DNA of 64,000 bases from Russula earlei (lineage: Eukaryota > Basidiomycota > Agaricomycetes > Russulales > Russulaceae). The translations under genes and the position numbers were made by a program. The notes under the pieces were generated by a model. It ran no database searches and was not told where the DNA came from. It worked only from the letters and a program-made list of their open reading frames with translations. The DNA lies in NCBI GenBank assembly GCA_025769875.1, contig JAGFNK010000004.1, positions 310,085 through 374,084 of the forward strand, in the 5' to 3' direction. Position 1 is the first letter of the stretch. Every line of letters begins with the position of its first letter. Below, in pieces: positions 1 to 64,000 of this stretch.

Positions 1-1697
1 AGACTCCTCTCCTTTCTTCGGAATTGGCTCCGAGGAAACAGCCCACACCCGTACCGTGGGCTCAAATCTGGGTCTTGCTTGTTCTCCAGCTTGCGGAACC
101 ACTCACAGCCCAGGTCATATACCCTTTCACGCCAGAGGCATGTCCTTTCCTTCATACCCCATCTATTTCTCATGCGCACCCTCGTCAGTTCGTTCGTAAT
201 GTCGGGATAACTCATGGTGACGAATCCCGTGTTGGTTATTATGTTGGTGTGATGGTGTGTCCTTGAGTCGATCTGTCTGTCTACCTCACATGACATGTTT
301 TAGCAATCTATATTTTTTGCTACCCAAGCTCTTACTGTCTTATGCTGGAGTAGGCTCTCCGATGTCGTCGGCCGAAGACCGATCATCCTCACGGGCCTGT
401 TCGGCCTATCACTGTCGATGTACTCCTTCGGGCTCTCGACCACCTATTGGGGCGCAGCTATAAGGCAAGTGCGGATGACCTGATCATCAACCGCTCTGAC
501 AGCATTCCCAGCCGAAGTCTCAATGGGGCCCTTAACGGAAACATTGGGATCATCAAGAGCGTCGTTGCCGAGATCACCGACCCCACGAACCTTCCACAGG
601 TCTTGGCGTATATGCCGATCGCATGGTCCACCGGAGGGGCGATAGGGTAGGTGAGACACTGATCTGTTGGGTCAGCAATGTCGACCACAGTTTTCAGTAC
701 TACGATCGGAGGATCCCTATCACGCCCAGCGGAGCGCTTTCCGGACACCTTCGGAAATTCCGAGTTCCTGAAGAAGTACCCATACTTCCTTCCTTGTGCC
801 GTTACCGGGAGCCTTTCGGCGTTGACTTGGGTGATAACTTTGGTATCTTTACAGGAGGTAGGTGTGGAACCAATTGATTGTGGACTAGCACCCACGGTTG
901 ACACTTTAGACTGTTCCCTCGCGTCTAAGTCTTCGCACACTTTTGACAGGGAAAGCTCGATCTTCGTCCTTCGTTGGTGCGTCCGATATAGACGACGCTG
1001 AAAAGCCATATCCACTGAGCCAGTTGATGACACGACGGGTGCTCCTCTCCGTGATTAATTATGCGACGCTTTCGCTAGTCGACATTAGCTATCGCGCCAT
1101 TCAGCCCTTGTTCTTCAGCACTCCAATTCACAATGGTGGCCTCGGACTCGCCCCTCCCTCGATAGGCAAAATCCTTGCGTTCTCTGGCATACTCAATGGA
1201 GTATTTCAGGTTACTTGCTTCACGCGTGTCCACGCTCTGTGGGGTACAAAGAGGCTTTTTCTCGGTGGACTGTGTTGTTCAATTCCCATGTTTGCGCTCT
1301 TTCCCGTGATGAATACCCTGGCGCGCGTTTACGGTATTAGCCTGGTCGTATATTCTGCCGCGGTTCTTCAGGTCGTATGGTCTCTTGGTTTGGCCTCGTG
1401 CTACGGTATGTCATTGTCAATACTAGCAAGCATCCTTGAGCTGATCTGTGTCTCTCAGGCTGCGTCTTCATGGCCATCTCTGTTGCATCTCCCAACCGTG
1501 CGTCTCTCGGTACGACAAATGGGATGGCCCAGCTGCTTGTCTCCATCATGCGCGCAATTGGCCCGGCAGCAGCCACGTCTCTCTTCTCCTTATCCTTAGC
1601 AGAGGGATATGTTGGTGGTGGGATGGTGTATCTCGTTCTCCTGGGAGTATCACTGGCCACCATTGCCTTTGGAACTACACTTCCTTTGTCACCATAG
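1..1697 (+). CDS. MFS transporter, DHA1-like family (5' partial)
   Basis: Encodes a polytopic plasma- or vacuolar-membrane transporter of the major facilitator superfamily, resembling the multidrug/ZIFL-type DHA1 proteins common in Agaricomycetes; substrate not predictable. The frame is open to the left edge, so the N-terminus lies outside. Exons I infer: 1-137, 189-254, 304-464, 503-646, 698-861, 950-1405, 1459-1697 (TAG). Seen: the first helix with LQLAEPLTAQVIYPF, an MFS motif A region (WSRLSDVVGRRP), the family block LNGNIGIIKSVVAEITD, and IGGSLSRPAERFP after helix 5. The introns at 138-188 (GCATGT...CAG) and 465-502 (GCAAGT...CAG) must begin with GC rather than GT to keep the frame and the family spacing; both follow AG. 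The family call is strong from motif order; exon edges were inferred by eye. Confidence 0.85.
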
Positions 1698-2128
1698 GGA
1701 GACTTTGGACCATCAACAATATAATCTGTCACTAGAAGTGACCAGAAGTAATTAAAATTACTGGACTAGTCATTTCTAGTACATTCTAGGAATAGGATGT
1801 AGCTTTCTTGATGACCAAGGTGTTTTGCCTTGCTTGTAACAAAGACAAAACCCTTACATACACAGGAAGAGAGCAGAGGGAGAAGGCAAAAGTGAGTGAA
1901 AAGATTACAGTGAGGGAAGAGCTGGAAATGTCCTTATGCATAGAGGAGGCTCAACGATATATAAGCAGTGTTTTGGGCCCAACAAGCTGAAATGGAGTAG
2001 CAGTGGTAGGTTTGTGAACTTTTAAAGATGCCAACGGCAAGGAATAGGATTGTTGCGATTGCGATAACAGGTTGCTGGAGGTTGTGGCTGAACATCGAGG
2101 GGCGTCCACACCTTCCCACCCAGCGTCC
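1698..2128. other. Intergenic region, MFS transporter to urease
   Basis: Holds the 3' flank of the transporter and the 5' flank of urease, both on the plus strand. An AT-rich stretch with a partly symmetrical ACTAGT/CATTTCTAG motif follows the stop. I see no further coding exon, tRNA or repeat. Confidence 0.5.
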
Positions 2129-5100
2129 ATGCGCCTTTCACCCCGAGAGCACGAAAAACTCGCACTCCACCAGGTATGTATATTTGTTCTTCGCCGCCAC
2201 AATCCATCCTTGGCTGATTACTGCCATTGGCAGCTCGGTCTCCTTGCTCAAAGTCGTCTTGCAAGGGGTCTCCGCCTGAATCAAGCCGAAGCAACTGCTC
2301 TCATCGCATCCCAGCTTCAAGAACGCATACGTGATGGATTATATTCTGTCGCCGATATCATGCAACATGGGAAGAATCTTCTCGGGAGGCGTCATGTGTT
2401 ACCTTCCGTCCCAGCTCTTCTGCACGAAATTCAAGTAGAAGGCACATTTCACGACGGGTACGTTAGGTTTCGTGGCTCTCCGCTCCATGATGTCTTGATC
2501 TTTCGAGAAGCGTCTTTCTAGTCACTGTCCATGACCCGATTGCATCAGAAGAAGGCGATATAGCGGCGGCCCTCTCCGGATCCTTCCTCCCTATCCCATC
2601 CAACGACATGTTTCCAGTGCAAGACTCATCGCTCTATGCCCGCGAGAAGCTTCCTGGTGCAGTCATTGCGCGGAAGGATAGCATCGCTATCAACAAAGGC
2701 CGCGAACGCATTCGTTTACGTGTTACAAACACCGGCGATCGGCCTGTGCAGGTCGGTAAATACCAGTGGAGTAAAACGCAGCTGAGCGTTTACAGATTGG
2801 TTCACACTACCATTTCATCGAGACGAATGCTGCCCTCTCCTTCGATCGCCTCCGCGCGTACGGAAAGCGTCTTGACATTCCAGCGGGCACAGCAGTCCGC
2901 TTCGAGCCAGGTGACGTCAAGACCGTAAATCTCTGTACGATTGGAGGCGAGAAAATTATTTCTGGTGGCAATTTACTCGCCTCTGGTCCTCTCAGCCCAG
3001 TTTCACGGGATGCAATCCTTTCAAAGCTACGTGACCGCGGCTTCTTAAACATACCGGAGCCTGGTGCGCTTGAAGTGCGAGAGGATACGTTGGTCAGCCG
3101 CGAGGCATACATCGCGATGTTTGGGCCGACCACTGGGGATCGTGTACGACTCGGGGACACTGAACTGTGGATAGAGGTTGAGCGCGATGAGGTAAGGTAA
3201 TGTATTGACATAAAACGTACCTTAATATCGTGCAGGCAGTATACGGTGACGAAGTCAAGTTCGGCGGAGGTGAGCTCTACCTCTTCAGATTCAGGGGTCT
3301 GTCTTGTCTTAGCTGTCCACAGGCAAATCTATCCGTGAAGGAATGGGACAGGCAACCAATCGCCCCGCGTCAGAGGCTCTTGACCTTGTTATCACAAACG
3401 CTCTCATAGTTGACTGGTCTGGCATCTACAAGGTATAGACGCCCGTATGGATTCACTCCTCTATTAATATTATGTTTAGGCAGATATTGGCGTCAAGAAT
3501 GGGTCTATTGTAGGCCTCGGAAAGGCCGGAAATCCTGATGTCATGGATGGCGTCCATACTTCCCTTATCATCGGCTCGAGCACCGAAGTAATCGCAGGAG
3601 AGAAGCTCATTGTCACCGCCGGCGCTATAGATGTACACGTGCATTACATCTCGCCGACCCAGGTCGTCGAGGCTCTCGCTGCGGGTACAACAACGATGAT
3701 TGGGGGAGGGACAGGGCCTAGTGCTGGCACGAATGCGACAACGTGTACACCAAGCCCATTCTACATGCAGCATATGTTGGCTGCCACAGACACCTTACCG
3801 ATGAACTTTGGCTTCACGGGGAAAGGAAATGATGCGGGTCCATCTGCGCTAGAGGACATCGTCAAGGCTGGTGCTGCAGGCTTGAAACTCCATGAAGATT
3901 GGGGTTCCACCCCGGCGACTATTGTCAACTGCCTGAACGTTGGAGATGCCTATGACGTCCAGGTTTGTGGGTGATTGCAGGTACAGAGTCTTGGTGGACT
4001 CAATGACGTGCCAGGTTAACATACACACGGACACATTAAACGAATCAGGTTTCGTCGAGAGTAAGTTTTATGGAATAGCCGACTCCCTTTCACTCAGTCT
4101 GTTGAAGCAACCATTGCGGCGTTTGGCGGTCGTACCATTCACACATACCACACCGAAGGCGCAGGTGGAAATTTCTGACAGTTTGCCACGCCCGAAGTGA
4201 TTCGCTGATTCTTGTCTAGGTGGTGGACATGCCCCAGACATCATCACAGTCTGTGGCCTGGATAATGTCCTGCCTTCGTCCACAAATCCGACGCGACCCT
4301 ACACGAACAACACTCTTGATGAACACTTGGATGTACGTCGACGTTTTACGTCCACGCTCATGTGATTGACAATAGTAATAGATGCTTATGGTGTGCCATC
4401 ACCTGGATAAGTCGATCGCTGAAGATTTGGCCTTCGCCGAATCACGTATACGCGCGGAGACTGTCGCAGCTGAGGATGTGTTGCATGATTCCGGTGCAAT
4501 CTCGATGATCAGCTCGGATTCCCAAGCAATGGGCCGAGTGGGTGAGGTCGTAAGTCGGACTTGGCGCACGGCAAGTAAGATGCGTAGTTTCCGCGGCCCA
4601 CTCACAGCTTTAGGTGACACCGAGGGTCGCGATAACGCACGCGTCAAACGATACATAGCGAAGTACACAGTCAACCCGTAAGCGTTCACTTTTTTCATCA
4701 GTACATATTGCTAACATGCTCATTCGTAGCGCGCTTACTCACGGAATCTCGCACTTGGTTGGCCAGATTGCTGTGGGAACTTTAGCGGACCTCGTTCTTT
4801 GGAAACCTGAGAACTTTGGTGCCAAACCGGAGATGGTGCTTAAATCCGGCGTCATTGCTTGGGCACAGGTATAACTCTATCGTGACGAAGAGCTCGCCAC
4901 ACTTACTCGTTTCCATAGATGGGTGACGCGAATGCATCAATTCCTACTGTTCAACCCTTCTTTGGCAGACCCATGTGGGGTGCTCATCCTCGCTCCGCCG
5001 CACTCAATTCCGTCAGTTTCGTTTCGAAGGCATCTATTGACTCTGGAATTATTGCAAGTTATGGGCTGAGTAAGCGAGTGGAGGCTGTGCGTGGCTGTCG

Positions 5101-5251
5101 TGGGGTTAGAAAGCAAGACATGAAATGGAATGACGCTACTCCTCACGTCACCGTCGACCCAGAGAGCTACGAGGTTCGCGCAGACGGCGAACTTGCAGAC
5201 ATTGCCCCTGCAGAAACCCTACCGTTGACGAGGGCCTACAACATTTTTTGA
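2129..5251 (+). CDS. URE1: Urease (fused gamma-beta-alpha chain), EC 3.5.1.5
   Basis: Cytosolic nickel enzyme that hydrolyses urea to ammonia and carbamate. Thirteen exons with introns at 2174-2233, 2472-2521, 2752-2795, 3192-3235, 3270-3322, 3433-3479, 3963-4014, 4061-4107, 4165-4219, 4333-4381, 4678-4729 and 4869-4918 give about 839 residues, the usual length of fungal urease. The start [15 protein letters not shown] matches the gamma-domain start of the family. Active-site elements are all present: DVHVHYI (Ni-binding His pair), GLKLHEDWG (carbamylated Lys), [21 protein letters not shown], the flap MVCHHLD with Cys and catalytic His, and SSDSQAMGR with the Ni-ligand Asp. It looks intact. 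The second intron's donor (2472) is the least certain edge. The nickel-insertion accessory proteins are not in the window. Confidence 0.97.
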
Positions 5252-5739
5252 AAAGGCCTTGAATCAAGATTTAGCCCGGCACCGATTGTGTAGGATAATA
5301 CACCCAGCAGAATAAGAATTCATTTAGTCGTTCACCTGCATGCACACAAGGAATGTCATACCAATTGCCTATGTTATCAACCCCTCCACTCTATCTATTC
5401 AGGCAGAACCTTTTTTTTTGGATATGCAACTAGGTACAGATACAGATGTTGTCTTGTACTTTCCAACTGCACTGGCATATCACACACCAACCCTGCCAAG
5501 ATGCTATCTAGTTTTCTGCTAAGGATGTAGGTATGAGGTTTTGTGTAGTAGAGGGCTGAGGACAATGAGCCAGCCAGGTGAGGTGGTGAGGTGAACAGGT
5601 GTCACAAATTTGATAATATGGAAGGTATAGTATGCCACAACATCACAGCAGTCAGCACCACTTGATGACTTTTCACATGATCTGTCATGCTCCAGAAAAG
5701 GCAAGCCCCCTGCCAACTTGGCTCCTCACTCAAGCAATT

Positions 5740-5990
5740 CACATCAACTCTGCAATTGTTCTCAAACACAAGTAACAATCGCACATAATTCTTAATTTAC
5801 ATAACAGTGTATTCAAGAGTAAAGTACAACAAAATAAAAACTAATCTAAGGGCTTGAATGTGATGCTGAGAAGGCTGGCGCTGCCATGCAGAATGAAGGT
5901 GCACTTGGGGTGGGTGGTGTGAAGGCACTTGTGGGCAATGATGAGGGGAGGGCATACACTACAGCTGGGCTGAGGGAGGGAGCAGTTGCA
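5740..5990 (-). repeat. Dispersed repeat D, copy 1
   Basis: Read on the minus strand this stretch matches 54536-54740 on the plus strand: both run through CTCCCCTCATCATTGC, then CACAAGTGCCTTCA, CACCCACCCCAAGTG, CTTCTCAGCATCACAT, GCCCTTAGATT and ACTCTTGAATACAC, in the same order with small indels. It also preserves the uninterrupted form of the sequence into which the Gypsy at 47575-54535 inserted. Probably the 3' end of an old transposon family; the family itself is unrecognised. Confidence 0.75.
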
Positions 5991-6121
5991 GGGGGTGGGT
6001 GCACATGCCTGGGAGTGTGCCACTTGGGCATGCACATTGGCCATGATGGAGAGGGCATTGGGTTTGGTCTGCTTACCCAAGCATTCCCACCCAGCAGATG
6101 TTGGAGCTATAAGGAACATGA

Positions 6122-6258
6122 CTCAGTCTTGTGTACAAAAGACTGAGATTAGTTAGTAAGCTTACCTATAAGGAATGTGACTATGTATGGGATTAGTTTT
6201 GAAGAGAACTGTAAATGAGTGAAGTACTGACCTCAGTCTTGTGTATGAAAGACTGAGG
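6122..6258. repeat. Two near-identical 26-28 base hairpins
   Basis: CTCAGTCTT and AAGACTGAG are inverted around a short loop at 6122-6147 and again at 6231-6258, about 109 bases apart, in a CpG-poor stretch. The upstream phrase CTATAAGGAA also occurs twice. They could be the ends or subterminal repeats of a small transposon relic. Confidence 0.6.
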
Positions 6259-7126
6259 GGAAAAAACATAATTTACTATTTACATGTACAATTCAGGTTT
6301 GTCTGTTCTCATGCCACCTGGTGGCTGCACATCCAACAGCTGACAGGTCACTGTGAATGCAACAGTGCTTACCCTTGGTAGTGCTGATACTCTTCTCCAT
6401 CAACCCATGCTCATTGGAGGGGCACTGCCACTTTGAGGCCTATTTGATACCCACAGTTGGTCTCCATTCAAGTATTTTGATTGGGCACAATGATGGCCTT
6501 TTTAGGTAGAGTGCTCAGACCCTGAGTAGATGTGATTACAGTGGTTAGGCTATAGTACTCAGCCAATTGGTAGGCTTCAACAATGGCTCAAGTTGCTGTT
6601 CCCAATGGTTCCATTGGCCAATCAACAAGTGACAGAGATAAACAACTAATATCTTTGGTGAGACTTTGAATGGATTCCTCTGATCTAAGAATCAGTGATA
6701 GATGCATAGTGCCATGAAAAGTACTGTCCATATTAGCATGTACTTCCAGGGCAGTCCTTCCTTTCTTAATGCAAGGGCATGCTGCCCATGATTCTATTAT
6801 GTCCATTCACCTTCAGCTTCCTCTGATCTGTCACCTGCTGTTCTGTCAGCACCCAAAATTTAAAATTTCAAGAACTAGGCTCCCACTCTTGGGCTGCATC
6901 TAGGTTGGAAAATTGGGAAGTCCATTATAATTGATCAGTTATATAATTGAATTATATAGTATTATAACCTCAGTTATTATTTCAGACACCCATCCATTTA
7001 GTTAGTCATGACTAAGGAAATTCATGATTTAATCATGTAACTCATATATAACTTACATAGGGCACAGGTCACAATGAAATTATAAATACCTTATATGGAA
7101 AACATAATTACAGTTACGGGAACACA

Positions 7127-7156
7127 AGCTTTGATTATCATCATGATAATCAAGCT
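7127..7156. repeat. 30-base palindrome
   Basis: AGCTTTGATTATCAT and ATGATAATCAAGCT are reverse complements except for one extra T in the left arm. A third copy of TGATTATCA lies about 20 bases downstream (near 7176). It sits in AT-rich DNA about 340 bases upstream of the SPT2-like start codon. Function unknown; it could be a protein-binding site or a repeat relic. Confidence 0.6.
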
Positions 7157-7498
7157 AGGGAATTATGTACATTACATGATTATCATTGGCTATATTTCCA
7201 CTTCCAAATTTCTGACATAGATTCAGTACATGAGATTGTACTGTCCAACTTACAAGGCAATCCATTGAGAAATGGTTGAGATATAGCAGTTTGAATTTTG
7301 CACTTGAAACATCCAAAAAAGGAAGTAGAAAGTCACGTTCAAATGACAAATAATATTCCCAGCCGTCACGAGATCAACCTCTCAGCACGTGAGACATTGC
7401 CAGGCAGAGAGGCACAGCACAGTTCCCGGAACGATCCTTTGCGGTGCCATCTTCCTCACTCCTTCTTGTCTCTTTCCTTGCTCTTCGACTTTCAAATC

Positions 7499-8905
7499 AT
7501 GACAAGCAATAACTTTGCTGCCCTCATGGCACTCAGCGAAGCTCGGACACAAGAGTCTACAAGGGCTGTCGATTCCATCCAGGCAGAACGACGACGGAAG
7601 GAGGAAGCCCGTCGACGCCAGCAAGAGGAAGATGATCGAAAGGAGCGAGAACAGCAAGCTAAAATGTTAAAACATCAACTAGAAGAACAGAAACGTGAAA
7701 AGGAGAAGCAGATAAAACGAAAACAGGAACACGAGGCAATGTTAAAGGAGATGGAGCGACGAGAAGAAGAGCAGCGTCAGGCGTTGTTGTATGGCCCAAA
7801 GAAGGCCAGGGACGGAGCTTCTCGCCATCCAGCGTCCTCCACCGCCGGCAAGCGGACCTCTGATGACGACAGTGAAGCAGATGGAGGCCCTGCGCTGACT
7901 CGTGAAGAGAAGCGTGAACGGCGTCTGCAACAGCAGTTTTCCCAGAATACTACTCGCCGCGCTGGGTCATCTGCTGGAACATCTAGGGTTGCAAGGCGCT
8001 TACCTGGTGGTGCTCTCAACGTTACTACCCCCCGTTCACAAGCCGCTGGCGGGTCGGTGGACAAAAACCGGTCGGTTCGGGCGCGCCTCGCAGCAATGCC
8101 CAATACCCTGACGAAGCTTAATACGGTCAAGCGAGACACGCGAACCATAGACGAGATCCTGCGCGATCGGGCCAAGGCTCGCGAAGACAAAACACTACAG
8201 GGCGAGGAAGCCCGCGAGTTTCACGATTGGTTCGGGACGAAACCTCGCGCAGCCTCTACAGCGAAGGCCAGCTCCCCACCATCTCCGGTCGCCTCAGGCG
8301 CGAGCACGCCCTCTAAATTCCTTCAGCGCCAGGATATGATATCGTCCGCCACCACGAAACCAACATCCCCCCGCCCTACTGACTCTAGGACGCCCTCTTT
8401 AATCTCGTCACGATCGACCCCGAGGACTGCTACAAAATCCTCCTCCCACGGAGCTAGATCTAATCGTCCTTCGCTACTGAACCAGGCTACATCTAGCCCT
8501 GCAGGGGCTCTACAGAGAAAGCGTGCACGGTCTCATCCCTCGACCTACGACGGGTCAGAATCTGACTCCGAATACGAGAGGCGACCCCATAAACGGGCAG
8601 CCGATGCTTCTTCCAATGTTATCCAAGACGAAATATGGAAAATCTTTGGTCGTGACCGTTCCAAGTACGTGTCACGAAATGTATTAAGCGATGACGAGGA
8701 CATGGAGGCGGATATGAGAGCTCTGGAGCGGGAGGAACTCACCAGGTGCGTCGCAAGTATGTCCTGGGCATTCGTTATCACCTCACTGTCACCTAGTGCC
8801 CGGATCGCCCTGAAGGAGGACCTCGAGGCAGAAGAGGAAGAGCGTCGTCACGATGAGGAGAAGGAGAAACGCCGCCGTCGTAAGGAACGAGAGTGCAGTG
8901 GTTGA
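7499..8905 (+). CDS. SPT2: SPT2-like chromatin protein (histone chaperone)
   Basis: About 451 residues after removal of one 51-base intron (8746-8796, phase-preserving). The N-terminal third is a charged coiled coil (residues ~20-100, rich in E/R/K/Q); the middle is Ser/Thr/Pro-rich and basic, likely disordered. The C-terminus has the SPT2 domain signature: IWKIFGRDRSKYV, then SDDEDMEADMRALEREE, then a charged EEEERRHDEEKEKRRRRK tail. In the family this segment binds histone H3-H4 during transcription in the nucleus. The ATG at 7499 is the first one before the conserved start of the coiled coil; the frame is open further upstream without an ATG-supported need. It converges with the RRM gene 300 bases downstream. 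Confidence 0.88.
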   Translation: MTSNNFAALMALSEARTQESTRAVDSIQAERRRKEEARRRQQEEDDRKEREQQAKMLKHQLEEQKREKEKQIKRKQEHEAMLKEMERREEEQRQALLYGPKKARDGASRHPASSTAGKRTSDDDSEADGGPALTREEKRERRLQQQFSQNTTRRAGSSAGTSRVARRLPGGALNVTTPRSQAAGGSVDKNRSVRARLAAMPNTLTKLNTVKRDTRTIDEILRDRAKAREDKTLQGEEAREFHDWFGTKPRAASTAKASSPPSPVASGASTPSKFLQRQDMISSATTKPTSPRPTDSRTPSLISSRSTPRTATKSSSHGARSNRPSLLNQATSSPAGALQRKRARSHPSTYDGSESDSEYERRPHKRAADASSNVIQDEIWKIFGRDRSKYVSRNVLSDDEDMEADMRALEREELTRCVASMSWAFVITSLSPSARIALKEDLEAEEEERRHDEEKEKRRRRKERECSG

Positions 8906-9208
8906 CCCTCTAATGATTTGGTGTCCAACGGGGGGTTTTTTTTTGCACTGTTTGCTAGGGCATGTGCGCAACCAAAGCTGTGCGCTATGCTCACGCTCAC
9001 AAATACTACTCTGTATATCTCATGCTGTTTTATTCATGTACCGGCCTCCATGTTTGTCACAACATACCACAAAACTCATCTGTACTGTACCCCTGATAGA
9101 GTTGCATTTGGATACTGCTTGACAGTCCCATTGATCTCGACAAAGGCATTGAGAATTAAATAAAGAGGATGCGTATAATGCGAATGACAGGAGTCCTCGC
9201 TCGAGTTG
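8906..9208. other. Convergent 3' region between SPT2-like and RRM genes
   Basis: Tail-to-tail intergenic space holding both 3' UTRs. It includes a T9 tract near 8936 and AT-rich stretches such as AATTAAATAAAG (about 9154-9165), plausible poly(A) signals. No gene seen. Confidence 0.5.
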
Positions 9209-10676
9209 TCATCTACTTTCATCAAGGCGGTAACGCTTGCGAGGACCATCTGGTGGGAAAGGCCCTCCCTGACCGCCCACAGTCGTGGGGACGTTGCCGC
9301 CTTGCATGAATGCAGGGTTGAAATGACCTTGCATGCCAAATCCGCCGCCCATTCCAGTCATGCTGTTGAACGCACCACGTCCCATCCCTGGCATCATGCC
9401 CATCCCTGCGTAGGAAAATAATTCATACGTAAGCATACACGCCCCAACTAGAAACACAGAATAGAGAGGGGAGAACAGGAAGCGATGAACGAAGGATTGG
9501 AACAGAATGGAGACAAAAAGCTAGAACCCCGTACCCATGCCACCTCCCATCATACCTCCGCGCATGAACCCGCGTGGACCCTGTGGAACCATACCCCCAC
9601 GCCCAACGAACCCGCTGTGGAACCCACCACCAGCCATCATGTTGTTCGGCATGGCGCTCATACCACCGATCATTCCTCCGCGGCTAGCCATATTGCTACC
9701 AGGCGCGACGCGGCCGCCGCGGAAAGGCATTGTACTCCCGCGAACGACGCCGCTCTGCTGCCCTTGTACAGCACCTTGTTGTTGACGCGGAGGCGGCTCT
9801 GAGACGCATTAATACAGCCCTGTGATGTTGTCAATGACCTAGATGGACCTGCCTTTCGGTAGTGTTCGGAATGGGTTGCCTTGAGAAGAGCTAGTGAGGT
9901 TTGCCGTTGCTCGTCGGTTTTGGAAATCGCTATGGTATATTTCAGCATAGAAAGCGTCGTTCGCAATCGATAACTCACTTATTATCAAACCACTCTTTAA
10001 TGGCAGCGGCGTTGGCAGGGGAACCACACTCAACATAAGCAATACTGCCCCGCATACAAGGTTGAGTTTAACTCAAACTTGGGGAGAATATAGAAACAGC
10101 GCACCCTTTACTCTTGCCATTGACCTTATGTTCTGAGAAAGTGATATCCTGATGATCGACAGATACGCCAACACTGATCGCCACCTTGCGCAAATCCTCG
10201 TCCGTTGTCCACTAAATCATACGCAGACGATCAGCGCATGTCTTCCAGGAAGACGGGTTGCTCCATACCCATTGCAAATCCCCAATGTACAAGGAATCAT
10301 ACCCGTCTTCGACCATAGTTTGACTCTGGCTTATTGCACTGTTGGATTGCATAACCCCATTCGGTATGCCGCTATTGGTCGTTGGGCCAGAAGGAACTCG
10401 TGGACCTGTGGGGAGGTCTTGTTTGGTAAGGTAGCTCTGCACAGGGACAGGGGCGGCCTGGGCGTCCGAGTCGTCCTCCTCGCGCGGCCTTTTCTCACCC
10501 ACCCTTGGGTCAAGAATCTCTTGAGTTGCCTCCTCTCCTTCTACCTCTAACTCTCCTCCCTTCTTGACTGATTAACACGAGACCAAGAACGAGAAAAGGT
10601 AGCCCACCTGAGCTTGAAGGGGCGGATTACCGAATCCGTCATCTTCGCCATAAAGGTCAAAATCGTCATCAGCCAT
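9209..10676 (-). CDS. CPSF6-like RRM protein (cleavage factor Im 68 kDa type)
   Basis: Seven exons on the minus strand: 10608-10676, 10269-10562, 10105-10211, 9979-10044, 9853-9929, 9535-9798, 9209-9405; about 357 residues. The start [16 protein letters not shown] is acidic. An RRM follows: [10 protein letters not shown] (RNP2-like) across one splice junction and [11 protein letters not shown] (RNP1-like) across another, then [19 protein letters not shown]. The C-terminal half is Gly/Met/Arg-rich ([15 protein letters not shown] repeats), typical of RNA-processing factors, and ends in a basic RKRYRLDES tail. The family role is pre-mRNA 3'-end processing in the nucleus. The intron 9799-9852 has to begin with GC (AAAG|GCAGGT) to join LPK to the PPPR block in frame. 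CPSF6 versus another single-RRM factor is inferred from motif similarity only. Confidence 0.8.
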
Positions 10677-11082
10677 GGCTCGAGGAGCTCAGGATCTCAA
10701 ACAGCGGTGAATGAAAGTGTTTTTTTTTTTTTTTTGAATTCGATGGAGATGACAGGAGGTGTGGTTTTGGAAAGACAGGGTTCTATCCACCACGTATACA
10801 AGCAGCAAAAATAATGACAAGTCAGACGTATGTCTCCGACGCGAGCATCCGCGCTACGACGTTAGCACGTCAGAACGAAGAGAGAGAGCTCACAATAGAG
10901 ATATAGATACAATATGGGGCTTCTAGTCACTGGAGATTACAGGAGCCGTGAAAGAAGAGAAGGTGTTGGTTGCAGTAGCAAGAGAGAGAAGGTCGATACG
11001 ACGCTACGAGGAACAACCTCTATTACGTAACACTCTTCCCACGGGCGCTTCGAGCGAAATTTTAATTATTTTTTTACTCTAC
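10677..11082. promoter_or_regulatory. 5' region of the RRM gene and 3' flank of the ankyrin gene
   Basis: About 400 bases upstream of the minus-strand RRM start. It contains a run of about 16 T at 10719-10735 (poly-A on the gene's coding strand) and a purine-rich stretch with GAGAGAGAG near 10882. These are candidate promoter elements; no coding exon seen. Confidence 0.4.
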
Positions 11083-12302
11083 TTATGTTGTCGGCGGCGG
11101 CCCACAGCGATCGATGACGTAGGCACGTGCTCTGCGTTGCTCCAGCCCTCCCACGCCATCAACTTGCTCTGCGGTCTGTTCATCCAGATTTAGCTAACCA
11201 CGCACGTTACACATCAGCGCTCTATCAAAATGATTCCCAATGGAAATGACCTACGCGAGACCTGTCTGCACCAGCTTCGATGAGTAACACAGCTGTCTCG
11301 CCATGAGCAGATTCCATGGCGAGGTGCAAGGGGGTGTTGCCTTCCATCCACCCTGTTCTTTTAGTTTTGCGAATCCATTCTAGAAGAGTGACGCACCCAT
11401 GCGATCGCAAGTATTGAGACGCGTCTTTGGACTGCCATCGGGCGGATGAAGCAGTAGGGTTACAAACCCAGTCGAACCCGTTGTAGCGGCACGATGTCTG
11501 TATCAAAAGCCAAAGTTAATCGCCGACCCTTCGAGATTGACAGGGTCAACGGACATAGGGTGCTGATTGGCTTTATCGCGGACATTGATCTTCTCAGGAA
11601 GGGATCAAATTCAGGGAAACAAGTAACTGCTAGATACAGCACTTACATCCGCTCCACGAGAGATCAAAAAACGGCCAATCTACTGGCAGTCAGTGTGACC
11701 CTCCTTATAAGGGTAAAAAATACTCAGACTTCAATGCGTGACTTCGATGCTGCATAGTGTCTACGCGGCCATAAAATAAGTGAAATGAATGGGACACGGG
11801 GGCTCTGGATACGAACAATGGCGTGATTCCTTTGTCGTTTTTCCTATTGACATCCGCCCCTGCCCCCACTAGCTCGCGCACGATCTCCTCTTGGCCAGCG
11901 CTGACTAACAACAGGAAATCGATCAGTAGACTTACACAATGAGGCGGCGAGGCCCACCTGCAAAGTGTACGGCAGTCCACCCACTACCATCTACTTTATC
12001 TACCTCGGCCCCGTTCGCCAATAAGTACGTGACTATGTCAAGATGCCCTGTCGATGCACCCCAATGCAGCGGAGTACGACTGTCCTTCAGGCGCAATAAG
12101 GTTGTCATGGGTTGCATTTGTGCCTCGAGAATTAGACACTCACAAGATCGACGGCATTGACAGAGGCCGGATTCTCCGTTACGAGAGACCGTAATAGAGA
12201 TAGCTGATCTGAGAGCATTAGGGTAAGACAGGGAGTGCAATCAGGTCAAGTCCCAAAAAAGAGCATACTGTTCTGAGCAGCCGAATGAACTGAGATGGAC
12301 AT
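11083..12302 (-). CDS. NAS6: Ankyrin-repeat protein, gankyrin/Nas6-like 26S proteasome assembly chaperone
   Basis: A multi-exon gene (about nine exons) on the minus strand from the ATG at 12300-12302 to the TAA at 11083-11085. Spliced, it begins MSISVHSAAQNNQLSLLRSL and carries a run of ankyrin repeats: SRTPLHWGASTGHLDIVTYL, WTAVHFA...GQEEIVRELVGAG, KNDKGITPL...YAASKSRIE, IGRFLISRGAD, NQHP...HRAATTGSTGF, GNTPLHLAMESAHGETA, ending with LNLDEQTAEQVDGVGG and a basic tail ARAYVIDRCG. Repeat number, order and the tail fit fungal PSMD10/Nas6-like proteins, which bind the Rpt3 ATPase during proteasome base assembly. Introns are short (about 45-60 bases); one donor in the fifth repeat was not fixed. 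A generic ankyrin protein is the alternative. Confidence 0.8.
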
Positions 12303-12629
12303 TTCAACCGTAAGAGATCGACTCCCAGTTCAGTTTTGGTCTCCAAACCTGACTTTAATGCCAATGTGGTGACCGTTAGAAGCACGATGAATGCGACGAC
12401 GAACTGAAGGTCAGCCGTTTCGGCTCACTTTCGACACGGCCCGGACTCCGTGATTGACCGCACTGTACTACGAGTAAAGCGACCGCGCGGCACAGACAAG
12501 ACCGTTCAACCTATGATGACAAAGAATGTAAAAGGATGTGAAAAGAAAGGTACAAGGAAACAGGCTGTAGAATATAGTAATGATAGATGCTAGCAGTCCG
12601 CGATCCATGGCAGTCATCGTCAAACGCCC
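12303..12629. other. Intergenic region upstream of the ankyrin gene
   Basis: Normal-CpG sequence holding the promoter of the ankyrin gene and the 3' flank of the next minus-strand gene. No exon or repeat recognised. Confidence 0.45.
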
Positions 12630-14391
12630 TCACTGGTGCCCACGAGCAGTCATGCTCCGCCTGACCTTGGAGAATACGCCGGATCGAGGGGAAGTCTGTT
12701 CTTGCGCCGAGCTACGCGGCAATTCTGGGATACTGGGGTCCTCACAAACCGGACGCAGTCCTGAGAAAATTCCCAAACGAGTACGGTGAGGGATCCGCAT
12801 ATTCCGACGGACGAGTAAACGAGAGTGTGTGAGAGGCGGGTACTCGTATACTTCGATGGATGGCCTCGATATGAGTTCGAACCCAGATGTGGTCGTAGTT
12901 CCCCTTCGTGATAACCCGGGTAGAGATACTCCCTCGCCAATCGGTTCCAGCTGGTCGAGTAGGTAAGAAACGTATTCTGGCATTGGTTCTGCCTCCATGT
13001 CAACACTCAGCACGGCAAGGAGCTCCTCATCAGACGGTTGGGGTGCTACGTATATGACCGCAAAACCGGTCCACGTACAAGACCAGGAGTCGTCCAGAGG
13101 AATATCCAGGACTGCAGATGAGGCAGACGTGGTGGATATGTCTTGTAGAGGGGAAAGGGGCTGAGAGAGAGGAGTTAAGTCTACTTCGGAGGAGCGTGGC
13201 CGCTTTGGTGATGACGGAGGAGTTTGTGAAGGAAGTGATGCGACAGACGTGTGGGGGTATGGGTCATCCGACGTGGAGGGGAACGTCTTCGGTTTCATTT
13301 TCATCGGTGCGCGGAGTATAGTTGTCAAAGGCCATTTTCGCAACAGTGGAGGCTCAACGTTGTGTTTGGACATCCTACGGGGTTGTTCAATGTGACTTGA
13401 GATTCTGGATTCGTGGGGACAACGTTGCTGTTCGCGTAGGGGAATGGGCGAAGAAAAAGGCCAAGTTGGCATCCTGTCGAGCCTTTCGCGCAGACGGAAC
13501 GATGGCGTCTGGCAGAGCAGGGTGGCGCGCTGAGGTACTCGCACAAGAGTGTTCCTTCTCGGCCGAAGCAATCCAGTGTTCTAGCATCCATCGTGTACGG
13601 AGCATCGCCTGATGTGTTACTTGGTCGGTAGTGTCATCCAGGAGACGCTCGCGAATCTCCCCAAGACGAGCCTTGGCATCGCTGACGCGTGACTCCAGTT
13701 GCCTTAAGGCATATTGCGTCCAAGGCCTCGAGGGAAACATCCGTTCGTACTTAGCGGGTAGCTGCAAAGCGGCAGCCAAGGCAGATTCCTCACGTGTATA
13801 CCGTTGTTGTCGACGAGCGCGAAGGTTCCCTCGTTTTTGTAATGTGGATCCCGTGGAGATACCGGAAGGATACGCGGAATGGGAGGATGACAAGATCGGA
13901 ACCATGGCAGATGACTCGACGGGAGGCGGAGCGATGGCGCACAGAAGCTCGGCTGAAGTTATTGAAGGATGCCAAGAGTTGTGACTGGGATCGGACGGTC
14001 TGTCCGAAATTCATTAACACATCACGAGGATAGAGGGAACAAGGGACACACAAAGGAACAGAAAACCGAGAGACGTTTGGCCCCTGGTCGATCTGAAGTT
14101 CATTCATACACTCCTGTAAACCGGAAGTATCAATAAAGAGTCTAATGACGTTTATTGCCAACGCACTTTGAGCACAACAGTCACAGGCCGTTCCTCCTTG
14201 ACTATCTTGAGGCTTGATGGCTGCATCGTCCGTATGGAACGTTGATTCGTGGCTACGAAGGACGTATCCGTTCCGTGTGTACGCGGACGTTGACGGGTAC
14301 GTGGTCGGAGGGCCCCTGTGCGAGGTGAAAGCGCGGCAACATTGGAAGATTTTTCTCGTTCATAAGATTCGATTATTTTTCGGACGTTCAT
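12630..14391 (-). CDS. Uncharacterised multi-exon protein(s)
   Basis: I do not recognise a family. Three open blocks follow one another on the minus strand. First, 14391-14155, a basic N-terminal piece from ATG 14389-14391 (NVRKIIESYER...), with a GTGCGT donor after VTVVLK. Second, 13905-13387 and upstream frame, containing an alpha-helical stretch around TREESALAAALQLPAKYERM, a WTQYALRQLESRVSDAKARL helix and RTRWMLEHWIASAEKEH. Third, 13571-12630, a Ser/Pro-rich block with PSSPKRPRSSEVDL and a C-terminal LGIFSGLRPVCEDPSIPELP ending before 12630. They probably form one spliced gene, but the joins near 13400-13570 and 13950-14150 are not fixed and two neighbouring genes remain possible. Nothing in it suggests a function. 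Confidence 0.45.
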
Positions 14392-14797
14392 TATCGGGAA
14401 GATAGTATCATCCAGGAAGAAAGGTGATGGATATCGAGCGAAGATGTGGAAGAGCGTTTATGCCGAGACTTTTGGGTGTAAATGGAACGGTGCCAAATGG
14501 AGGGGTGAAAGGAGTGTCGCGTTTGAAGTAGGGTCTGCAGAGGGAAAAAAGAATGGCAAGTGCGTGCCTCGAGAGACAGCAAATGAAGAACTATGGACTG
14601 TGGAAGGGGCAGGCAAGGGCAAGCAATGGCAAGAGAACAAGTCGAACAGGTGAGCAATTGATTATATAATTAATTGCAAGCTCAGCCGACCGATCCATCC
14701 ATCCTGCCTCAACAAACAAAATCTGGGTATCATTGGTTTATCGTTGTGGATCAATCATATCGTGGTTCATTGGCGTGTATCCCCCTTTCTATCGGTC
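14392..14797. other. Intergenic region between two minus-strand hypothetical genes
   Basis: Upstream region of the 12630-14391 gene and 3' flank of the next. The plus strand is purine-rich (GGAAGAAAGG, GGAAGGGGCAGGCAAGGGCAAG), so the gene's own strand is pyrimidine-rich, as is common in fungal promoters. ATTATATAATTAAT at 14660-14673 is a possible TATA-like or poly(A)-region element. No exon recognised. Confidence 0.45.
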
Positions 14798-16009
14798 CTA
14801 ACTCCGCCGTAACACAAGATCACGCAGGCCTGTGCCTAGCTTGCGGACCCCTCGAGCAATGCTCCCTCGTCTTGAGTTATGCCCCATAACGATCTCCTCG
14901 CCCTCCTCTCGCCGCTGTGAAAGTTCGATCTGCAGCTCAATTTCCCCACTCAACGACCATCCAGATGTCGTTGAACTTCGTGGGCGTGTGAATTCGAAAC
15001 TAGGCCGCCCAGGAGGCGGCGATGGTAGCGATGGTCCCCTATCGGTTAAAGTGGGAGGGGGGGAGAACAGCGTCGTTGGTGTAGCAGGAGGCGGTGAAAT
15101 TGCCCCATTGTTTAGATGCGGTCGGATGGCTGTGTAGTACGGCCGACTCGGGTGACCAAGACGTACTACGGATGAGACAGGGACAGGTTGCGGAGATGAA
15201 AGGGTAGGCGCCCATGAACGGAGCGAGCGTGTAGATTTCTGCCTTGGAATCGTCATGTGATGTTTCCGACGCAGGGTATGGGGTGGAGAAATGATGGGAG
15301 GGAGCGAAATTGTGTGGGCCGCGATCTGTCTGGCTTCCTCTGCAGTCGGCGCTACGTTGGGGAACGAGGAAGGGATCGTGACCGGAGTTGTGGTCGGATA
15401 TCGAGGTGGCACGAAGACAGTCGCAGCTGGCAACCCACGGCGAACGCACAGTGCGCAGCGTTTCTGTGAGGAATTGACGTCCAGATTATTGTGGGCACTT
15501 TCGGTTGCTGTAACGACAAGATCTCTATCAGAAGGCGGACGAGGGAGTGCGGAAAGCGCCGTGTCTGGGAGGGTATTCGCAGCAACTGGTGGCTTAGAGC
15601 CACCCAATGGCCCCAAGCCCTGGAAAGTTCTGGGTAATGTTAGATGTTTCTGACTGCCACGTCCCAGATTGGGAAGGTCGGGTTTCCAAGTGACCCTACC
15701 TGGGGCGCTGATACGCCGGCGACAACGCGAAGTCGCGGCCTCGAACGCAATTGCTGCTTCTGGAGATGACCACCTGCACCAGAGACACATAGGAATATAC
15801 ACGTTCGAGAAGCTGCATCGTTGACAAGTGAATAGTGGGCGATATGCGGGGACCAACGTTAGCTCGGGTAAGGAAGTGGACTTTGTAAGATGCTATGCGG
15901 ACGATCACGAAATCAACACGGGAGTGGTAAAGGGCGCAGGATGATACAAAGGGAGACGAACAGGCTTATAGGGCTTCCACTCCCGTCGTAAGATTCGGTT
16001 GCGGGCCAT
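14798..16009 (-). CDS. Uncharacterised protein with N-terminal Cys4 motif
   Basis: Two exons inferred (15920-16009 and 14798-15862; 57-base intron) give about 384 residues. The start MARNRILRREWKPYKPVRLP is basic. Around residues 40-60, FTCQRCSFSN...MCLWCRW is a CxxC-x9-CxxC arrangement that could bind one zinc. The rest is Ser/Pro/Thr-rich and probably disordered (SPPPTLTDR, SLPSPPPGRP), with a short charged helix near the C-terminus (EIELQIELSQRREEGEE) and a basic end. An additional intron near 15640-15700 (GTAGGG...CCCAG) is possible. Unknown family; the motif suggests a small zinc-ribbon adaptor, which is inference. Confidence 0.6.
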
Positions 16010-16346
16010 CAAGTCATCGCCACCTCGGGTAAAGGGATGCAGGGCAAGTCGTTCCCTTCCGCACATGATGTTCAGGAAGGATCCGGCGGAGCTGACGAGT
16101 CGATAGTCGACAGTCTAGTGAGGAACGTGGTCGTGGGGCGAGGTACGCCCACGACACGTCGTGAACACATGTGGACAGTGAAAGAAAGATGGGGGCGGCA
16201 TTGGCCAGTGCTTTTACGTTTTCGGGCCGGTTACCCGCCATCCATCGATTCGCTTGCCTTCCTCGGCTCAACTCCATCAACCATCATTCTGGTCTTACAG
16301 GTCTTACGCTTCGAGGCCATCGCACTCCGTCATCGAGTACTCTGTT
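16010..16346. promoter_or_regulatory. Divergent promoter region, Cys4 protein gene / GET4
   Basis: The only intergenic space between the minus-strand Cys4 gene (start 16009) and plus-strand GET4 (start 16347), so both promoters must lie here unless they extend into the genes. Normal CpG content; no TATA box stands out. Confidence 0.5.
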
Positions 16347-17640
16347 ATGTCCCGCGCAGGGCCAACGTCTTCCTCTAGAGCCCTCGAGGCCATCCTCCCA
16401 CTTATATCCGCCGGCCAGCCGTATGAAGCGCATCAAAAAGCGCGTACTTTTGCCACTCGATACACAAAGTCAGGCGCTCCCGCCATTGCAATCGATGTTC
16501 TCTTCCAATCTGCACGTGAGCTCTTAAAGGCCGGACACGCGGGCTCTGGGACAGACCTTGCCATATTGCTTCTTGACTCGTACGACCGCACAAGTGAACC
16601 CGTCAGTGATGTGAGTCGAGGTACGTTTGCCACGCCCCTGCTCAAGTCGAATGCCATTTCCTGATCTTTGTTCAGGTCGAGTGACACAACTCATTGCATT
16701 GGTCGGTCCCTCTGGTGCGTGGCGCAGGAGCATCATCGACAAGGCCATTGCGTTCGTTCTCTGAGGCCATTCCCTCGCTGTCTGTAGGATATTCTGAGCT
16801 CTTACAGGTGGTCCGCGAAGCATGGTCCATATCCCGCGGGTGATCCCGCACTGCTGCACTATGTTGGCGATCTTCTGTATAAAGGTAGTGCATTGCATTC
16901 ATCCGGTGGATCCGACGCTCAGAATTTGTCATCAGAGGGGGACTGGGTTGGGGCCGAACCTCACCTCCTTGCTTCGGGTGCACGTGATAGTGCTCGTCTC
17001 CTTGCCCAAGTATACATTGGCTGGGCAAATTCCAACAATTCCTTGGGTTCCCATGCAGGCATATTTGCGCTTCGTGGTATCCTTTCGTACGCTTGCCATT
17101 CTTGCACATACTGCAGTTCCTCATCATGTGCAGATATCTGCGCAACGGCAACATTCTTGCTTCACGTGCCTTCCTTGCGAGTCTTATATCCTCCATCTCC
17201 CCACTTGGAGAGACTATTCCTCTCGGCGCTCGTGGTGACGAAATCTTGGCTACCGATGACTTTTTGTTGAACTTTGCGCAGCTTGCGGTGCGCTGTGTAC
17301 AACGTGCTGCAGGTGCGCAGAATAAAACTACACGAGAAGCATGGGTCCGTCTTTGCGGAACGTACCAATCTCGCGGTGGAATCCTAGCTCATCCCGATGT
17401 CCGTTTGGTTAGTGAACGGACTTGTTGTTGATCAACTCAAATAGACTAAACGCAGCATTTCAGGTACTTAATGAATTGGGAACGCTTTACTTCGAGATCC
17501 CTCCTCCACGCACAGGGACTGCAAACCCATTTGGTGACATTATGTCTTCGTTTTTTGGCGGTCCTCCTGGCTCCGGTCCGGTAGCAGCGCTGCCCCGCAC
17601 GATTACTCCAGTGAGCCGTACGCAGCTCACGCTTGATTGA
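16347..17640 (+). CDS. GET4: GET4, tail-anchored protein insertion (GET/TRC pathway)
   Basis: Six exons with introns at 16621-16675, 16752-16807, 16885-16935, 17087-17133 and 17408-17463 give about 342 residues, close to the family length. GET4 is an all-helical (TPR-like) cytosolic adaptor that with Get5 links Sgt2 to the Get3 ATPase, handing tail-anchored proteins to the ER. Family blocks seen in order: EAHQKARTFATRY, AIDVLFQSARELLKAG, GSGTDLAILLL, RVTQLIALVGPSGAWRRSII, PAGDPALLHYVGDLLYK, AEPHLLASGARDSARLL, ALRGILSYLRNGNILASRAF, and a C-terminal NFAQLAVRCVQR helix. The tail contains NPFGDIMSSFFGG. Start chosen at the first ATG before the conserved helix pair. Confidence 0.92.
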
Positions 17641-19050
17641 GGCGTTTCGTGACGTATTACCGCCGGATAAGCCGTGTTGTGTACCGGACATGTAGTACTT
17701 GCTAAGTGGTATCGTTGTATCATAGGGTGATAGGACGTTCAATCAGCATGTACTTTTCCTTGTGCTTTGTCTTCATGTAGTGAGGTGGGACACCGCAGGA
17801 TGTTTAACTTTTTAAGACGTGATCGATTGATTCATAATGCCCTCGAATTGAAGCAGGACATTTCGAAAAATCAACACGTTCCCATGAACGCTCGGAATCA
17901 TTATCGGGTCTCATACAACTAAATAACGTCGCTCTTAAATTACAAACGTGGTAATGGACTGCTGGAACAGCTTGTCTTGCGTACTACCCGATGACGCCAG
18001 CGTATCGTCATCATGAAAGACGAGCTATCTTAGGTCATTGAAACTGATGCGATTGTATTGGAGACAAAATCTCCCACAGTGAGGGCGTTATGGAGGTCAG
18101 TTGCCATTGAAGGTCAGTTGCCATTGATCTCATGATACCGTTGACCCATTAGTTAAGCATTCAATGATGGATGGCAGCAGGGAAAGTTAGAAAACTTGAT
18201 GATAACTGTGATGGTCATTTTGGGGGCCAGGGATCTTTTTCGCAGCACGTTCAATTGTCATATAGGGAATATCAACCACCCAACTTCAACCCTCCTTCAT
18301 GAATGAGACATGCGTTTAACATTATTTATACCCAGCCACATAAAATTTGTGAGATTACACTAAGAAACTTAGATCCAACCATAGGCGGCCAACTATTTTA
18401 GCCCTCTCGATATAGACGTGCAACAAACTTGGTGTGGGGTACAAATGGAGTTCAGGAGACTCGATCTCTCCATCACAAAATTCATTCTGGGTGGGGTGAT
18501 GGTGAGTTATTGTATCTCCAGGTGTTGAGTCTGGTTGTGGTGTTTCGGTCACCACGACTCTACCACGTTTGCTGATGTGGCTCGGCTCGCTAGGAGCTGA
18601 CATGCGCTGACAGCTTTGTCCTTCAAGCCTGAGAGCCCCGTGGCTGTCATTCCACACTCTTTCGCTTGAGCCATTGATCCCCGATCAGGCCCTATAAAAG
18701 CTCGTCGATAAAATTCGTCAATGCCGCCTGCTTGCCTGTACGTACACCCCGGGCGTAGTTCGAGCCTGGTCGAGCGCGCCTGAAACTCACCCCATTCGAA
18801 CTAGTCACCGGCATCACCTGGCACAGAATCGCCCTTGAATCTGCTGTTCATAGTCGAGTAAAATGTTAGTTCCTGACCACTCACTAGCAACACTTGAGTG
18901 TTTCTTTGAAATAACACATTTTGTCACAGGCGGTTCCATCCAGGCGCCCCACCCTGGTCGCCATTCCCTCGACACCCGGGGCACTCATGTCCTACGCGCC
19001 ACGGAAAGACCAACCATTGGCCATCCGATCGACCTCCTCTCTTGAGACAC
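17641..19050. other. Intergenic region GET4 to F-box gene
   Basis: About 1.4 kb. It holds a perfect 17-base tandem duplication at 18094-18127 (AGGTCAGTTGCCATTGA twice). CCTATAAAAG at about 18690-18699 is a plausible TATA box roughly 360 bases before the F-box ATG, followed by an intron-like GTTCCT...CACAG stretch (18868-18930) that may lie in the F-box 5' UTR. The open frame at 18355-18657 on the minus strand has no recognisable motif and I do not call it a gene. Confidence 0.5.
18094..18127. repeat. 17-base perfect tandem duplication
   Basis: The unit AGGTCAGTTGCCATTGA occurs twice head to tail with no spacer, in otherwise unique intergenic DNA downstream of GET4. Confidence 0.9.
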
Positions 19051-20574
19051 ATGTCACCGATCAGCGCAACCGCACCATCACGCTTGATGTTCCCTTCCAA
19101 CGCAACGACTCCGATTTCTTACATACCCGTAGAGCTGCTCACCCAAATTTTCATCCACGTCCCACGTATAGAGTTCGAGGAATCCCTCCGTGTATGTCCT
19201 CAGAGGTCTCAGAGGCCGACATGGATGGCCATTGCGCAAGTCTGCCGGCACTGGCGGGCTATCGCGGCAGACTGCAAAGATTTTTGGTCGTACATCCCGT
19301 TTGAGGCGTCTATGCATTGGGTAGAGCTTTCTCTGGCACGCTCCTATCCGCGTCCCATTTCTTTCCTCCTCAATTTCTCAACCGTCCAACCAGAGTGGTA
19401 CAACCGCGCGGCGCTCTCCGCTTTGCGGATGTTACCGCGTGCGCGTGAGGTCCACCTTCAGGGTTCAGCGGCTGCGAGTTCGGAATTCCGCAGAGAAGCG
19501 TTACGTCTTCTGGAGATGTCCTCTGCTCCCGTACTGGAGGCGTTCAGCATACAAGGCCATACGTCGCGCGATATTGTCACGCTTTCTGTTGATATCTTCC
19601 TTCGCCATGATGCAGCCGCACTCACTTCTCTCAGTCTCGCGTATTGCAATATCCACCCTTCTCCGCTCTTCCGAGCACCCTTGGCATCTCTTCGCCTGGT
19701 GAATTGTCAAGTGGAGTTTCCTCTTCACCTTCTCGGCCTTCTTCCTCAACTGCGCACCCTTGTCTTGGAAAACACCCACGGGACGTGGACCAGGAACCCA
19801 GCTAGTGTATTGCGCCTCCCGCAACTACAGAACTTCGAGCTTACAAATGTCTCTGACGTAATCGCATTCATCTTACGAGGCATCCTCATCCCCTCGTCGA
19901 CATCTCTTTTCATCACATGTACGGACTACGAGAGTATTGACGAGCCAATTGATGACCTTACGCTACTTCGTTTAATCACATCCAACATGTCACCGGTCCT
20001 CTCTACATATCTCGAGCGCGCTTTCGAGGACGGGAACGTTTTCCCTCTCCTTGACATCGCTTCGCCTACGAGCACTGCCAAGAAAACACTTGCACTTCTC
20101 GACCCCGCCCCCGACTCTGGAACGCGCCAATTACGTCTTTCGCTCATCTGGGTCGGAATGCCCGACTCTACTGACCTCTTTTCCCAAATGCTCTCTGCCT
20201 TCCCAACACCTGCGCTGCGGCGTGTCTACACGCTTCGCATGCATGACACCCTTTTGCGTAAGGCCGACGCTCGGTCTCGTCCCGCGCCTTTTGCTGCACT
20301 CCACAACAAAGCTCGCGACGAGGCCGTGCGAGGGCTGCTCGCAATCGTGACGCGGCAAGAATTCCTCCCCTCATTGCGCCAGGTTTCGTTAGAAGGCATT
20401 GACCTCAAGGATGTCGACATCGATTTGTTAGCACGGGCGTTGGTCCATCGCCAGCGCGCAGTGGCTATCTGGGGAGGGAAGATCAGCCTCTCCTTGCAGA
20501 ACTGTCTTGTAAGTGATGGTATGATCCGCGGACTTCGTGACTACTTGGGACCGGAGGCGGTGGATGTTGGTTAG
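19051..20574 (+). CDS. F-box protein (agaric F-box/LRR-like type)
   Basis: About 507 residues in one exon from the first in-frame ATG (19051). The F-box is at residues ~20-75: ISYIPVELLTQIFIHVP, a spacer, then WMAIAQVCRHWRAIAADCKD and FWSYIPF, the usual arrangement in the large lineage-specific F-box families of Agaricomycetes. C-terminal parts contain leucine-rich stretches (LASLRLVNCQVEF, LLPQLRTLVLENTHG, LPQLQNFELTNVSD) that would form LRR-like substrate-binding repeats. As an SCF ubiquitin-ligase subunit it would bind Skp1 through the F-box; the target is unknown. A 5' non-coding exon is likely. No defect seen. Confidence 0.88.
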   Translation: MSPISATAPSRLMFPSNATTPISYIPVELLTQIFIHVPRIEFEESLRVCPQRSQRPTWMAIAQVCRHWRAIAADCKDFWSYIPFEASMHWVELSLARSYPRPISFLLNFSTVQPEWYNRAALSALRMLPRAREVHLQGSAAASSEFRREALRLLEMSSAPVLEAFSIQGHTSRDIVTLSVDIFLRHDAAALTSLSLAYCNIHPSPLFRAPLASLRLVNCQVEFPLHLLGLLPQLRTLVLENTHGTWTRNPASVLRLPQLQNFELTNVSDVIAFILRGILIPSSTSLFITCTDYESIDEPIDDLTLLRLITSNMSPVLSTYLERAFEDGNVFPLLDIASPTSTAKKTLALLDPAPDSGTRQLRLSLIWVGMPDSTDLFSQMLSAFPTPALRRVYTLRMHDTLLRKADARSRPAPFAALHNKARDEAVRGLLAIVTRQEFLPSLRQVSLEGIDLKDVDIDLLARALVHRQRAVAIWGGKISLSLQNCLVSDGMIRGLRDYLGPEAVDVG

Positions 20575-21034
20575 TCATATGAAGGGTCTATTGACGGTCG
20601 GTACCTATATGATGGACAGGTGTAGTATCTACGGCCGTAACTCTGTACGAGATGAAGCTTGATGAAGCCCTGTCCCTTATGTTAGTCCTAGCAAAATCAG
20701 CGTCGTATCTTGATTGCAGCCGTTGGCCCACAAATCGTATAATTCCATCGTCTGCTGGCGCGGCCTTGCAGGGCTGTAAAAACTCCCCGACAAGAGGGCT
20801 GGACTTTGCATATTTTGATGTAGTGCCAATCTCGGTTGATTTTGATTTGATTGGAACAAATCATCTCCGTATCCTCCAATCTTGAGCCCTAGGGCGCGAA
20901 TTCACCATATTATGATTGCTACTATGCTTGCTACTCGACTTTACCAAGAGGGGTAACCCAAGCATCGCCTTTAAACGTTGGTCACGTTGGCTTCCTCGCA
21001 AGCTTCATGAGCTCAGAATTTACCGCATTCATAT
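20575..21034. other. Convergent intergenic region, F-box gene / TSC13
   Basis: Tail-to-tail space with both 3' UTRs. Normal base composition; no exon, tRNA or repeat recognised. Confidence 0.5.
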
Positions 21035-22405
21035 TCAGAACAAAAACGGTATCATGGCTCTCCTCTGACGGGGGTACTCTGACCCAAACTCTTTTTTGTA
21101 TATGCGATGCTTTTTGGCGGCCCAGCTCATCATTATGCTCGTGGACACCGCCCAGAATAGCCATGCTAATGCGGCACGTCAGTACCCAGACCCAAATAGA
21201 GCCACAGCTACGACGTACCAGCCCAGGAGCCCGATATATAAGCAACCGCGGCCCAAGCCACACTTTCAAAGAAGTAGTTGGGACATGAGATCAACCCGAA
21301 CCCGTACCCATACGGGATTGCGCGCTTCTTGGAACCTGGTGGACGTAGATTGCGCAGAGTCACATGAGTACTCAGGTTAGACAGCTCCGCGAACTGAGAC
21401 CTGTGTCGATTACTGTCTACTGGCGAGATGAGAAAGAGCACATACGAGCCAGACGCCTGCACAGATCCAAAGATACTGCGGGTTGGAACGTACGGTGCCT
21501 CTAATGTGCGGCGAATTCGCGGCATATGTCGGGCCGTATATAGGATATGCAAGGAAAAGCCCTATAGATGTACCAGTGCATAACGAATGTAACAAATGAG
21601 GAAGTAAATACCTGAAAGAATGTGGTAGTGGAAGGAGCTGAGATAGTATTAGAAATGAGGTATCAATGCCTGTGAGACACGGACTTTGTGAAGATGTTCC
21701 TCAGAGGCATGGTCGCGTGTGAGAATCGATGGACACTAGAAAAAACGCAACTTTCAGGGCGTTCAAGTGCTCAGAACAACCGGCGGGACACGTACAATAG
21801 CGATTCGAGCTCGCGTTTCACAAAGTGTACGATGACCATTGCATATACATACCTTACTCACGGTCGTCTCCGGTACGCGACCAGTCAAGGGAATAATAAC
21901 GCACTTTTGCAGTTGGCTGTGTTGTACAGAACCCCCGTAGAACAGGTTGGGCAGATGAAACACAATCGGATGAATGATAAGAGGGCCGGCCTATTTTATG
22001 TTCAAGTAATGATAAAGGTGAGCTAGGCATCGAGAAGAACGAAGGAAAGACGCACGTATTCGGTCAAGAACACCGTCCTCCAACCCACCTGCGACCCAAG
22101 GTCCTTGATAACTAGTTCACCGTCCTCACGCAGGCCTGCAGTAGCCAGGATGGTGTCGTCATCGAGTGCGCTTGCTTCACCTTTGAGTGAGAGCCTTTGA
22201 CGCTCAACGTAAAGCTATAAGACAGGTCTGAATGTCAACAGAGCGAAAATGTCAGCTGGGTCATACACGGGGAAAATTTGCTGCAAGCGCGACTTTTACG
22301 TCTGCGACAGTTGCAACATCCGCAGACTTGTCAAGTTTGAGAGAGACGGGGGAAAGCCCGCAGGAGGGTTGATTTGTCCGTCGTGGCGATGGTCAAGGAA
22401 GCCAT
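21035..22405 (-). CDS. TSC13: Very-long-chain trans-2,3-enoyl-CoA reductase (TSC13/TECR)
   Basis: ER-membrane enzyme of the fatty-acid elongation cycle that reduces trans-2-enoyl-CoA with NADPH. Minus strand, multi-exon. An N-terminal ubiquitin-like domain (DVATVADVKVALAANFPR, then LYVERQRLSLKGEASALDDD) is followed by the steroid 5-alpha-reductase fold: GWRTVFLTEY, GPLIIHPIVFHLPNLFYGGS, VKRELESL, VHRFSHATMPLRN, SFHYHILSG, LRNLRPPGSKKRAIPYGYGF, CPNYFFESVAWA, and the C-terminal KKHRIYKKEFGSEYPRQRR. The stop is TGA at 21035-21037. The ATG at 22403-22405 reads into a stop; the conserved frame starts one base out of phase after a C5 run near 22350, so either the start is elsewhere or a one-base error or frameshift exists. 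The gene starts only 115 bases downstream of the beta-tubulin stop, same strand. Confidence 0.88.
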
Positions 22406-22520
22406 GGAAGAAGGTTCAAAAGAATATTATTTTTATTTATTATAAAAGCGACGGCATGTGATTTTAGACTCCGTTAAACCCAAAGGTGAATCATGCACCG
22501 CACAAACGCTGACCGAGGCC

Positions 22521-25078
22521 CTATACAGACTGATCAAGCTCGCTGGCGTGCTCACCCTCGACCTCCTCACTATCGACAGTGGCTTCCTGATACTGTGGCA
22601 GGGAGTGGTCAGATGCTGCTAACGATGAGGTTACTACAGGTCGTACCTGCTGGTACTCATTGCTGCACAGAAAACCGTTGAGATGCCGAACGATAACAGT
22701 AAGAACGTAGGGAGAGCTTACACTAAATCACGGGTGTTGCTCTCCGCTTCGGAAAATTCCAACGTGTCCATCCCTTCTCCTGTATACCAATGCATGAAAG
22801 CCTGGCGCTTGTACATGGCCGTGAACTATATAGAAAGTTTAAGATATCATAGCAACACAACCTGGAATGGCAAACCTGGGACAGGCTACGAGTGAACAGT
22901 TCTTGAATGGCCGTCGTGTTGGCAAGGCAAGTTGCCGATTGCTTGTGCCCTACAGGCGGTACTGAGCACAGAGTTACCGAGACGTTGTCTGGGATCCAAC
23001 TGTTCATAAAAATTCATCAATGTGGAGATTGGTAAAGACACAAGGTAGGAATCACTCGACGAAAAGATGGGAGTTCTTCTGCTGTAACTGGTGGACGGTG
23101 TACTGGAAATGACCACGTTAGTGCCTACATGGTGGGCACAGCAAAGACACGTACTTCGGCCTGGGACGACAAGTTAGCGGATAACGCCTGTAGAGAAGAC
23201 AATGAATGAACAGACTTCTCGGGAGGATATTTTGCCGCGGAAGATAGTCGCTGCTGTCAAGTAGCGCCTTAGATTCCACCATGAGTCGCAATTTCTCTGA
23301 GATACATGTAGGTCACAAACCCAAAGCGTGGATCACACGCAACCAGGAGACTTTTACGATCGAAGAGGCTAGAGGAAATGGTGTCAACCAGTCTGTTCAT
23401 TCTTCACGAGGTGATATACACACGCGCTGGTCAAGTCGGGAACTGAGATACGTTGGAACGACTGCGTCTTGGCATCATGGAGCGGAGCAGAGCTCGGAGC
23501 CAAAAAGTGTAACTACGGTTGTAATGAGATGTCAAGCTAGGTGAATGGAAAGAAGCGCACCCGGGGGAAGGGTATGAGGTTCAAGCACAGCTTCCGAAGG
23601 TCGCTAAGGTGCCTCAGAATCAGCAGGAGTTGATACGAGCAGTGCATTCCGTAATAATTGACCCATTCAGTTGTCCGGGGAACCGCAGACTTGTGCTCAC
23701 ACCGCACATGACTTGAGAGATCACCTTTGCAAGATAAATAAATATTGTCAACCAACAACCCCAAAGATATGAGTTGGATCATCCGCTTACGCCATTGAGG
23801 TCATCGAATGTCGGGCCCTTCACTTTCAGTGCTCGAGAAGTGATATCATATCTAGATCCGTTAGCCCCGAAAATGAATGTGGGTACGCCAAGAAAATCAC
23901 ATACAATGCTTCGTTATCGACGCAAATGGTCATATCACTGTTCTCGACGAGCTGGTGAACGGAGAGCAGTGCGTTGTACGGCTATCACCAAAATCACATG
24001 TGAGGAGTTCTCCTTCAGTGGCATGCGACTCACTTCGACAACAGTCTCGGACACTTTTGGGGACGGGAGAATGGAAAACGTTGCCAACATCCGGTCTGGG
24101 TATTCCTGGATTGGATGGCAGAGATCACCACAAGAACACAGACCCTCGACGAAGAACGTACTTCTCGCAGCTTCGACAAAAGCAGGCAGCCCAGCCCCGC
24201 ACCAGTACCACCACCAAGTGAATGGATAATCTGGAATCCCTGGAGGGCATCGCAGGGTTCGCTCTGCTTCCTCAAGGCGTCCTACAAAGTGATGGTGAGT
24301 ATGAACACCTATGTCCTCGATTAGAGTCGTACCATGATGGGATCCACGAGCTCAGCACCTGAAGGGATGAGATACGCGGGGCGATAGGAAAGCATTTACA
24401 CACCATCAGTGTAGACTAACCCGTAATTTAGCACGAGTGGTGGGAGAAAAAATAATAAAGGGACGAACAGCCTTTCGCCCAGTTGTTCCCCGCTCCACCC
24501 TCGCCAGTGATAAACGTGTCTGGCTTGTACAGGGCGCCAGTAGGGCCGGAGCGCAATCGGTCGCAGACACCCGCCTCGAGGTCGATTTGCACGCTGCGCG
24601 GGACATACTTTGCAGCCGAACCCGTGTTGACTTCAGAAAAGTACGTGTCCACCTTGTTCCAGAAAAAAAAAGGATTCCCCCAAAAGAAAAATTTTAGACA
24701 AAAAGAAAACATGAAAAGGAAAGAAAGCTCACGCGCGCAAGTTGCAATGGGTCGGTGCCGTGGTAGAACTGTTGGCGCGGACTCAGCACTGGGTTTTATT
24801 TCGTAACGGAACAGAAAAGAGAGGGAAGGGCGGCGGCACACGCACCCCATTATAGTCGAGCCCGTGCTCAGCAAGGACCATCTTCCAAAAGTTCTCGCCG
24901 ACTTGATTTCCGGCCTGGATAATAAACACACCCGTTGACCCTCGTCGTCCCTGAAGGTGTCAAAGCTAAAGGCTTACCTGGCCAGCCTACGTGCATGCAA
25001 ACGGAGAGAGTAAGGAAAAGCACTTATCACCGCTATTCTTTGAGAGCCTACCTGGACGTTGATGATCTCCCTGGGCAT
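22521..25078 (-). CDS. TUB2: Divergent beta-tubulin with about 22 exons
   Basis: GTP-binding subunit of the microtubule dimer. Minus strand, ATG 25076-25078, TAG 22521-22523. Spliced blocks follow beta-tubulin order: [75 protein letters not shown], the tubulin signature [130 protein letters not shown], and an acidic Glu/Asp-rich tail. Four exons are tiny: 24978-24986 (9 bases), 24404-24415 (12), 23155-23160 (6) and 22647-22662 (16). The MPRE start and substitutions elsewhere mark it as a divergent paralogue rather than the main fungal beta-tubulin. Exon edges were fitted by family spacing. Confidence 0.9.
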
Positions 25079-25409
25079 GATGGAAAGAATGACAGGGGAA
25101 GGAGTAGAGAGCCCCTGGGCGAGGGCTCGAAATGTCAGTTATCAGCCGCCGCGAGGTGATTTAGCCGGTCTTAGCGGCGGCAATTTAGTAAATTAGAGAG
25201 GTATTTTCCCGGTGATGATTTTGTGCACTGTTGCGCATACTGTAGGTTTGCGAGAGGTCACTTATACATAAGGCTACGCGCTACACGATACGGGGGCAGA
25301 AGAGCCAATCAATACGAGTACGGTAAGTAGCAATAAGATATGATGAGTGAGGTGTCCGAGTAGTCCATGTTTTACAGTGCCCCAAACCGAAGAACTCGAA
25401 CAGAGAGCA
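25079..25409. other. Upstream region of the beta-tubulin gene
   Basis: Intergenic space between the minus-strand proline-rich gene's 3' end (25410) and the tubulin start. It should contain the tubulin promoter. No clear TATA box or exon. Confidence 0.45.
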
Positions 25410-27092
25410 TCAGACTGGGGGCGGGTAAGGGACGCCAAACGCTGGCATTGGCAGCATCGAGCGCGAGGGATCTACCGGACCGGGTACATATCCTGGGGGC
25501 ATCGCAACCATAAAAAGATATGGCTGCCGTGGAACGTCGGAAGTGCCACTTGACTGCGGAGAGGCCTGTTCTTTCCCGTCTTGCGCACGCGGTGGTGGTG
25601 GTGGTTGCGGCATGGCGGGGTAAGGATAGAAATAGAATGGTTGAGGTGGAAGCGCCAACGTAGGAACGCTTGGATACGAGGCATTTGCAGGTGCCGAAGG
25701 AAGGTGAGTGCTGGCACCCTCGCTGCTGGACGCCGAACCTGTTCCGTGTTGCGGGGCCAGCGTGGCACTTGAGCCCGGTGCACGAGCGAGCGAATGGCCA
25801 GACGGCGCGGTGAGCCTGCGCGTACTTGAACTGGTCCCTAGGAGGTCAATATCATGCAGATGGCCGGTGTACCATGACCTTCCAGGAACTCGCGTGTGTG
25901 CCTGACGCGCTCGTTCCGCCTCAGCCGGGTCAAAGTCGACGGTTACGTTGGGCGATACCCACGGAAGATTGTTCAAATCGCGAAAGAACTTGGCTATGCG
26001 CGCAAACTGGGACGGTACGGGTGGTTCGGAGGTGGGCGCGTGTTCTTCACTGGACTCGTCCATGTCCATACCGACGTAGTCATCAGATCGCTGCGGTTCG
26101 ATGTAGATAGGACTGCCGGTGGGGCTCTGAACCGTCACGATCGGTCGACGAGTTGGCCCAAGTGGGGATAGGCGGGTATTCACAGCCAACGTCTCTGGTA
26201 CCGTTTCGTACAAGGTCTGCGAGTGTCGAGGTGAATTCCCGTTCATGGTACCGCTCTCGTCCGTGGGCGAAGGAGGATCAGGATTACGGACGGTACGCGG
26301 GGGAGACGACCTTTGGAAGTGGTGCAATGAGCCATGCTGAGAAACATGCCGCGCAGGTGGGTTGGTGAGTGATTGGTACGTGAGTTGTGACTCAGAACGG
26401 GGAGCCCGGAGTGAATGGGACGGTGTTCGTGAAGGGCTAGCCGACGACCTAAATTCAGCGGGCATGTTAATGCTATCCATGTAGCGAAAATCGCCATCAA
26501 CACGCTCGTCGAGGGCGTCGTAGGGAGGGGCCTCCTCTGGTTCCTGGGGTTGGGTATCAAGGGTATACGGAGGGGATTGGTGATACGCAAGCCCAGGAGG
26601 CGTTAAGACCTCCCGCTTATCCGGAAAAAAGCCCCGCTTGACCACCCTTGGAATCTTCCTCAATCCTCGGATGAAGCCACCGACGAACCTGCGTCTTCCG
26701 TGCGACGGAGCCTCGTCATCATATTCTGACTCAAAGATCGGCTGACCTGCATCTATCATGGGCTCAACTTCCATGTATTCGTTGTCTTCTTCAAATTCTG
26801 TCATTGCTGGTGGTGCCATCGCCGGAGTGGAAAGACTTTGTATCTGGTCTGAATGGGAAGGCTGTGGACGTGGGCCGTACAAGCCCAAATTATACGGCGG
26901 TCTGCTGGCGTTAGGACTATGACGGGGACTGTAGGAGGAGTAGCCTGTACGCAGGGACGGCGGGTGTTCCGTCCCACGCATGACTCCCTCGGGGTGGTCC
27001 GTGGGGTAGAATATAGTGGTGTTGAGGCGAGGGTCGTATTGTGGCTCGATCCAGGACGACATGGCAGGGTTGCTATTATTCGGGAGTGACAT
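25410..27092 (-). CDS. Uncharacterised disordered Pro/Ser-rich protein
   Basis: A single 560-codon frame on the minus strand. I do not recognise a family. Most of it is low-complexity and probably disordered (PPSLRTGYSSYSPRHSP, SSPPRTVRNPDPPSPTDES, a Pro-rich PAMPQPPPPPRAQ segment). Two more structured patches stand out: a basic one around residues 130-160 (RRRFVGGFIRGLRKIPRVV, KRGFFPDKRE) and another around residues 365-390 (FARIAKFFRDLNNLPWVSP). The basic, amphipathic FVGGFIRGLRKIP patch could be a membrane- or protein-contact segment; that is inference. The uninterrupted length and normal CpG content argue for a real gene. Confidence 0.7.
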   Translation of the reverse strand: MSLPNNSNPAMSSWIEPQYDPRLNTTIFYPTDHPEGVMRGTEHPPSLRTGYSSYSPRHSPNASRPPYNLGLYGPRPQPSHSDQIQSLSTPAMAPPAMTEFEEDNEYMEVEPMIDAGQPIFESEYDDEAPSHGRRRFVGGFIRGLRKIPRVVKRGFFPDKREVLTPPGLAYHQSPPYTLDTQPQEPEEAPPYDALDERVDGDFRYMDSINMPAEFRSSASPSRTPSHSLRAPRSESQLTYQSLTNPPARHVSQHGSLHHFQRSSPPRTVRNPDPPSPTDESGTMNGNSPRHSQTLYETVPETLAVNTRLSPLGPTRRPIVTVQSPTGSPIYIEPQRSDDYVGMDMDESSEEHAPTSEPPVPSQFARIAKFFRDLNNLPWVSPNVTVDFDPAEAERARQAHTRVPGRSWYTGHLHDIDLLGTSSSTRRLTAPSGHSLARAPGSSATLAPQHGTGSASSSEGASTHLPSAPANASYPSVPTLALPPQPFYFYPYPAMPQPPPPPRAQDGKEQASPQSSGTSDVPRQPYLFMVAMPPGYVPGPVDPSRSMLPMPAFGVPYPPPV

Positions 27093-27872
27093 GACGGTCG
27101 GTCGAGCTATTGCAAGTAGAATCTAGAGGATAGAAAACTAACACGTGTGCGAAGCACAGGGTGACGAGTTTGTTTCCCTGTACCCATGAGGCAGTCCGGG
27201 AGGTTGGACCGAAAAATTGGCATGGCTGGTGAGAACATATTGGAGCAGACCGCAATGGTTGCGTTACTGTGCACGAATGAACGGACAGTCGTTGGCACTG
27301 GGGATGCGAACAGGGCTCTCGCCCAAGGAACTGGGAAGGCCCAGCCTGAAGAGGCTCTACGTGACTGAAACGAGCACCGTGACTGTGACTGGGTGAGTTC
27401 TCTTTCTACCCTTATTCCTCTGGCTGGGATGTCAACATTATCCATTCCGAGAGCATATATCCTCCATGACCTTGTAATGGTCGTCCTCCTTCAGGTACTC
27501 TCTCCCTTGCGAGAGGAACCGCTCGAATATGACCATTGAGAACGGAAAGCTGAGCTTTCAACCTCATTTTTCCTGCCACAACACCGAACGGTACTGAAGC
27601 TTCCCTCCCAGTTTTCAGCAACTGGCCGTTTCGAAGACCAGATGAATGTGATCAACCAACTCAAATTCACTTTGGCACGAGATGTCCCTGGCAAAGTACG
27701 TACAATATGAAAAGAAAAATAAGGCTAAAGACGACACTCTCAAGACCACAAGACAACATATACCTTAGTTACATCATAGCCGATGCCACTTAGGAAGGTC
27801 CAATAGGCACCACATCCCTCCCCTCACCTTGGCCACCCTACGATCCCCAATATCATCCACTAAACAATGCGG
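27093..27872. other. Intergenic region, proline-rich gene / AT-hook gene
   Basis: About 780 bases containing the promoter of the proline-rich gene and the 3' flank of the AT-hook gene. Short open frames here (27107-27445, 27412-27621 on the minus strand) lack recognisable motifs. No repeat found. Confidence 0.45.
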
Positions 27873-29756
27873 TTATGGCCATGCATCCCGACAAGTCTTG
27901 TCTGGGCGTTTACTGTTCCTTCCTTTGCACTCCATGTCCCCGCAGTCTTGACAAGCGTTCGTGCAAAAGTTCCGTCCGCCCTTGCCCTTGCAGTCTTTTG
28001 ACCCACACTTGACACAGTGTCGAATCCGCTTCACTTGGCTCTCTTTTGAAACTGGATTAGCGGACTCGGGCAGTGGCTGGTAGGGAATCGGATAAGGGCC
28101 ATAGGCATATGGCATGTAGGGCGCACCCTGCGGGTAATTGTACGGTGCGGTGGCAGGTGCATGAGCGTGTAGGTGCGATGACACATGCGAGGCTGTGGGT
28201 GGTGCAGATGCAGAGGATGTGCTTTGCTCTGGTTGCGTAGTAACCGGTGCCGGGTGGCTCTTCCAGCTCTCCGCGTACGCACCTCCCTATCTAAAGCGTC
28301 AGCATCTACGACGTGCGACACTACAGAAACGAACCTCGGGGGCTTCGTGAGGGGCTTCGTCAACGTGCATTGCATCGGATGGATGCTGTAACTCCATATC
28401 TTCTGCGTCTTCATCTGCCGCCCCGTCGCCCTTCGGCGTCGCGGGGACAGGAAAGCTCTGCTGAGCCGCCCGCACTACGCGCAACGTGGCTTCTTTGCCA
28501 AGACCTTCGCCGATACACCCGATGACGACAGCCCATAATGATTTAGAAACACCAATCGGTTGCCAGTTCCATGACTGCGGATCAGTGGCTCCGTTGGCAA
28601 GCAAAGTAATGGGGAGTTCGTCACGGAGCACGGGGGGGAGAGCGCGGATTACCACGGGGTCGGTGCTAGCAAAGCGGCGTCCGTCGGTCCCGGAACGCCC
28701 CTTACATTGTACGTTGCTGCACGCGTACTCGCAGCCGATGAGGAAAAATGGCCTCCCGAGGTCATAGACCTTTGCTGGGGCGGACCGGATACAGCCACGG
28801 TTGAGGAGCGGTACTGCACAGAATGGGCAGGCGATCCCGTTAAACACCAAAGGTAGTGGATCCCAGTAAAAAAACCGATGTTCGGGCGCTGTAGGAGAGG
28901 CTAATGATGAGGCGGTGAGGGAGAAATAAGTTGGAGACCACGGCAACCAGAAAGTTTTCAGGAACGAATATAGCTGTGGAATGGGGCCTGTGCCATCTTG
29001 GGGTGACAATGAGTTGACGTGAAACTTGAAGGAATCTTCGACAGTCATTCCAACGCGAGATACAGGATTGGGCGTTTGAAGTGAGGAGACAAGGCTCTGG
29101 AGTAATGTGTTGGCATCCGTTCGGAGAAGCTCTGGCCAATCATCATGGAGCACTGGATCAACGGCTGGTATAGCTCTCTGAAGAGATGTGGGGGTCTCTG
29201 TTGGTCTGTACTGGAGGGCGGTTGATAATGTACTATACGTTGTGCTCCATGGCTGCTGGGGTGCAGGCGTGGTAGGGGTTGGGTAGGTATACGTGCTATA
29301 CGCGGGCTGATAATGGGGGGTCAATGCGCCATCCCCTTTCAGCGGCGCCAGGAAACGCACCGAGCCTGAAAACGGCGGCGCGGTGGTAGGTGGTGCCGAC
29401 GTTTGAGCACTCGCATTATCGGCTGAAGGCGTGGCAAAATCACCCGGCGCAGCGACCTTGCGCTTGCGGGTGGCTGATGAAGGCGTACCGCGCGGTACGG
29501 AACCAGCGGGGAGACCATCTTTGCGCGGGCGACCGACTGGTCGTTTTGGTGGGATCGGTGTGTTCGGGTCGATGTGTTTCTTGACGCCGCTTCCCTTCGG
29601 ACGTCCGGGTCCACGCTTTACTGGGGTGACTGGCGGAACGCTTGCATCGACGGCAGGCGTAAGTGCACCATTGCCCGAATTTGTATCACCACCACCAGTG
29701 GGGGGTTGGCCAGAGGATGGAGGTTGTGTGGTCAAAGTGGTGGCGAGGCTGTCCAT
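27873..29756 (-). CDS. AT-hook protein with DUF6729-like domain and Cys-rich tail
   Basis: Two exons (28335-29756 and 27873-28286; 48-base intron) give about 611 residues. Two AT-hook motifs near the N-terminus, KRGPGRPKGSG and RPVGRPRKDG, indicate minor-groove DNA binding. In the middle, FYWDPLPLVFNG, ACPFCAVPLLNRGC, VYDLGRPFFLIGCEYACSN and TDPVVIRALPPVLRDELP follow the layout of the DUF6729 domain, which is known next to KDZ-type transposase domains and in stand-alone fungal proteins. The C-terminus has a zinc-binding-looking block, CVKCGSKDCKGKGG...FCTNACQDCG...C. There is no transposase domain here. A domesticated transposon-derived DNA-binding factor is one reading; a native chromatin factor is another. 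Confidence 0.72.
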
Positions 29757-30984
29757 GGATAAGCCTGTTCTAGAATAGAAAGCGACATGTCAGTGATGAG
29801 GAAGCAAGGATCGTTGGGTTGGTGGAATAAGACAGGGTCGAGGTGAAAAAAAAAAAAACAAAAAGGAAAAGGAGAAGAATGTTATATTTTTTTTGGTTGT
29901 GGTAACCCCCTTCGTTCGGTCCAAGAAATCAAAATCAGAATGCTCACCTCCTTAAAAATTTCAACACAAGAACACTGCCCAAATAAACTCTGCTGTCTAA
30001 TTAATACTGCATTAACAACTCCCTTGGAATGGGGAGGGACGGAAGCGAGACGAGTAAGTAAAAAGGGGGAGGGAAAGAGTTATTGGAGAGGGGACGGGGA
30101 TTATCGAATTGGAATCACAGGTTATCTGGAATTACCGCAGCGGAGTTGAAAATTCTCTCTCAGCTTATAAATCTTGTTTTTCAATTCGCTCTTCTCTCTC
30201 TCTTACTTAAGTGAGGTGAGTTCTCCCATCTTTTCATTCTCACCATTTTCTATCCCTACAACGATGATTCATACCGACAATTTAGGAAGTGCCGTCTGAA
30301 GGTCCTCCTACGAGCCCCGTGTCGAGCTCGGTTCTCTGAACCCTTTTTTCACCTTACATCTATCTGGTCCTGTAGAATTCTTTCTGACAGGTGTCTCCCG
30401 TAGTGATAAATTCACGCACATTTCGGGGCGTCATAGCATTCCACTTGCTTGATGCGGGAAATTACACATGACATTGTTAAAGACACGAGCACACATTCAC
30501 GCAGAAAATCTCTTGGTACAAATAATCAGTCACATTGTATTCTTCATGCAAACGTGATGTCTCCTATTTTGTGCCTATGCATCAAATCTCCTTCACCTGG
30601 ACTTGGATCCTCCCTCTCATTTATGAGCTGCGCGCAAAAAGTGCGGACATCTCAACGTCGTGCTGAAGAATTGGAATAGATGTCCGAATTTAATCCAGCT
30701 CGGCTTCAATCTGTCTTCGGAGCCAAAAAAATACTGGTACTACCATCTGGTGTCTCCGATCACCAGAAACAATATCATTGAGTACGACTCGAGAGACTGG
30801 ATTTAACTAAACATCTCATCACGAGGTGAGATTCGAAGAGCCAGTCAACGAGCGGTTGGGTAATACCAACCAACTTTGTCGTCAATGCACGGAAACCTGA
30901 CAGCTCAAGGTAGTAGTTTTGTTGGAGTATGACCTTTTTCTCCCCGAATCTGTATACCACAATGTGCACGGTTAGGTACAGAGG
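29757..30984. other. Gene-free DNA between the AT-hook gene and the transposon nest
   Basis: About 1.2 kb with normal CpG content up to about 30975. A-rich and T-rich tracts occur near 29846-29900. GCTTATAAATC at about 30160 could be a TATA box, with a CT-rich stretch after it (TTCTCTCTCTC, 30190). No coding exon recognised. The right boundary is sharp: CpG-poor relic sequence starts at 30985. Confidence 0.45.
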
Positions 30985-31571
30985 CAGAAACACTGGAGAG
31001 GTGGGGCCTCCAAACCAGATGAAGCCTTCATTGGCATCAGAAGCTTCTCCCTGTGCACACAGGTGACCTGATATGCCAGGAAACATGAGTTCCTGCTGCA
31101 CTGAATACATGCCCCTTCTTGAATGTCACAAACTGAGCATTTCTGGGATCTTAAACATTGAGGTGAGAGGCTTAAAATAGACCATTCAAGACCGACCAAT
31201 TTCCAGTGTTGTTTTGATATACACTCAACTCCAGTAATAGGCTCCATGAACACCTTGTTCACAACACATGTCTCTGGGATCCAGATTGCACAGAACAAAT
31301 AGACCCATTCACTGTGGACTGCTTGTTTAAATGCACTGCCCTCATTCAGGCATAAAAAACATGACTGGGCCAATGTCAGGAATGTTGAAATGACAAAGAA
31401 CCCCTGAAATGCCCCACAGGTTCTCCAGGGACACAGTACACTTTTGACATAACCACTGTCCTTCTGGGATATAAGGAACACCATAACAATCTAAAGGGAC
31501 CTTTGTTTACTTTGAATGGGCTAACTTTCCAATGTGTGATCAAACCTTGATGAACAGCAAGATTACACCCA
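30985..31571 (-). pseudogene. Relic genomic fragment of the NTO1 gene (PHD region)
   Basis: On the minus strand this matches 55487-56073 of the NTO1 gene over the whole 587 bases without a net length change. It includes the second half of the first PHD finger, the zinc knuckle and most of the extended PHD, and it keeps the introns (for example the GTTTCAGGGGTTCTTTG...GGCCCAG intron in altered form). It has no start, no first PHD half, no bromodomain and no PWWP. Most differences are C-to-T or G-to-A at CpG sites. The open frame of 170 codons seen here runs through former introns, so it is not a functional protein. Its right end abuts a terminal piece of repeat R at 31572. Confidence 0.93.
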
Positions 31572-31765
31572 GCTTCACCAAATCTTGCTCAAATCCCACA
31601 GAAAAGGTGGGGCTGCCTAGCCCTCATTGAGCAGATTTGGGAGATTCAAGTTTTATTGAAATTGGTGCAGAATTGAAGGAGATATTTGGCTTGCATGTTG
31701 AGGGGGAATTTGTACCAAATTTAGGGTTTTTCAAGCTCTGCCAAGTGCACTGAAAATGGCAATAA
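31572..31765 (+). repeat. Terminal fragment of repeat R (third arm)
   Basis: Matches the outer end of the right R arm (about 42565-42752) in direct orientation and the left arm (32010-32200) inverted: GGGGCTGCCTAGCCCTCATT, CAAGCTC.GCCAAGTG, GAAAATGGCAATAA. It is adjacent to the NTO1 fragment, suggesting that fragment sat inside another R copy. Confidence 0.75.
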
Positions 31766-32009
31766 CCAAGTGGTCTTAAAAACTATAAGTGTCTAATGAA
31801 AGACAAACTCATGGAGAATTAGCTGCAAAAGAGGAAGAACTCCAGGACACTCACACACTTCTTTAAAGGGAGTTACTCAGGCCCATGATACCAACCAAGA
31901 ATTCTTGAACTTGAACTTGAACTTGAATTTCAGGATTTTCCAAGAGTGACTGGTGTGACCAGTGTGATATAAGTGACATGGCATATATGATAAACTCATA
32001 GGTTTTTTT
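31766..32009. other. Spacer between two inverted R termini, with a TTGAAC microsatellite
   Basis: CpG-poor sequence with no coding potential. It contains four TTGAAC hexamers in tandem (about 31904-31928). It ends in a T-run against the left tip of R. Confidence 0.6.
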
Positions 32010-32436
32010 TTATTGCTGTTTTCAGCACACTTGGCAGAGCTTGAATTCCACCCAAATTAGCACAGAAAACCCCTCAAATGTGTGGGACAAATATCTCCCT
32101 CAAAACAGCTTCAATTCATATAAAACTTATTATTCTGAATCACCTGAATGAGGGCTAGACAGCCCCATTGTTTTCATGAGATTTGAGTGAGAATTGGTGG
32201 AGCTGGACTCAAGCCACCTCCACATGTGTATTAGATGAATTACAACTCAAAATCGTGGTCTAGATCTATAAAATTTCCCTCATGTTGTACCCATGGGCTG
32301 TCTTGAGGCAGCCCCATAGTGTTTTTGACTCAAGTGTTGTGGTGTGCAACATTGATTCCTCAAATCATGTGACAGTAGCACAGTCGTGTGCTGGGAAGGA
32401 GCCCCCCAGGAAGTGCACACCTGAGTCCATGGGGCA
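32010..32436. repeat. R left arm, outer part
   Basis: Inverted match of 42316-42752, including CTCATGTTGTACCCATGGGC and CACCTCCACATGTGTATTAG. It ends at GGGCA, the left target-site duplication of the copia element. Confidence 0.85.
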
Positions 32437-32653
32437 TGTTGAAGTGGAACCCGAATGGATTAAAGAAGGTGAAGACCTTCATACAAGGTTCAAGATCCGC
32501 TCATAGATGTTACATGTTAGACAGAACTTTAGCATATGTGCTTATGGCAATAGGGTTATGCATACTATGCTATCTATCACAAGATGCAGCCTTATGCTGC
32601 ATCTAGAACGTTTCCACATCATGCGTCACTGTGTGCATGATATAGTGGACACC

Positions 32654-34104
32654 TGTCATGAATTACCCCCTTGTTGGTTCATCTCTACACCCTCTTTTGT
32701 TATTGTTTACTTTTACTATTGTTCTCCTCCATCACCCTCATCCCCTTGGTTACCATTTCATCCCTTGATGCTGATGGTCCCTTATTGTTTCACCCATTGT
32801 GTTTCATCTATTGTTCAAGTACCTTTTTGCCATTGGTTCGCCTTTATCTATTGTTCCACATATAGTACTGTACAGCCTCGCTAGATACAGTATTTGAGTG
32901 CCTGTAGAAGCTGGGGGAATGCCCCAAGCTTAGCTTTGTCCCATTTCCTGTCGCTGTTATGAACCAAGGCCAGGTCCTGGCTGTAGATTGTCCTATTTCA
33001 CTCAAGAGAGACCTCTCTCACTTTACATTGCCAACTCCCTTCCATTTTCTGGGCTACCCCTCCTGTGGTACAAAATATCGCTATTGCAAAGGCACTATAA
33101 CATGACCAGGCACCAATTTCCTAATCGGGTAATCATTGCGTGGCAGCCACATGGTCACCCAGCCACCAAGAACCCGAAACAGCGGCACAAACTCTTAGAA
33201 ACTGTTGCATAACTCATCTGATGTCATCAAGGCTCCAATGACATCATGGCTGACTGAGCGACTCCACAGTGACCCTCATAGGCTCACTAAGCACTCCACA
33301 GTGACATCATAATGATGTCATCACTCCACAATGATCAGTAATGTGCTCAGTAAGCCTGAAACTTGACACAAGTGAAGTTTATGCCTCTGTAGTCCTATTG
33401 GATGGTACCAAAGGGTCTAGAATAGTTCCAGTTCTTTGTAATCGACCCTGTACACTGTATATAAGCCCCAATGAAGCATGGCAGTCGTCAGACTGTCCAT
33501 TTGTGATACTCTCATCTTCCTGGGTACTCCCCCATGACCACTCAGTCTAAAGATTCCCCTCGCCTCCAAGGTACTCTTCTACGACCGCCTTGTTTAAAGC
33601 CCCCTCACTACACTGGCCTCCAGCCCTTGCCTCTGTCTCTTGCAACACCTACCAGTCCCCATCTGGTACCTCCTCGTCATTTGGCTCATCCTCTTGTTCA
33701 ACACCGCCTTCGCCGCGTACCATCTGTTCTGACCCTTGCCCACCTGCTCCTGAGTCCTTAGTGATCAGCAGTATGTGTCTTGACAGTTGCATCCCTTGCC
33801 CTGTACTCTCTCTCAAATCACAACTTTGCTTGTGCTGGCCTACACTCTGCTTGACCTAAGCACACCTCAAGGAACCCTTGTGTTCCTCTTCCTCCTCTGT
33901 CTCTCTCTCACTGTCCTCCTCTTCTGAGAAACCAGAAGATTGACTCTGTCTGCGGACTGAGTCATTATCTGACTCAGCCTTGAGACGCTAAACCCCTGAC
34001 CTGGTCTCTTTGAGCCGGCCCCCACTGAACCCTTGAACCAAGTCACAGGGACTTGGCCCCACTGAACCTTGAGCTAATGCTCTTTCAGCCATGACACTGT
34101 AACA
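32654..34104 (+). mobile_element. Solo LTR A inside the copia 5' LTR
   Basis: Begins TGTCATGAAT and ends CTGTAACA (TG...CA) and is flanked by perfect 5-base copies of the target ACACC (32649-32653 and 34105-34109). Without the nested solo LTR B it is about 615 bases. No internal coding region, so it is a solo LTR of an otherwise unseen family. Confidence 0.85.
32955..33785 (+). mobile_element. Solo LTR B, same family as the 60404-61232 Gypsy LTR
   Basis: From TGTTATGAACCAAGG to GTGTCTTGACA it matches the reverse complement of 60404-61232 throughout (831 versus 829 bases). Flanks are GTCGC and GTTGC, a 5-base target-site duplication with one CpG-to-TpG change. It lies inside solo LTR A. Confidence 0.9.
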
Positions 34105-34445
34105 ACACCTGTAGTCACCTCTTTTGGACTTAGGAACAGCCCTGGGTCATAGAGGTATAAATACCATACATGTAGACAAGTATACACATCGCTCTACACC
34201 CCAATATCACTTGAGCATTAGCACAACCTCTAAGGTGGGTTGCTTGGCCTGTTAGCTGCGCTCTATGCTGCACAACAGGTTATGGACCCTGCAAGCCATG
34301 CACCTTCATTGGCTGCAATGATGGCAAAGCATCCCTGAAGCCTGCATGCTGCCGCAAGCTAGTCTACCCTATGGGGAGACTATGTCGGCTTGTTTGAATA
34401 CAATACTCTTACTGACAACCTCTAAGCCCTATTCTAACAGCTATT

Positions 34446-35368
34446 ATGTTGTCATCTCAACCCTCTGCCCCTGTTGTCCCCATCCTTGATGGCACTAACT
34501 ATGGTATTTGGTCAAAGGCTATGAAAGCCTACCTCATGTCCATTGGACTGTGGGGTTACTGCAATGGTACTTTTGATGTGCCTATCATCCCTCTCCTTCC
34601 CCAGATGCCTCTTCCTGAAGAGATTGCTGCCCAGGCTGTCGCTCAGGCAGCTCTGAAAGAATGGAACAAAGGGAATGATATGGCAGTCAGTCATATGGTC
34701 CTTAGATTGAGCATCGTGATCCAACAAGATCTTACGTCTTTGGATAATGCTGAAACAATCTGGAATTGCCTAGAAACTCTATATGGTATGGTGACCACCA
34801 CAAGTATCTATAAGGACTTCAAAGAAGCCATTTCCATCTGCATTAACCCGAGCCAGCATCCTGGCCCACAAATGGATCGGATACACGCTGCGTTCCGGTG
34901 TCTCACCGCATCCTCCCTTATCATTCCTGACACCTTACAGGCACTCATCATGCTTGCAGCCATTCCCCCAAAATGGGAAATGTTGGTCCACATTGCACTC
35001 AGAACTATGATCTAGCCAATCTTAGCCCAAAGGATGTGCAAGAGTCTATTGTCTCTCAATACCAAACTGAGATGAATCATGGGACCAATAAAAAACACAG
35101 TGCACAGAAGCTCTCAGCTGTCAAGTGCAGGCATGGTGACCCCTCCTTCTCTTCTCAGCAGCAGGGCAATAAGCCCAAGCGTGATGAAGATAAGGACAAG
35201 CACCAGCATGGTAAGCTCAGTGGCAAAGGAAAATGGAAAGGCAAGGAGAAGGCCGATCACAGCCATGGTCCCAGACACTCCCACATTGCAGATGTTGCTG
35301 CACTCCCACTCCCACTATCGCCCATCTGGGTCCTTTGGGGATCCAACAGCAAACCGTCCCAACTGTGA
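34446..35368 (+). pseudogene. Copia gag (frameshifted)
   Basis: The frame from 34446 (189 codons) has the copia UBN2/gag pattern: LDGTNYGIWSKAMKAYLMS near the start, then AAQAALKEWNKGNDMAVSHM and LDNAETIWNCLETLYG. A frameshift near 34980-35015 moves the remainder into the 34973-35368 frame, which is Lys/His-rich. Confidence 0.85.
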
Positions 35369-38300
35369 CTGACCCTCACAAATGCACTCATGGCCCTTAC
35401 AAGGCCTTAAACAAAGTGCTTGATCTTGCTGATGATCTTGGGGTAACCCCCACTATACAGACAGTCAAGACTCTTGAGCAGCGGATCTTGACTCAATCTG
35501 CTGCCTTGTCAAGTGCAGTTAAACTACCGTCGCCCATCCCTGAGCCTATGGACCAGGACAATGGTGACTTTGTGCAAACAAATACGTCAGATTTATTCAA
35601 CATATATGACAGTATCCCAGAAGGTGCTGCCACCCCTGAGCGTGCTCCGACCCCGTTGGATGAACTGCTTGATTGGGGCAGCGACCCCGAAGATAATGAA
35701 GCATGCATGCACCTCCCTCTCTCCTTTCACTTGCTAAGGAACCTTTTAGCATCTCCCCAGCCCCAAAGCGGGCTAGATATGTCTAAAAAGTGTTTGTTTG
35801 TATCATACAATGTACAAATTAGCAAAGGGACTACTTCCCTTCAAAGTGAATGTAACAAAAACTGTTCAAGATGCAGAGGAAAGCACGACTTGAGTAAAAT
35901 GGGATCCTTATGGCTCCTGGACTCTGGTGCATCTGCACACTTCACCTTCGAAATAAAAGACTTTATAGAGTATATGCTGGCTTTGCCGCATGAAAGATCC
36001 CCTGTGAAAACTGCTGATAACACAATCTATGTGGAAGGCAAAGGCACTGTGTTGCTTTGGCACACTGTCAACTCAAAAATGGTTGTCACATGCATTTCTC
36101 CTGTCCTTTATATTCTGAAAATAAACATTTGGATATTATCTATGGGGGAGTTTTTACAACAAGGGATGCATGCATTAGGGAAAAATAGACATATTTCCCT
36201 ATGAGAGGATGGACATATAATCCTGTCCTCTTACCCCTTATTCCCAGGTCAAACCACATATTGGTTAGACACCTCAATTGAAAGCGTGCAAGCACATTCT
36301 CTTATCTACACAGTAGATTATGATGTCATTCACTGACACCTTGGCCACCCATCTAAGGATGTCATAACACGTGCAAAGACACATACCAAGGGTCTCCCTG
36401 AAGACCTGAAAATCCCTCAGGAACAGCCGGTATGTCCTGGCTGCACACAAGGCAAGATGCCTGCATCTGTGCACCCCCCTTCTGAAACTTGTGCTTCCAC
36501 ACCGTTTGAGTGTATTCACTCGGACCTTAAGAGTTTCCCTGTGAAATCGTATCATAAGTACAAATATTTCATCAGTTTCATTGACAATTATTTTTCCTAT
36601 GCATGGATCACACTCTTAAAAAATAAAAAGTCGACCATAATGGCCATCAAGCAATTCCTTGCTATGGTCAAAAACCAATACAAAGCAGGAATCCAAGAGT
36701 GGATGTCTGATGCTGGTGGAGAGTACAAGTCCGAGGCCTTTGATAACGTCCTAAAGGACGAAGGAATTAAAATCCTGCAAAGTGCCCCTTACACTCCACA
36801 ACAGAATGGATGTGCAGAGCACTTTATGTGCACTGTAATGGACAAAGCTCAGGCTATGCGCCTCGAAGCTTGTCTACCTCCCTCCTGGTGGGAATTTGCA
36901 GTGAATCATGGGACACACTGTTACAATAGGACACCAGCCAGATGCCTTCAATGGTGTACACCCTATGAAGTCCTAAAGAACGAGGTCCCTGATATCTCAC
37001 ACCTCAGAGTATTTGGTTGCAGTGCATATGTGCACATACCAGAAAAGCGTTGAGTCAACAAGCTTTCACCTAAAAGTGAGCTAATGATCCACCTTGGTCA
37101 CACTGAGGGGATCAAAGCCTCACTCTTTATGAGGCTCCCAAATAATACACTTTACACTAATGCCACTGCCCTCTATGATGAGACCCTGTACCCCAAATGT
37201 GACAAAGTGCACACTAAAGGTACCATGCAGATTAATGAACCGTGTGAGGAACTACTGCAACAACCTGTTGAAGACACCATTCATGGTGTTGACAACCCAT
37301 TCCCTACAATAACAAGTGAGGATGATGAGAAGCCTATACAGGCGCCACAAGAAGAGGAACACAAGCAAACACCTGTCCCTCCTACACCATCCCCTCCTCC
37401 TGTTGGAGAGCCTGTACCTCTTCGAAGGTCTCAGTGGTTGAGGAAAGTACCTACCCATTCTGGCAACGTCTATGGTGAATGCAGACACCCCACAGAAGTG
37501 GAAAAAGATGTTCAGTGCACACGCACATGGAGAACAATGACAGAAAACCAACCTGGTAGCTCCAGTGAGGGTAGTACATCAGGATCGGCCACACCAGGCC
37601 CTTACCCTCCTGTCATCCTTGATGATCAACTGCCACAAGCCTCTGAGGATGAGGTAGAAGACATTCTATGTCTTGCAAGGGAAGGGGGAGTCAAATTTCT
37701 GAACTATCTGCTTGCCCAAGCAGTTCCACTAAGTTCGGAAGCACCTGATACTGCAAAGATTTGCAAATGGACCTTTAGGGACATTTTGCGAATGCCAAGT
37801 GAACTCCAAAAGGAGTGGAAAGATGCTTGTTGCAAGGAGTTGGAATCCCTCCACAGATGCAAAGTCTTCAAACTAGTCAATCCTCCCAAGGATTGCAAAA
37901 TAATCAAAAATAGATGGGCATTTGACCTTAAGTCTGATGGTTGTAAAAAAGCCAGACTAGTCACCAAAGGCTTCTCCCAAGTAGAAGGCATTGACTATGA
38001 CAAAATATTTACACCCATGGTATGGTTCAAGACAGTCTGCCTGATGATTGCGCTCGCAGCGCTCAAAAACTGGCACATTAGCAGACTAGACGTCAAGACT
38101 GCCTTTCTCTATGGTGAGCTTGATGAAGAGCTCTATATGGAGCAGCCTGAGGGCTTCAAAATAAAAGGCCAAGAGCGTAAAGTCATGTGCCTTAAACATG
38201 CAATATATGGACTTAAGCAAGCGGCACTTGCATGGTGGAAAGCCCTTGACAAGTCCATGGCCTCGCTCGGCCTTATTCGCCTCATGTCTGACTCTGGGCT

Positions 38301-39277
38301 CTTTGTTAGTAAAGACAAGAGCATCATAGCCATCGTCTATGTTGATGATTTGGAGCAGACAAAAAACAAATCTATAAAACCAAGGAGCGCTTCATGAAGC
38401 TCTGGGAATGTTGAGATCTGGGCGATGCCCAAGAATTTCTATGCATGCGCATTCAACGCAAGTCTGGCCAGATACATCTGGACCAGACTGAATATCTAAA
38501 AAAGGTGCTGCAGCATTTTGACTTGCTTAACGCAAACCCTGCTCCTACTCCGCTACCAGAGGGCTATCACCCCTCTCCCAACACTTCCACTGCTGACCCA
38601 GCCTTGTGGTCAAAATTCCAGCAAGTTATAGGATCACTCTATACATAATGCTTGGAACGCGCCCAGACATAGCCTTTGTGGTCACTAAGTTGTTGCAACA
38701 TGCTGCCAATCCCTCAGAGGATCATTTAAATTGTGCATTCTATATTTGCCGATACCTCCTGGGAACTGCCGATTATGCCTTGGTCTATGATGGACCATCT
38801 AATGGCAGTCTAATGGCATATGCAGACCCTGACTGGGCTTCTGATCCGACTAATCAGAAGTCCACTACAGGCTATATGGTGAACCTGGCTGGAGCAATAT
38901 TTTTGTGGAACTCATGAGCACAGAAAACAGTCACACTCTCTTCCACAGAAGCTGAGTACATGTCGCTCTCTGACATGAGCAGACAGTTAGTTTGGATTAA
39001 ATCCTTACTAACAGAACTTGGAATCAATCTTGCTCCCATCCCACTGTTTGGTGATAACCAAGGCTCAATATTCTTAGCCTCCAACCCTGTGCAAGAAAAG
39101 CACATCAAACACATTGATTTGCACTATCACTTCATTTGTGAAGTCATACAAAACAAACAGGTGGAGCTATTCTTTATTGAAGGGGCTAACAACCCAGCTG
39201 ATATGTTCACCAAGAACCTTGGTTGCATTCAGTTCCTCAAATTCAGGGAGCAGCTAGGACTAACATTCTACCCCTGA
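35369..39277 (+). pseudogene. Copia pol: protease, integrase, RT, RNase H (several stops)
   Basis: Order: protease with LLDSGASAHF (about 35916-35946); integrase with an HxGHPS zinc region broken by a stop, HSDLKSF, SDAGGEYKS and PQQNGCAEHF (36450-37050); a Pro/Ser-rich linker with NRWAFDLKSDG; reverse transcriptase with ISRLDVKTAFLYGELDEELY and the catalytic YVDD (about 38337); RNase H with ARPDIAF-like GTRPDIAFVV, SSTEAEYMSLSD and the C-terminal NPADMFTKNL. The order integrase before RT defines copia. Stops at about 36202, 36336, 37051, 38395 and 38915 and several shifts inactivate it. Confidence 0.92.
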
Positions 39278-39326
39278 ATGTGGGAAAATACTCATGGCAT
39301 CTACCAATGCACTTAGCAAGGGGGAG

Positions 39327-39711
39327 TGTTGAACTGGAACCCGAACGGATCAAGGAAGGTGAAGACCTTCATACAAGGTTCAAGATCCGCTCATAGATGT
39401 TATGTGTTAGACAGAACTTTAGCATATGCGCTTATGGCAATAGGGTTACGCATACTACACTATCTATCACAAGATGCAGCCTTATGCTGCGTCTAGAACT
39501 TTTCCACATCACGTGTCACTGTGTGCGTGATATAGTGGACACCTGTAGTCACCTCTTTTGGACTTAGGAACAGCCCTGGGTCATAGAGGTATAAATACTG
39601 TACATGTAGATGAGTATACACATTGCTCTACACCCCAATATCACTTGAGCATTAGCACAACCTCTAAGGTGGGTTGCTTGGCCTGTTAGCTGCGCTCTAT
39701 GCTGCGCAACA
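39327..39711 (+). repeat. Copia 3' LTR
   Basis: 385 bases, TGTTGAA to CAACA, colinear with the interrupted 5' LTR and preceded by the polypurine tract. Confidence 0.95.
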
Positions 39712-39716
39712 GGACA

Positions 39717-40112
39717 GTGAAGTGTGTCCAAGAATGAAAAATGAGTTCATAAGACTGAAGCACCAAAGAGGAGGAGCACCTAGCAGGAATGCAAGAATGT
39801 GTTTGTTCATTTGACTGCACTGAGGTTCACACAGATGATAAGGGAACAACAAGGCAACTTTATTCAAGATGGTAGCATATACAGGTGGGAACTAAGGCTA
39901 AGGGACAGGAAAAGCACAAAAGACAGGCATATGAAAGGAAATCTAGATGTAAGAAGGGGACCAAAGCTGGAAAACACAAGGTATTGAGTTGTGGTCTCCA
40001 GTGGCTGTGGTAGTGGCATGTGGCAATTTGTGAAGGATGGCCAAGGCCAGGTGTGGTGATGAGGGGTGTGGTCAAGTTGTGATGCAAAGGAGAGGTTGGA
40101 GGGGGTGATGAT
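39717..40112. repeat. R left arm, inner part
   Basis: Inverted match of about 41903-42315, nearly identical; both copies contain the same open peptide stretch around GLGHPSQIATCHYHSHW on opposite strands. It resumes directly after the copia 3' LTR and its GGACA target-site copy. Confidence 0.85.
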
Positions 40113-41902
40113 GTGGCCAGAGTAGCAATATGCTCTGGTTGTGTGCAGAATGGGCAAGAGTCAGCCCTCAGCACTTGGCAGCAGTGGGTGGAAGGCAATG
40201 GCATGGCACTCTGGGGGGGGACAGCAAGTGGAACTGGTGAATGGTGAATGGCAGATGGTGCAATTGCAGTTGCAGCAGCATTGACATTGACTTCATGTTA
40301 ATGGGCATGCTGGGGCAGAGGCATTGAGGCATCAGTGACAGATGTTTGCAGTGGTGTGAACTCAGAAAAGAGGTAGTCAATGAGTGCAGTGATTACAGTG
40401 ACACCTTCCAACCACAGTCTTGAGGTCTTCTTCATTTCAGGTGTTGTTGACAGATGTCATGAATGTGAAAGCATGAGGGCATGGGGAGTGGAAGTGAGAT
40501 GCAGCGCACTGGGTTACCCTTTGGTTTTTGCATCTTCAAGGCCCAGTTCACCAAACTTCAGGTATTGAGCTTGCCCAATTGCAGTGTCATGGTGCTCATC
40601 CTGCACCAAGATTGTGCTGTGGAACCACTGGTAAGTAAATCAGTCTTGAATTGTGACTGAAAGACAGAAAACTCACCCATAAAGTGAATGCGAGTGGAGC
40701 ATGCTGGATGATGGACTTGAAGATGTTGGGATATGGCATGTTCAACCTCAAGAGCAAGAGAATGGGCTAGGTGAAGGTGAGGTGGGTGTGAGAAGCAATG
40801 TACTGTCTAAGTGATGTGTGGCAGCAAGGAAGCAACTCAAAAAAAAAACAAGTGCATGCATATGTGCCACCAACTCGCTCAGTGTTTGCATTTGCATTTG
40901 TTTGCATCTCTTCCTCAAGCACTCTTTCCTCATCCTCCCTCTCCTCTTGAATCCTCTTTGACTTGCATTGTCCCTCTCTCCAACCAATCATTGACTTGCT
41001 GTGATCCTCTTCAAGACCTGGACACAATCTCCTATGACTGATCAAGACACATGCACTCACAATTGATCAACAACACCACCAAAGTACACAAGGGGTCATG
41101 ATCCTCAATGCATCATGTTCTTGTTCTTGCTTTTGTCTCTTGCTTTCAGTATCAGTACTATCATGCTATGAGATCATTGGTATGTGTTTCATGGTTCAAT
41201 TTCTTTTGTATGTTTTCTGATTTCATCATTCTTGACCTTGTGTTTTGGTGCCTCAACTCCCCTTGTCTTTCAAACTTTGTGTGCTCATCTCTTGCTCACT
41301 GTCCCTGTCCTCATCCAGCACTCAAGCACACACCATTTCTCACTTGCTACAGCACACACACACAGACCATAAGACATGCAAAATTGTTGCAAAGGCACAC
41401 AGCCTTGATGTTGACTCACTCACACAGCTATATGGCTGGCTGCAAATTGCTTACAAGAGTACATATGTGCATATTCCTTTTGTGCCATCTCCTCTTTGTC
41501 CTTGCATCATCATCATCATCACTGCCAGATGCCACCCTTGCCCCCATCAACCACCACATGCCCTTGCCCTCAATGCCCCTGCCTTCAGCATGCACCAATG
41601 AGTCCTGATGCACAGTCAAAGAGCCCTGTACCATACCACCATCTTTGTTGCCATTGGACAGTGTTGCTACTGTACATTTTGGTATGCTTTTTCTCCCTTT
41701 TTACCAGTCTCTCATTTTGTTAGTCAGAGATCTGCATGCTGCCTATGTGTCCATTTTCCAGCCTGCTGCCATCTTCCCTCTCCCTTTCTACTTCCATGCC
41801 CCCTTGCTCCTCTACCTTGCATCTGCCATCCAATCTCTCCAATCATCCCACCCACAATCACATTTGGCAGCGCCATCAGGGCCCAAGCAACCACCCACCA
41901 GC
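40113..41902. other. Middle of element R, no recognisable gene
   Basis: About 1.8 kb, CpG-poor, with Cys/His/Leu-rich frames such as 41108-41608 (+) that look compositional rather than coding. No DDE/DDD motif, Rep/helicase or zinc-finger pattern of a transposase was found. It includes an A9 tract near 40840 and CA-rich DNA near 41349-41362. Confidence 0.55.
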
Positions 41903-42752
41903 ACTCTCCCTATCCCCCCTCCAGCCTCTTCTTTGCATTGTCTCCCCCTCCTTGCATTGTGACTCAACCACACCCCCCATCACCACACCTGGCCTTGGCC
42001 ATCCTTCACAAATTGCCACATGCCACTACCACAGCCACTGGAGACCACAACTCAATACCTTGTGTTTTCCAGCTTTGGTCCCCTTCTTACATCTAGATTT
42101 CCTTTCATATGCCTGTCTTTTGTGCTTTTCCTGTCCCTTAGCCTTAGTTCCCACCTGTATATGCTACCATCTTGAATAAAGTTGCCCTGTTGTTCCCTTA
42201 TCATCTGTGTGAACCTGAGTGCAGTCAAATTAACAAATGCATTCTCACATTCCTGCTAGGTGCTCCTCCTCTTTGGTGCTTCAGTCTTATGAACTCATTT
42301 TGCATTCTTGGACACACTTCACTGCCCCATGGACTCAGGTGTGCACTTCCTGGGGGGGCTCCTTCCTGGCACATGACTGTCCTACTGTCACATGATTTGA
42401 GGAATTAATGTTGCACACCACAACACTTGAGTCAAAAACACTATGGGGCTGCCTCAAGACAGCCCATGGATACAACATGAGGGAAAAATAATAGATCTAG
42501 ACCATGATTTTGAGTTGTAATTCATCTAATACACATGTGGAGGTGGCTTGAGTCCAGCTCCACCAATTCTCACTCAAATCTCATGAAAACAATGGGGCTG
42601 CCTAGCCCTCATTCAGGTGATTCAGGGACAATATGTTTCATATGAATTGAAGGTGTTTTGAGGGAGATATTTATCCTGCATGTTTAAGGGGGTTTTCTGC
42701 ACTGATTTGGGTGGAATTCAAGCTCCACCAAGTGTGCTGAAAATGGCAATAA
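41903..42752. repeat. R right arm
   Basis: Uninterrupted arm that pairs with 32010-32436 and 39717-40112 in inverted orientation. It therefore records the sequence before the copia insertion. Confidence 0.85.
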
Positions 42753-42838
42753 GAGACAGACTCTACCTACAACTTGCACACATAGGAAGAAGAAAGTATT
42801 ATTTTAGGTGGGACATGAACTATTGGTCCCAAAACATC

Positions 42839-45800
42839 TGTGACACCCCCAATGCAATAATAAGCACCTTAGGATCTTATGAAACACCCATGTTCTCATA
42901 CCAAGGAACACCACATCTAGACAGTCCTTTACTCCAGATACTGACACAACCCCTGACACTGATAGCCCCAGCTGTGGTGTGCATGGACCAGGAAGCTGCA
43001 ATGGTTGTGCAGGACAACTGTTCAAAGTTTGATGAGGTGCTGCAGCACGGTTGTAGGGGAGGCATGAGGCATGGTTAGCTGTGTATATAAGGACTTGCCC
43101 TATGCTCAAGAGAGGGCAAGTCAAATCTTTTGTTGTACTCCCCATAAGCAATACAGCCTACATTCTCTCTCTCTCTCTCTTGTTGTATGACATGTTGGAC
43201 ATGTGCTTACCTAAGGTTCCCATGCTCGAACTCTGAGTACTGTATGTGGTGGTGACATCAGATTCAACTTCTTTTTTTCATTGTTACAGATGAAACCAAC
43301 CTCGTCTTTGTTGATGCACCCACCGAAGAGGACACCCCACCAAACCCATGAATCGTTTGGGCAGAAGCAGCTCTCACTGAAGGGTTTACACACCCCCACC
43401 ATGTATTCAATTGCATCAATGACACAGAAGAGCCAGTATACCACCTTGGTAACAGGTGGTATGAACTATTTCAACTAGCAGACAGATGACTTGCCATCAG
43501 CGACAGACAAAAGGAAATCAAGTACTGAGACTCAAATTGCACAGGAACCCTGAGCCACAGTTCCCAAGACTCTGATTCTTCAGACGACATCCAAGAAGAC
43601 ATACAAGTGACACAATAAATTTGGCATGCTTCAGTAAATGTATCACTGGCCAATGAGCAACCCCCACCACCATACAACATGTCCACCACCACAGTGGCAT
43701 ATACATCAACAGTACTCAACCCAGACACAAACCCAGACCAGCCAGCTGACCCCACCACCCTACAAGGACAACCAAACTGGGCCCCATCCATCTGTATCAA
43801 TTGCTGCAGCTGCACCATGCCTTACACCAAGGCCTGGTGGGGCCAAGTGGACCCCCAGGTGGGGGACCAAGCAGTGGACCCCTGGCTCCAGGACCACCAG
43901 TGCTGGGACCACCTGCAGTGGGAAACACACCAGCCCCACTCGGTGGTGCAGGAGATGCCAAGGCATATGGCAGCCTACCCCATGAGTTCTCAGGCTGATT
44001 GAGCACTTGCCAAGGACTTCTTGCAAGAACTGAAAACCTACTTGCACCTTAATGCCCATGTTCCTAACTTTGCTTCGCCCATCTGGAAGACCTCATTTGT
44101 GCTCACCCTCATTAAGGGACCCATGGTCTTAGGGTGGATGCATGATATGGGTGATTGGATAGACACCCTTGACCTGGTTGCTGATGACCATCCTGATGTA
44201 TGGGACCAATTCCAGAATGAATTTTGTGCCCAATTCCATGGACTTGCAACATGTACAAAGAGCCCAAACCAAGATAGAGAACTTAAAGATGCAATGGCCC
44301 CACATTGATCAGTACATAGTGGACTTTGAACAACTTGCCCGTGAGGCCAGATACACTCAGGGGACGAACCAGTCACATGCCTCTTCCTCAAGGGGCTGAC
44401 CAAGTCCATCATTGCCGAGGTTCTCACACACCCCAGTGCCCACCTGACTACCGAGACACCAAGGAGAAGGCCATTCAGTGCACCAAGGCCCATCAAATGT
44501 GAGAGGCCATCACAGGAATTGTGGCCAACACCACTGCACGCCAATTTGGGCAATGGCAATACCTCTTGACTAACTGCACCCTGACAACTGTTCTTCTCCC
44601 AACAATGACAACCCAACACACTGCAATACAACTCATCCACCACTCTGAGAGTGATGGCAAACCAACTGGTCCCCATGGACCTGGACTGTGCCTGGGTGCC
44701 AAGGACCCAGTGTGGCACCTTCTCCTACAACCATGTTATGCAGACACAGGATCTCCAAGCCCTGTGGGACCACCTGATGCGACCACAAGGGCTGTGTTTC
44801 AAATGTGGCAAGGAAGGGCACTTTGCATGGGACTGCACACAGTGGAGGAAGACATGCACTTGAGCCACTGACTGGACCCCATATGAGGCCAACCAAGCCC
44901 AGTCTAAGGCCTCCCTAGTTGAAGTCCCCCCAGACCCTATTTTCAACATATGTGAGCATCTGAACATGCTCTCCCTGGAACAGCAGGGGGAGCTCACCAC
45001 TCAACTCAATGAGTCACCAAATTTTCCCTCAGCCTGATCTGTACAGCCTGGATCAGGAGTCATGATTGTAATATTTACTTGTCTAGAAGAAAGTCAATGA
45101 CAGTGAAATGCTACTTCCATACCAATCACAAGAGGGCTGAAACCACCACTCTGTTGGACTCAGGAGCCACAGAGAACTTCCTGAGTGAATAATACGCATG
45201 GGACTTACAACTCCTGATCACCCCTATGATGGAACCCCACACCCTGCTGAATGTGGACAGAACTATCAACAAACAAGGGGAGATCTGCACTTACTCCAAT
45301 TTAGATCTACATGTGGGTAAGTGCACCATCTGGATGCAATTCTTCCTTGCTGATCTGGGTGAGCATCAAGCAATATTTGGCTATCCTTGGTTTGTGGCTT
45401 TCCAACCGAAAATTGATTGGGCCCATGGATGGATCAACAAAGAACACCTCCCCATCATCACATGCTCCCCTGGAGCAGAGCAATGGCTGATAGCATGGGT
45501 CACCTTCAATGAGGACCGAACCACCAAAGTAGGGGCCATTCTAGAGGATTACCAGCAACACCTCCAAGTATTCAGTGAAAGAGCAGCCCAGTGATTCCCC
45601 AAACCTCAAGTCTGGGACCACACCATAGAGCTCAAACCTGGAGCCCTGGCAACTCTCCCAGGGAAAATATACCCCCTATCCCAACCAGAACAGGAGGAAC
45701 TGTGTAATTTTGTCAAAGAGCACCTGGCAAAAGGGTACATCTGCCCCTCACAGAGCCCCTACACAGCCCCATTCTTCTTCATCAAGAAGAAAGATGGCAA

Positions 45801-46070
45801 GCTATGACCAGTGCAGGACTACTAACAACTGAACAAATGAACAATCCACAACCACTACCCCCTACCCCTTATACCCCAGCTGATCAACAAAGCATGGGGG
45901 AAGTCACTATTCTCCAAATTCAACATACAATGGGGATGCAACAATGTCCATATCAAAGAGGGAGACCAGTGGAAAGTGGCATTCATAACCAATGAGGGAC
46001 TCTTTGAGCCAACTGTGATGTTCTTTGACTCACCAATTCACCTGCCATCTTCCAAACCATGAAATTGAGG
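42839..46070 (+). mobile_element. Gypsy element G1, strongly decayed and truncated in RT
   Basis: Probable 5' LTR 42839-43257 (TGTGACACC to GGTGACA; left end uncertain), with TGTATATAAGG as TATA box and a CT microsatellite (43164-43180). A primer-binding-like TCAGATTCAACTTC follows. Gag remains include LTLIKGPMVLGWMHDMGDWID and a zinc knuckle CFKCGKEGHFAWDC (about 44799-44840). A retropepsin relic has LLDSGATENF, and the RT start has YPLSQPEQEELCNFVKEHL and SPYTAPFFFIKKKDGK. Stops are frequent and mostly TGA/TAG/TAA where Arg or Trp codons are expected, fitting C-to-T decay. No palm-domain YxDD, integrase or 3' LTR follows. Confidence 0.82.
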
Positions 46071-46850
46071 GTAAAGGTAATTGTCATATGACATCATGGT
46101 GGTAAGGTGTCAAGGGGGTAAGGAGTGGTTCATAACACCATGCTGCACTGCACCTCCCCTTCCATCACATCCCTGCCCACACATATGCCCTCATCCATGC
46201 ATGCTGCCACCACCTGCAGTGTGTTAAGGCTCCAAAGTGCCTTAAATAAGATCAACGGTCACATCTATGAACGCGTCCTACAAATGCAGATATGCTTGAG
46301 TCAAGCAAGCAATACTCGTGGAGGGGAAGGAGTGTTAGATCCTTCTGGAGTATGGCAACAAGATGAGAGGGGCTCTGCAGACAGGGGTAGGAGTCAACTG
46401 TTTGGGATTGGCAAACTAAGTTGAGCTTAGGGCTCAACTGTTACAACTGGGGGCCTTATATAGCCCTACAGGGATAAGGTTTGTGCTACTGTAGTACTGG
46501 TTGGTGCTATAGAAGCAAAACATGGCTCATAGAAGCGAGGTTGCTTCTATGTAAATGATCTTGGTGCTGGAAGCATTAAGTGCTTCCCTAGTAGCAATCT
46601 CGGTGTCATAAGTACTTTCCTAATCAAGGAAGCGACGTACGTGGCAGTACAGGAACATCTGGGACAGAAGCAATGCTACTCATTGCTTCTTCAATACATC
46701 TTCAGAAAGATACGATCAACGTGTTCCAAACGCGATATCAACAAACATAAATGATCAAGATCTGACGCACGCATGATGCAAACAGGTGCAGTCCATAGTT
46801 CAGGTGTTCTGGCATCTTCTGGACCCCAAACCACTCGGTAACACAGTGGT
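46071..46850. other. Repeat remnants with an LTR-like segment
   Basis: A polypurine stretch GGAGGGGAAGGAG (about 46319-46332) directly before TGTTAGATCC looks like the 3' end of a retroelement with its LTR, which would continue through a TATA-like CTTATATAGCC (about 46451). Unlike its flanks, the part after 46240 retains CpG, so it may be a younger insertion. LTR end and target-site copies not identified. Confidence 0.45.
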
Positions 46851-47070
46851 GAAGACCTTGTTGCCACACCTGCAAGATGACAGCACAAGCAATGCACAAG
46901 TTGTTGATGCAAGCACCACACTGCACTGCACCTCCCCTTCCATTGCATCCCCACCCACATGAAATCCCTCATCCATGCATGCTGCCACCACCTGCAGCAG
47001 CAAAGACCTTTTTGCTGTGCCTGCAAGACAACAGCCCAAGCAACACACAAGTCACATCCCTTGTAGCTTG
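46132..47070. repeat. Imperfect minisatellite-like direct repeats
   Basis: About 90 bases at 46132-46223 recur at 46911-47003 (CACTGCACCTCCCCTTCCAT, CATGCATGCTGCCACCACC). A second phrase, AAGACCTT.TTGC followed by CCTGCAAGA..ACAGC, occurs at 46851 and 47003, a period of about 151 bases. The distance between the first pair fits an insertion into, or expansion of, a tandem array. Confidence 0.7.
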
Positions 47071-47569
47071 TTCACTGTGGACTATATGGTGTTATGTATG
47101 GTACTGTAGTATATCCATGGTGTATCAAAACCATGGTAATATAATAAATACTACAGGTTAAACCTGTACCCAAGGGTAAGGTGTTAGAATGGGTATGGTA
47201 TTGGGGGGTATAGATATGGTATCACATGAAGTCACCCATGGTACAACCCATGTGATACACTAATAGTGTACAACATATCATTTACACTATCTACACCTCA
47301 TCCTAAGAAATACCAGCCCATCTGGCCCAAAAACCCTGAGATCAAAGATCACATGTTTCAACTGTCAACCAGCCAATACTCCCTTCTTGTGCTCATGTGA
47401 CTCCAAGGCCAGTGGGGACAAACAATTTGTAACAGTTATTACCATTTTAGTGTGAGGGAGAGTAAGGGGACTTACAAGTATGGCATTTTGGCAACTGTAC
47501 CTGTACCATCAAACCCATTGGCTATGTACAATGGGTTGACCCATACTCATGCTTCAACCTATGTATGCC
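47071..47569. other. CpG-poor DNA left of Gypsy G2
   Basis: Contains short GGTAT/GGTATGG-rich runs near 47150-47240 and no coding region. Its last bases, TGTATGCCCTCCC, match the corresponding point in dispersed repeat D copy 1, so the right edge belongs to D. Confidence 0.5.
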
Positions 47570-47574
47570 CTCCC

Positions 47575-47936
47575 TGTCACCTGCTGTCAGGTCAGACAAT
47601 GATTGATTAGATCCATTGAGCATTTGATGGTAGAGTTAACTGGTAGTCAAGCAGTTAATGAGAAGAAAGGAATCAATTGTCTGGTAACTAGACAGGAGAT
47701 TCGACTTGGGCTCTTAGTGAGTCCTTCGTACAGTTTATATACCTGCTGGAATACCGAGAGCCTAATGGTACATTCAAGAACTGGAGTCTGCAAGAATTGA
47801 GAGGAAGTTGAGAGAAGGGTTGACGTGCAGGAGGAAGAGACAAGTAGCTACCACACGTGACCAGAAGGTTCGAAAATTTACCATACCCGGTTCTTTCCTT
47901 TACACCCTGCTGGGCATGCAGTATCATCACCCTCCT
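47575..47936 (-). repeat. G2 3' LTR
   Basis: Reads TGATACTGC...GTGACA on the minus strand; pairs with 54185-54535, differing by a few transitions and an 11-base indel (AAGTAGCTACC region near 47845). Confidence 0.93.
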
Positions 47937-47956
47937 CCAAGACTGGACATCCTCAG

Positions 47957-48803
47957 CCAGGGCGACGCCATCCATTGGGTACTGGATTCAGGATGGAAAC
48001 CTTCGTATAAGGGATGTCGTTGTCAAAATGTTGGAGGTGGGCGAGATGAATGGAGAGTTGGGTGGCCTCAAGACAATATTGACATTTAATTTGGGCCTCT
48101 CGAGTGATGCGCATGTCAGTGTTATAAGCTTCACTCTTGGCCTGGAAGTCCATAAGTTGGACATCGAGTTGATGATAGCGGTATACATCCACGGGCAACT
48201 CCCCAGTCAAGCTCTTTCTGGGCCGCCTCATAGAGGTAGTCAAAGGTGACAGAGGACGCCCAGTAGTTGGCGGACTGAGCCATAGGGGAAGGGTTTTGAG
48301 GGTGACTGTCACGGTCATTGACTGAGGAGGCATAAACCTCCATGGCGGACTTGGTCTCGTTAGTGATTGTGCCGGGGATCCCAATGACCTTGGTGGTGGA
48401 AGCGTTGGAGCGGCATACAAAGTGTGCGAGGGTATACTTCCCGTTCCCAGTGGGAAGACAAAAGTTGGGTGCATGTCCAAGGTTAGTGACTGAAACCCTC
48501 AGGGGCCTCAATGAGGCATTGCTCCTTGGCCATGAGGAGGTCCTGAGTGGTGTCCAACTGTTTCTCCAGTGATTTGACTCATTCATCCATGAGTTCTGCT
48601 TCATGGGCTTGTTCCTCCAGTTCAAGAAGACGTGATCGTTGGTCAAGGTCGCGCTTCTTGAGGGTGGAGAGGAGTCCTGATGATGATAGTGCGCAAGGTC
48701 TCAGATGATATGTCTGGGTGACTCTCCAATAAATTGGAGACGGAGGTTGGTGAGAGTGGTCCATCGAAGATGGCAAGGGTAGTATCAATGGGTGAAGTGG
48801 ACA
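47957..48803 (-). pseudogene. G2 ORF3, uncharacterised ORF between pol and the 3' LTR
   Basis: Begins MSTSPIDTTLAIFDGPLSPT at 48801-48803, separate from pol. It continues across a few stops and shifts: a Glu-rich coiled coil (LLELEEQAHEAELMDE, SLEKQLDTTQDLLMAKEQ), a compact block (NLGHAPNFCLPTGNGKYTL, KVIGIPGTITNETKS), a helix block (ANYWASSVTFDYLYEAAQKE), and a C-terminal HQLDVQLMDFQAKSEAYNTD with NDIPYTKVSILNPVPNGW. It ends just before the polypurine tract. It does not resemble env, gag or a known chromodomain tail. Sense orientation and placement suggest it is part of the element. Confidence 0.7.
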
Positions 48804-48949
48804 TGATGGGATGGGAGATTGTATCAAGTTCTGGCGGATTTTTATAGGTAGACTGGGTCAGTCGTGATTGGTGGTACTTCATCAGGAAGGGATAAAGGTG
48901 GACATCCTTTCCTGGTAACCACATTGTGTTGAAGTGTGGGCAGTTCTTC

Positions 48950-51900
48950 CATTTAACCGGAATATTGAAGTCGCCATTGCTTTCCCCAACGTCAATGGTT
49001 CAAAATAGTTTCTATCTCTTCTCCTTCTTGCTCCATCACTATATGGGGATAAGGAGTTGGGGAGTTAGGTCCCCAGTGTGGAGGTTTCTATGTATGGTGT
49101 TAGCAGCGAGGTGCATGGAATACATCATGTATATTCCATGTTGGTGGTAATTTCAGTTTGAACGCCACTGGGGAGACTTCTTGTGAAATGGTGAATGGTC
49201 CATGTCTTTTTGGCACCAGTTTATTAGACAGATAGGGGAGTGACAGATTCTTGGCTTCTAGCCAAACCTTCTGTCCTTTCTTGAACATTGCCTTGGGAGT
49301 GGGTTGATTTTGTGCTGTTTGGTTAATAGCGGTTATGGCTTGAGTTCTTCTAGTTTCTAATAGTTTCATATGTTTTTCCACAAATTCAGTTGTTTGTGGG
49401 GACGGTTAAGGATGGTGAATTTATGGGGATATACCCAAGAAGTGCTTCTGATGGTGTCATATTGATGGTGGCATTGATCCGTGAGTTATGAACTGCTGTA
49501 GCCAATGGTGGCCATTGGCTCCAGTCAGTTTGGTCATGGGTGACTAGTTGGAGGTATTGTTCAATCCATTGATTGTTCCTTTCGGAAATTCCATCTGTTT
49601 GGGGGTGAAATGCCATTGACAGGTTCTGCTGGATTCCCAGTCTTGTATTAAGGGCTCTGCCAAAGTGTGATGTAAATCGTGGGTCCTGATCTGATATGAT
49701 TTTGGTAGGGAGTCCAAACCAGGGATATATGTGTTCAAGGTACAGCTGGGCGAGTTGGGGTCCTGTTATGGTCATTTGGCAGGGTAAGAATATGGCTGCC
49801 CTTGTCGCTCTGTGGTCTACTATGGTGAGGATAGCATCAAATCCTTTGCTTCTGGGTAATTGAGTTATTAAGTCCGTTGCTACTTGTTGGAATGGAAGGT
49901 TTTGTTGATGTGAAGGGATTCGGTACATGGGGGTTTTAGTTTGGTGTGTGAGTATCTTGTTTTGTTGACACGTGTCGCATCCCGTTATGTAGTCTCTGAT
50001 CCACGCATTCATTGATGGCCACCAGTATGATCAAATTACTTTGTGGAATGTTTCATCTCTTCCAGGATGGCCTGCTGTGGGATGGTCGTGAAATTCTTGT
50101 AGTATTCATCTTTTGAGGTATAATTCAGGGGGTACAACAAGTTTGTGTTGTCTTGCCTGTCAAGGGGGCTTGTAGTGGCCTTAATGTTCTGGACCATTCT
50201 CGACATAGGTTCTGATGGTGTTTTTGAGCTTGTTGGACATGTCCTTTGGTGGAACCGATGAGGATAGTGAGGATGAATAATTCTGATGGAAGGACTGTAA
50301 TGTCTTCATTGTCTTTGTCACCTTTATTGGCATCTGGTGGTCTGGATAGAAGATCTGCTGCTGAGTGTTTCTTCCCAGGGATGTGTTGTATTTTTAGCCA
50401 ATAGTCTTGTAAGTCAGTGAACCATCTGGCCACTCTTCTATTTATTTTTCTTGGGTTTTTCCAGTAAGTGAGGTTGGCATGATCTGTTAGCAGGGTTATT
50501 GGGTGACTGGTCCCTGCTAGGTGTGGTCTCCAATGTAATAACGCTTTGTGCACTGCATGTAATTCTCTTTCATATATGTCGTAATTTCATTCTGTGGGTG
50601 TGAAAGTGGAGGAGTAATAGGCAATTGGGTGTCATCATGGTTTGGTAGGTTTAGTGGGGTTGATTTCTCCCTCTTGTGAGAGTATGGCTCCTACGCCATA
50701 TGCTGAGGCATCTGTTTCTAAGAAAAATGGTTTATCATAGTCTGGTTGGGTCAATACTGGTTTCTCAGTAGTTAGACGTTTCAGTTCGTCAAATGCCTTT
50801 TGGTGACTTTGAGTCCAGTTCCAAACTGTTGCCTTTTTGGTTAGATCTAGTAATGGTCTTGCAATATTGGAGTATCCTGGTATGAAGTATCGATAGAACC
50901 CAGTAAATCCTAGAAAGGCTCTGATGTCTGTGGGTGTTTTGGGGTTTGGCCAGTTCTGTACACTGGCCACCTTTTTGGGATCCATTTGAATCATGTTCCC
51001 TTTTAACACAACTCCCAAGAATTCCACAGTGGTTTGTTCGAATTGGCATTTCTCTGGTTTAAGGTAGAGGTTCATGTTTCTTTAATTTATCCAGGATCTT
51101 GTGAATGTAGTTTTCATGGTTTGGATTGTCCTGTTTTGTTGCTATTAATATGTTGTCCATGTAAATGGTTAACCAATCTTCTTGTAACTCTTCTTCGAAT
51201 ATGGCGTTCATCATAGTTTGGAAGGTGGCTGGTGAGTTGGTTAGTCCAAAGAACATTACAGTGGGTTCAAATAGCCCTTCGTTTGTAAGGAAGGCTGCTT
51301 TCCATTGGTCTCCTTCTTTGATTCAAACGTTATTGTATCCCCATCGTATGTCAAACTTAGTGAACTTCCCTTTCCCATGGACTTTGTTTATAAGTTATGG
51401 GATTAAGGGTAGTGGGTATTGATTTCGTATGGTCCATTCATTCAGTTTTCAATAGTCCTGTACAGGTCATAGCTTCCCATGTTTCTTTTTAATGAAGAAG
51501 AATGAAGTGGCATAGGGGGATTTGGATGGTCATATGTATCCTTTCTGTAGGTGTTCCTTGACGAATTTCTTTAGTTCTTCCTGTTCGTCTTGTGTTAATG
51601 GGTATATTTTTCCAGGTAGGGAACTGGGTGGTCCAGGTTTTAATTGAATAGTGTGATCCCATATTCTTGGTTCTGGGAATTGTTGTGCCTGCTTCCTTGG
51701 AAAACACCTGGTTATGTTGTTGGTACTTTTCAGGTATGTCCGCGTGGTTGGTGGTATTAGGTGGAAGGATGATTCGTCCGATATATAGTTCCGAGGTTTC
51801 TTTTCTTTTGGGCAAAAATCAAGCCTTTGTAGTATCAGGTGTTTTGGCAATGATTGGTAGATGGGATGCATCCGATCCATCCTCTTGCCCAATCAATCCT

Positions 51901-52330
51901 TGGTTGGTTTGCCTGCGAACCATGGATATCCTAAGATCATTTTGTTTTCTCCCAAATCTGATAGGAAGAACCTCATTCTGATGGTTTTAGGTCCCATCCT
52001 GATGTCTAGGTCTGTGTAGTGTTGTAGTGCTCCCTGTTTTGTTGGGAGTTCCATTGATGTTTAATAACTTCCTGGGTTGATCCAGCTTCTTTATTGGAAG
52101 GCAGAGCCATTGGGCGTATTTCAAGTTTAGGAAGTTTTCTGTAGCTCCGGAATCCAGTAGTGCGAATCGTCTCAGCCCTCTTTTGATAAGAATGGAGATA
52201 TACTCTGACTATCATTGACTTTCTGTTAGACATATATACATTCTTATCAAAGTTCCTAATCCAGGCTGAACGGATTAGGGAGAGGGAAAATCTGATGAGA
52301 CCCCAAGTTGAGCGGCCAGCGCATCTTTAT
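48950..52330 (-). pseudogene. G2 pol: protease, RT, RNase H, integrase, chromodomain
   Basis: Minus strand. RT motifs FFGLTNSPATFQTMMN and WLTIYMDNIL (the YxDD motif reads YMDN here) lie at about 51256-51130; LGFTGFYRYFIPGYS and FFLETDASAYGVGAILS of RNase H follow. The integrase (50012-49386) has the catalytic ATDLITQLP, IISDQDPRF and HPQTDGISERNN patterns, with a zinc region CDTCQQNK. A GPY-like region and a damaged chromodomain (PVAFKLKLPPTWNIHDVFH, then CPHFNTMWLPG) end it. Stops and shifts break it in at least four places; the second Asp of YxDD appears replaced by Asn. Confidence 0.88.
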
Positions 52331-52439
52331 CTTGGTCTGATAGTGCCTCCAATGTGGCCCTTGCAGCTGCAATTTGGTCTTCAGGGGAAGAAGACAAGCG
52401 AGTGTGAGTGGGGTGGGGTGTTTCTACTATAGTAGGTGT

Positions 52440-54162
52440 GTCGTCCCAGTCAATGAGGTTAATGTTCTGCTTGTGTCATGGGCAGTCGTGCATGAAGTAG
52501 GCCTATTTGACCACACTCGAAACAATTGTTGTTGTTTTGGCGACAGTTGTTATTGTTGCCAAGTTGTGCGACTTGTCCTCTGAAGTTTCTCTGGTTTCGG
52601 AATGGGGGTGCTCGTGTCCTATCAATGTCCATGGGTACCTGTTGGTTAGCCATAGATCTGGGGGCGTTTGACGAGTTGTATCCTTGTTGGAATGATTGGA
52701 AGGCTCCACATCCTCCTGGATTGAAGGTGTTTCGTTGTTGATATTGTTGATTCCCGTGATAAGGGAATCCTCCTCTCAGGGATGAAGGGTGCGCACCTGA
52801 AGGTGTTGTTCTGTCCTAACAAATTGGCTAGCAACTGTTTTCCTTTGACTATTTTGACTGCACGTTGTTTGATGTCGTCGTAGGAGTTCATGTTTTGTGA
52901 AGTTAATATGGTGTCGAGGACGTTCTGTGGTAGTCCCCTCATAAAGAGATGGGTCACAGAATCTTCTCTGAGTTGGTAGCCGGCTTCACTGAGCGAGCGT
53001 TTCAAACGCTGCTATATATTGATCGACTTCGTTGTTTCTAAGTCGTAAGTCTGAGATCTTCCCTGCTGCACGTTGTGCTTTTCTGGTGTCTTGGAATTGT
53101 TGTTGAAATTCATGCTCCCATACTGCTGGTATGTCAGTCTTGTGGACTGAGGGTATCAATCCAAGTCCCAATGCTCCTGGCCCAATTGTTGATCTCTGGT
53201 CCTTTTATGAGAGTTAGGGCCAGCACGACTTGTCGAATGGGGGAGTTCATGCCAGTGACAGTTTGGTTGGCACGGAGGTAATCAGTCAATTCTCGAATAA
53301 ACAGGTCTGCCTTGGTTCGGTCACCTTCAAATGGAATAGGAAGACTTCCGAGGGTTTTGGTATCGCCTGGCGCCGGTTGTGGTATCGGGATCTGAGGTAA
53401 GTTAGTGTTTGGACCATATCCTCCAGGGCCTCCTGGGCCACCTGGACCACTTGGTCCTCCTGGTCCTCCAGATCCTGAAGGATGGCCTCCGCTTCATTGC
53501 AGAGCATTTCTAAGAGCTTGATATGTATCGTTTGGCATGGTGGCATTTGTTCTCCCGGCTGTGGTCAATGTTGCGGCAATGGTCGGCATCACGGTCGTGA
53601 CAGTTGTTGTTGGTTGAGTGGTTGTGGTAGTGGCTGTGACTGTGGCCATGGTGTTTGCTCTCTGATGGGGAAGCGCTGATAAGGGAAGGTTGCTGGGGAA
53701 GAATACAGTGGGGGTGAGGGTGTCATTGTTGTTCAATTTGACAGTGTCTGGTCTGAGGTCGTTGGGGATGGGCACGTTTTGTATGTTTCGTGCGGTATTG
53801 GTTTCCTCTTCAATAGTTTCTGTGCTAGCTGGTTCTGAATGCTTATCATCTGTATTTTCTCCAGCTTTCGTTTCATCAAGATTGTCTCATGTGTCGAGGT
53901 TGTAGCGATTCAAATTCTCTCATTCTTCTCCAAGGTAGCGCCTGCCGCTTTCGTCTTGGAATATTTCATACCAAGTGTCTGCTCCGTAGTAGACTGGTAC
54001 TGTGAGATCGTTGAATACTCGTCCTCCTGATGGATGAGTGATGTAGCAGCCCAGTGTTTGTTTGTTCTCTTCGGGTCCAACCCAATACGTTCACGTGTTG
54101 AATGGTACAGTGAGCCTATTCTGCTCTGGCAGGTAAACTCGTTCCCTGCATGACGAAGCCAT
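52440..54162 (-). pseudogene. G2 gag
   Basis: Starts at ATG 54160-54162. The N-terminal part is Thr-rich (TATTTTTQPTTTV), followed by a Gly/Pro linker. The retrotransposon gag domain is around FEGDRTKADLFIRELTDYL, LTLIKGPEINNW and WEHEFQQQFQDTRKAQRA, and a damaged zinc knuckle FECGQIG follows near 52510. Premature stops occur (e.g. near 54105 and 53494), and the frame shifts near 53000. Confidence 0.85.
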
Positions 54163-54184
54163 GATGAAAAGAAGTCAAATCTAA

Positions 54185-54535
54185 TGTCACCACTGTCAGG
54201 TCAGATGATGATTGATTAGATCCATTGAGCGTTTGATGGTAGAGTTAACTGGTAGTCAAGCAGTCAAAGAGAAGAAGGAAATCGATTGTCTGGTAACTAG
54301 ACAGGAGATTTGACTTGGGCTCTTAGTGAGTCCTTCGTACAGTTTATATACCTGCTGGAATACCGAGAGCCTAATGGTACATTCGAGAACTGGAGTCTGC
54401 GAGAATTGAGAGGAAGTCGAGAGAAGGGTCGACGCGCGGGAGGAAGAGACCACGCATGACCGGAAGGTTCGAAAATTTACCATACCCGGTTCTTTCCTTT
54501 ACGCCCTGCTGGACTCGCGGTATCACTCCCCTCAT
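54185..54535 (-). repeat. G2 5' LTR
   Basis: Reads TGATACCGC...GTGACA on the minus strand, followed by the primer-binding-like TTAGATTTGACTTC (54171-54184). Confidence 0.93.
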
Positions 54536-54740
54536 CATTGCTCACAAGTGCCTTCATGCCACCCACCCCAAGTGTGGCAGCTATGGCCTTCTCAGCATCA
54601 CATGTCATGGTTGAGCCCTTAGATTGGTATATCATTCATGTATTTAACTCTTGAATACACCATTATGAAACTTTAGAATTGTGTGTAATTATTATCTGCA
54701 TTCGAAAACAATTGTGGAGATTGGCATTTCTAGGGCGTGA
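54536..54740 (+). repeat. Dispersed repeat D, copy 2
   Basis: Colinear with the minus strand of 5740-5990. It starts at the G2 insertion point and runs to about 54740, less than 100 bases before the NTO1 start codon, so it may overlap the NTO1 promoter. Confidence 0.75.
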
Positions 54741-54834
54741 CCAAAAAGCAACATCAACCCCTTCCTTTTGACACGCTTAGCTAAACTCGTCTCGCGATCG
54801 GTAACCTTCGTCTCAACACCCACACCGATCAATT

Positions 54835-57800
54835 ATGGCTCGCGGAGTGGCTTCTCCTGCCCCCGCATCCCTTCCCCGTGTCTTGTTTGTGAAAGTTGTC
54901 GGCGAAAATTCAACTCGTGCAGGTGTTCATGACAATCAACAACGTTCTTATGGATGTGCGTGACCAGGTATTCTCCCGGTTCTCGTGCTCATTAAAGTCT
55001 AGACAACGATTTTTCCCTATTTGAGAGACCGCAACACTACGTTCGATACATCGGTAATTATTTTCATACACTACAGGTTTCATATCTGAACCAAGTCGCT
55101 TAGAGCCACTCGAAACCGAGCTTGCTGTTCAGGTCGAGTATGACATGGATGAACAGGGTGCGTCTTTTCGAGATCAAGTCCTGTGTACGTAGCTCACGGC
55201 TCCGATAGACCAGGAATGGCTTGACGCTCTCAACGCTGAGCGTCGGAAGGAACAGCTAGACAAGATATCATACGAGGCATTCGAGATTGTAATGGATAGA
55301 TTGGAGAAGGAGTGGTTTGACTTGGTGTGCGATGACTTCACTTCCATCTCTCTTCTCTAACCTGTCTTTGTTTGCAGACGAAGAACATTTCAAAACCCGA
55401 CCTTGCGCTGCCCTCGGAAGACTCGACTTGTTCAATCTGTGATGATTCAGAAGGAGAGAACACTAACGCCATCGTCTTCTGTGATGGGTGTAATCTCGCT
55501 GTTCATCAAGGTTTGTCCGCGCATTGGAAAATTAGCCCGTTCAGAGTGAACAAAGGCCACCTTAGATTGTTACGGTGTTCCTTATATCCCAGAAGGACAG
55601 TGGTTATGTCGAAAGTGTACTGTGTCCCCGGAGAACCCTGTGGTGCGTTTCAGGGGTTCTTTGTCATTTCAACATTCCTGACATTGGCCCAGTCATGTTT
55701 TTTATGCCCGAATGAGGGCGGGGCGTTTAAACAAACAGTCCACGGTGAATGGGTCCATTTGCTCTGTGCGATCTGGATCCCAGAGACGCGTGTTGCGAAC
55801 GAAGTGTTCATGGAGCCTATTAATGGAGTTGAGCGTATATCGAAACAACGCTGGAAATTGGTCAGTCTTGAATGGTCTATTTTAGGCCTCTCACCTCAAT
55901 GTTCGAGATCCCAGAAATGCTCAGTTTGTGACATTCGAGAAGGGGCGTGTATTCAGTGCAGCAAGAACTCGTGTTTCTTGGCATATCACGTCACCTGTGC
56001 GCGCAGGGAGAAGCTTCTGATGCCAATGAAGGCTTCATCCGGTTTGGAGCCACCACCTCTCCAGTGTTTCTGTGAAAGGCATATACCTGTTAGTCATGAT
56101 TTATCCTCTCGCAACATTTGCTGAGTGGTCTGCAAGCGCGAAAGACTCGAAGCACGCGCCGAGGCTTTGAAAGCTGAGGCAGCATTGCAGCATTCCGAAG
56201 CCAAATCGAGCAAGTCAGCTCGCGCGTATGCCAAGACGTACAAGCCTGGTCCCCCTGTCGTTCCTTTACTCATCCTTTCTCGCATCCTCCAGTACATCAA
56301 TAAAATCGTGATTCGTAAGCGTAGCGAGTTTGTCGAGCTCGTTTGTCGGTACTGGAGCCTGAAACGCGAGGTACGTAGAGGAGCCCCCCTCTTGAAGAGG
56401 TTACACCTGGAACCCTGGACTGCGTCGGCGAGTTGTCGTATTCAAACCGACGAAGAGAAAGTGACGAAGCTCGAGGTGCGCGGTGCGCCTTGTAATCCGA
56501 GTGTTATGATTTCATGTCTGCTACACAGCTTACGAAGCGCCTGCGAAAGGACCTTGCCGACGTGCGGATCCTAGCGGAACTCAGCCGTAAACGGGAGAGT
56601 CGGAAGCTGGGACAGGCACAGATCGTTCAGGAGGTACTCAGCCAAGTAGTCTTCGCACACGAGGCGAGGCTTCGCATGACGTTCGAGAACATTGTCGCGT
56701 CGGTACATTTCCTGCTCGCTATGTTGTGGCAACTCAAACACCGCCTCAGGTTCGACCGCCAAGGCTTTTTCAAGAACCGCATTTCGAGATCACAGGTTCC
56801 CGACTATTTCGATGTCATCGAGCAACCTATGTGGTGGGGAGTCATTGACGAGAAGCTTGATCGACATGAGTATTGGGATATTGAAACATTCAAGGTATGA
56901 TGAAAATGGATTTTATGCACCACCATGACTCATCTGTCCAGGCTGATATCACGCTCGTCATTGAAAACGCCATGCGGTACAACAAGTTCGGGACCCCGTA
57001 TTACAAAGCAGCGCAGCGCATTAAGTCGCATCTAGCGACGGTGCTCGCGGACCTTAACAACTTGAGAACATCAGCTCCTTCAGAGCTTGTTGCCCAAAAT
57101 GAACTGATGGCCATTTGTCCCGCCCAACGAAGCATTAGCGATCTTGAACCCCCTTTGGCCTTGCTTAATCTCCTCATTTCTCCAGGCATTGCTGACGGCC
57201 TTAATGTCGCATTGCACTCCGACCCACTTCAATGTTTACTGGCATATGAACTGCCGGAGGTTAAGCTCCCGCCCACGCTCCCAACACGGCCCAACCCCCC
57301 ACCTCGCAAGACCAAACGCGAGCGCAGAGCGAATGTTGCAAAACGGCGTGCAGAGCAGCGTGCTGACATAGTGGCGCTGGTGGCGCATCCTCGCGAAGTG
57401 GTCGATACTTCATATGGCTCAGGCGCATTTTTGCCTACCTCCTTCCCAGCGAATTCGGCGGCTGCTGTGGACAAAGATCCAGCGGCGACAGCAACACCAA
57501 CGACGGCAATGGTCGTGAGTCCTGAGCTGGAGGATGAATCCGAAACGGAGCAGGTTCTCGGAAAGCGCAAGCGTGCCAAGCCAGCTCCCTCACATCCTGG
57601 CACAGATGCTGAGGTTTTGACGGATATCAATCCAAAGGCCTCTTTCGCGTTGTTCGATAAAGGATGGATCCTAGATCCAGGCGTACGACGAGGTGGACGT
57701 GCGCGGATCGATCGACCACCGCCACCGCTAACGAAAAAACGGTCCAAGGGTGCGTGTACTTGACGCAATTTGCCTTATACAGCGAAGGAGCTTTGTACTC

Positions 57801-59453
57801 ACTCACGCATTGGACGCAGTCATGAAGGGAGCTGCACCGGGTACGCTAGTGCCGGAATGTGATCATGTCCATGTTGGAGGGCTGTTACCGGATCCTTCTC
57901 CCGATACTGCCGGCCCAAGTACCCTGTCACGTGCATCGGACGAAAGCCAAATCATTGGGATCTCTTACGACACGGACACCCAGAAAATCCTCCGCAAGGT
58001 AGCTGCTTGGCCACCGGAGACCCCCGAATTTATGACTTTTACCGGGGATATCGGTAGATTTCTCTCGGGGCCTGGAGTTATCCCTGTCCAGGATACTGTA
58101 TCTGTGCCACAAGTCACTATCAACGATCAGATTACCGAAACGACTCGGCTTGAACAGGTGGCATCATTTGATGAACTACCATTTGGGACAAAGGACCAGT
58201 CCGCAGATGAGCAAGGTGATAATTATTCTCAAAACAATCAACCCAACACTGACATAAACAACAGGGCGTCAAGACCCTATTCAGTCCAGTCATGACGATG
58301 ACTGTTTTGGCGTGTTGCAACGACAACCAGAGCCCCCAGTGATGGCGTCGCCCTCGAGAAGCGACCAACTAGTCAACTCTCTTACGCTGGCAGAGGCGAA
58401 ACTGAAGTTCAAACTGGAGCCCAATATGACCCTTTCGCAGGACCCCGACGGGAAGCTCGTCATTCAAGAACTGGACTCGCCTATTACCCGTCGCGAGAAG
58501 GCGATGCGGAAAAAGCGAGCTCGCTCCAAACTCGCAGCGCCAATTGTCACCGCATCCTCTGCATTGGATGGCTCGGATCTTAGTTCACTCAGCGAGCTCA
58601 GCGAGGATGATGATGGGATTGTGCCCGTAAGGAAGAAGACTGACGTGAAATTTAAGACGACTCAGCCTGGTCAGGTCATATTGGAGGATGGCGAAATGCT
58701 AGAAGGCGGAACTTTAGGTGTGATCATTGTCTGATGTCTTTTAGTCACACCCGCTGACTTCCGGACGTAGTCTGGGCGAAAGCTAGTGTGTTCTGCTCCC
58801 TGCGTCTCCGATCGTCGCACCTACTCATTCCTGAATCCTTAGAGAACTTCCCGTGGTGGGCCGCAGTTATTTTCGAACCAGACGATCCCACTGTACCGCC
58901 AAAGGTACTGAAATCACGCCCCACCAAGTCAAGGTCACCAATGGGCCATCATCTTGTACGCTTCTATGACTCGTCTAAATCGTGGTGCGTGTGCTATACA
59001 TCCGATTATTACGCTGTTTCATCGGATATGTCAAGGCAATGGGTTGAGCTGGACCAACTCCTATTACTCGGCGAGAATGATGGTAAGAACGAGTCAAATA
59101 ATAAGTGTTGATGAGCCCCAACCACATCTTTTGCTTAGCTTTGGATCAATTGCTTTTGACTGCATCCAAGAGGCAGAAATTTAGCTCTGCGAAGATGCGC
59201 CAGGGTTGCCGGGAGTCATACAGGTAGGTACTTCACTTATCTAGTGTATAAGTATTGATGATACCCTCGATACAGACAGGCTAAAATGGAAATGGAGACG
59301 GAAGACGATGTGACTGTGGAACGGAGTGCAGATACTCCAACTCCTGCTATTGCTTCGGTGCAGAGAGAGGCTCAAGAAATTCAACCAGAGATTGCTGAAG
59401 TATCCCCTAACGAGTTAGTAGCTACATCTAGTCCATTCAGTTACCATTCTTGA
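54835..59453 (+). CDS. NTO1: NTO1/BRPF-like chromatin reader (PHD, zinc knuckle, ePHD, bromodomain, PWWP)
   Basis: Scaffold subunit of MYST-type histone acetyltransferase complexes (NuA3 in yeast, BRPF-MOZ in animals). Domain order seen after splicing: an EPL-like N-terminal part ([49 protein letters not shown]); PHD1 ([38 protein letters not shown]); zinc knuckle and ePHD ([53 protein letters not shown]); a [13 protein letters not shown] helix and [20 protein letters not shown]; bromodomain ([20 protein letters not shown]...[16 protein letters not shown], 56760-57030); and a C-terminal PWWP (WAKAS...[11 protein letters not shown]...[12 protein letters not shown], about 58765-58985). Intron-rich, apparently intact, TGA at 59451-59453. 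PHD1 and ePHD are the source of the 30985-31571 fragment. Confidence 0.92.
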
Positions 59454-60403
59454 CTAGCTTAGCTGTAAATGTAGATGGCATGTTGTGTCAGTTCAATATT
59501 CGGCAGCGAGCAAAACAGTCTGCAGGATCAATGCATGTGTGAAGTCTGCTCATGTTTAGTTCTGCAGTGAGCCCATTTGTTCTTCAGCCCATTATCTGCA
59601 CCATTGTAGTATCAGCACCTGCCAATGTGGACAGGTAGGCAGGAAGCTCAGATACTGACTACTGTAATGATGCACATGTGCTAGGCCTCTTAAACTTTAA
59701 CACCACCATGCCTACTGTGAAAAAGCAACTATCAACCAAGTTCTTAGCTCCAACATCATCTGTGAAGCCCTCTCTACTTGTTGCTACATTCATTGTGATA
59801 GGAATGTCCTTGTGACATCATATATTATATACAATTAAAACAAAGATGGTGGTAGGGTCACTGGATTGGCTGACTCCCAAAATCACCTTTTATGACCAGG
59901 TGTGATTATCAAAGATCAGATACTAAGCAGTAAAAAAAATCTTTTCCACCAAGCACACTGCACACTTGGTGTGCACAATGCATTTTTGTTTTTTGTTCTT
60001 TTTCCCCTGTGCTAACTTTGAGAGTGATTCTCCCCATTTCAGATTCTTTTGCATGCTCCTTGCCAGTGACAATGCTTTTTGTGTGGCACCACACCCCCTG
60101 TGAGCATCCTTTTCCTTCCCTTCCTTTCTTTTGTGTGGCTAGCACACACAACCATGATTTGCTTTTTTTTTTTACTTTCTTCTTTACTCACTGTTTCTAA
60201 CATCTTCTTACAGCAACAGCATGTCATGCAAGATGTGCTTTTGTTTTTTGCCCTGTGCTAACTTTTGAGGGCCATTCTCCCTGAGGAATCATTTTAGGTG
60301 TATGTGCATAGGTGGCCCCTCTTTTCCATGCCATGGGCAGTCCCTCACACTTGCCATTGTGTGCATCATGTTGTGCTCTACTCCATCAGTAAACTGGCAA
60401 ATT
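59454..60403. other. CpG-poor gene-free region between NTO1 and Gypsy G3
   Basis: No exon recognised. A phrase of about 45 bases, TTTTGTTTTTTG..CTGTGCTAACTTT.GAG, occurs twice (about 59985-60035 and 60238-60285), together with T-rich runs, suggesting a decayed repeat. The five bases next to the G3 LTR (60399-60403, AAATT) would be its target-site copy. Confidence 0.5.
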
Positions 60404-61232
60404 TGTCAAGACACGTACTGCTGATCCGTGTGGACTCAGGAGCAGGTGGGCAAGGGTCGGAACAGATGGTACGCGGCGTAGGCGGCGTTGAACAAGAGGA
60501 CGAGCCAAATGACTAAGATGTACCAGATGGGGACTGGTACGTGTAACTGGAGGCAGAGGCGAAGGTTAGAAGCCAGTGCAACGAGGGGGCTTTAAACAAG
60601 GCAGTCGTAGAAGAGTACCTTGGAAGCGAGAGGAGTCTTTAAACTGAGCGGTCGCGGGGGAGTACCCAGGAAGATGAGAGTATCACAAATGGACAGTCTG
60701 ATGACTGCCATGCTTCATTGGGGCTTATATACAGAGTACAAGGTCGATTACAAAGAACTGGGACTATTCTAGACTCTTTGGTACCATCCAATAGGACTAC
60801 AGAGGCATAAACTTGCTTGTGTCAAGTTTCAGGCTTACTGAGCGCATTACTGATCATTGTGGAGTGATGACATCATTATGATGTCACTGTGGAGCGCTTA
60901 GTGAGCCTATGAGGTCATTGTGGAGTCGCTCAGTCAGCTATGATGTCATTGGAGCCTTGATGACGTCAGATGATTTATGCAACAGTTTCTAAGAGTTTGT
61001 GCTGCTGTTTCGGGTCCTTGGTGGCTGGGTGGCCATGTGGCTGCCACGCGATGATTACCCGATTAGGAAACGGGTGCCTGGTCGTGTTATAGTGCCCTTG
61101 CAATAGCAATATCTTGTACCGCAGGAGGGTTAGCCCAGAAAATGGAAGGGAGTCGGCGATGCAAAGTGAGAGAGATCTCTCTTGAGTAAAATAGGACAAT
61201 CTATGGCCAGGGCTTGGCCTTGGTTCGTAACA
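60404..61232 (-). repeat. G3 3' LTR
   Basis: 829 bases, TGTTACGAACC to GTGTCTTGACA on the minus strand; matches 32955-33785. Confidence 0.93.
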
Positions 61233-61479
61233 TTCATCCCCTCTTTATGGACTTGTTGCTCCTGCAACGGTAGGAACTTGTTTCTTTGGAAGGTGGAGTA
61301 GTTTGCATATGAGAAGTCGAAGTCTGTTCGTTCATGGGGAATTCTTTCTTGTTGTATGGATTGCTTTGGGAATAGCTGTGGTCGATTGAGTGCAGGTGAT
61401 CGCAGGGGTTCTCTGAAAAGTTCGTTGGTGACAAGGATAAAGATAGTCATCGACGGAGGTCATGATGAGAGTTGTTGGT

Positions 61480-64000
61480 TTAGGGGTCACTCCTGGTGGG
61501 AATTGTTTTAAGCGCCTTCGGATATTTCCAATGGAAGTCTTTAACAAGTAATTGCACTTTTGATAGGTTAGATGCTGGTTCCCAAGTGTTTTCTGCAGCA
61601 GTGTAACCTTTCCATTTAACTAGGTATTGGATCCCTTTGCGGTTTGGGGAGAGCCGAGAGTTTAAGATCTGTTCTACTTCATATTGTTCTTCTCCTTCAA
61701 CTAGTATCGGTGGTGGGTTTGAGAAGTTAGGACCGTGGGCAGTGGTTTCCTTGTAAGGTTTAATCAGGGAATGGTGAAAGACTGGGTGTATCTTCCAGGA
61801 CCTTGGTAGCTCAAGGCGAACATTTACTGGATAGGCAGTGATGACTTTGAATGGTCCATAGCGTCGAGGGGCTAGTTTTGCTTTTGGGTGAGTGGTTCGT
61901 AGATTCGTGGCTTCCAGCCATACTTGATCCCCTTCTTTAAAACGAAATGTGGAGGATTGAGGTCCTGATTGCTTCATGATTTCTGTTGCTCGGTTCAGGG
62001 AGACAGCTACCTTCTTCTCTGAGTTGGTTTAGTCTTGATAGTCTTTCTTGGATTGAAGGGAACTTTGATGTAAAGGCAAGGGGTGGAGCAAATGTTGGGT
62101 TAAAGCCATACCAGACTTCAAATGGGGGTTTGTTTGTAGCACTGTGTTGTCTGGCATTATGTGCGAACTCCATAAAGGGAACTAGTTCTGCCCAATTGTC
62201 TGCTTGATGGTTGCAAAATATTCGTAGGTATTGTTCTAGTTCTTGGTTAACTCGTTCTGTTTCTCCGTCTGTCTGTGGGTGATATGCTGTGCTTAATGAT
62301 ACTTTGATGTTTAACTTCTTCCATAGTTCTTGAGTGACTTTTGCTGCGAATTGAGGGCCTCTGTCCGATATTATTTGTGTTGGGAGCCCTATTCTTCTCC
62401 AGACATTGTTCATGATTAGTGTCGCTGTTTCGTCTGCTGTGATTGTCTTGAGGCAAGGGGTAATGATTATTGCTTTACTGAATCGATCTACCACGACTAG
62501 GAGGCTGTCGAAGCCTTGTGAAATCGGTAGGTCCATGATAAAGTCCATAGTAATGCTTTTCCATACTTCTCCAGCTGGTGTAATTGGTACAAGGGGGGTT
62601 TCTGTCTTTGGACGGTTCTTTGTACTTTGGCAAATTGCGCAACTGTCTACATAACTTTTGACATAGGTTAGCATTCCTGGCCACCAATAGTTCCGGCTGA
62701 TTAGTTCATAAGTTTTCCATTGGCCAGGATGCCCAGTGGCAAGGGAGTCGTGGTGTAGTTTTAGGATTTTCTTTCTTAGGGTGTTGTTGTTTGGGATATA
62801 GACTTTTCCTTTGAATAGTATTAGTCCATCTTCAAGGTTCCAGTCCTGTAAGCCTTTGGATAGTCGCCTTGGTCCATTCTTTATAATGATTGCTAACGCG
62901 TTAGATACTTCTGGGTCATAGTCTTTGCTAGATTGTAGTTGTTGTTGAAGTTCCTGGTCGCCGATTGGTTCTGTAGCAGAGGTGCGTGTTGCTCTAATTT
63001 TAAAAAATTTGTCATCTAGGAGCACCTTTCCATCATTTTCATTTTGTATCCCCTCTTTAAAGTCTGGCCGCCTGGACAGACCGTCTGCTTTGTTCATAGT
63101 TCCTGGGTGGTGGGTGATGGTGAAGTCAAAATTGCTGAGGAGGAGTGCCCATCGGGCTTGTCGTCTCGTGAGTTTCTGTTTTGTCATGAAGTATGTCAAG
63201 TTATTGTGGTCTGTCCATAGATCAATGGGGTGTGTAGCGCCTTCAAGGTAGTGTCGGAAGTGCCAGAGGGATAAAACGATAGCAAGGAGTTCTTTATCAT
63301 AGATCATGTAATTTCGTTGTGCGGGGTCCAAGGATTTCGAGAAATAGGCTACTGGGTGATATCTGTTAAATTCATCGGGTTGTTCCAAGATTGCACTGAC
63401 TGCAAAGTCACTTGCATCGCAGATGAGTCGAAAGGGTTTCGTGTGGTTAGGTAGCATGAGGATTGGGGCTGTTGTGAATGCTTGGATTAGTTTCTGAAAT
63501 GCTTGTTCTTCATCGTCTTCCCACTTGAAGGGGTTTCTTTCTTTGTTAAGTTAAACAAGGGCCGTGCTATTCGAGAGTATTGGTGGATAAATCATCGATA
63601 GAAGTTGCAGAATCCTAGAAATGCTTGTACTTCCGTAACATTGGTCGGAGTAGGCCACTTTGTAATGCCTATTAATTTGTCTTGGTCCATGGATATTTGT
63701 CCTTGGGAGATATTGATGCCTAGGTAACTAATAGAGGTTTGTCAGAAAGCACATTTCTCTGGTTTCAAGTATAAGTCGTGGTCTTGGAGTGTTTTTAGGA
63801 CCTTATGTGTCCAGTCGTCTAGTTCGTTCAAGGTTTGCGCCATGATTAGTATATCATCTAGATAAACAACCACTCGTTCAGTGGCAATGTATTTTGCTAG
63901 GATGGTGTTCATAAAGCGTTGGAAAGTGGCTGGGCGTTGCAGAGACCAAATGTCATTATCAATGGTTCGAAGAGTCCTAATGGTGTCTTGAATGCTGCGA
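61480..64000 (-). pseudogene. G3 pol (3' part): RT end, RNase H, integrase, chromodomain
   Basis: Minus strand. RT sequence from 64000 to about 63540 contains frame breaks. A 506-codon frame (63457-61937) has RNase H (FRLICDASDFAVSAIL, YDKELLAIVLSLWHFRHYLE, DLWTDHNNLTYF), an integrase zinc region (HHDSLATGHPGQWKT...CAICQ), and the DDE catalytic core with TMDFIMDLP, IISDRGPQF and TDGETERVNQEL. A frameshift near 62010 passes into the 61977-61480 frame with the GPY-like FKEGDQVWLEATNL and a complete chromodomain (EEQYEVEQILNSR, YLVKWKGY, NTWEPASNL). So the integrase is readable but pol is interrupted at least twice. Confidence 0.92.

Follow-up and report, generated by a model that had tools for sequence, protein, structure and literature searches.

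The locus and the parent gene

The window, the whole stretch of 64,000 nucleotides of Russula earlei DNA that was analysed, contains part of a chromatin gene, NTO1, and, in transposon surroundings, a second version of one piece of that gene (Table 1). The domain order encoded by the gene is PHD, EPHD, bromodomain and PWWP. The EPHD (zf-HC5HC2H) and bromodomain pieces pass the Pfam cut-offs, and the PHD and PWWP pieces are slightly below them. The spliced PHD-EPHD part matches BRPF1 (peregrin) and solved NTO1 chains, and the gene also matches fungal proteins called NTO1 by their sources. This domain order, together with the BRPF1, NTO1 chain and fungal NTO1 matches, makes the name sound. The frame is open and spliced across the copied part.

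In an alignment of the window with itself, the fragment matches the parental segment on the opposite strand with 91.3% identity (E reported as 0.0) over 588 columns, the fragment being 587 and the parental segment 588 bases long. The fragment is inverted relative to the gene and lies about 24 kb from it on the same contig, at the distance given in the original prediction. That prediction had placed the parent at 55487-56073 and had seen no net length change over 587 bases. The locus is correct, and the boundaries are now those of Table 1; the inversion had been left unstated, and the lengths agree except for a single 1-nt deletion in the fragment. Base 30984 (C) is also identical to the parent and leaves one base of uncertainty at the left junction.

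The copied stretch comprises the end of the exon at 55378-55510, the whole exons at 55566-55642 and 55693-55860 and part of the exon at 55915-56088, with the complete introns at 55511-55565, 55643-55692 and 55861-55914 between them. The fragment contains all three introns and was therefore copied from DNA and not from mRNA, as had been proposed. When the assembly (66.6 Mb in 1374 contigs) was searched with the fragment, two candidates came up and were both scored, and they are the two loci described here. With just two copies in the assembly, the fragment shows no sign of having been mobilised.

Table 1. Positions of the fragment, its parent and the neighbouring features in the window
Feature	Position	Strand	Remarks
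Left flank	29900..30984		Single match in assembly search, itself; CpG o/e 0.84
CpG-stripped NTO1 fragment, putatively captured	30985..31571	- (NTO1 sense on - strand)	Defined by alignment
Right-junction microhomology	31569..31571		CCA common to parent (..CACCCA) and R' arm (..GTCCA/GCTTCACC)
Right terminal arm of R' (Tc1/mariner-like)	31572..31765	+	0 CpG; matches family terminus
Tract right of R' terminus	31766..31876		111 bp, 0 CpG, without TpG/CpA excess
R element with nested insertions including a copia element	32010..42752		Inverted ends 32010-32446 / 42315-42752, 92% alike
Gypsy-type element	47575..54536	-	LTR copies 54185-54536 (next to NTO1) / 47575-47937 (inside island)
Parental NTO1 segment	55485..56072	+	Keeps 28 CpG

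Substitutions in the fragment

The fragment and its parent differ by 50 mismatches and the 1-nt gap. When these differences are counted by dinucleotide context, as the original prediction proposed for its own verification, the mismatches comprise 28 transitions at parental CpG, one transversion at CpG and 21 changes outside CpG. None of the 28 parental CpG sites (23 exonic, 5 intronic) is kept in the fragment, where 17 of them read TG, nine CA, one TA and one CC. Loss via transition accounts for 27 of the 28, compared with eight C>T or G>A changes outside CpG. The substitutions outside CpG amount to 21 of 532 sites with both branches counted together, and are distributed as 10/383 in exons and 11/149 in introns. 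The estimate made earlier by eye, of about 28 CpG sites in the gene segment that had nearly all become TpG or CpA on the copy alone, is borne out by the alignment: all 28 are lost from the fragment and retained by the parent, which has a CpG o/e of 0.81. The description of the fragment as free of CpG holds for the parental sites, but at 31193 the fragment has a single CpG opposite a TG in the gene. The last CpG of the left flank is at 30969 and the first parental CpG maps to 31016, so that the step in CpG content falls inside a 47-base interval, which includes the left junction.

The direction of the changes was read from 13 orthologs out of 120 homologs listed (229 found). Among the 20 amino-acid differences, 18 are read as derived in the fragment, one as derived in the gene and one is unclear. 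Eleven of the 18 are supported by all 13 orthologs, and three rest on thin pluralities (4:0, 2:1 and 1:0). Two histidines that are present in 13/13 orthologs are altered in the fragment; both are presumably zinc ligands of the EPHD. A preserved function of the fragment was considered and rejected, as 20 of 30 codon changes are non-synonymous, the frame-shifting deletion affects one more codon, and the two conserved histidines are lost. The fragment is a dead piece of pseudogene and not a functional part. In a simulation with one CpG hit per site, exons without a stop came out at 0.25, so that the absence of a stop from the exons of the fragment is no surprise.

The R' arm and the junctions

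On its right side the fragment meets the arm of a repeat at 31572, as originally predicted, with the three bases CCA shared between the two. The outer end of this R' arm, GGCAATAA at 31765, is intact and matches the end of the family; its reverse complement, TTATTGCC.., is the terminus shared by both ends of the R element in the window (32010 and 42752) and by nearly all other aligned R copies. Because the outer end is at 31765, the interior of R' points left, into the fragment. In this arrangement, the fragment takes the place of the R' interior rather than just adjoining a repeat. The earlier suggestion of transposon-mediated capture is thus supported as far as the involvement of a transposon at the right end is concerned, and it can be made sharper, as the fragment occupies the interior side of the true terminus.

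A search with the R' arm gave 1032 candidates, 40 of which were scored; 39 of these places lie elsewhere, and 29 of them were fetched. In 27 of the 29, some of which are near-identical pairs with the same flanks, the arm runs on inward with family sequence at the point where the arm in the window switches to NTO1. The two exceptions are L040, which is interrupted by a nested repeat, and L042, which is shortened. L040 was considered as a second captured fragment and dismissed, since the insertion is a nested high-copy repeat. In L042, the arm stops at arm position 12 and is joined to sequence with 13 CpG per 300 bases, which is possibly another repair junction.

No R-type left terminus was found in 27000-31571 with a 15-base pattern and up to four mismatches. 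The element is therefore one-ended, with R' sequence on just one side of the fragment. Of the two features of a Pack-type element, a parental locus copied at the DNA level is present (three introns and 91.3% identity to 55485-56072), and the enclosure of host sequence between both terminal inverted repeats is reduced to the right end. To the right of the R' terminus, the tract at 31766-31876 gave no second copy among the 40 matches scored, which were taken up by a neighbouring repeat, so that a copy may have escaped. The following bases, 31877-32009, are the end of another many-copy repeat, which stops exactly at the start of R; the same adjacency of this repeat and R recurs at C22 (L004).

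The R family and the neighbouring transposons

Three R elements that were followed end to end (L068, L069 and L070) are about 3.25 kb long, and others measure 3.0-5 kb or carry insertions. L068 has inverted ends of about 350 bp that are 94% alike. Comparison of a gypsy copy that contains an R insertion with five empty copies shows that GTCAATTAATTCAGG becomes GTCAATTA[..]TAATTCAGG, which is a duplication of TA in TTAA. A winged-helix piece of R, which is present in four R and two R' loci, matches HTH_33 (E 4.9e-6, above the cut-off) and HTH_Tnp_Tc3_2 (below the cut-off). By their coordinates, two DDE_3 matches among the 150 listed fall about 2.8 kb inside R ends. No whole Tc-type transposase was seen in the R and R' copies examined. 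The TA duplication, the HTH match and the positions of the DDE_3 matches would suit the assignment of R and R' to the Tc1/mariner superfamily.

Several other repeats are present in the window. A copia-type element (32431-39713) lies inside R, and about 1.45 kb of other sequence (32657-34104) interrupts its left LTR. The pair 47575-47937 / 54185-54536 was considered as a further capture and set aside, as it is a many-copy repeat and is read as a gypsy LTR pair. An inverted repeat pair of about 830 bases (32955-33785 / 60404-61232) is 91.6% identical and has 16 and 32 CpG, respectively, with fewer in the copy that lies in the island. A separate CpG-free transposon patch at 5300-7300 (0 CpG in 5879-7117) has CpG-normal surroundings and many relatives in the genome with 71-85% identity.

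CpG loss across the R copies

Loss of CpG is usual among the R copies. At 47 sites with CG as the majority state, the 26 R end-copies outside the window have lost 2-65% of their CpG, and their non-CpG divergence averages 0.65%. The resulting ratio of CpG to non-CpG rates per site is 32, or 22 or 36 with a stricter or looser choice of sites; its bootstrap range of 25-43 is too narrow, because the R copies share ancestry and some are the two ends of one element. The R copy in the window keeps 1/46 CpG and has 28/875 other changes, and the fragment, with 0/28 kept and 21/532 over two branches, looks like this copy.

The loss of CpG and the non-CpG divergence are poorly correlated among the R copies (r = 0.18), which counts against a pure CpG clock. 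L069 has lost 16/47 CpG with 0/875 other changes, and L019 has lost 27/47 with 1/876. When a constant clock was applied to five low-divergence copies with assumed ratios of 22, 32, 43 and 60, L069 and L019 fitted none of the ratios at p 0.05, and the other three copies mostly fitted them. On these counts, the loss in L069 and L019 looks burst-like and would be uncoupled from the ordinary clock.

Sorted by context, the CpG loss in 27 R copies is 0.227 at ACG, 0.203 at TCG, 0.167 at GCG and 0.167 at CCG. This set, from which R stretches shorter than 900 bases and exact duplicates were dropped, includes the copy in the window and several loci that contribute two or three ends. A TCG-type context preference was rejected, being just a weak effect in this set. 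No strand-coordinated runs of CpG loss were found in the fragment (P 0.89) or across 26 of the 27 R end-copies, the window copy included (z -0.52); one copy was dropped because it has too few lost sites. A strand-biased deaminase was rejected on the basis of the same test.

The two gypsy LTRs, taken as one insertion from their spacing and strand and assumed to be of equal age, differ in their retention of CpG: of 20 sites that are CpG in either copy, 18 are kept in 54185-54536 and 7 in 47575-47937 (p 8e-4). Two copia LTRs, both inside the island, keep 6 and 10 CpG of 13 sites. As these LTRs are unequal without an edge between them, unequal loss alone is no proof of an edge effect. An excess of TpG/CpA is common to the fragment, the R' arm and the repeat at 31877-32009, and the tract at 31766-31876 is free of CpG without such an excess.

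The assembly encodes a DNMT5-like (Rad8, L077) and a DNMT1-like (L078) methyltransferase segment. With regard to a RID-type methyltransferase, as RIP would need, there are four PF00145 matches in the assembly: one is DNMT1-like, one is DNMT5-like, one is on C34 and one is a second match on C27. According to a review, DNMT1 and DNMT5 together form the core set for CpG maintenance in Basidiomycota (PMC13297926).

Origin of the fragment and of its CpG loss

The copy itself, the way it is oriented, its introns and junctions, its presence as a single copy and the pattern of its substitutions are observed; from them we infer a break, an order of events and methylation. The resulting reading, in which a break in a resident R' copy was repaired from NTO1 and the copy then underwent regional CpG methylation and deamination, is somewhat more probable than all others together. 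An old R' copy, Tc1/mariner-like and with its TA target duplication, would have been resident at the site first. A break in this R' copy would then have been repaired by copying 587 bases of NTO1 from about 24 kb away in inverted orientation, and the copy would have been joined to the R' arm via the 3-base microhomology. The left part of R' may have been lost at the repair or later. The captured DNA would thereby have come under transposon chromatin, at the border of an island of transposons that is poor in CpG and about 23 kb long. The CpGs of the fragment were probably methylated along with the island and decayed to TpG/CpA, and the parent gene would have kept its CpG in CpG-normal surroundings.

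The marks of gap filling, namely a single copy, a source in cis and microhomology at a breakpoint, are all found here, the microhomology at the right breakpoint only. Simple arithmetic shows that a random place in 66.6 Mb would be this close to the source about 0.07% of the time. Several observations count against the reading: no left R' end was found in 27000-31571, CpG loss in the R copies is poorly tied to non-CpG divergence, the copia LTRs are unequal although both are inside the island, the step in CpG content across the 47-base interval around the left junction is sharper than simple spreading would suggest, and the 111-bp tract at 31766-31876 has neither CpG nor an excess of TpG/CpA.

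The original prediction had named methyl-CpG deamination and a RIP-like process as possible causes of the CpG loss. Deamination fits better, as judged from the parent (o/e 0.81) and the LTRs (7/20 and 18/20), and a RIP-like process fits less well. Regional methylation followed by deamination would be favoured over homology-driven RIP, because the parent keeps its CpG, the gypsy LTRs are unequal, there are no strand runs and there is little context preference. The DNMT1-like and DNMT5-like segments in the assembly point in the same direction.

It is unlikely that the fragment was recognised as a duplicate of NTO1 and hypermutated at CpG by a homology-triggered, RIP-like process up to the edge of the homology, with selection keeping only the lineages in which the gene remained intact. 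Such a process would agree with the onset of CpG loss within the 47 bases holding the left junction and with the loose relation between CpG loss and non-CpG divergence in the R copies (16/47 with 0/875; 27/47 with 1/876); the loss in the adjoining R' arm would fit too, as the arm is itself a repeat. However, the parent keeps its CpG, those of the introns (5/28) included, the two LTRs read as one gypsy element have lost CpG unequally, and the losses do not form strand-coordinated runs in the fragment or in the R end-copies. RIP mutates every member of a duplicated pair and prefers CpA, whereas here one member still has 28 CpG and the other has lost CpG, 27/28 via transition. The excess of TpG/CpA shared with the neighbouring transposons is as expected from methyl-CpG deamination in a transposon island.

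An active mutator that acts on CpG element by element in a RIP-like manner, but is directed by transposon chromatin and not by homology, is likewise improbable as the cause of the loss. It is suggested by R copies in which between a third and more than half of the CpG has gone with one or no other change, and by a unique piece of a gene that was fully hit once it was attached to a transposon, the boundary of the loss being narrowed to 47 bases.

The relative age of the R' arm bears modestly on the route by which the copy arrived. Outside CpG, the arm differs from the family consensus at 15/180 sites and the fragment from its parent at 21/532 over two branches (Fisher p 0.029); the consensus, which is based on 29 arms including that of the window (30 less one exact duplicate), mixes subfamilies and may inflate the apparent age of the arm. 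With transversions alone, the values are 5/180 and 8/587 (p 0.20). The comparison indicates that the R' arm is probably older than the capture.

A capture that depended on transposition, in which R' became a Pack-type element by taking up the NTO1 piece at another place, jumped to the present site and later lost its left end, is distinctly unlikely. The right terminus is indeed intact, including a TAA that fits the TA target duplication, and transduplication by DNA transposons, one family of which is Tc1/mariner, has been reported in a fungus (PMC3538342). Nevertheless, the fragment is single-copy in the assembly, a left end was not found in 27000-31571, the source is just 24 kb away, and the R' arm seems to predate the capture. 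There is similarly little probability that NTO1 was duplicated in inverted orientation independently of any transposon, and that R' landed at the edge of the duplicate later and then lost its interior. Such a history agrees with the left junction, at which no transposon sequence was found, but it requires that the interior of R' was lost exactly at the edge of the fragment, at the shared CCA, and the arm again appears older than the copy. The idea that the fragment holds the old state and that the gene gained CpG, to which the single position read as gene-derived and the CG at 31193 (TG in the gene) would conform, is hardly credible and is ruled out by the comparison with orthologs, as 18/20 amino-acid differences are read as fragment-derived and the gene encodes PHD/EPHD, bromodomain and PWWP pieces in a frame that is open and spliced here.

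Comparison with known systems

The decay of CpG in basidiomycete transposons (PMC4352252), the capture of genes by fungal DNA transposons (PMC3538342) and capture by gap filling (PMC8277862) are already in print. A literature search of partial coverage gave no fungal case of gap-filling capture with a mutated copy beside a CpG-bearing parent. The same 588 bases are present twice on one contig, once in gene and once in transposon surroundings, and constitute a natural test of the effect of transposon surroundings on mutation. With such a pair, the part of position in CpG loss can be better told apart from that of sequence, for which repeat families alone do not suffice. The analysis also provides a working CpG:non-CpG rate ratio of about 32 for one repeat family of the Russula earlei genome.

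A CpG-type C-to-T bias has been described in the transposons of basidiomycetes with a Masc2-type DNMT1, and its authors suggest methylation followed by deamination (PMC4352252). The fragment shares with that bias the CpG signature and the presence of a DNMT1-like gene in the genome. The published data, as far as that account goes, are genome-wide transposon counts for two rust fungi and an anther smut, whereas the present case is one unique gene segment with a CpG-bearing parent in cis. Ascomycete RIP, as outlined in the same paper, resembles the present case in that C-to-T changes occur on duplicated sequence; it differs in that here CpG and not CpA is affected, the partner is not stripped, and there are no strand runs.

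In Pyrenophora tritici-repentis, transduplication by hAT and Tc1/mariner elements is described (PMC3538342), and both there and here fungal DNA transposons are associated with host-type coding sequence. The P. tritici-repentis elements are reported as multi-copy with ORFs between both ends, unlike the single decayed piece with one end found in R. earlei.

Among the animal Pack-TIRs as reported, 160/281 lie within 15 kb of their parent and 190/281 have microhomology (PMC8277862). The gap-filled single-copy elements of that study are like the present one in being TIR elements with a single copy, a source in cis and microhomology, and in having apparently been captured after insertion. The present case differs from that study in retaining only one terminus, in its distance of about 24 kb, in its fungal host, and in that the state of R' before the capture is a reconstruction. 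Gene capture and CpG loss are each already known in kind, and together they form here a one-ended example of a known phenomenon. The likeness to the animal TIR elements suggests that gap-filling capture occurs in fungi too.
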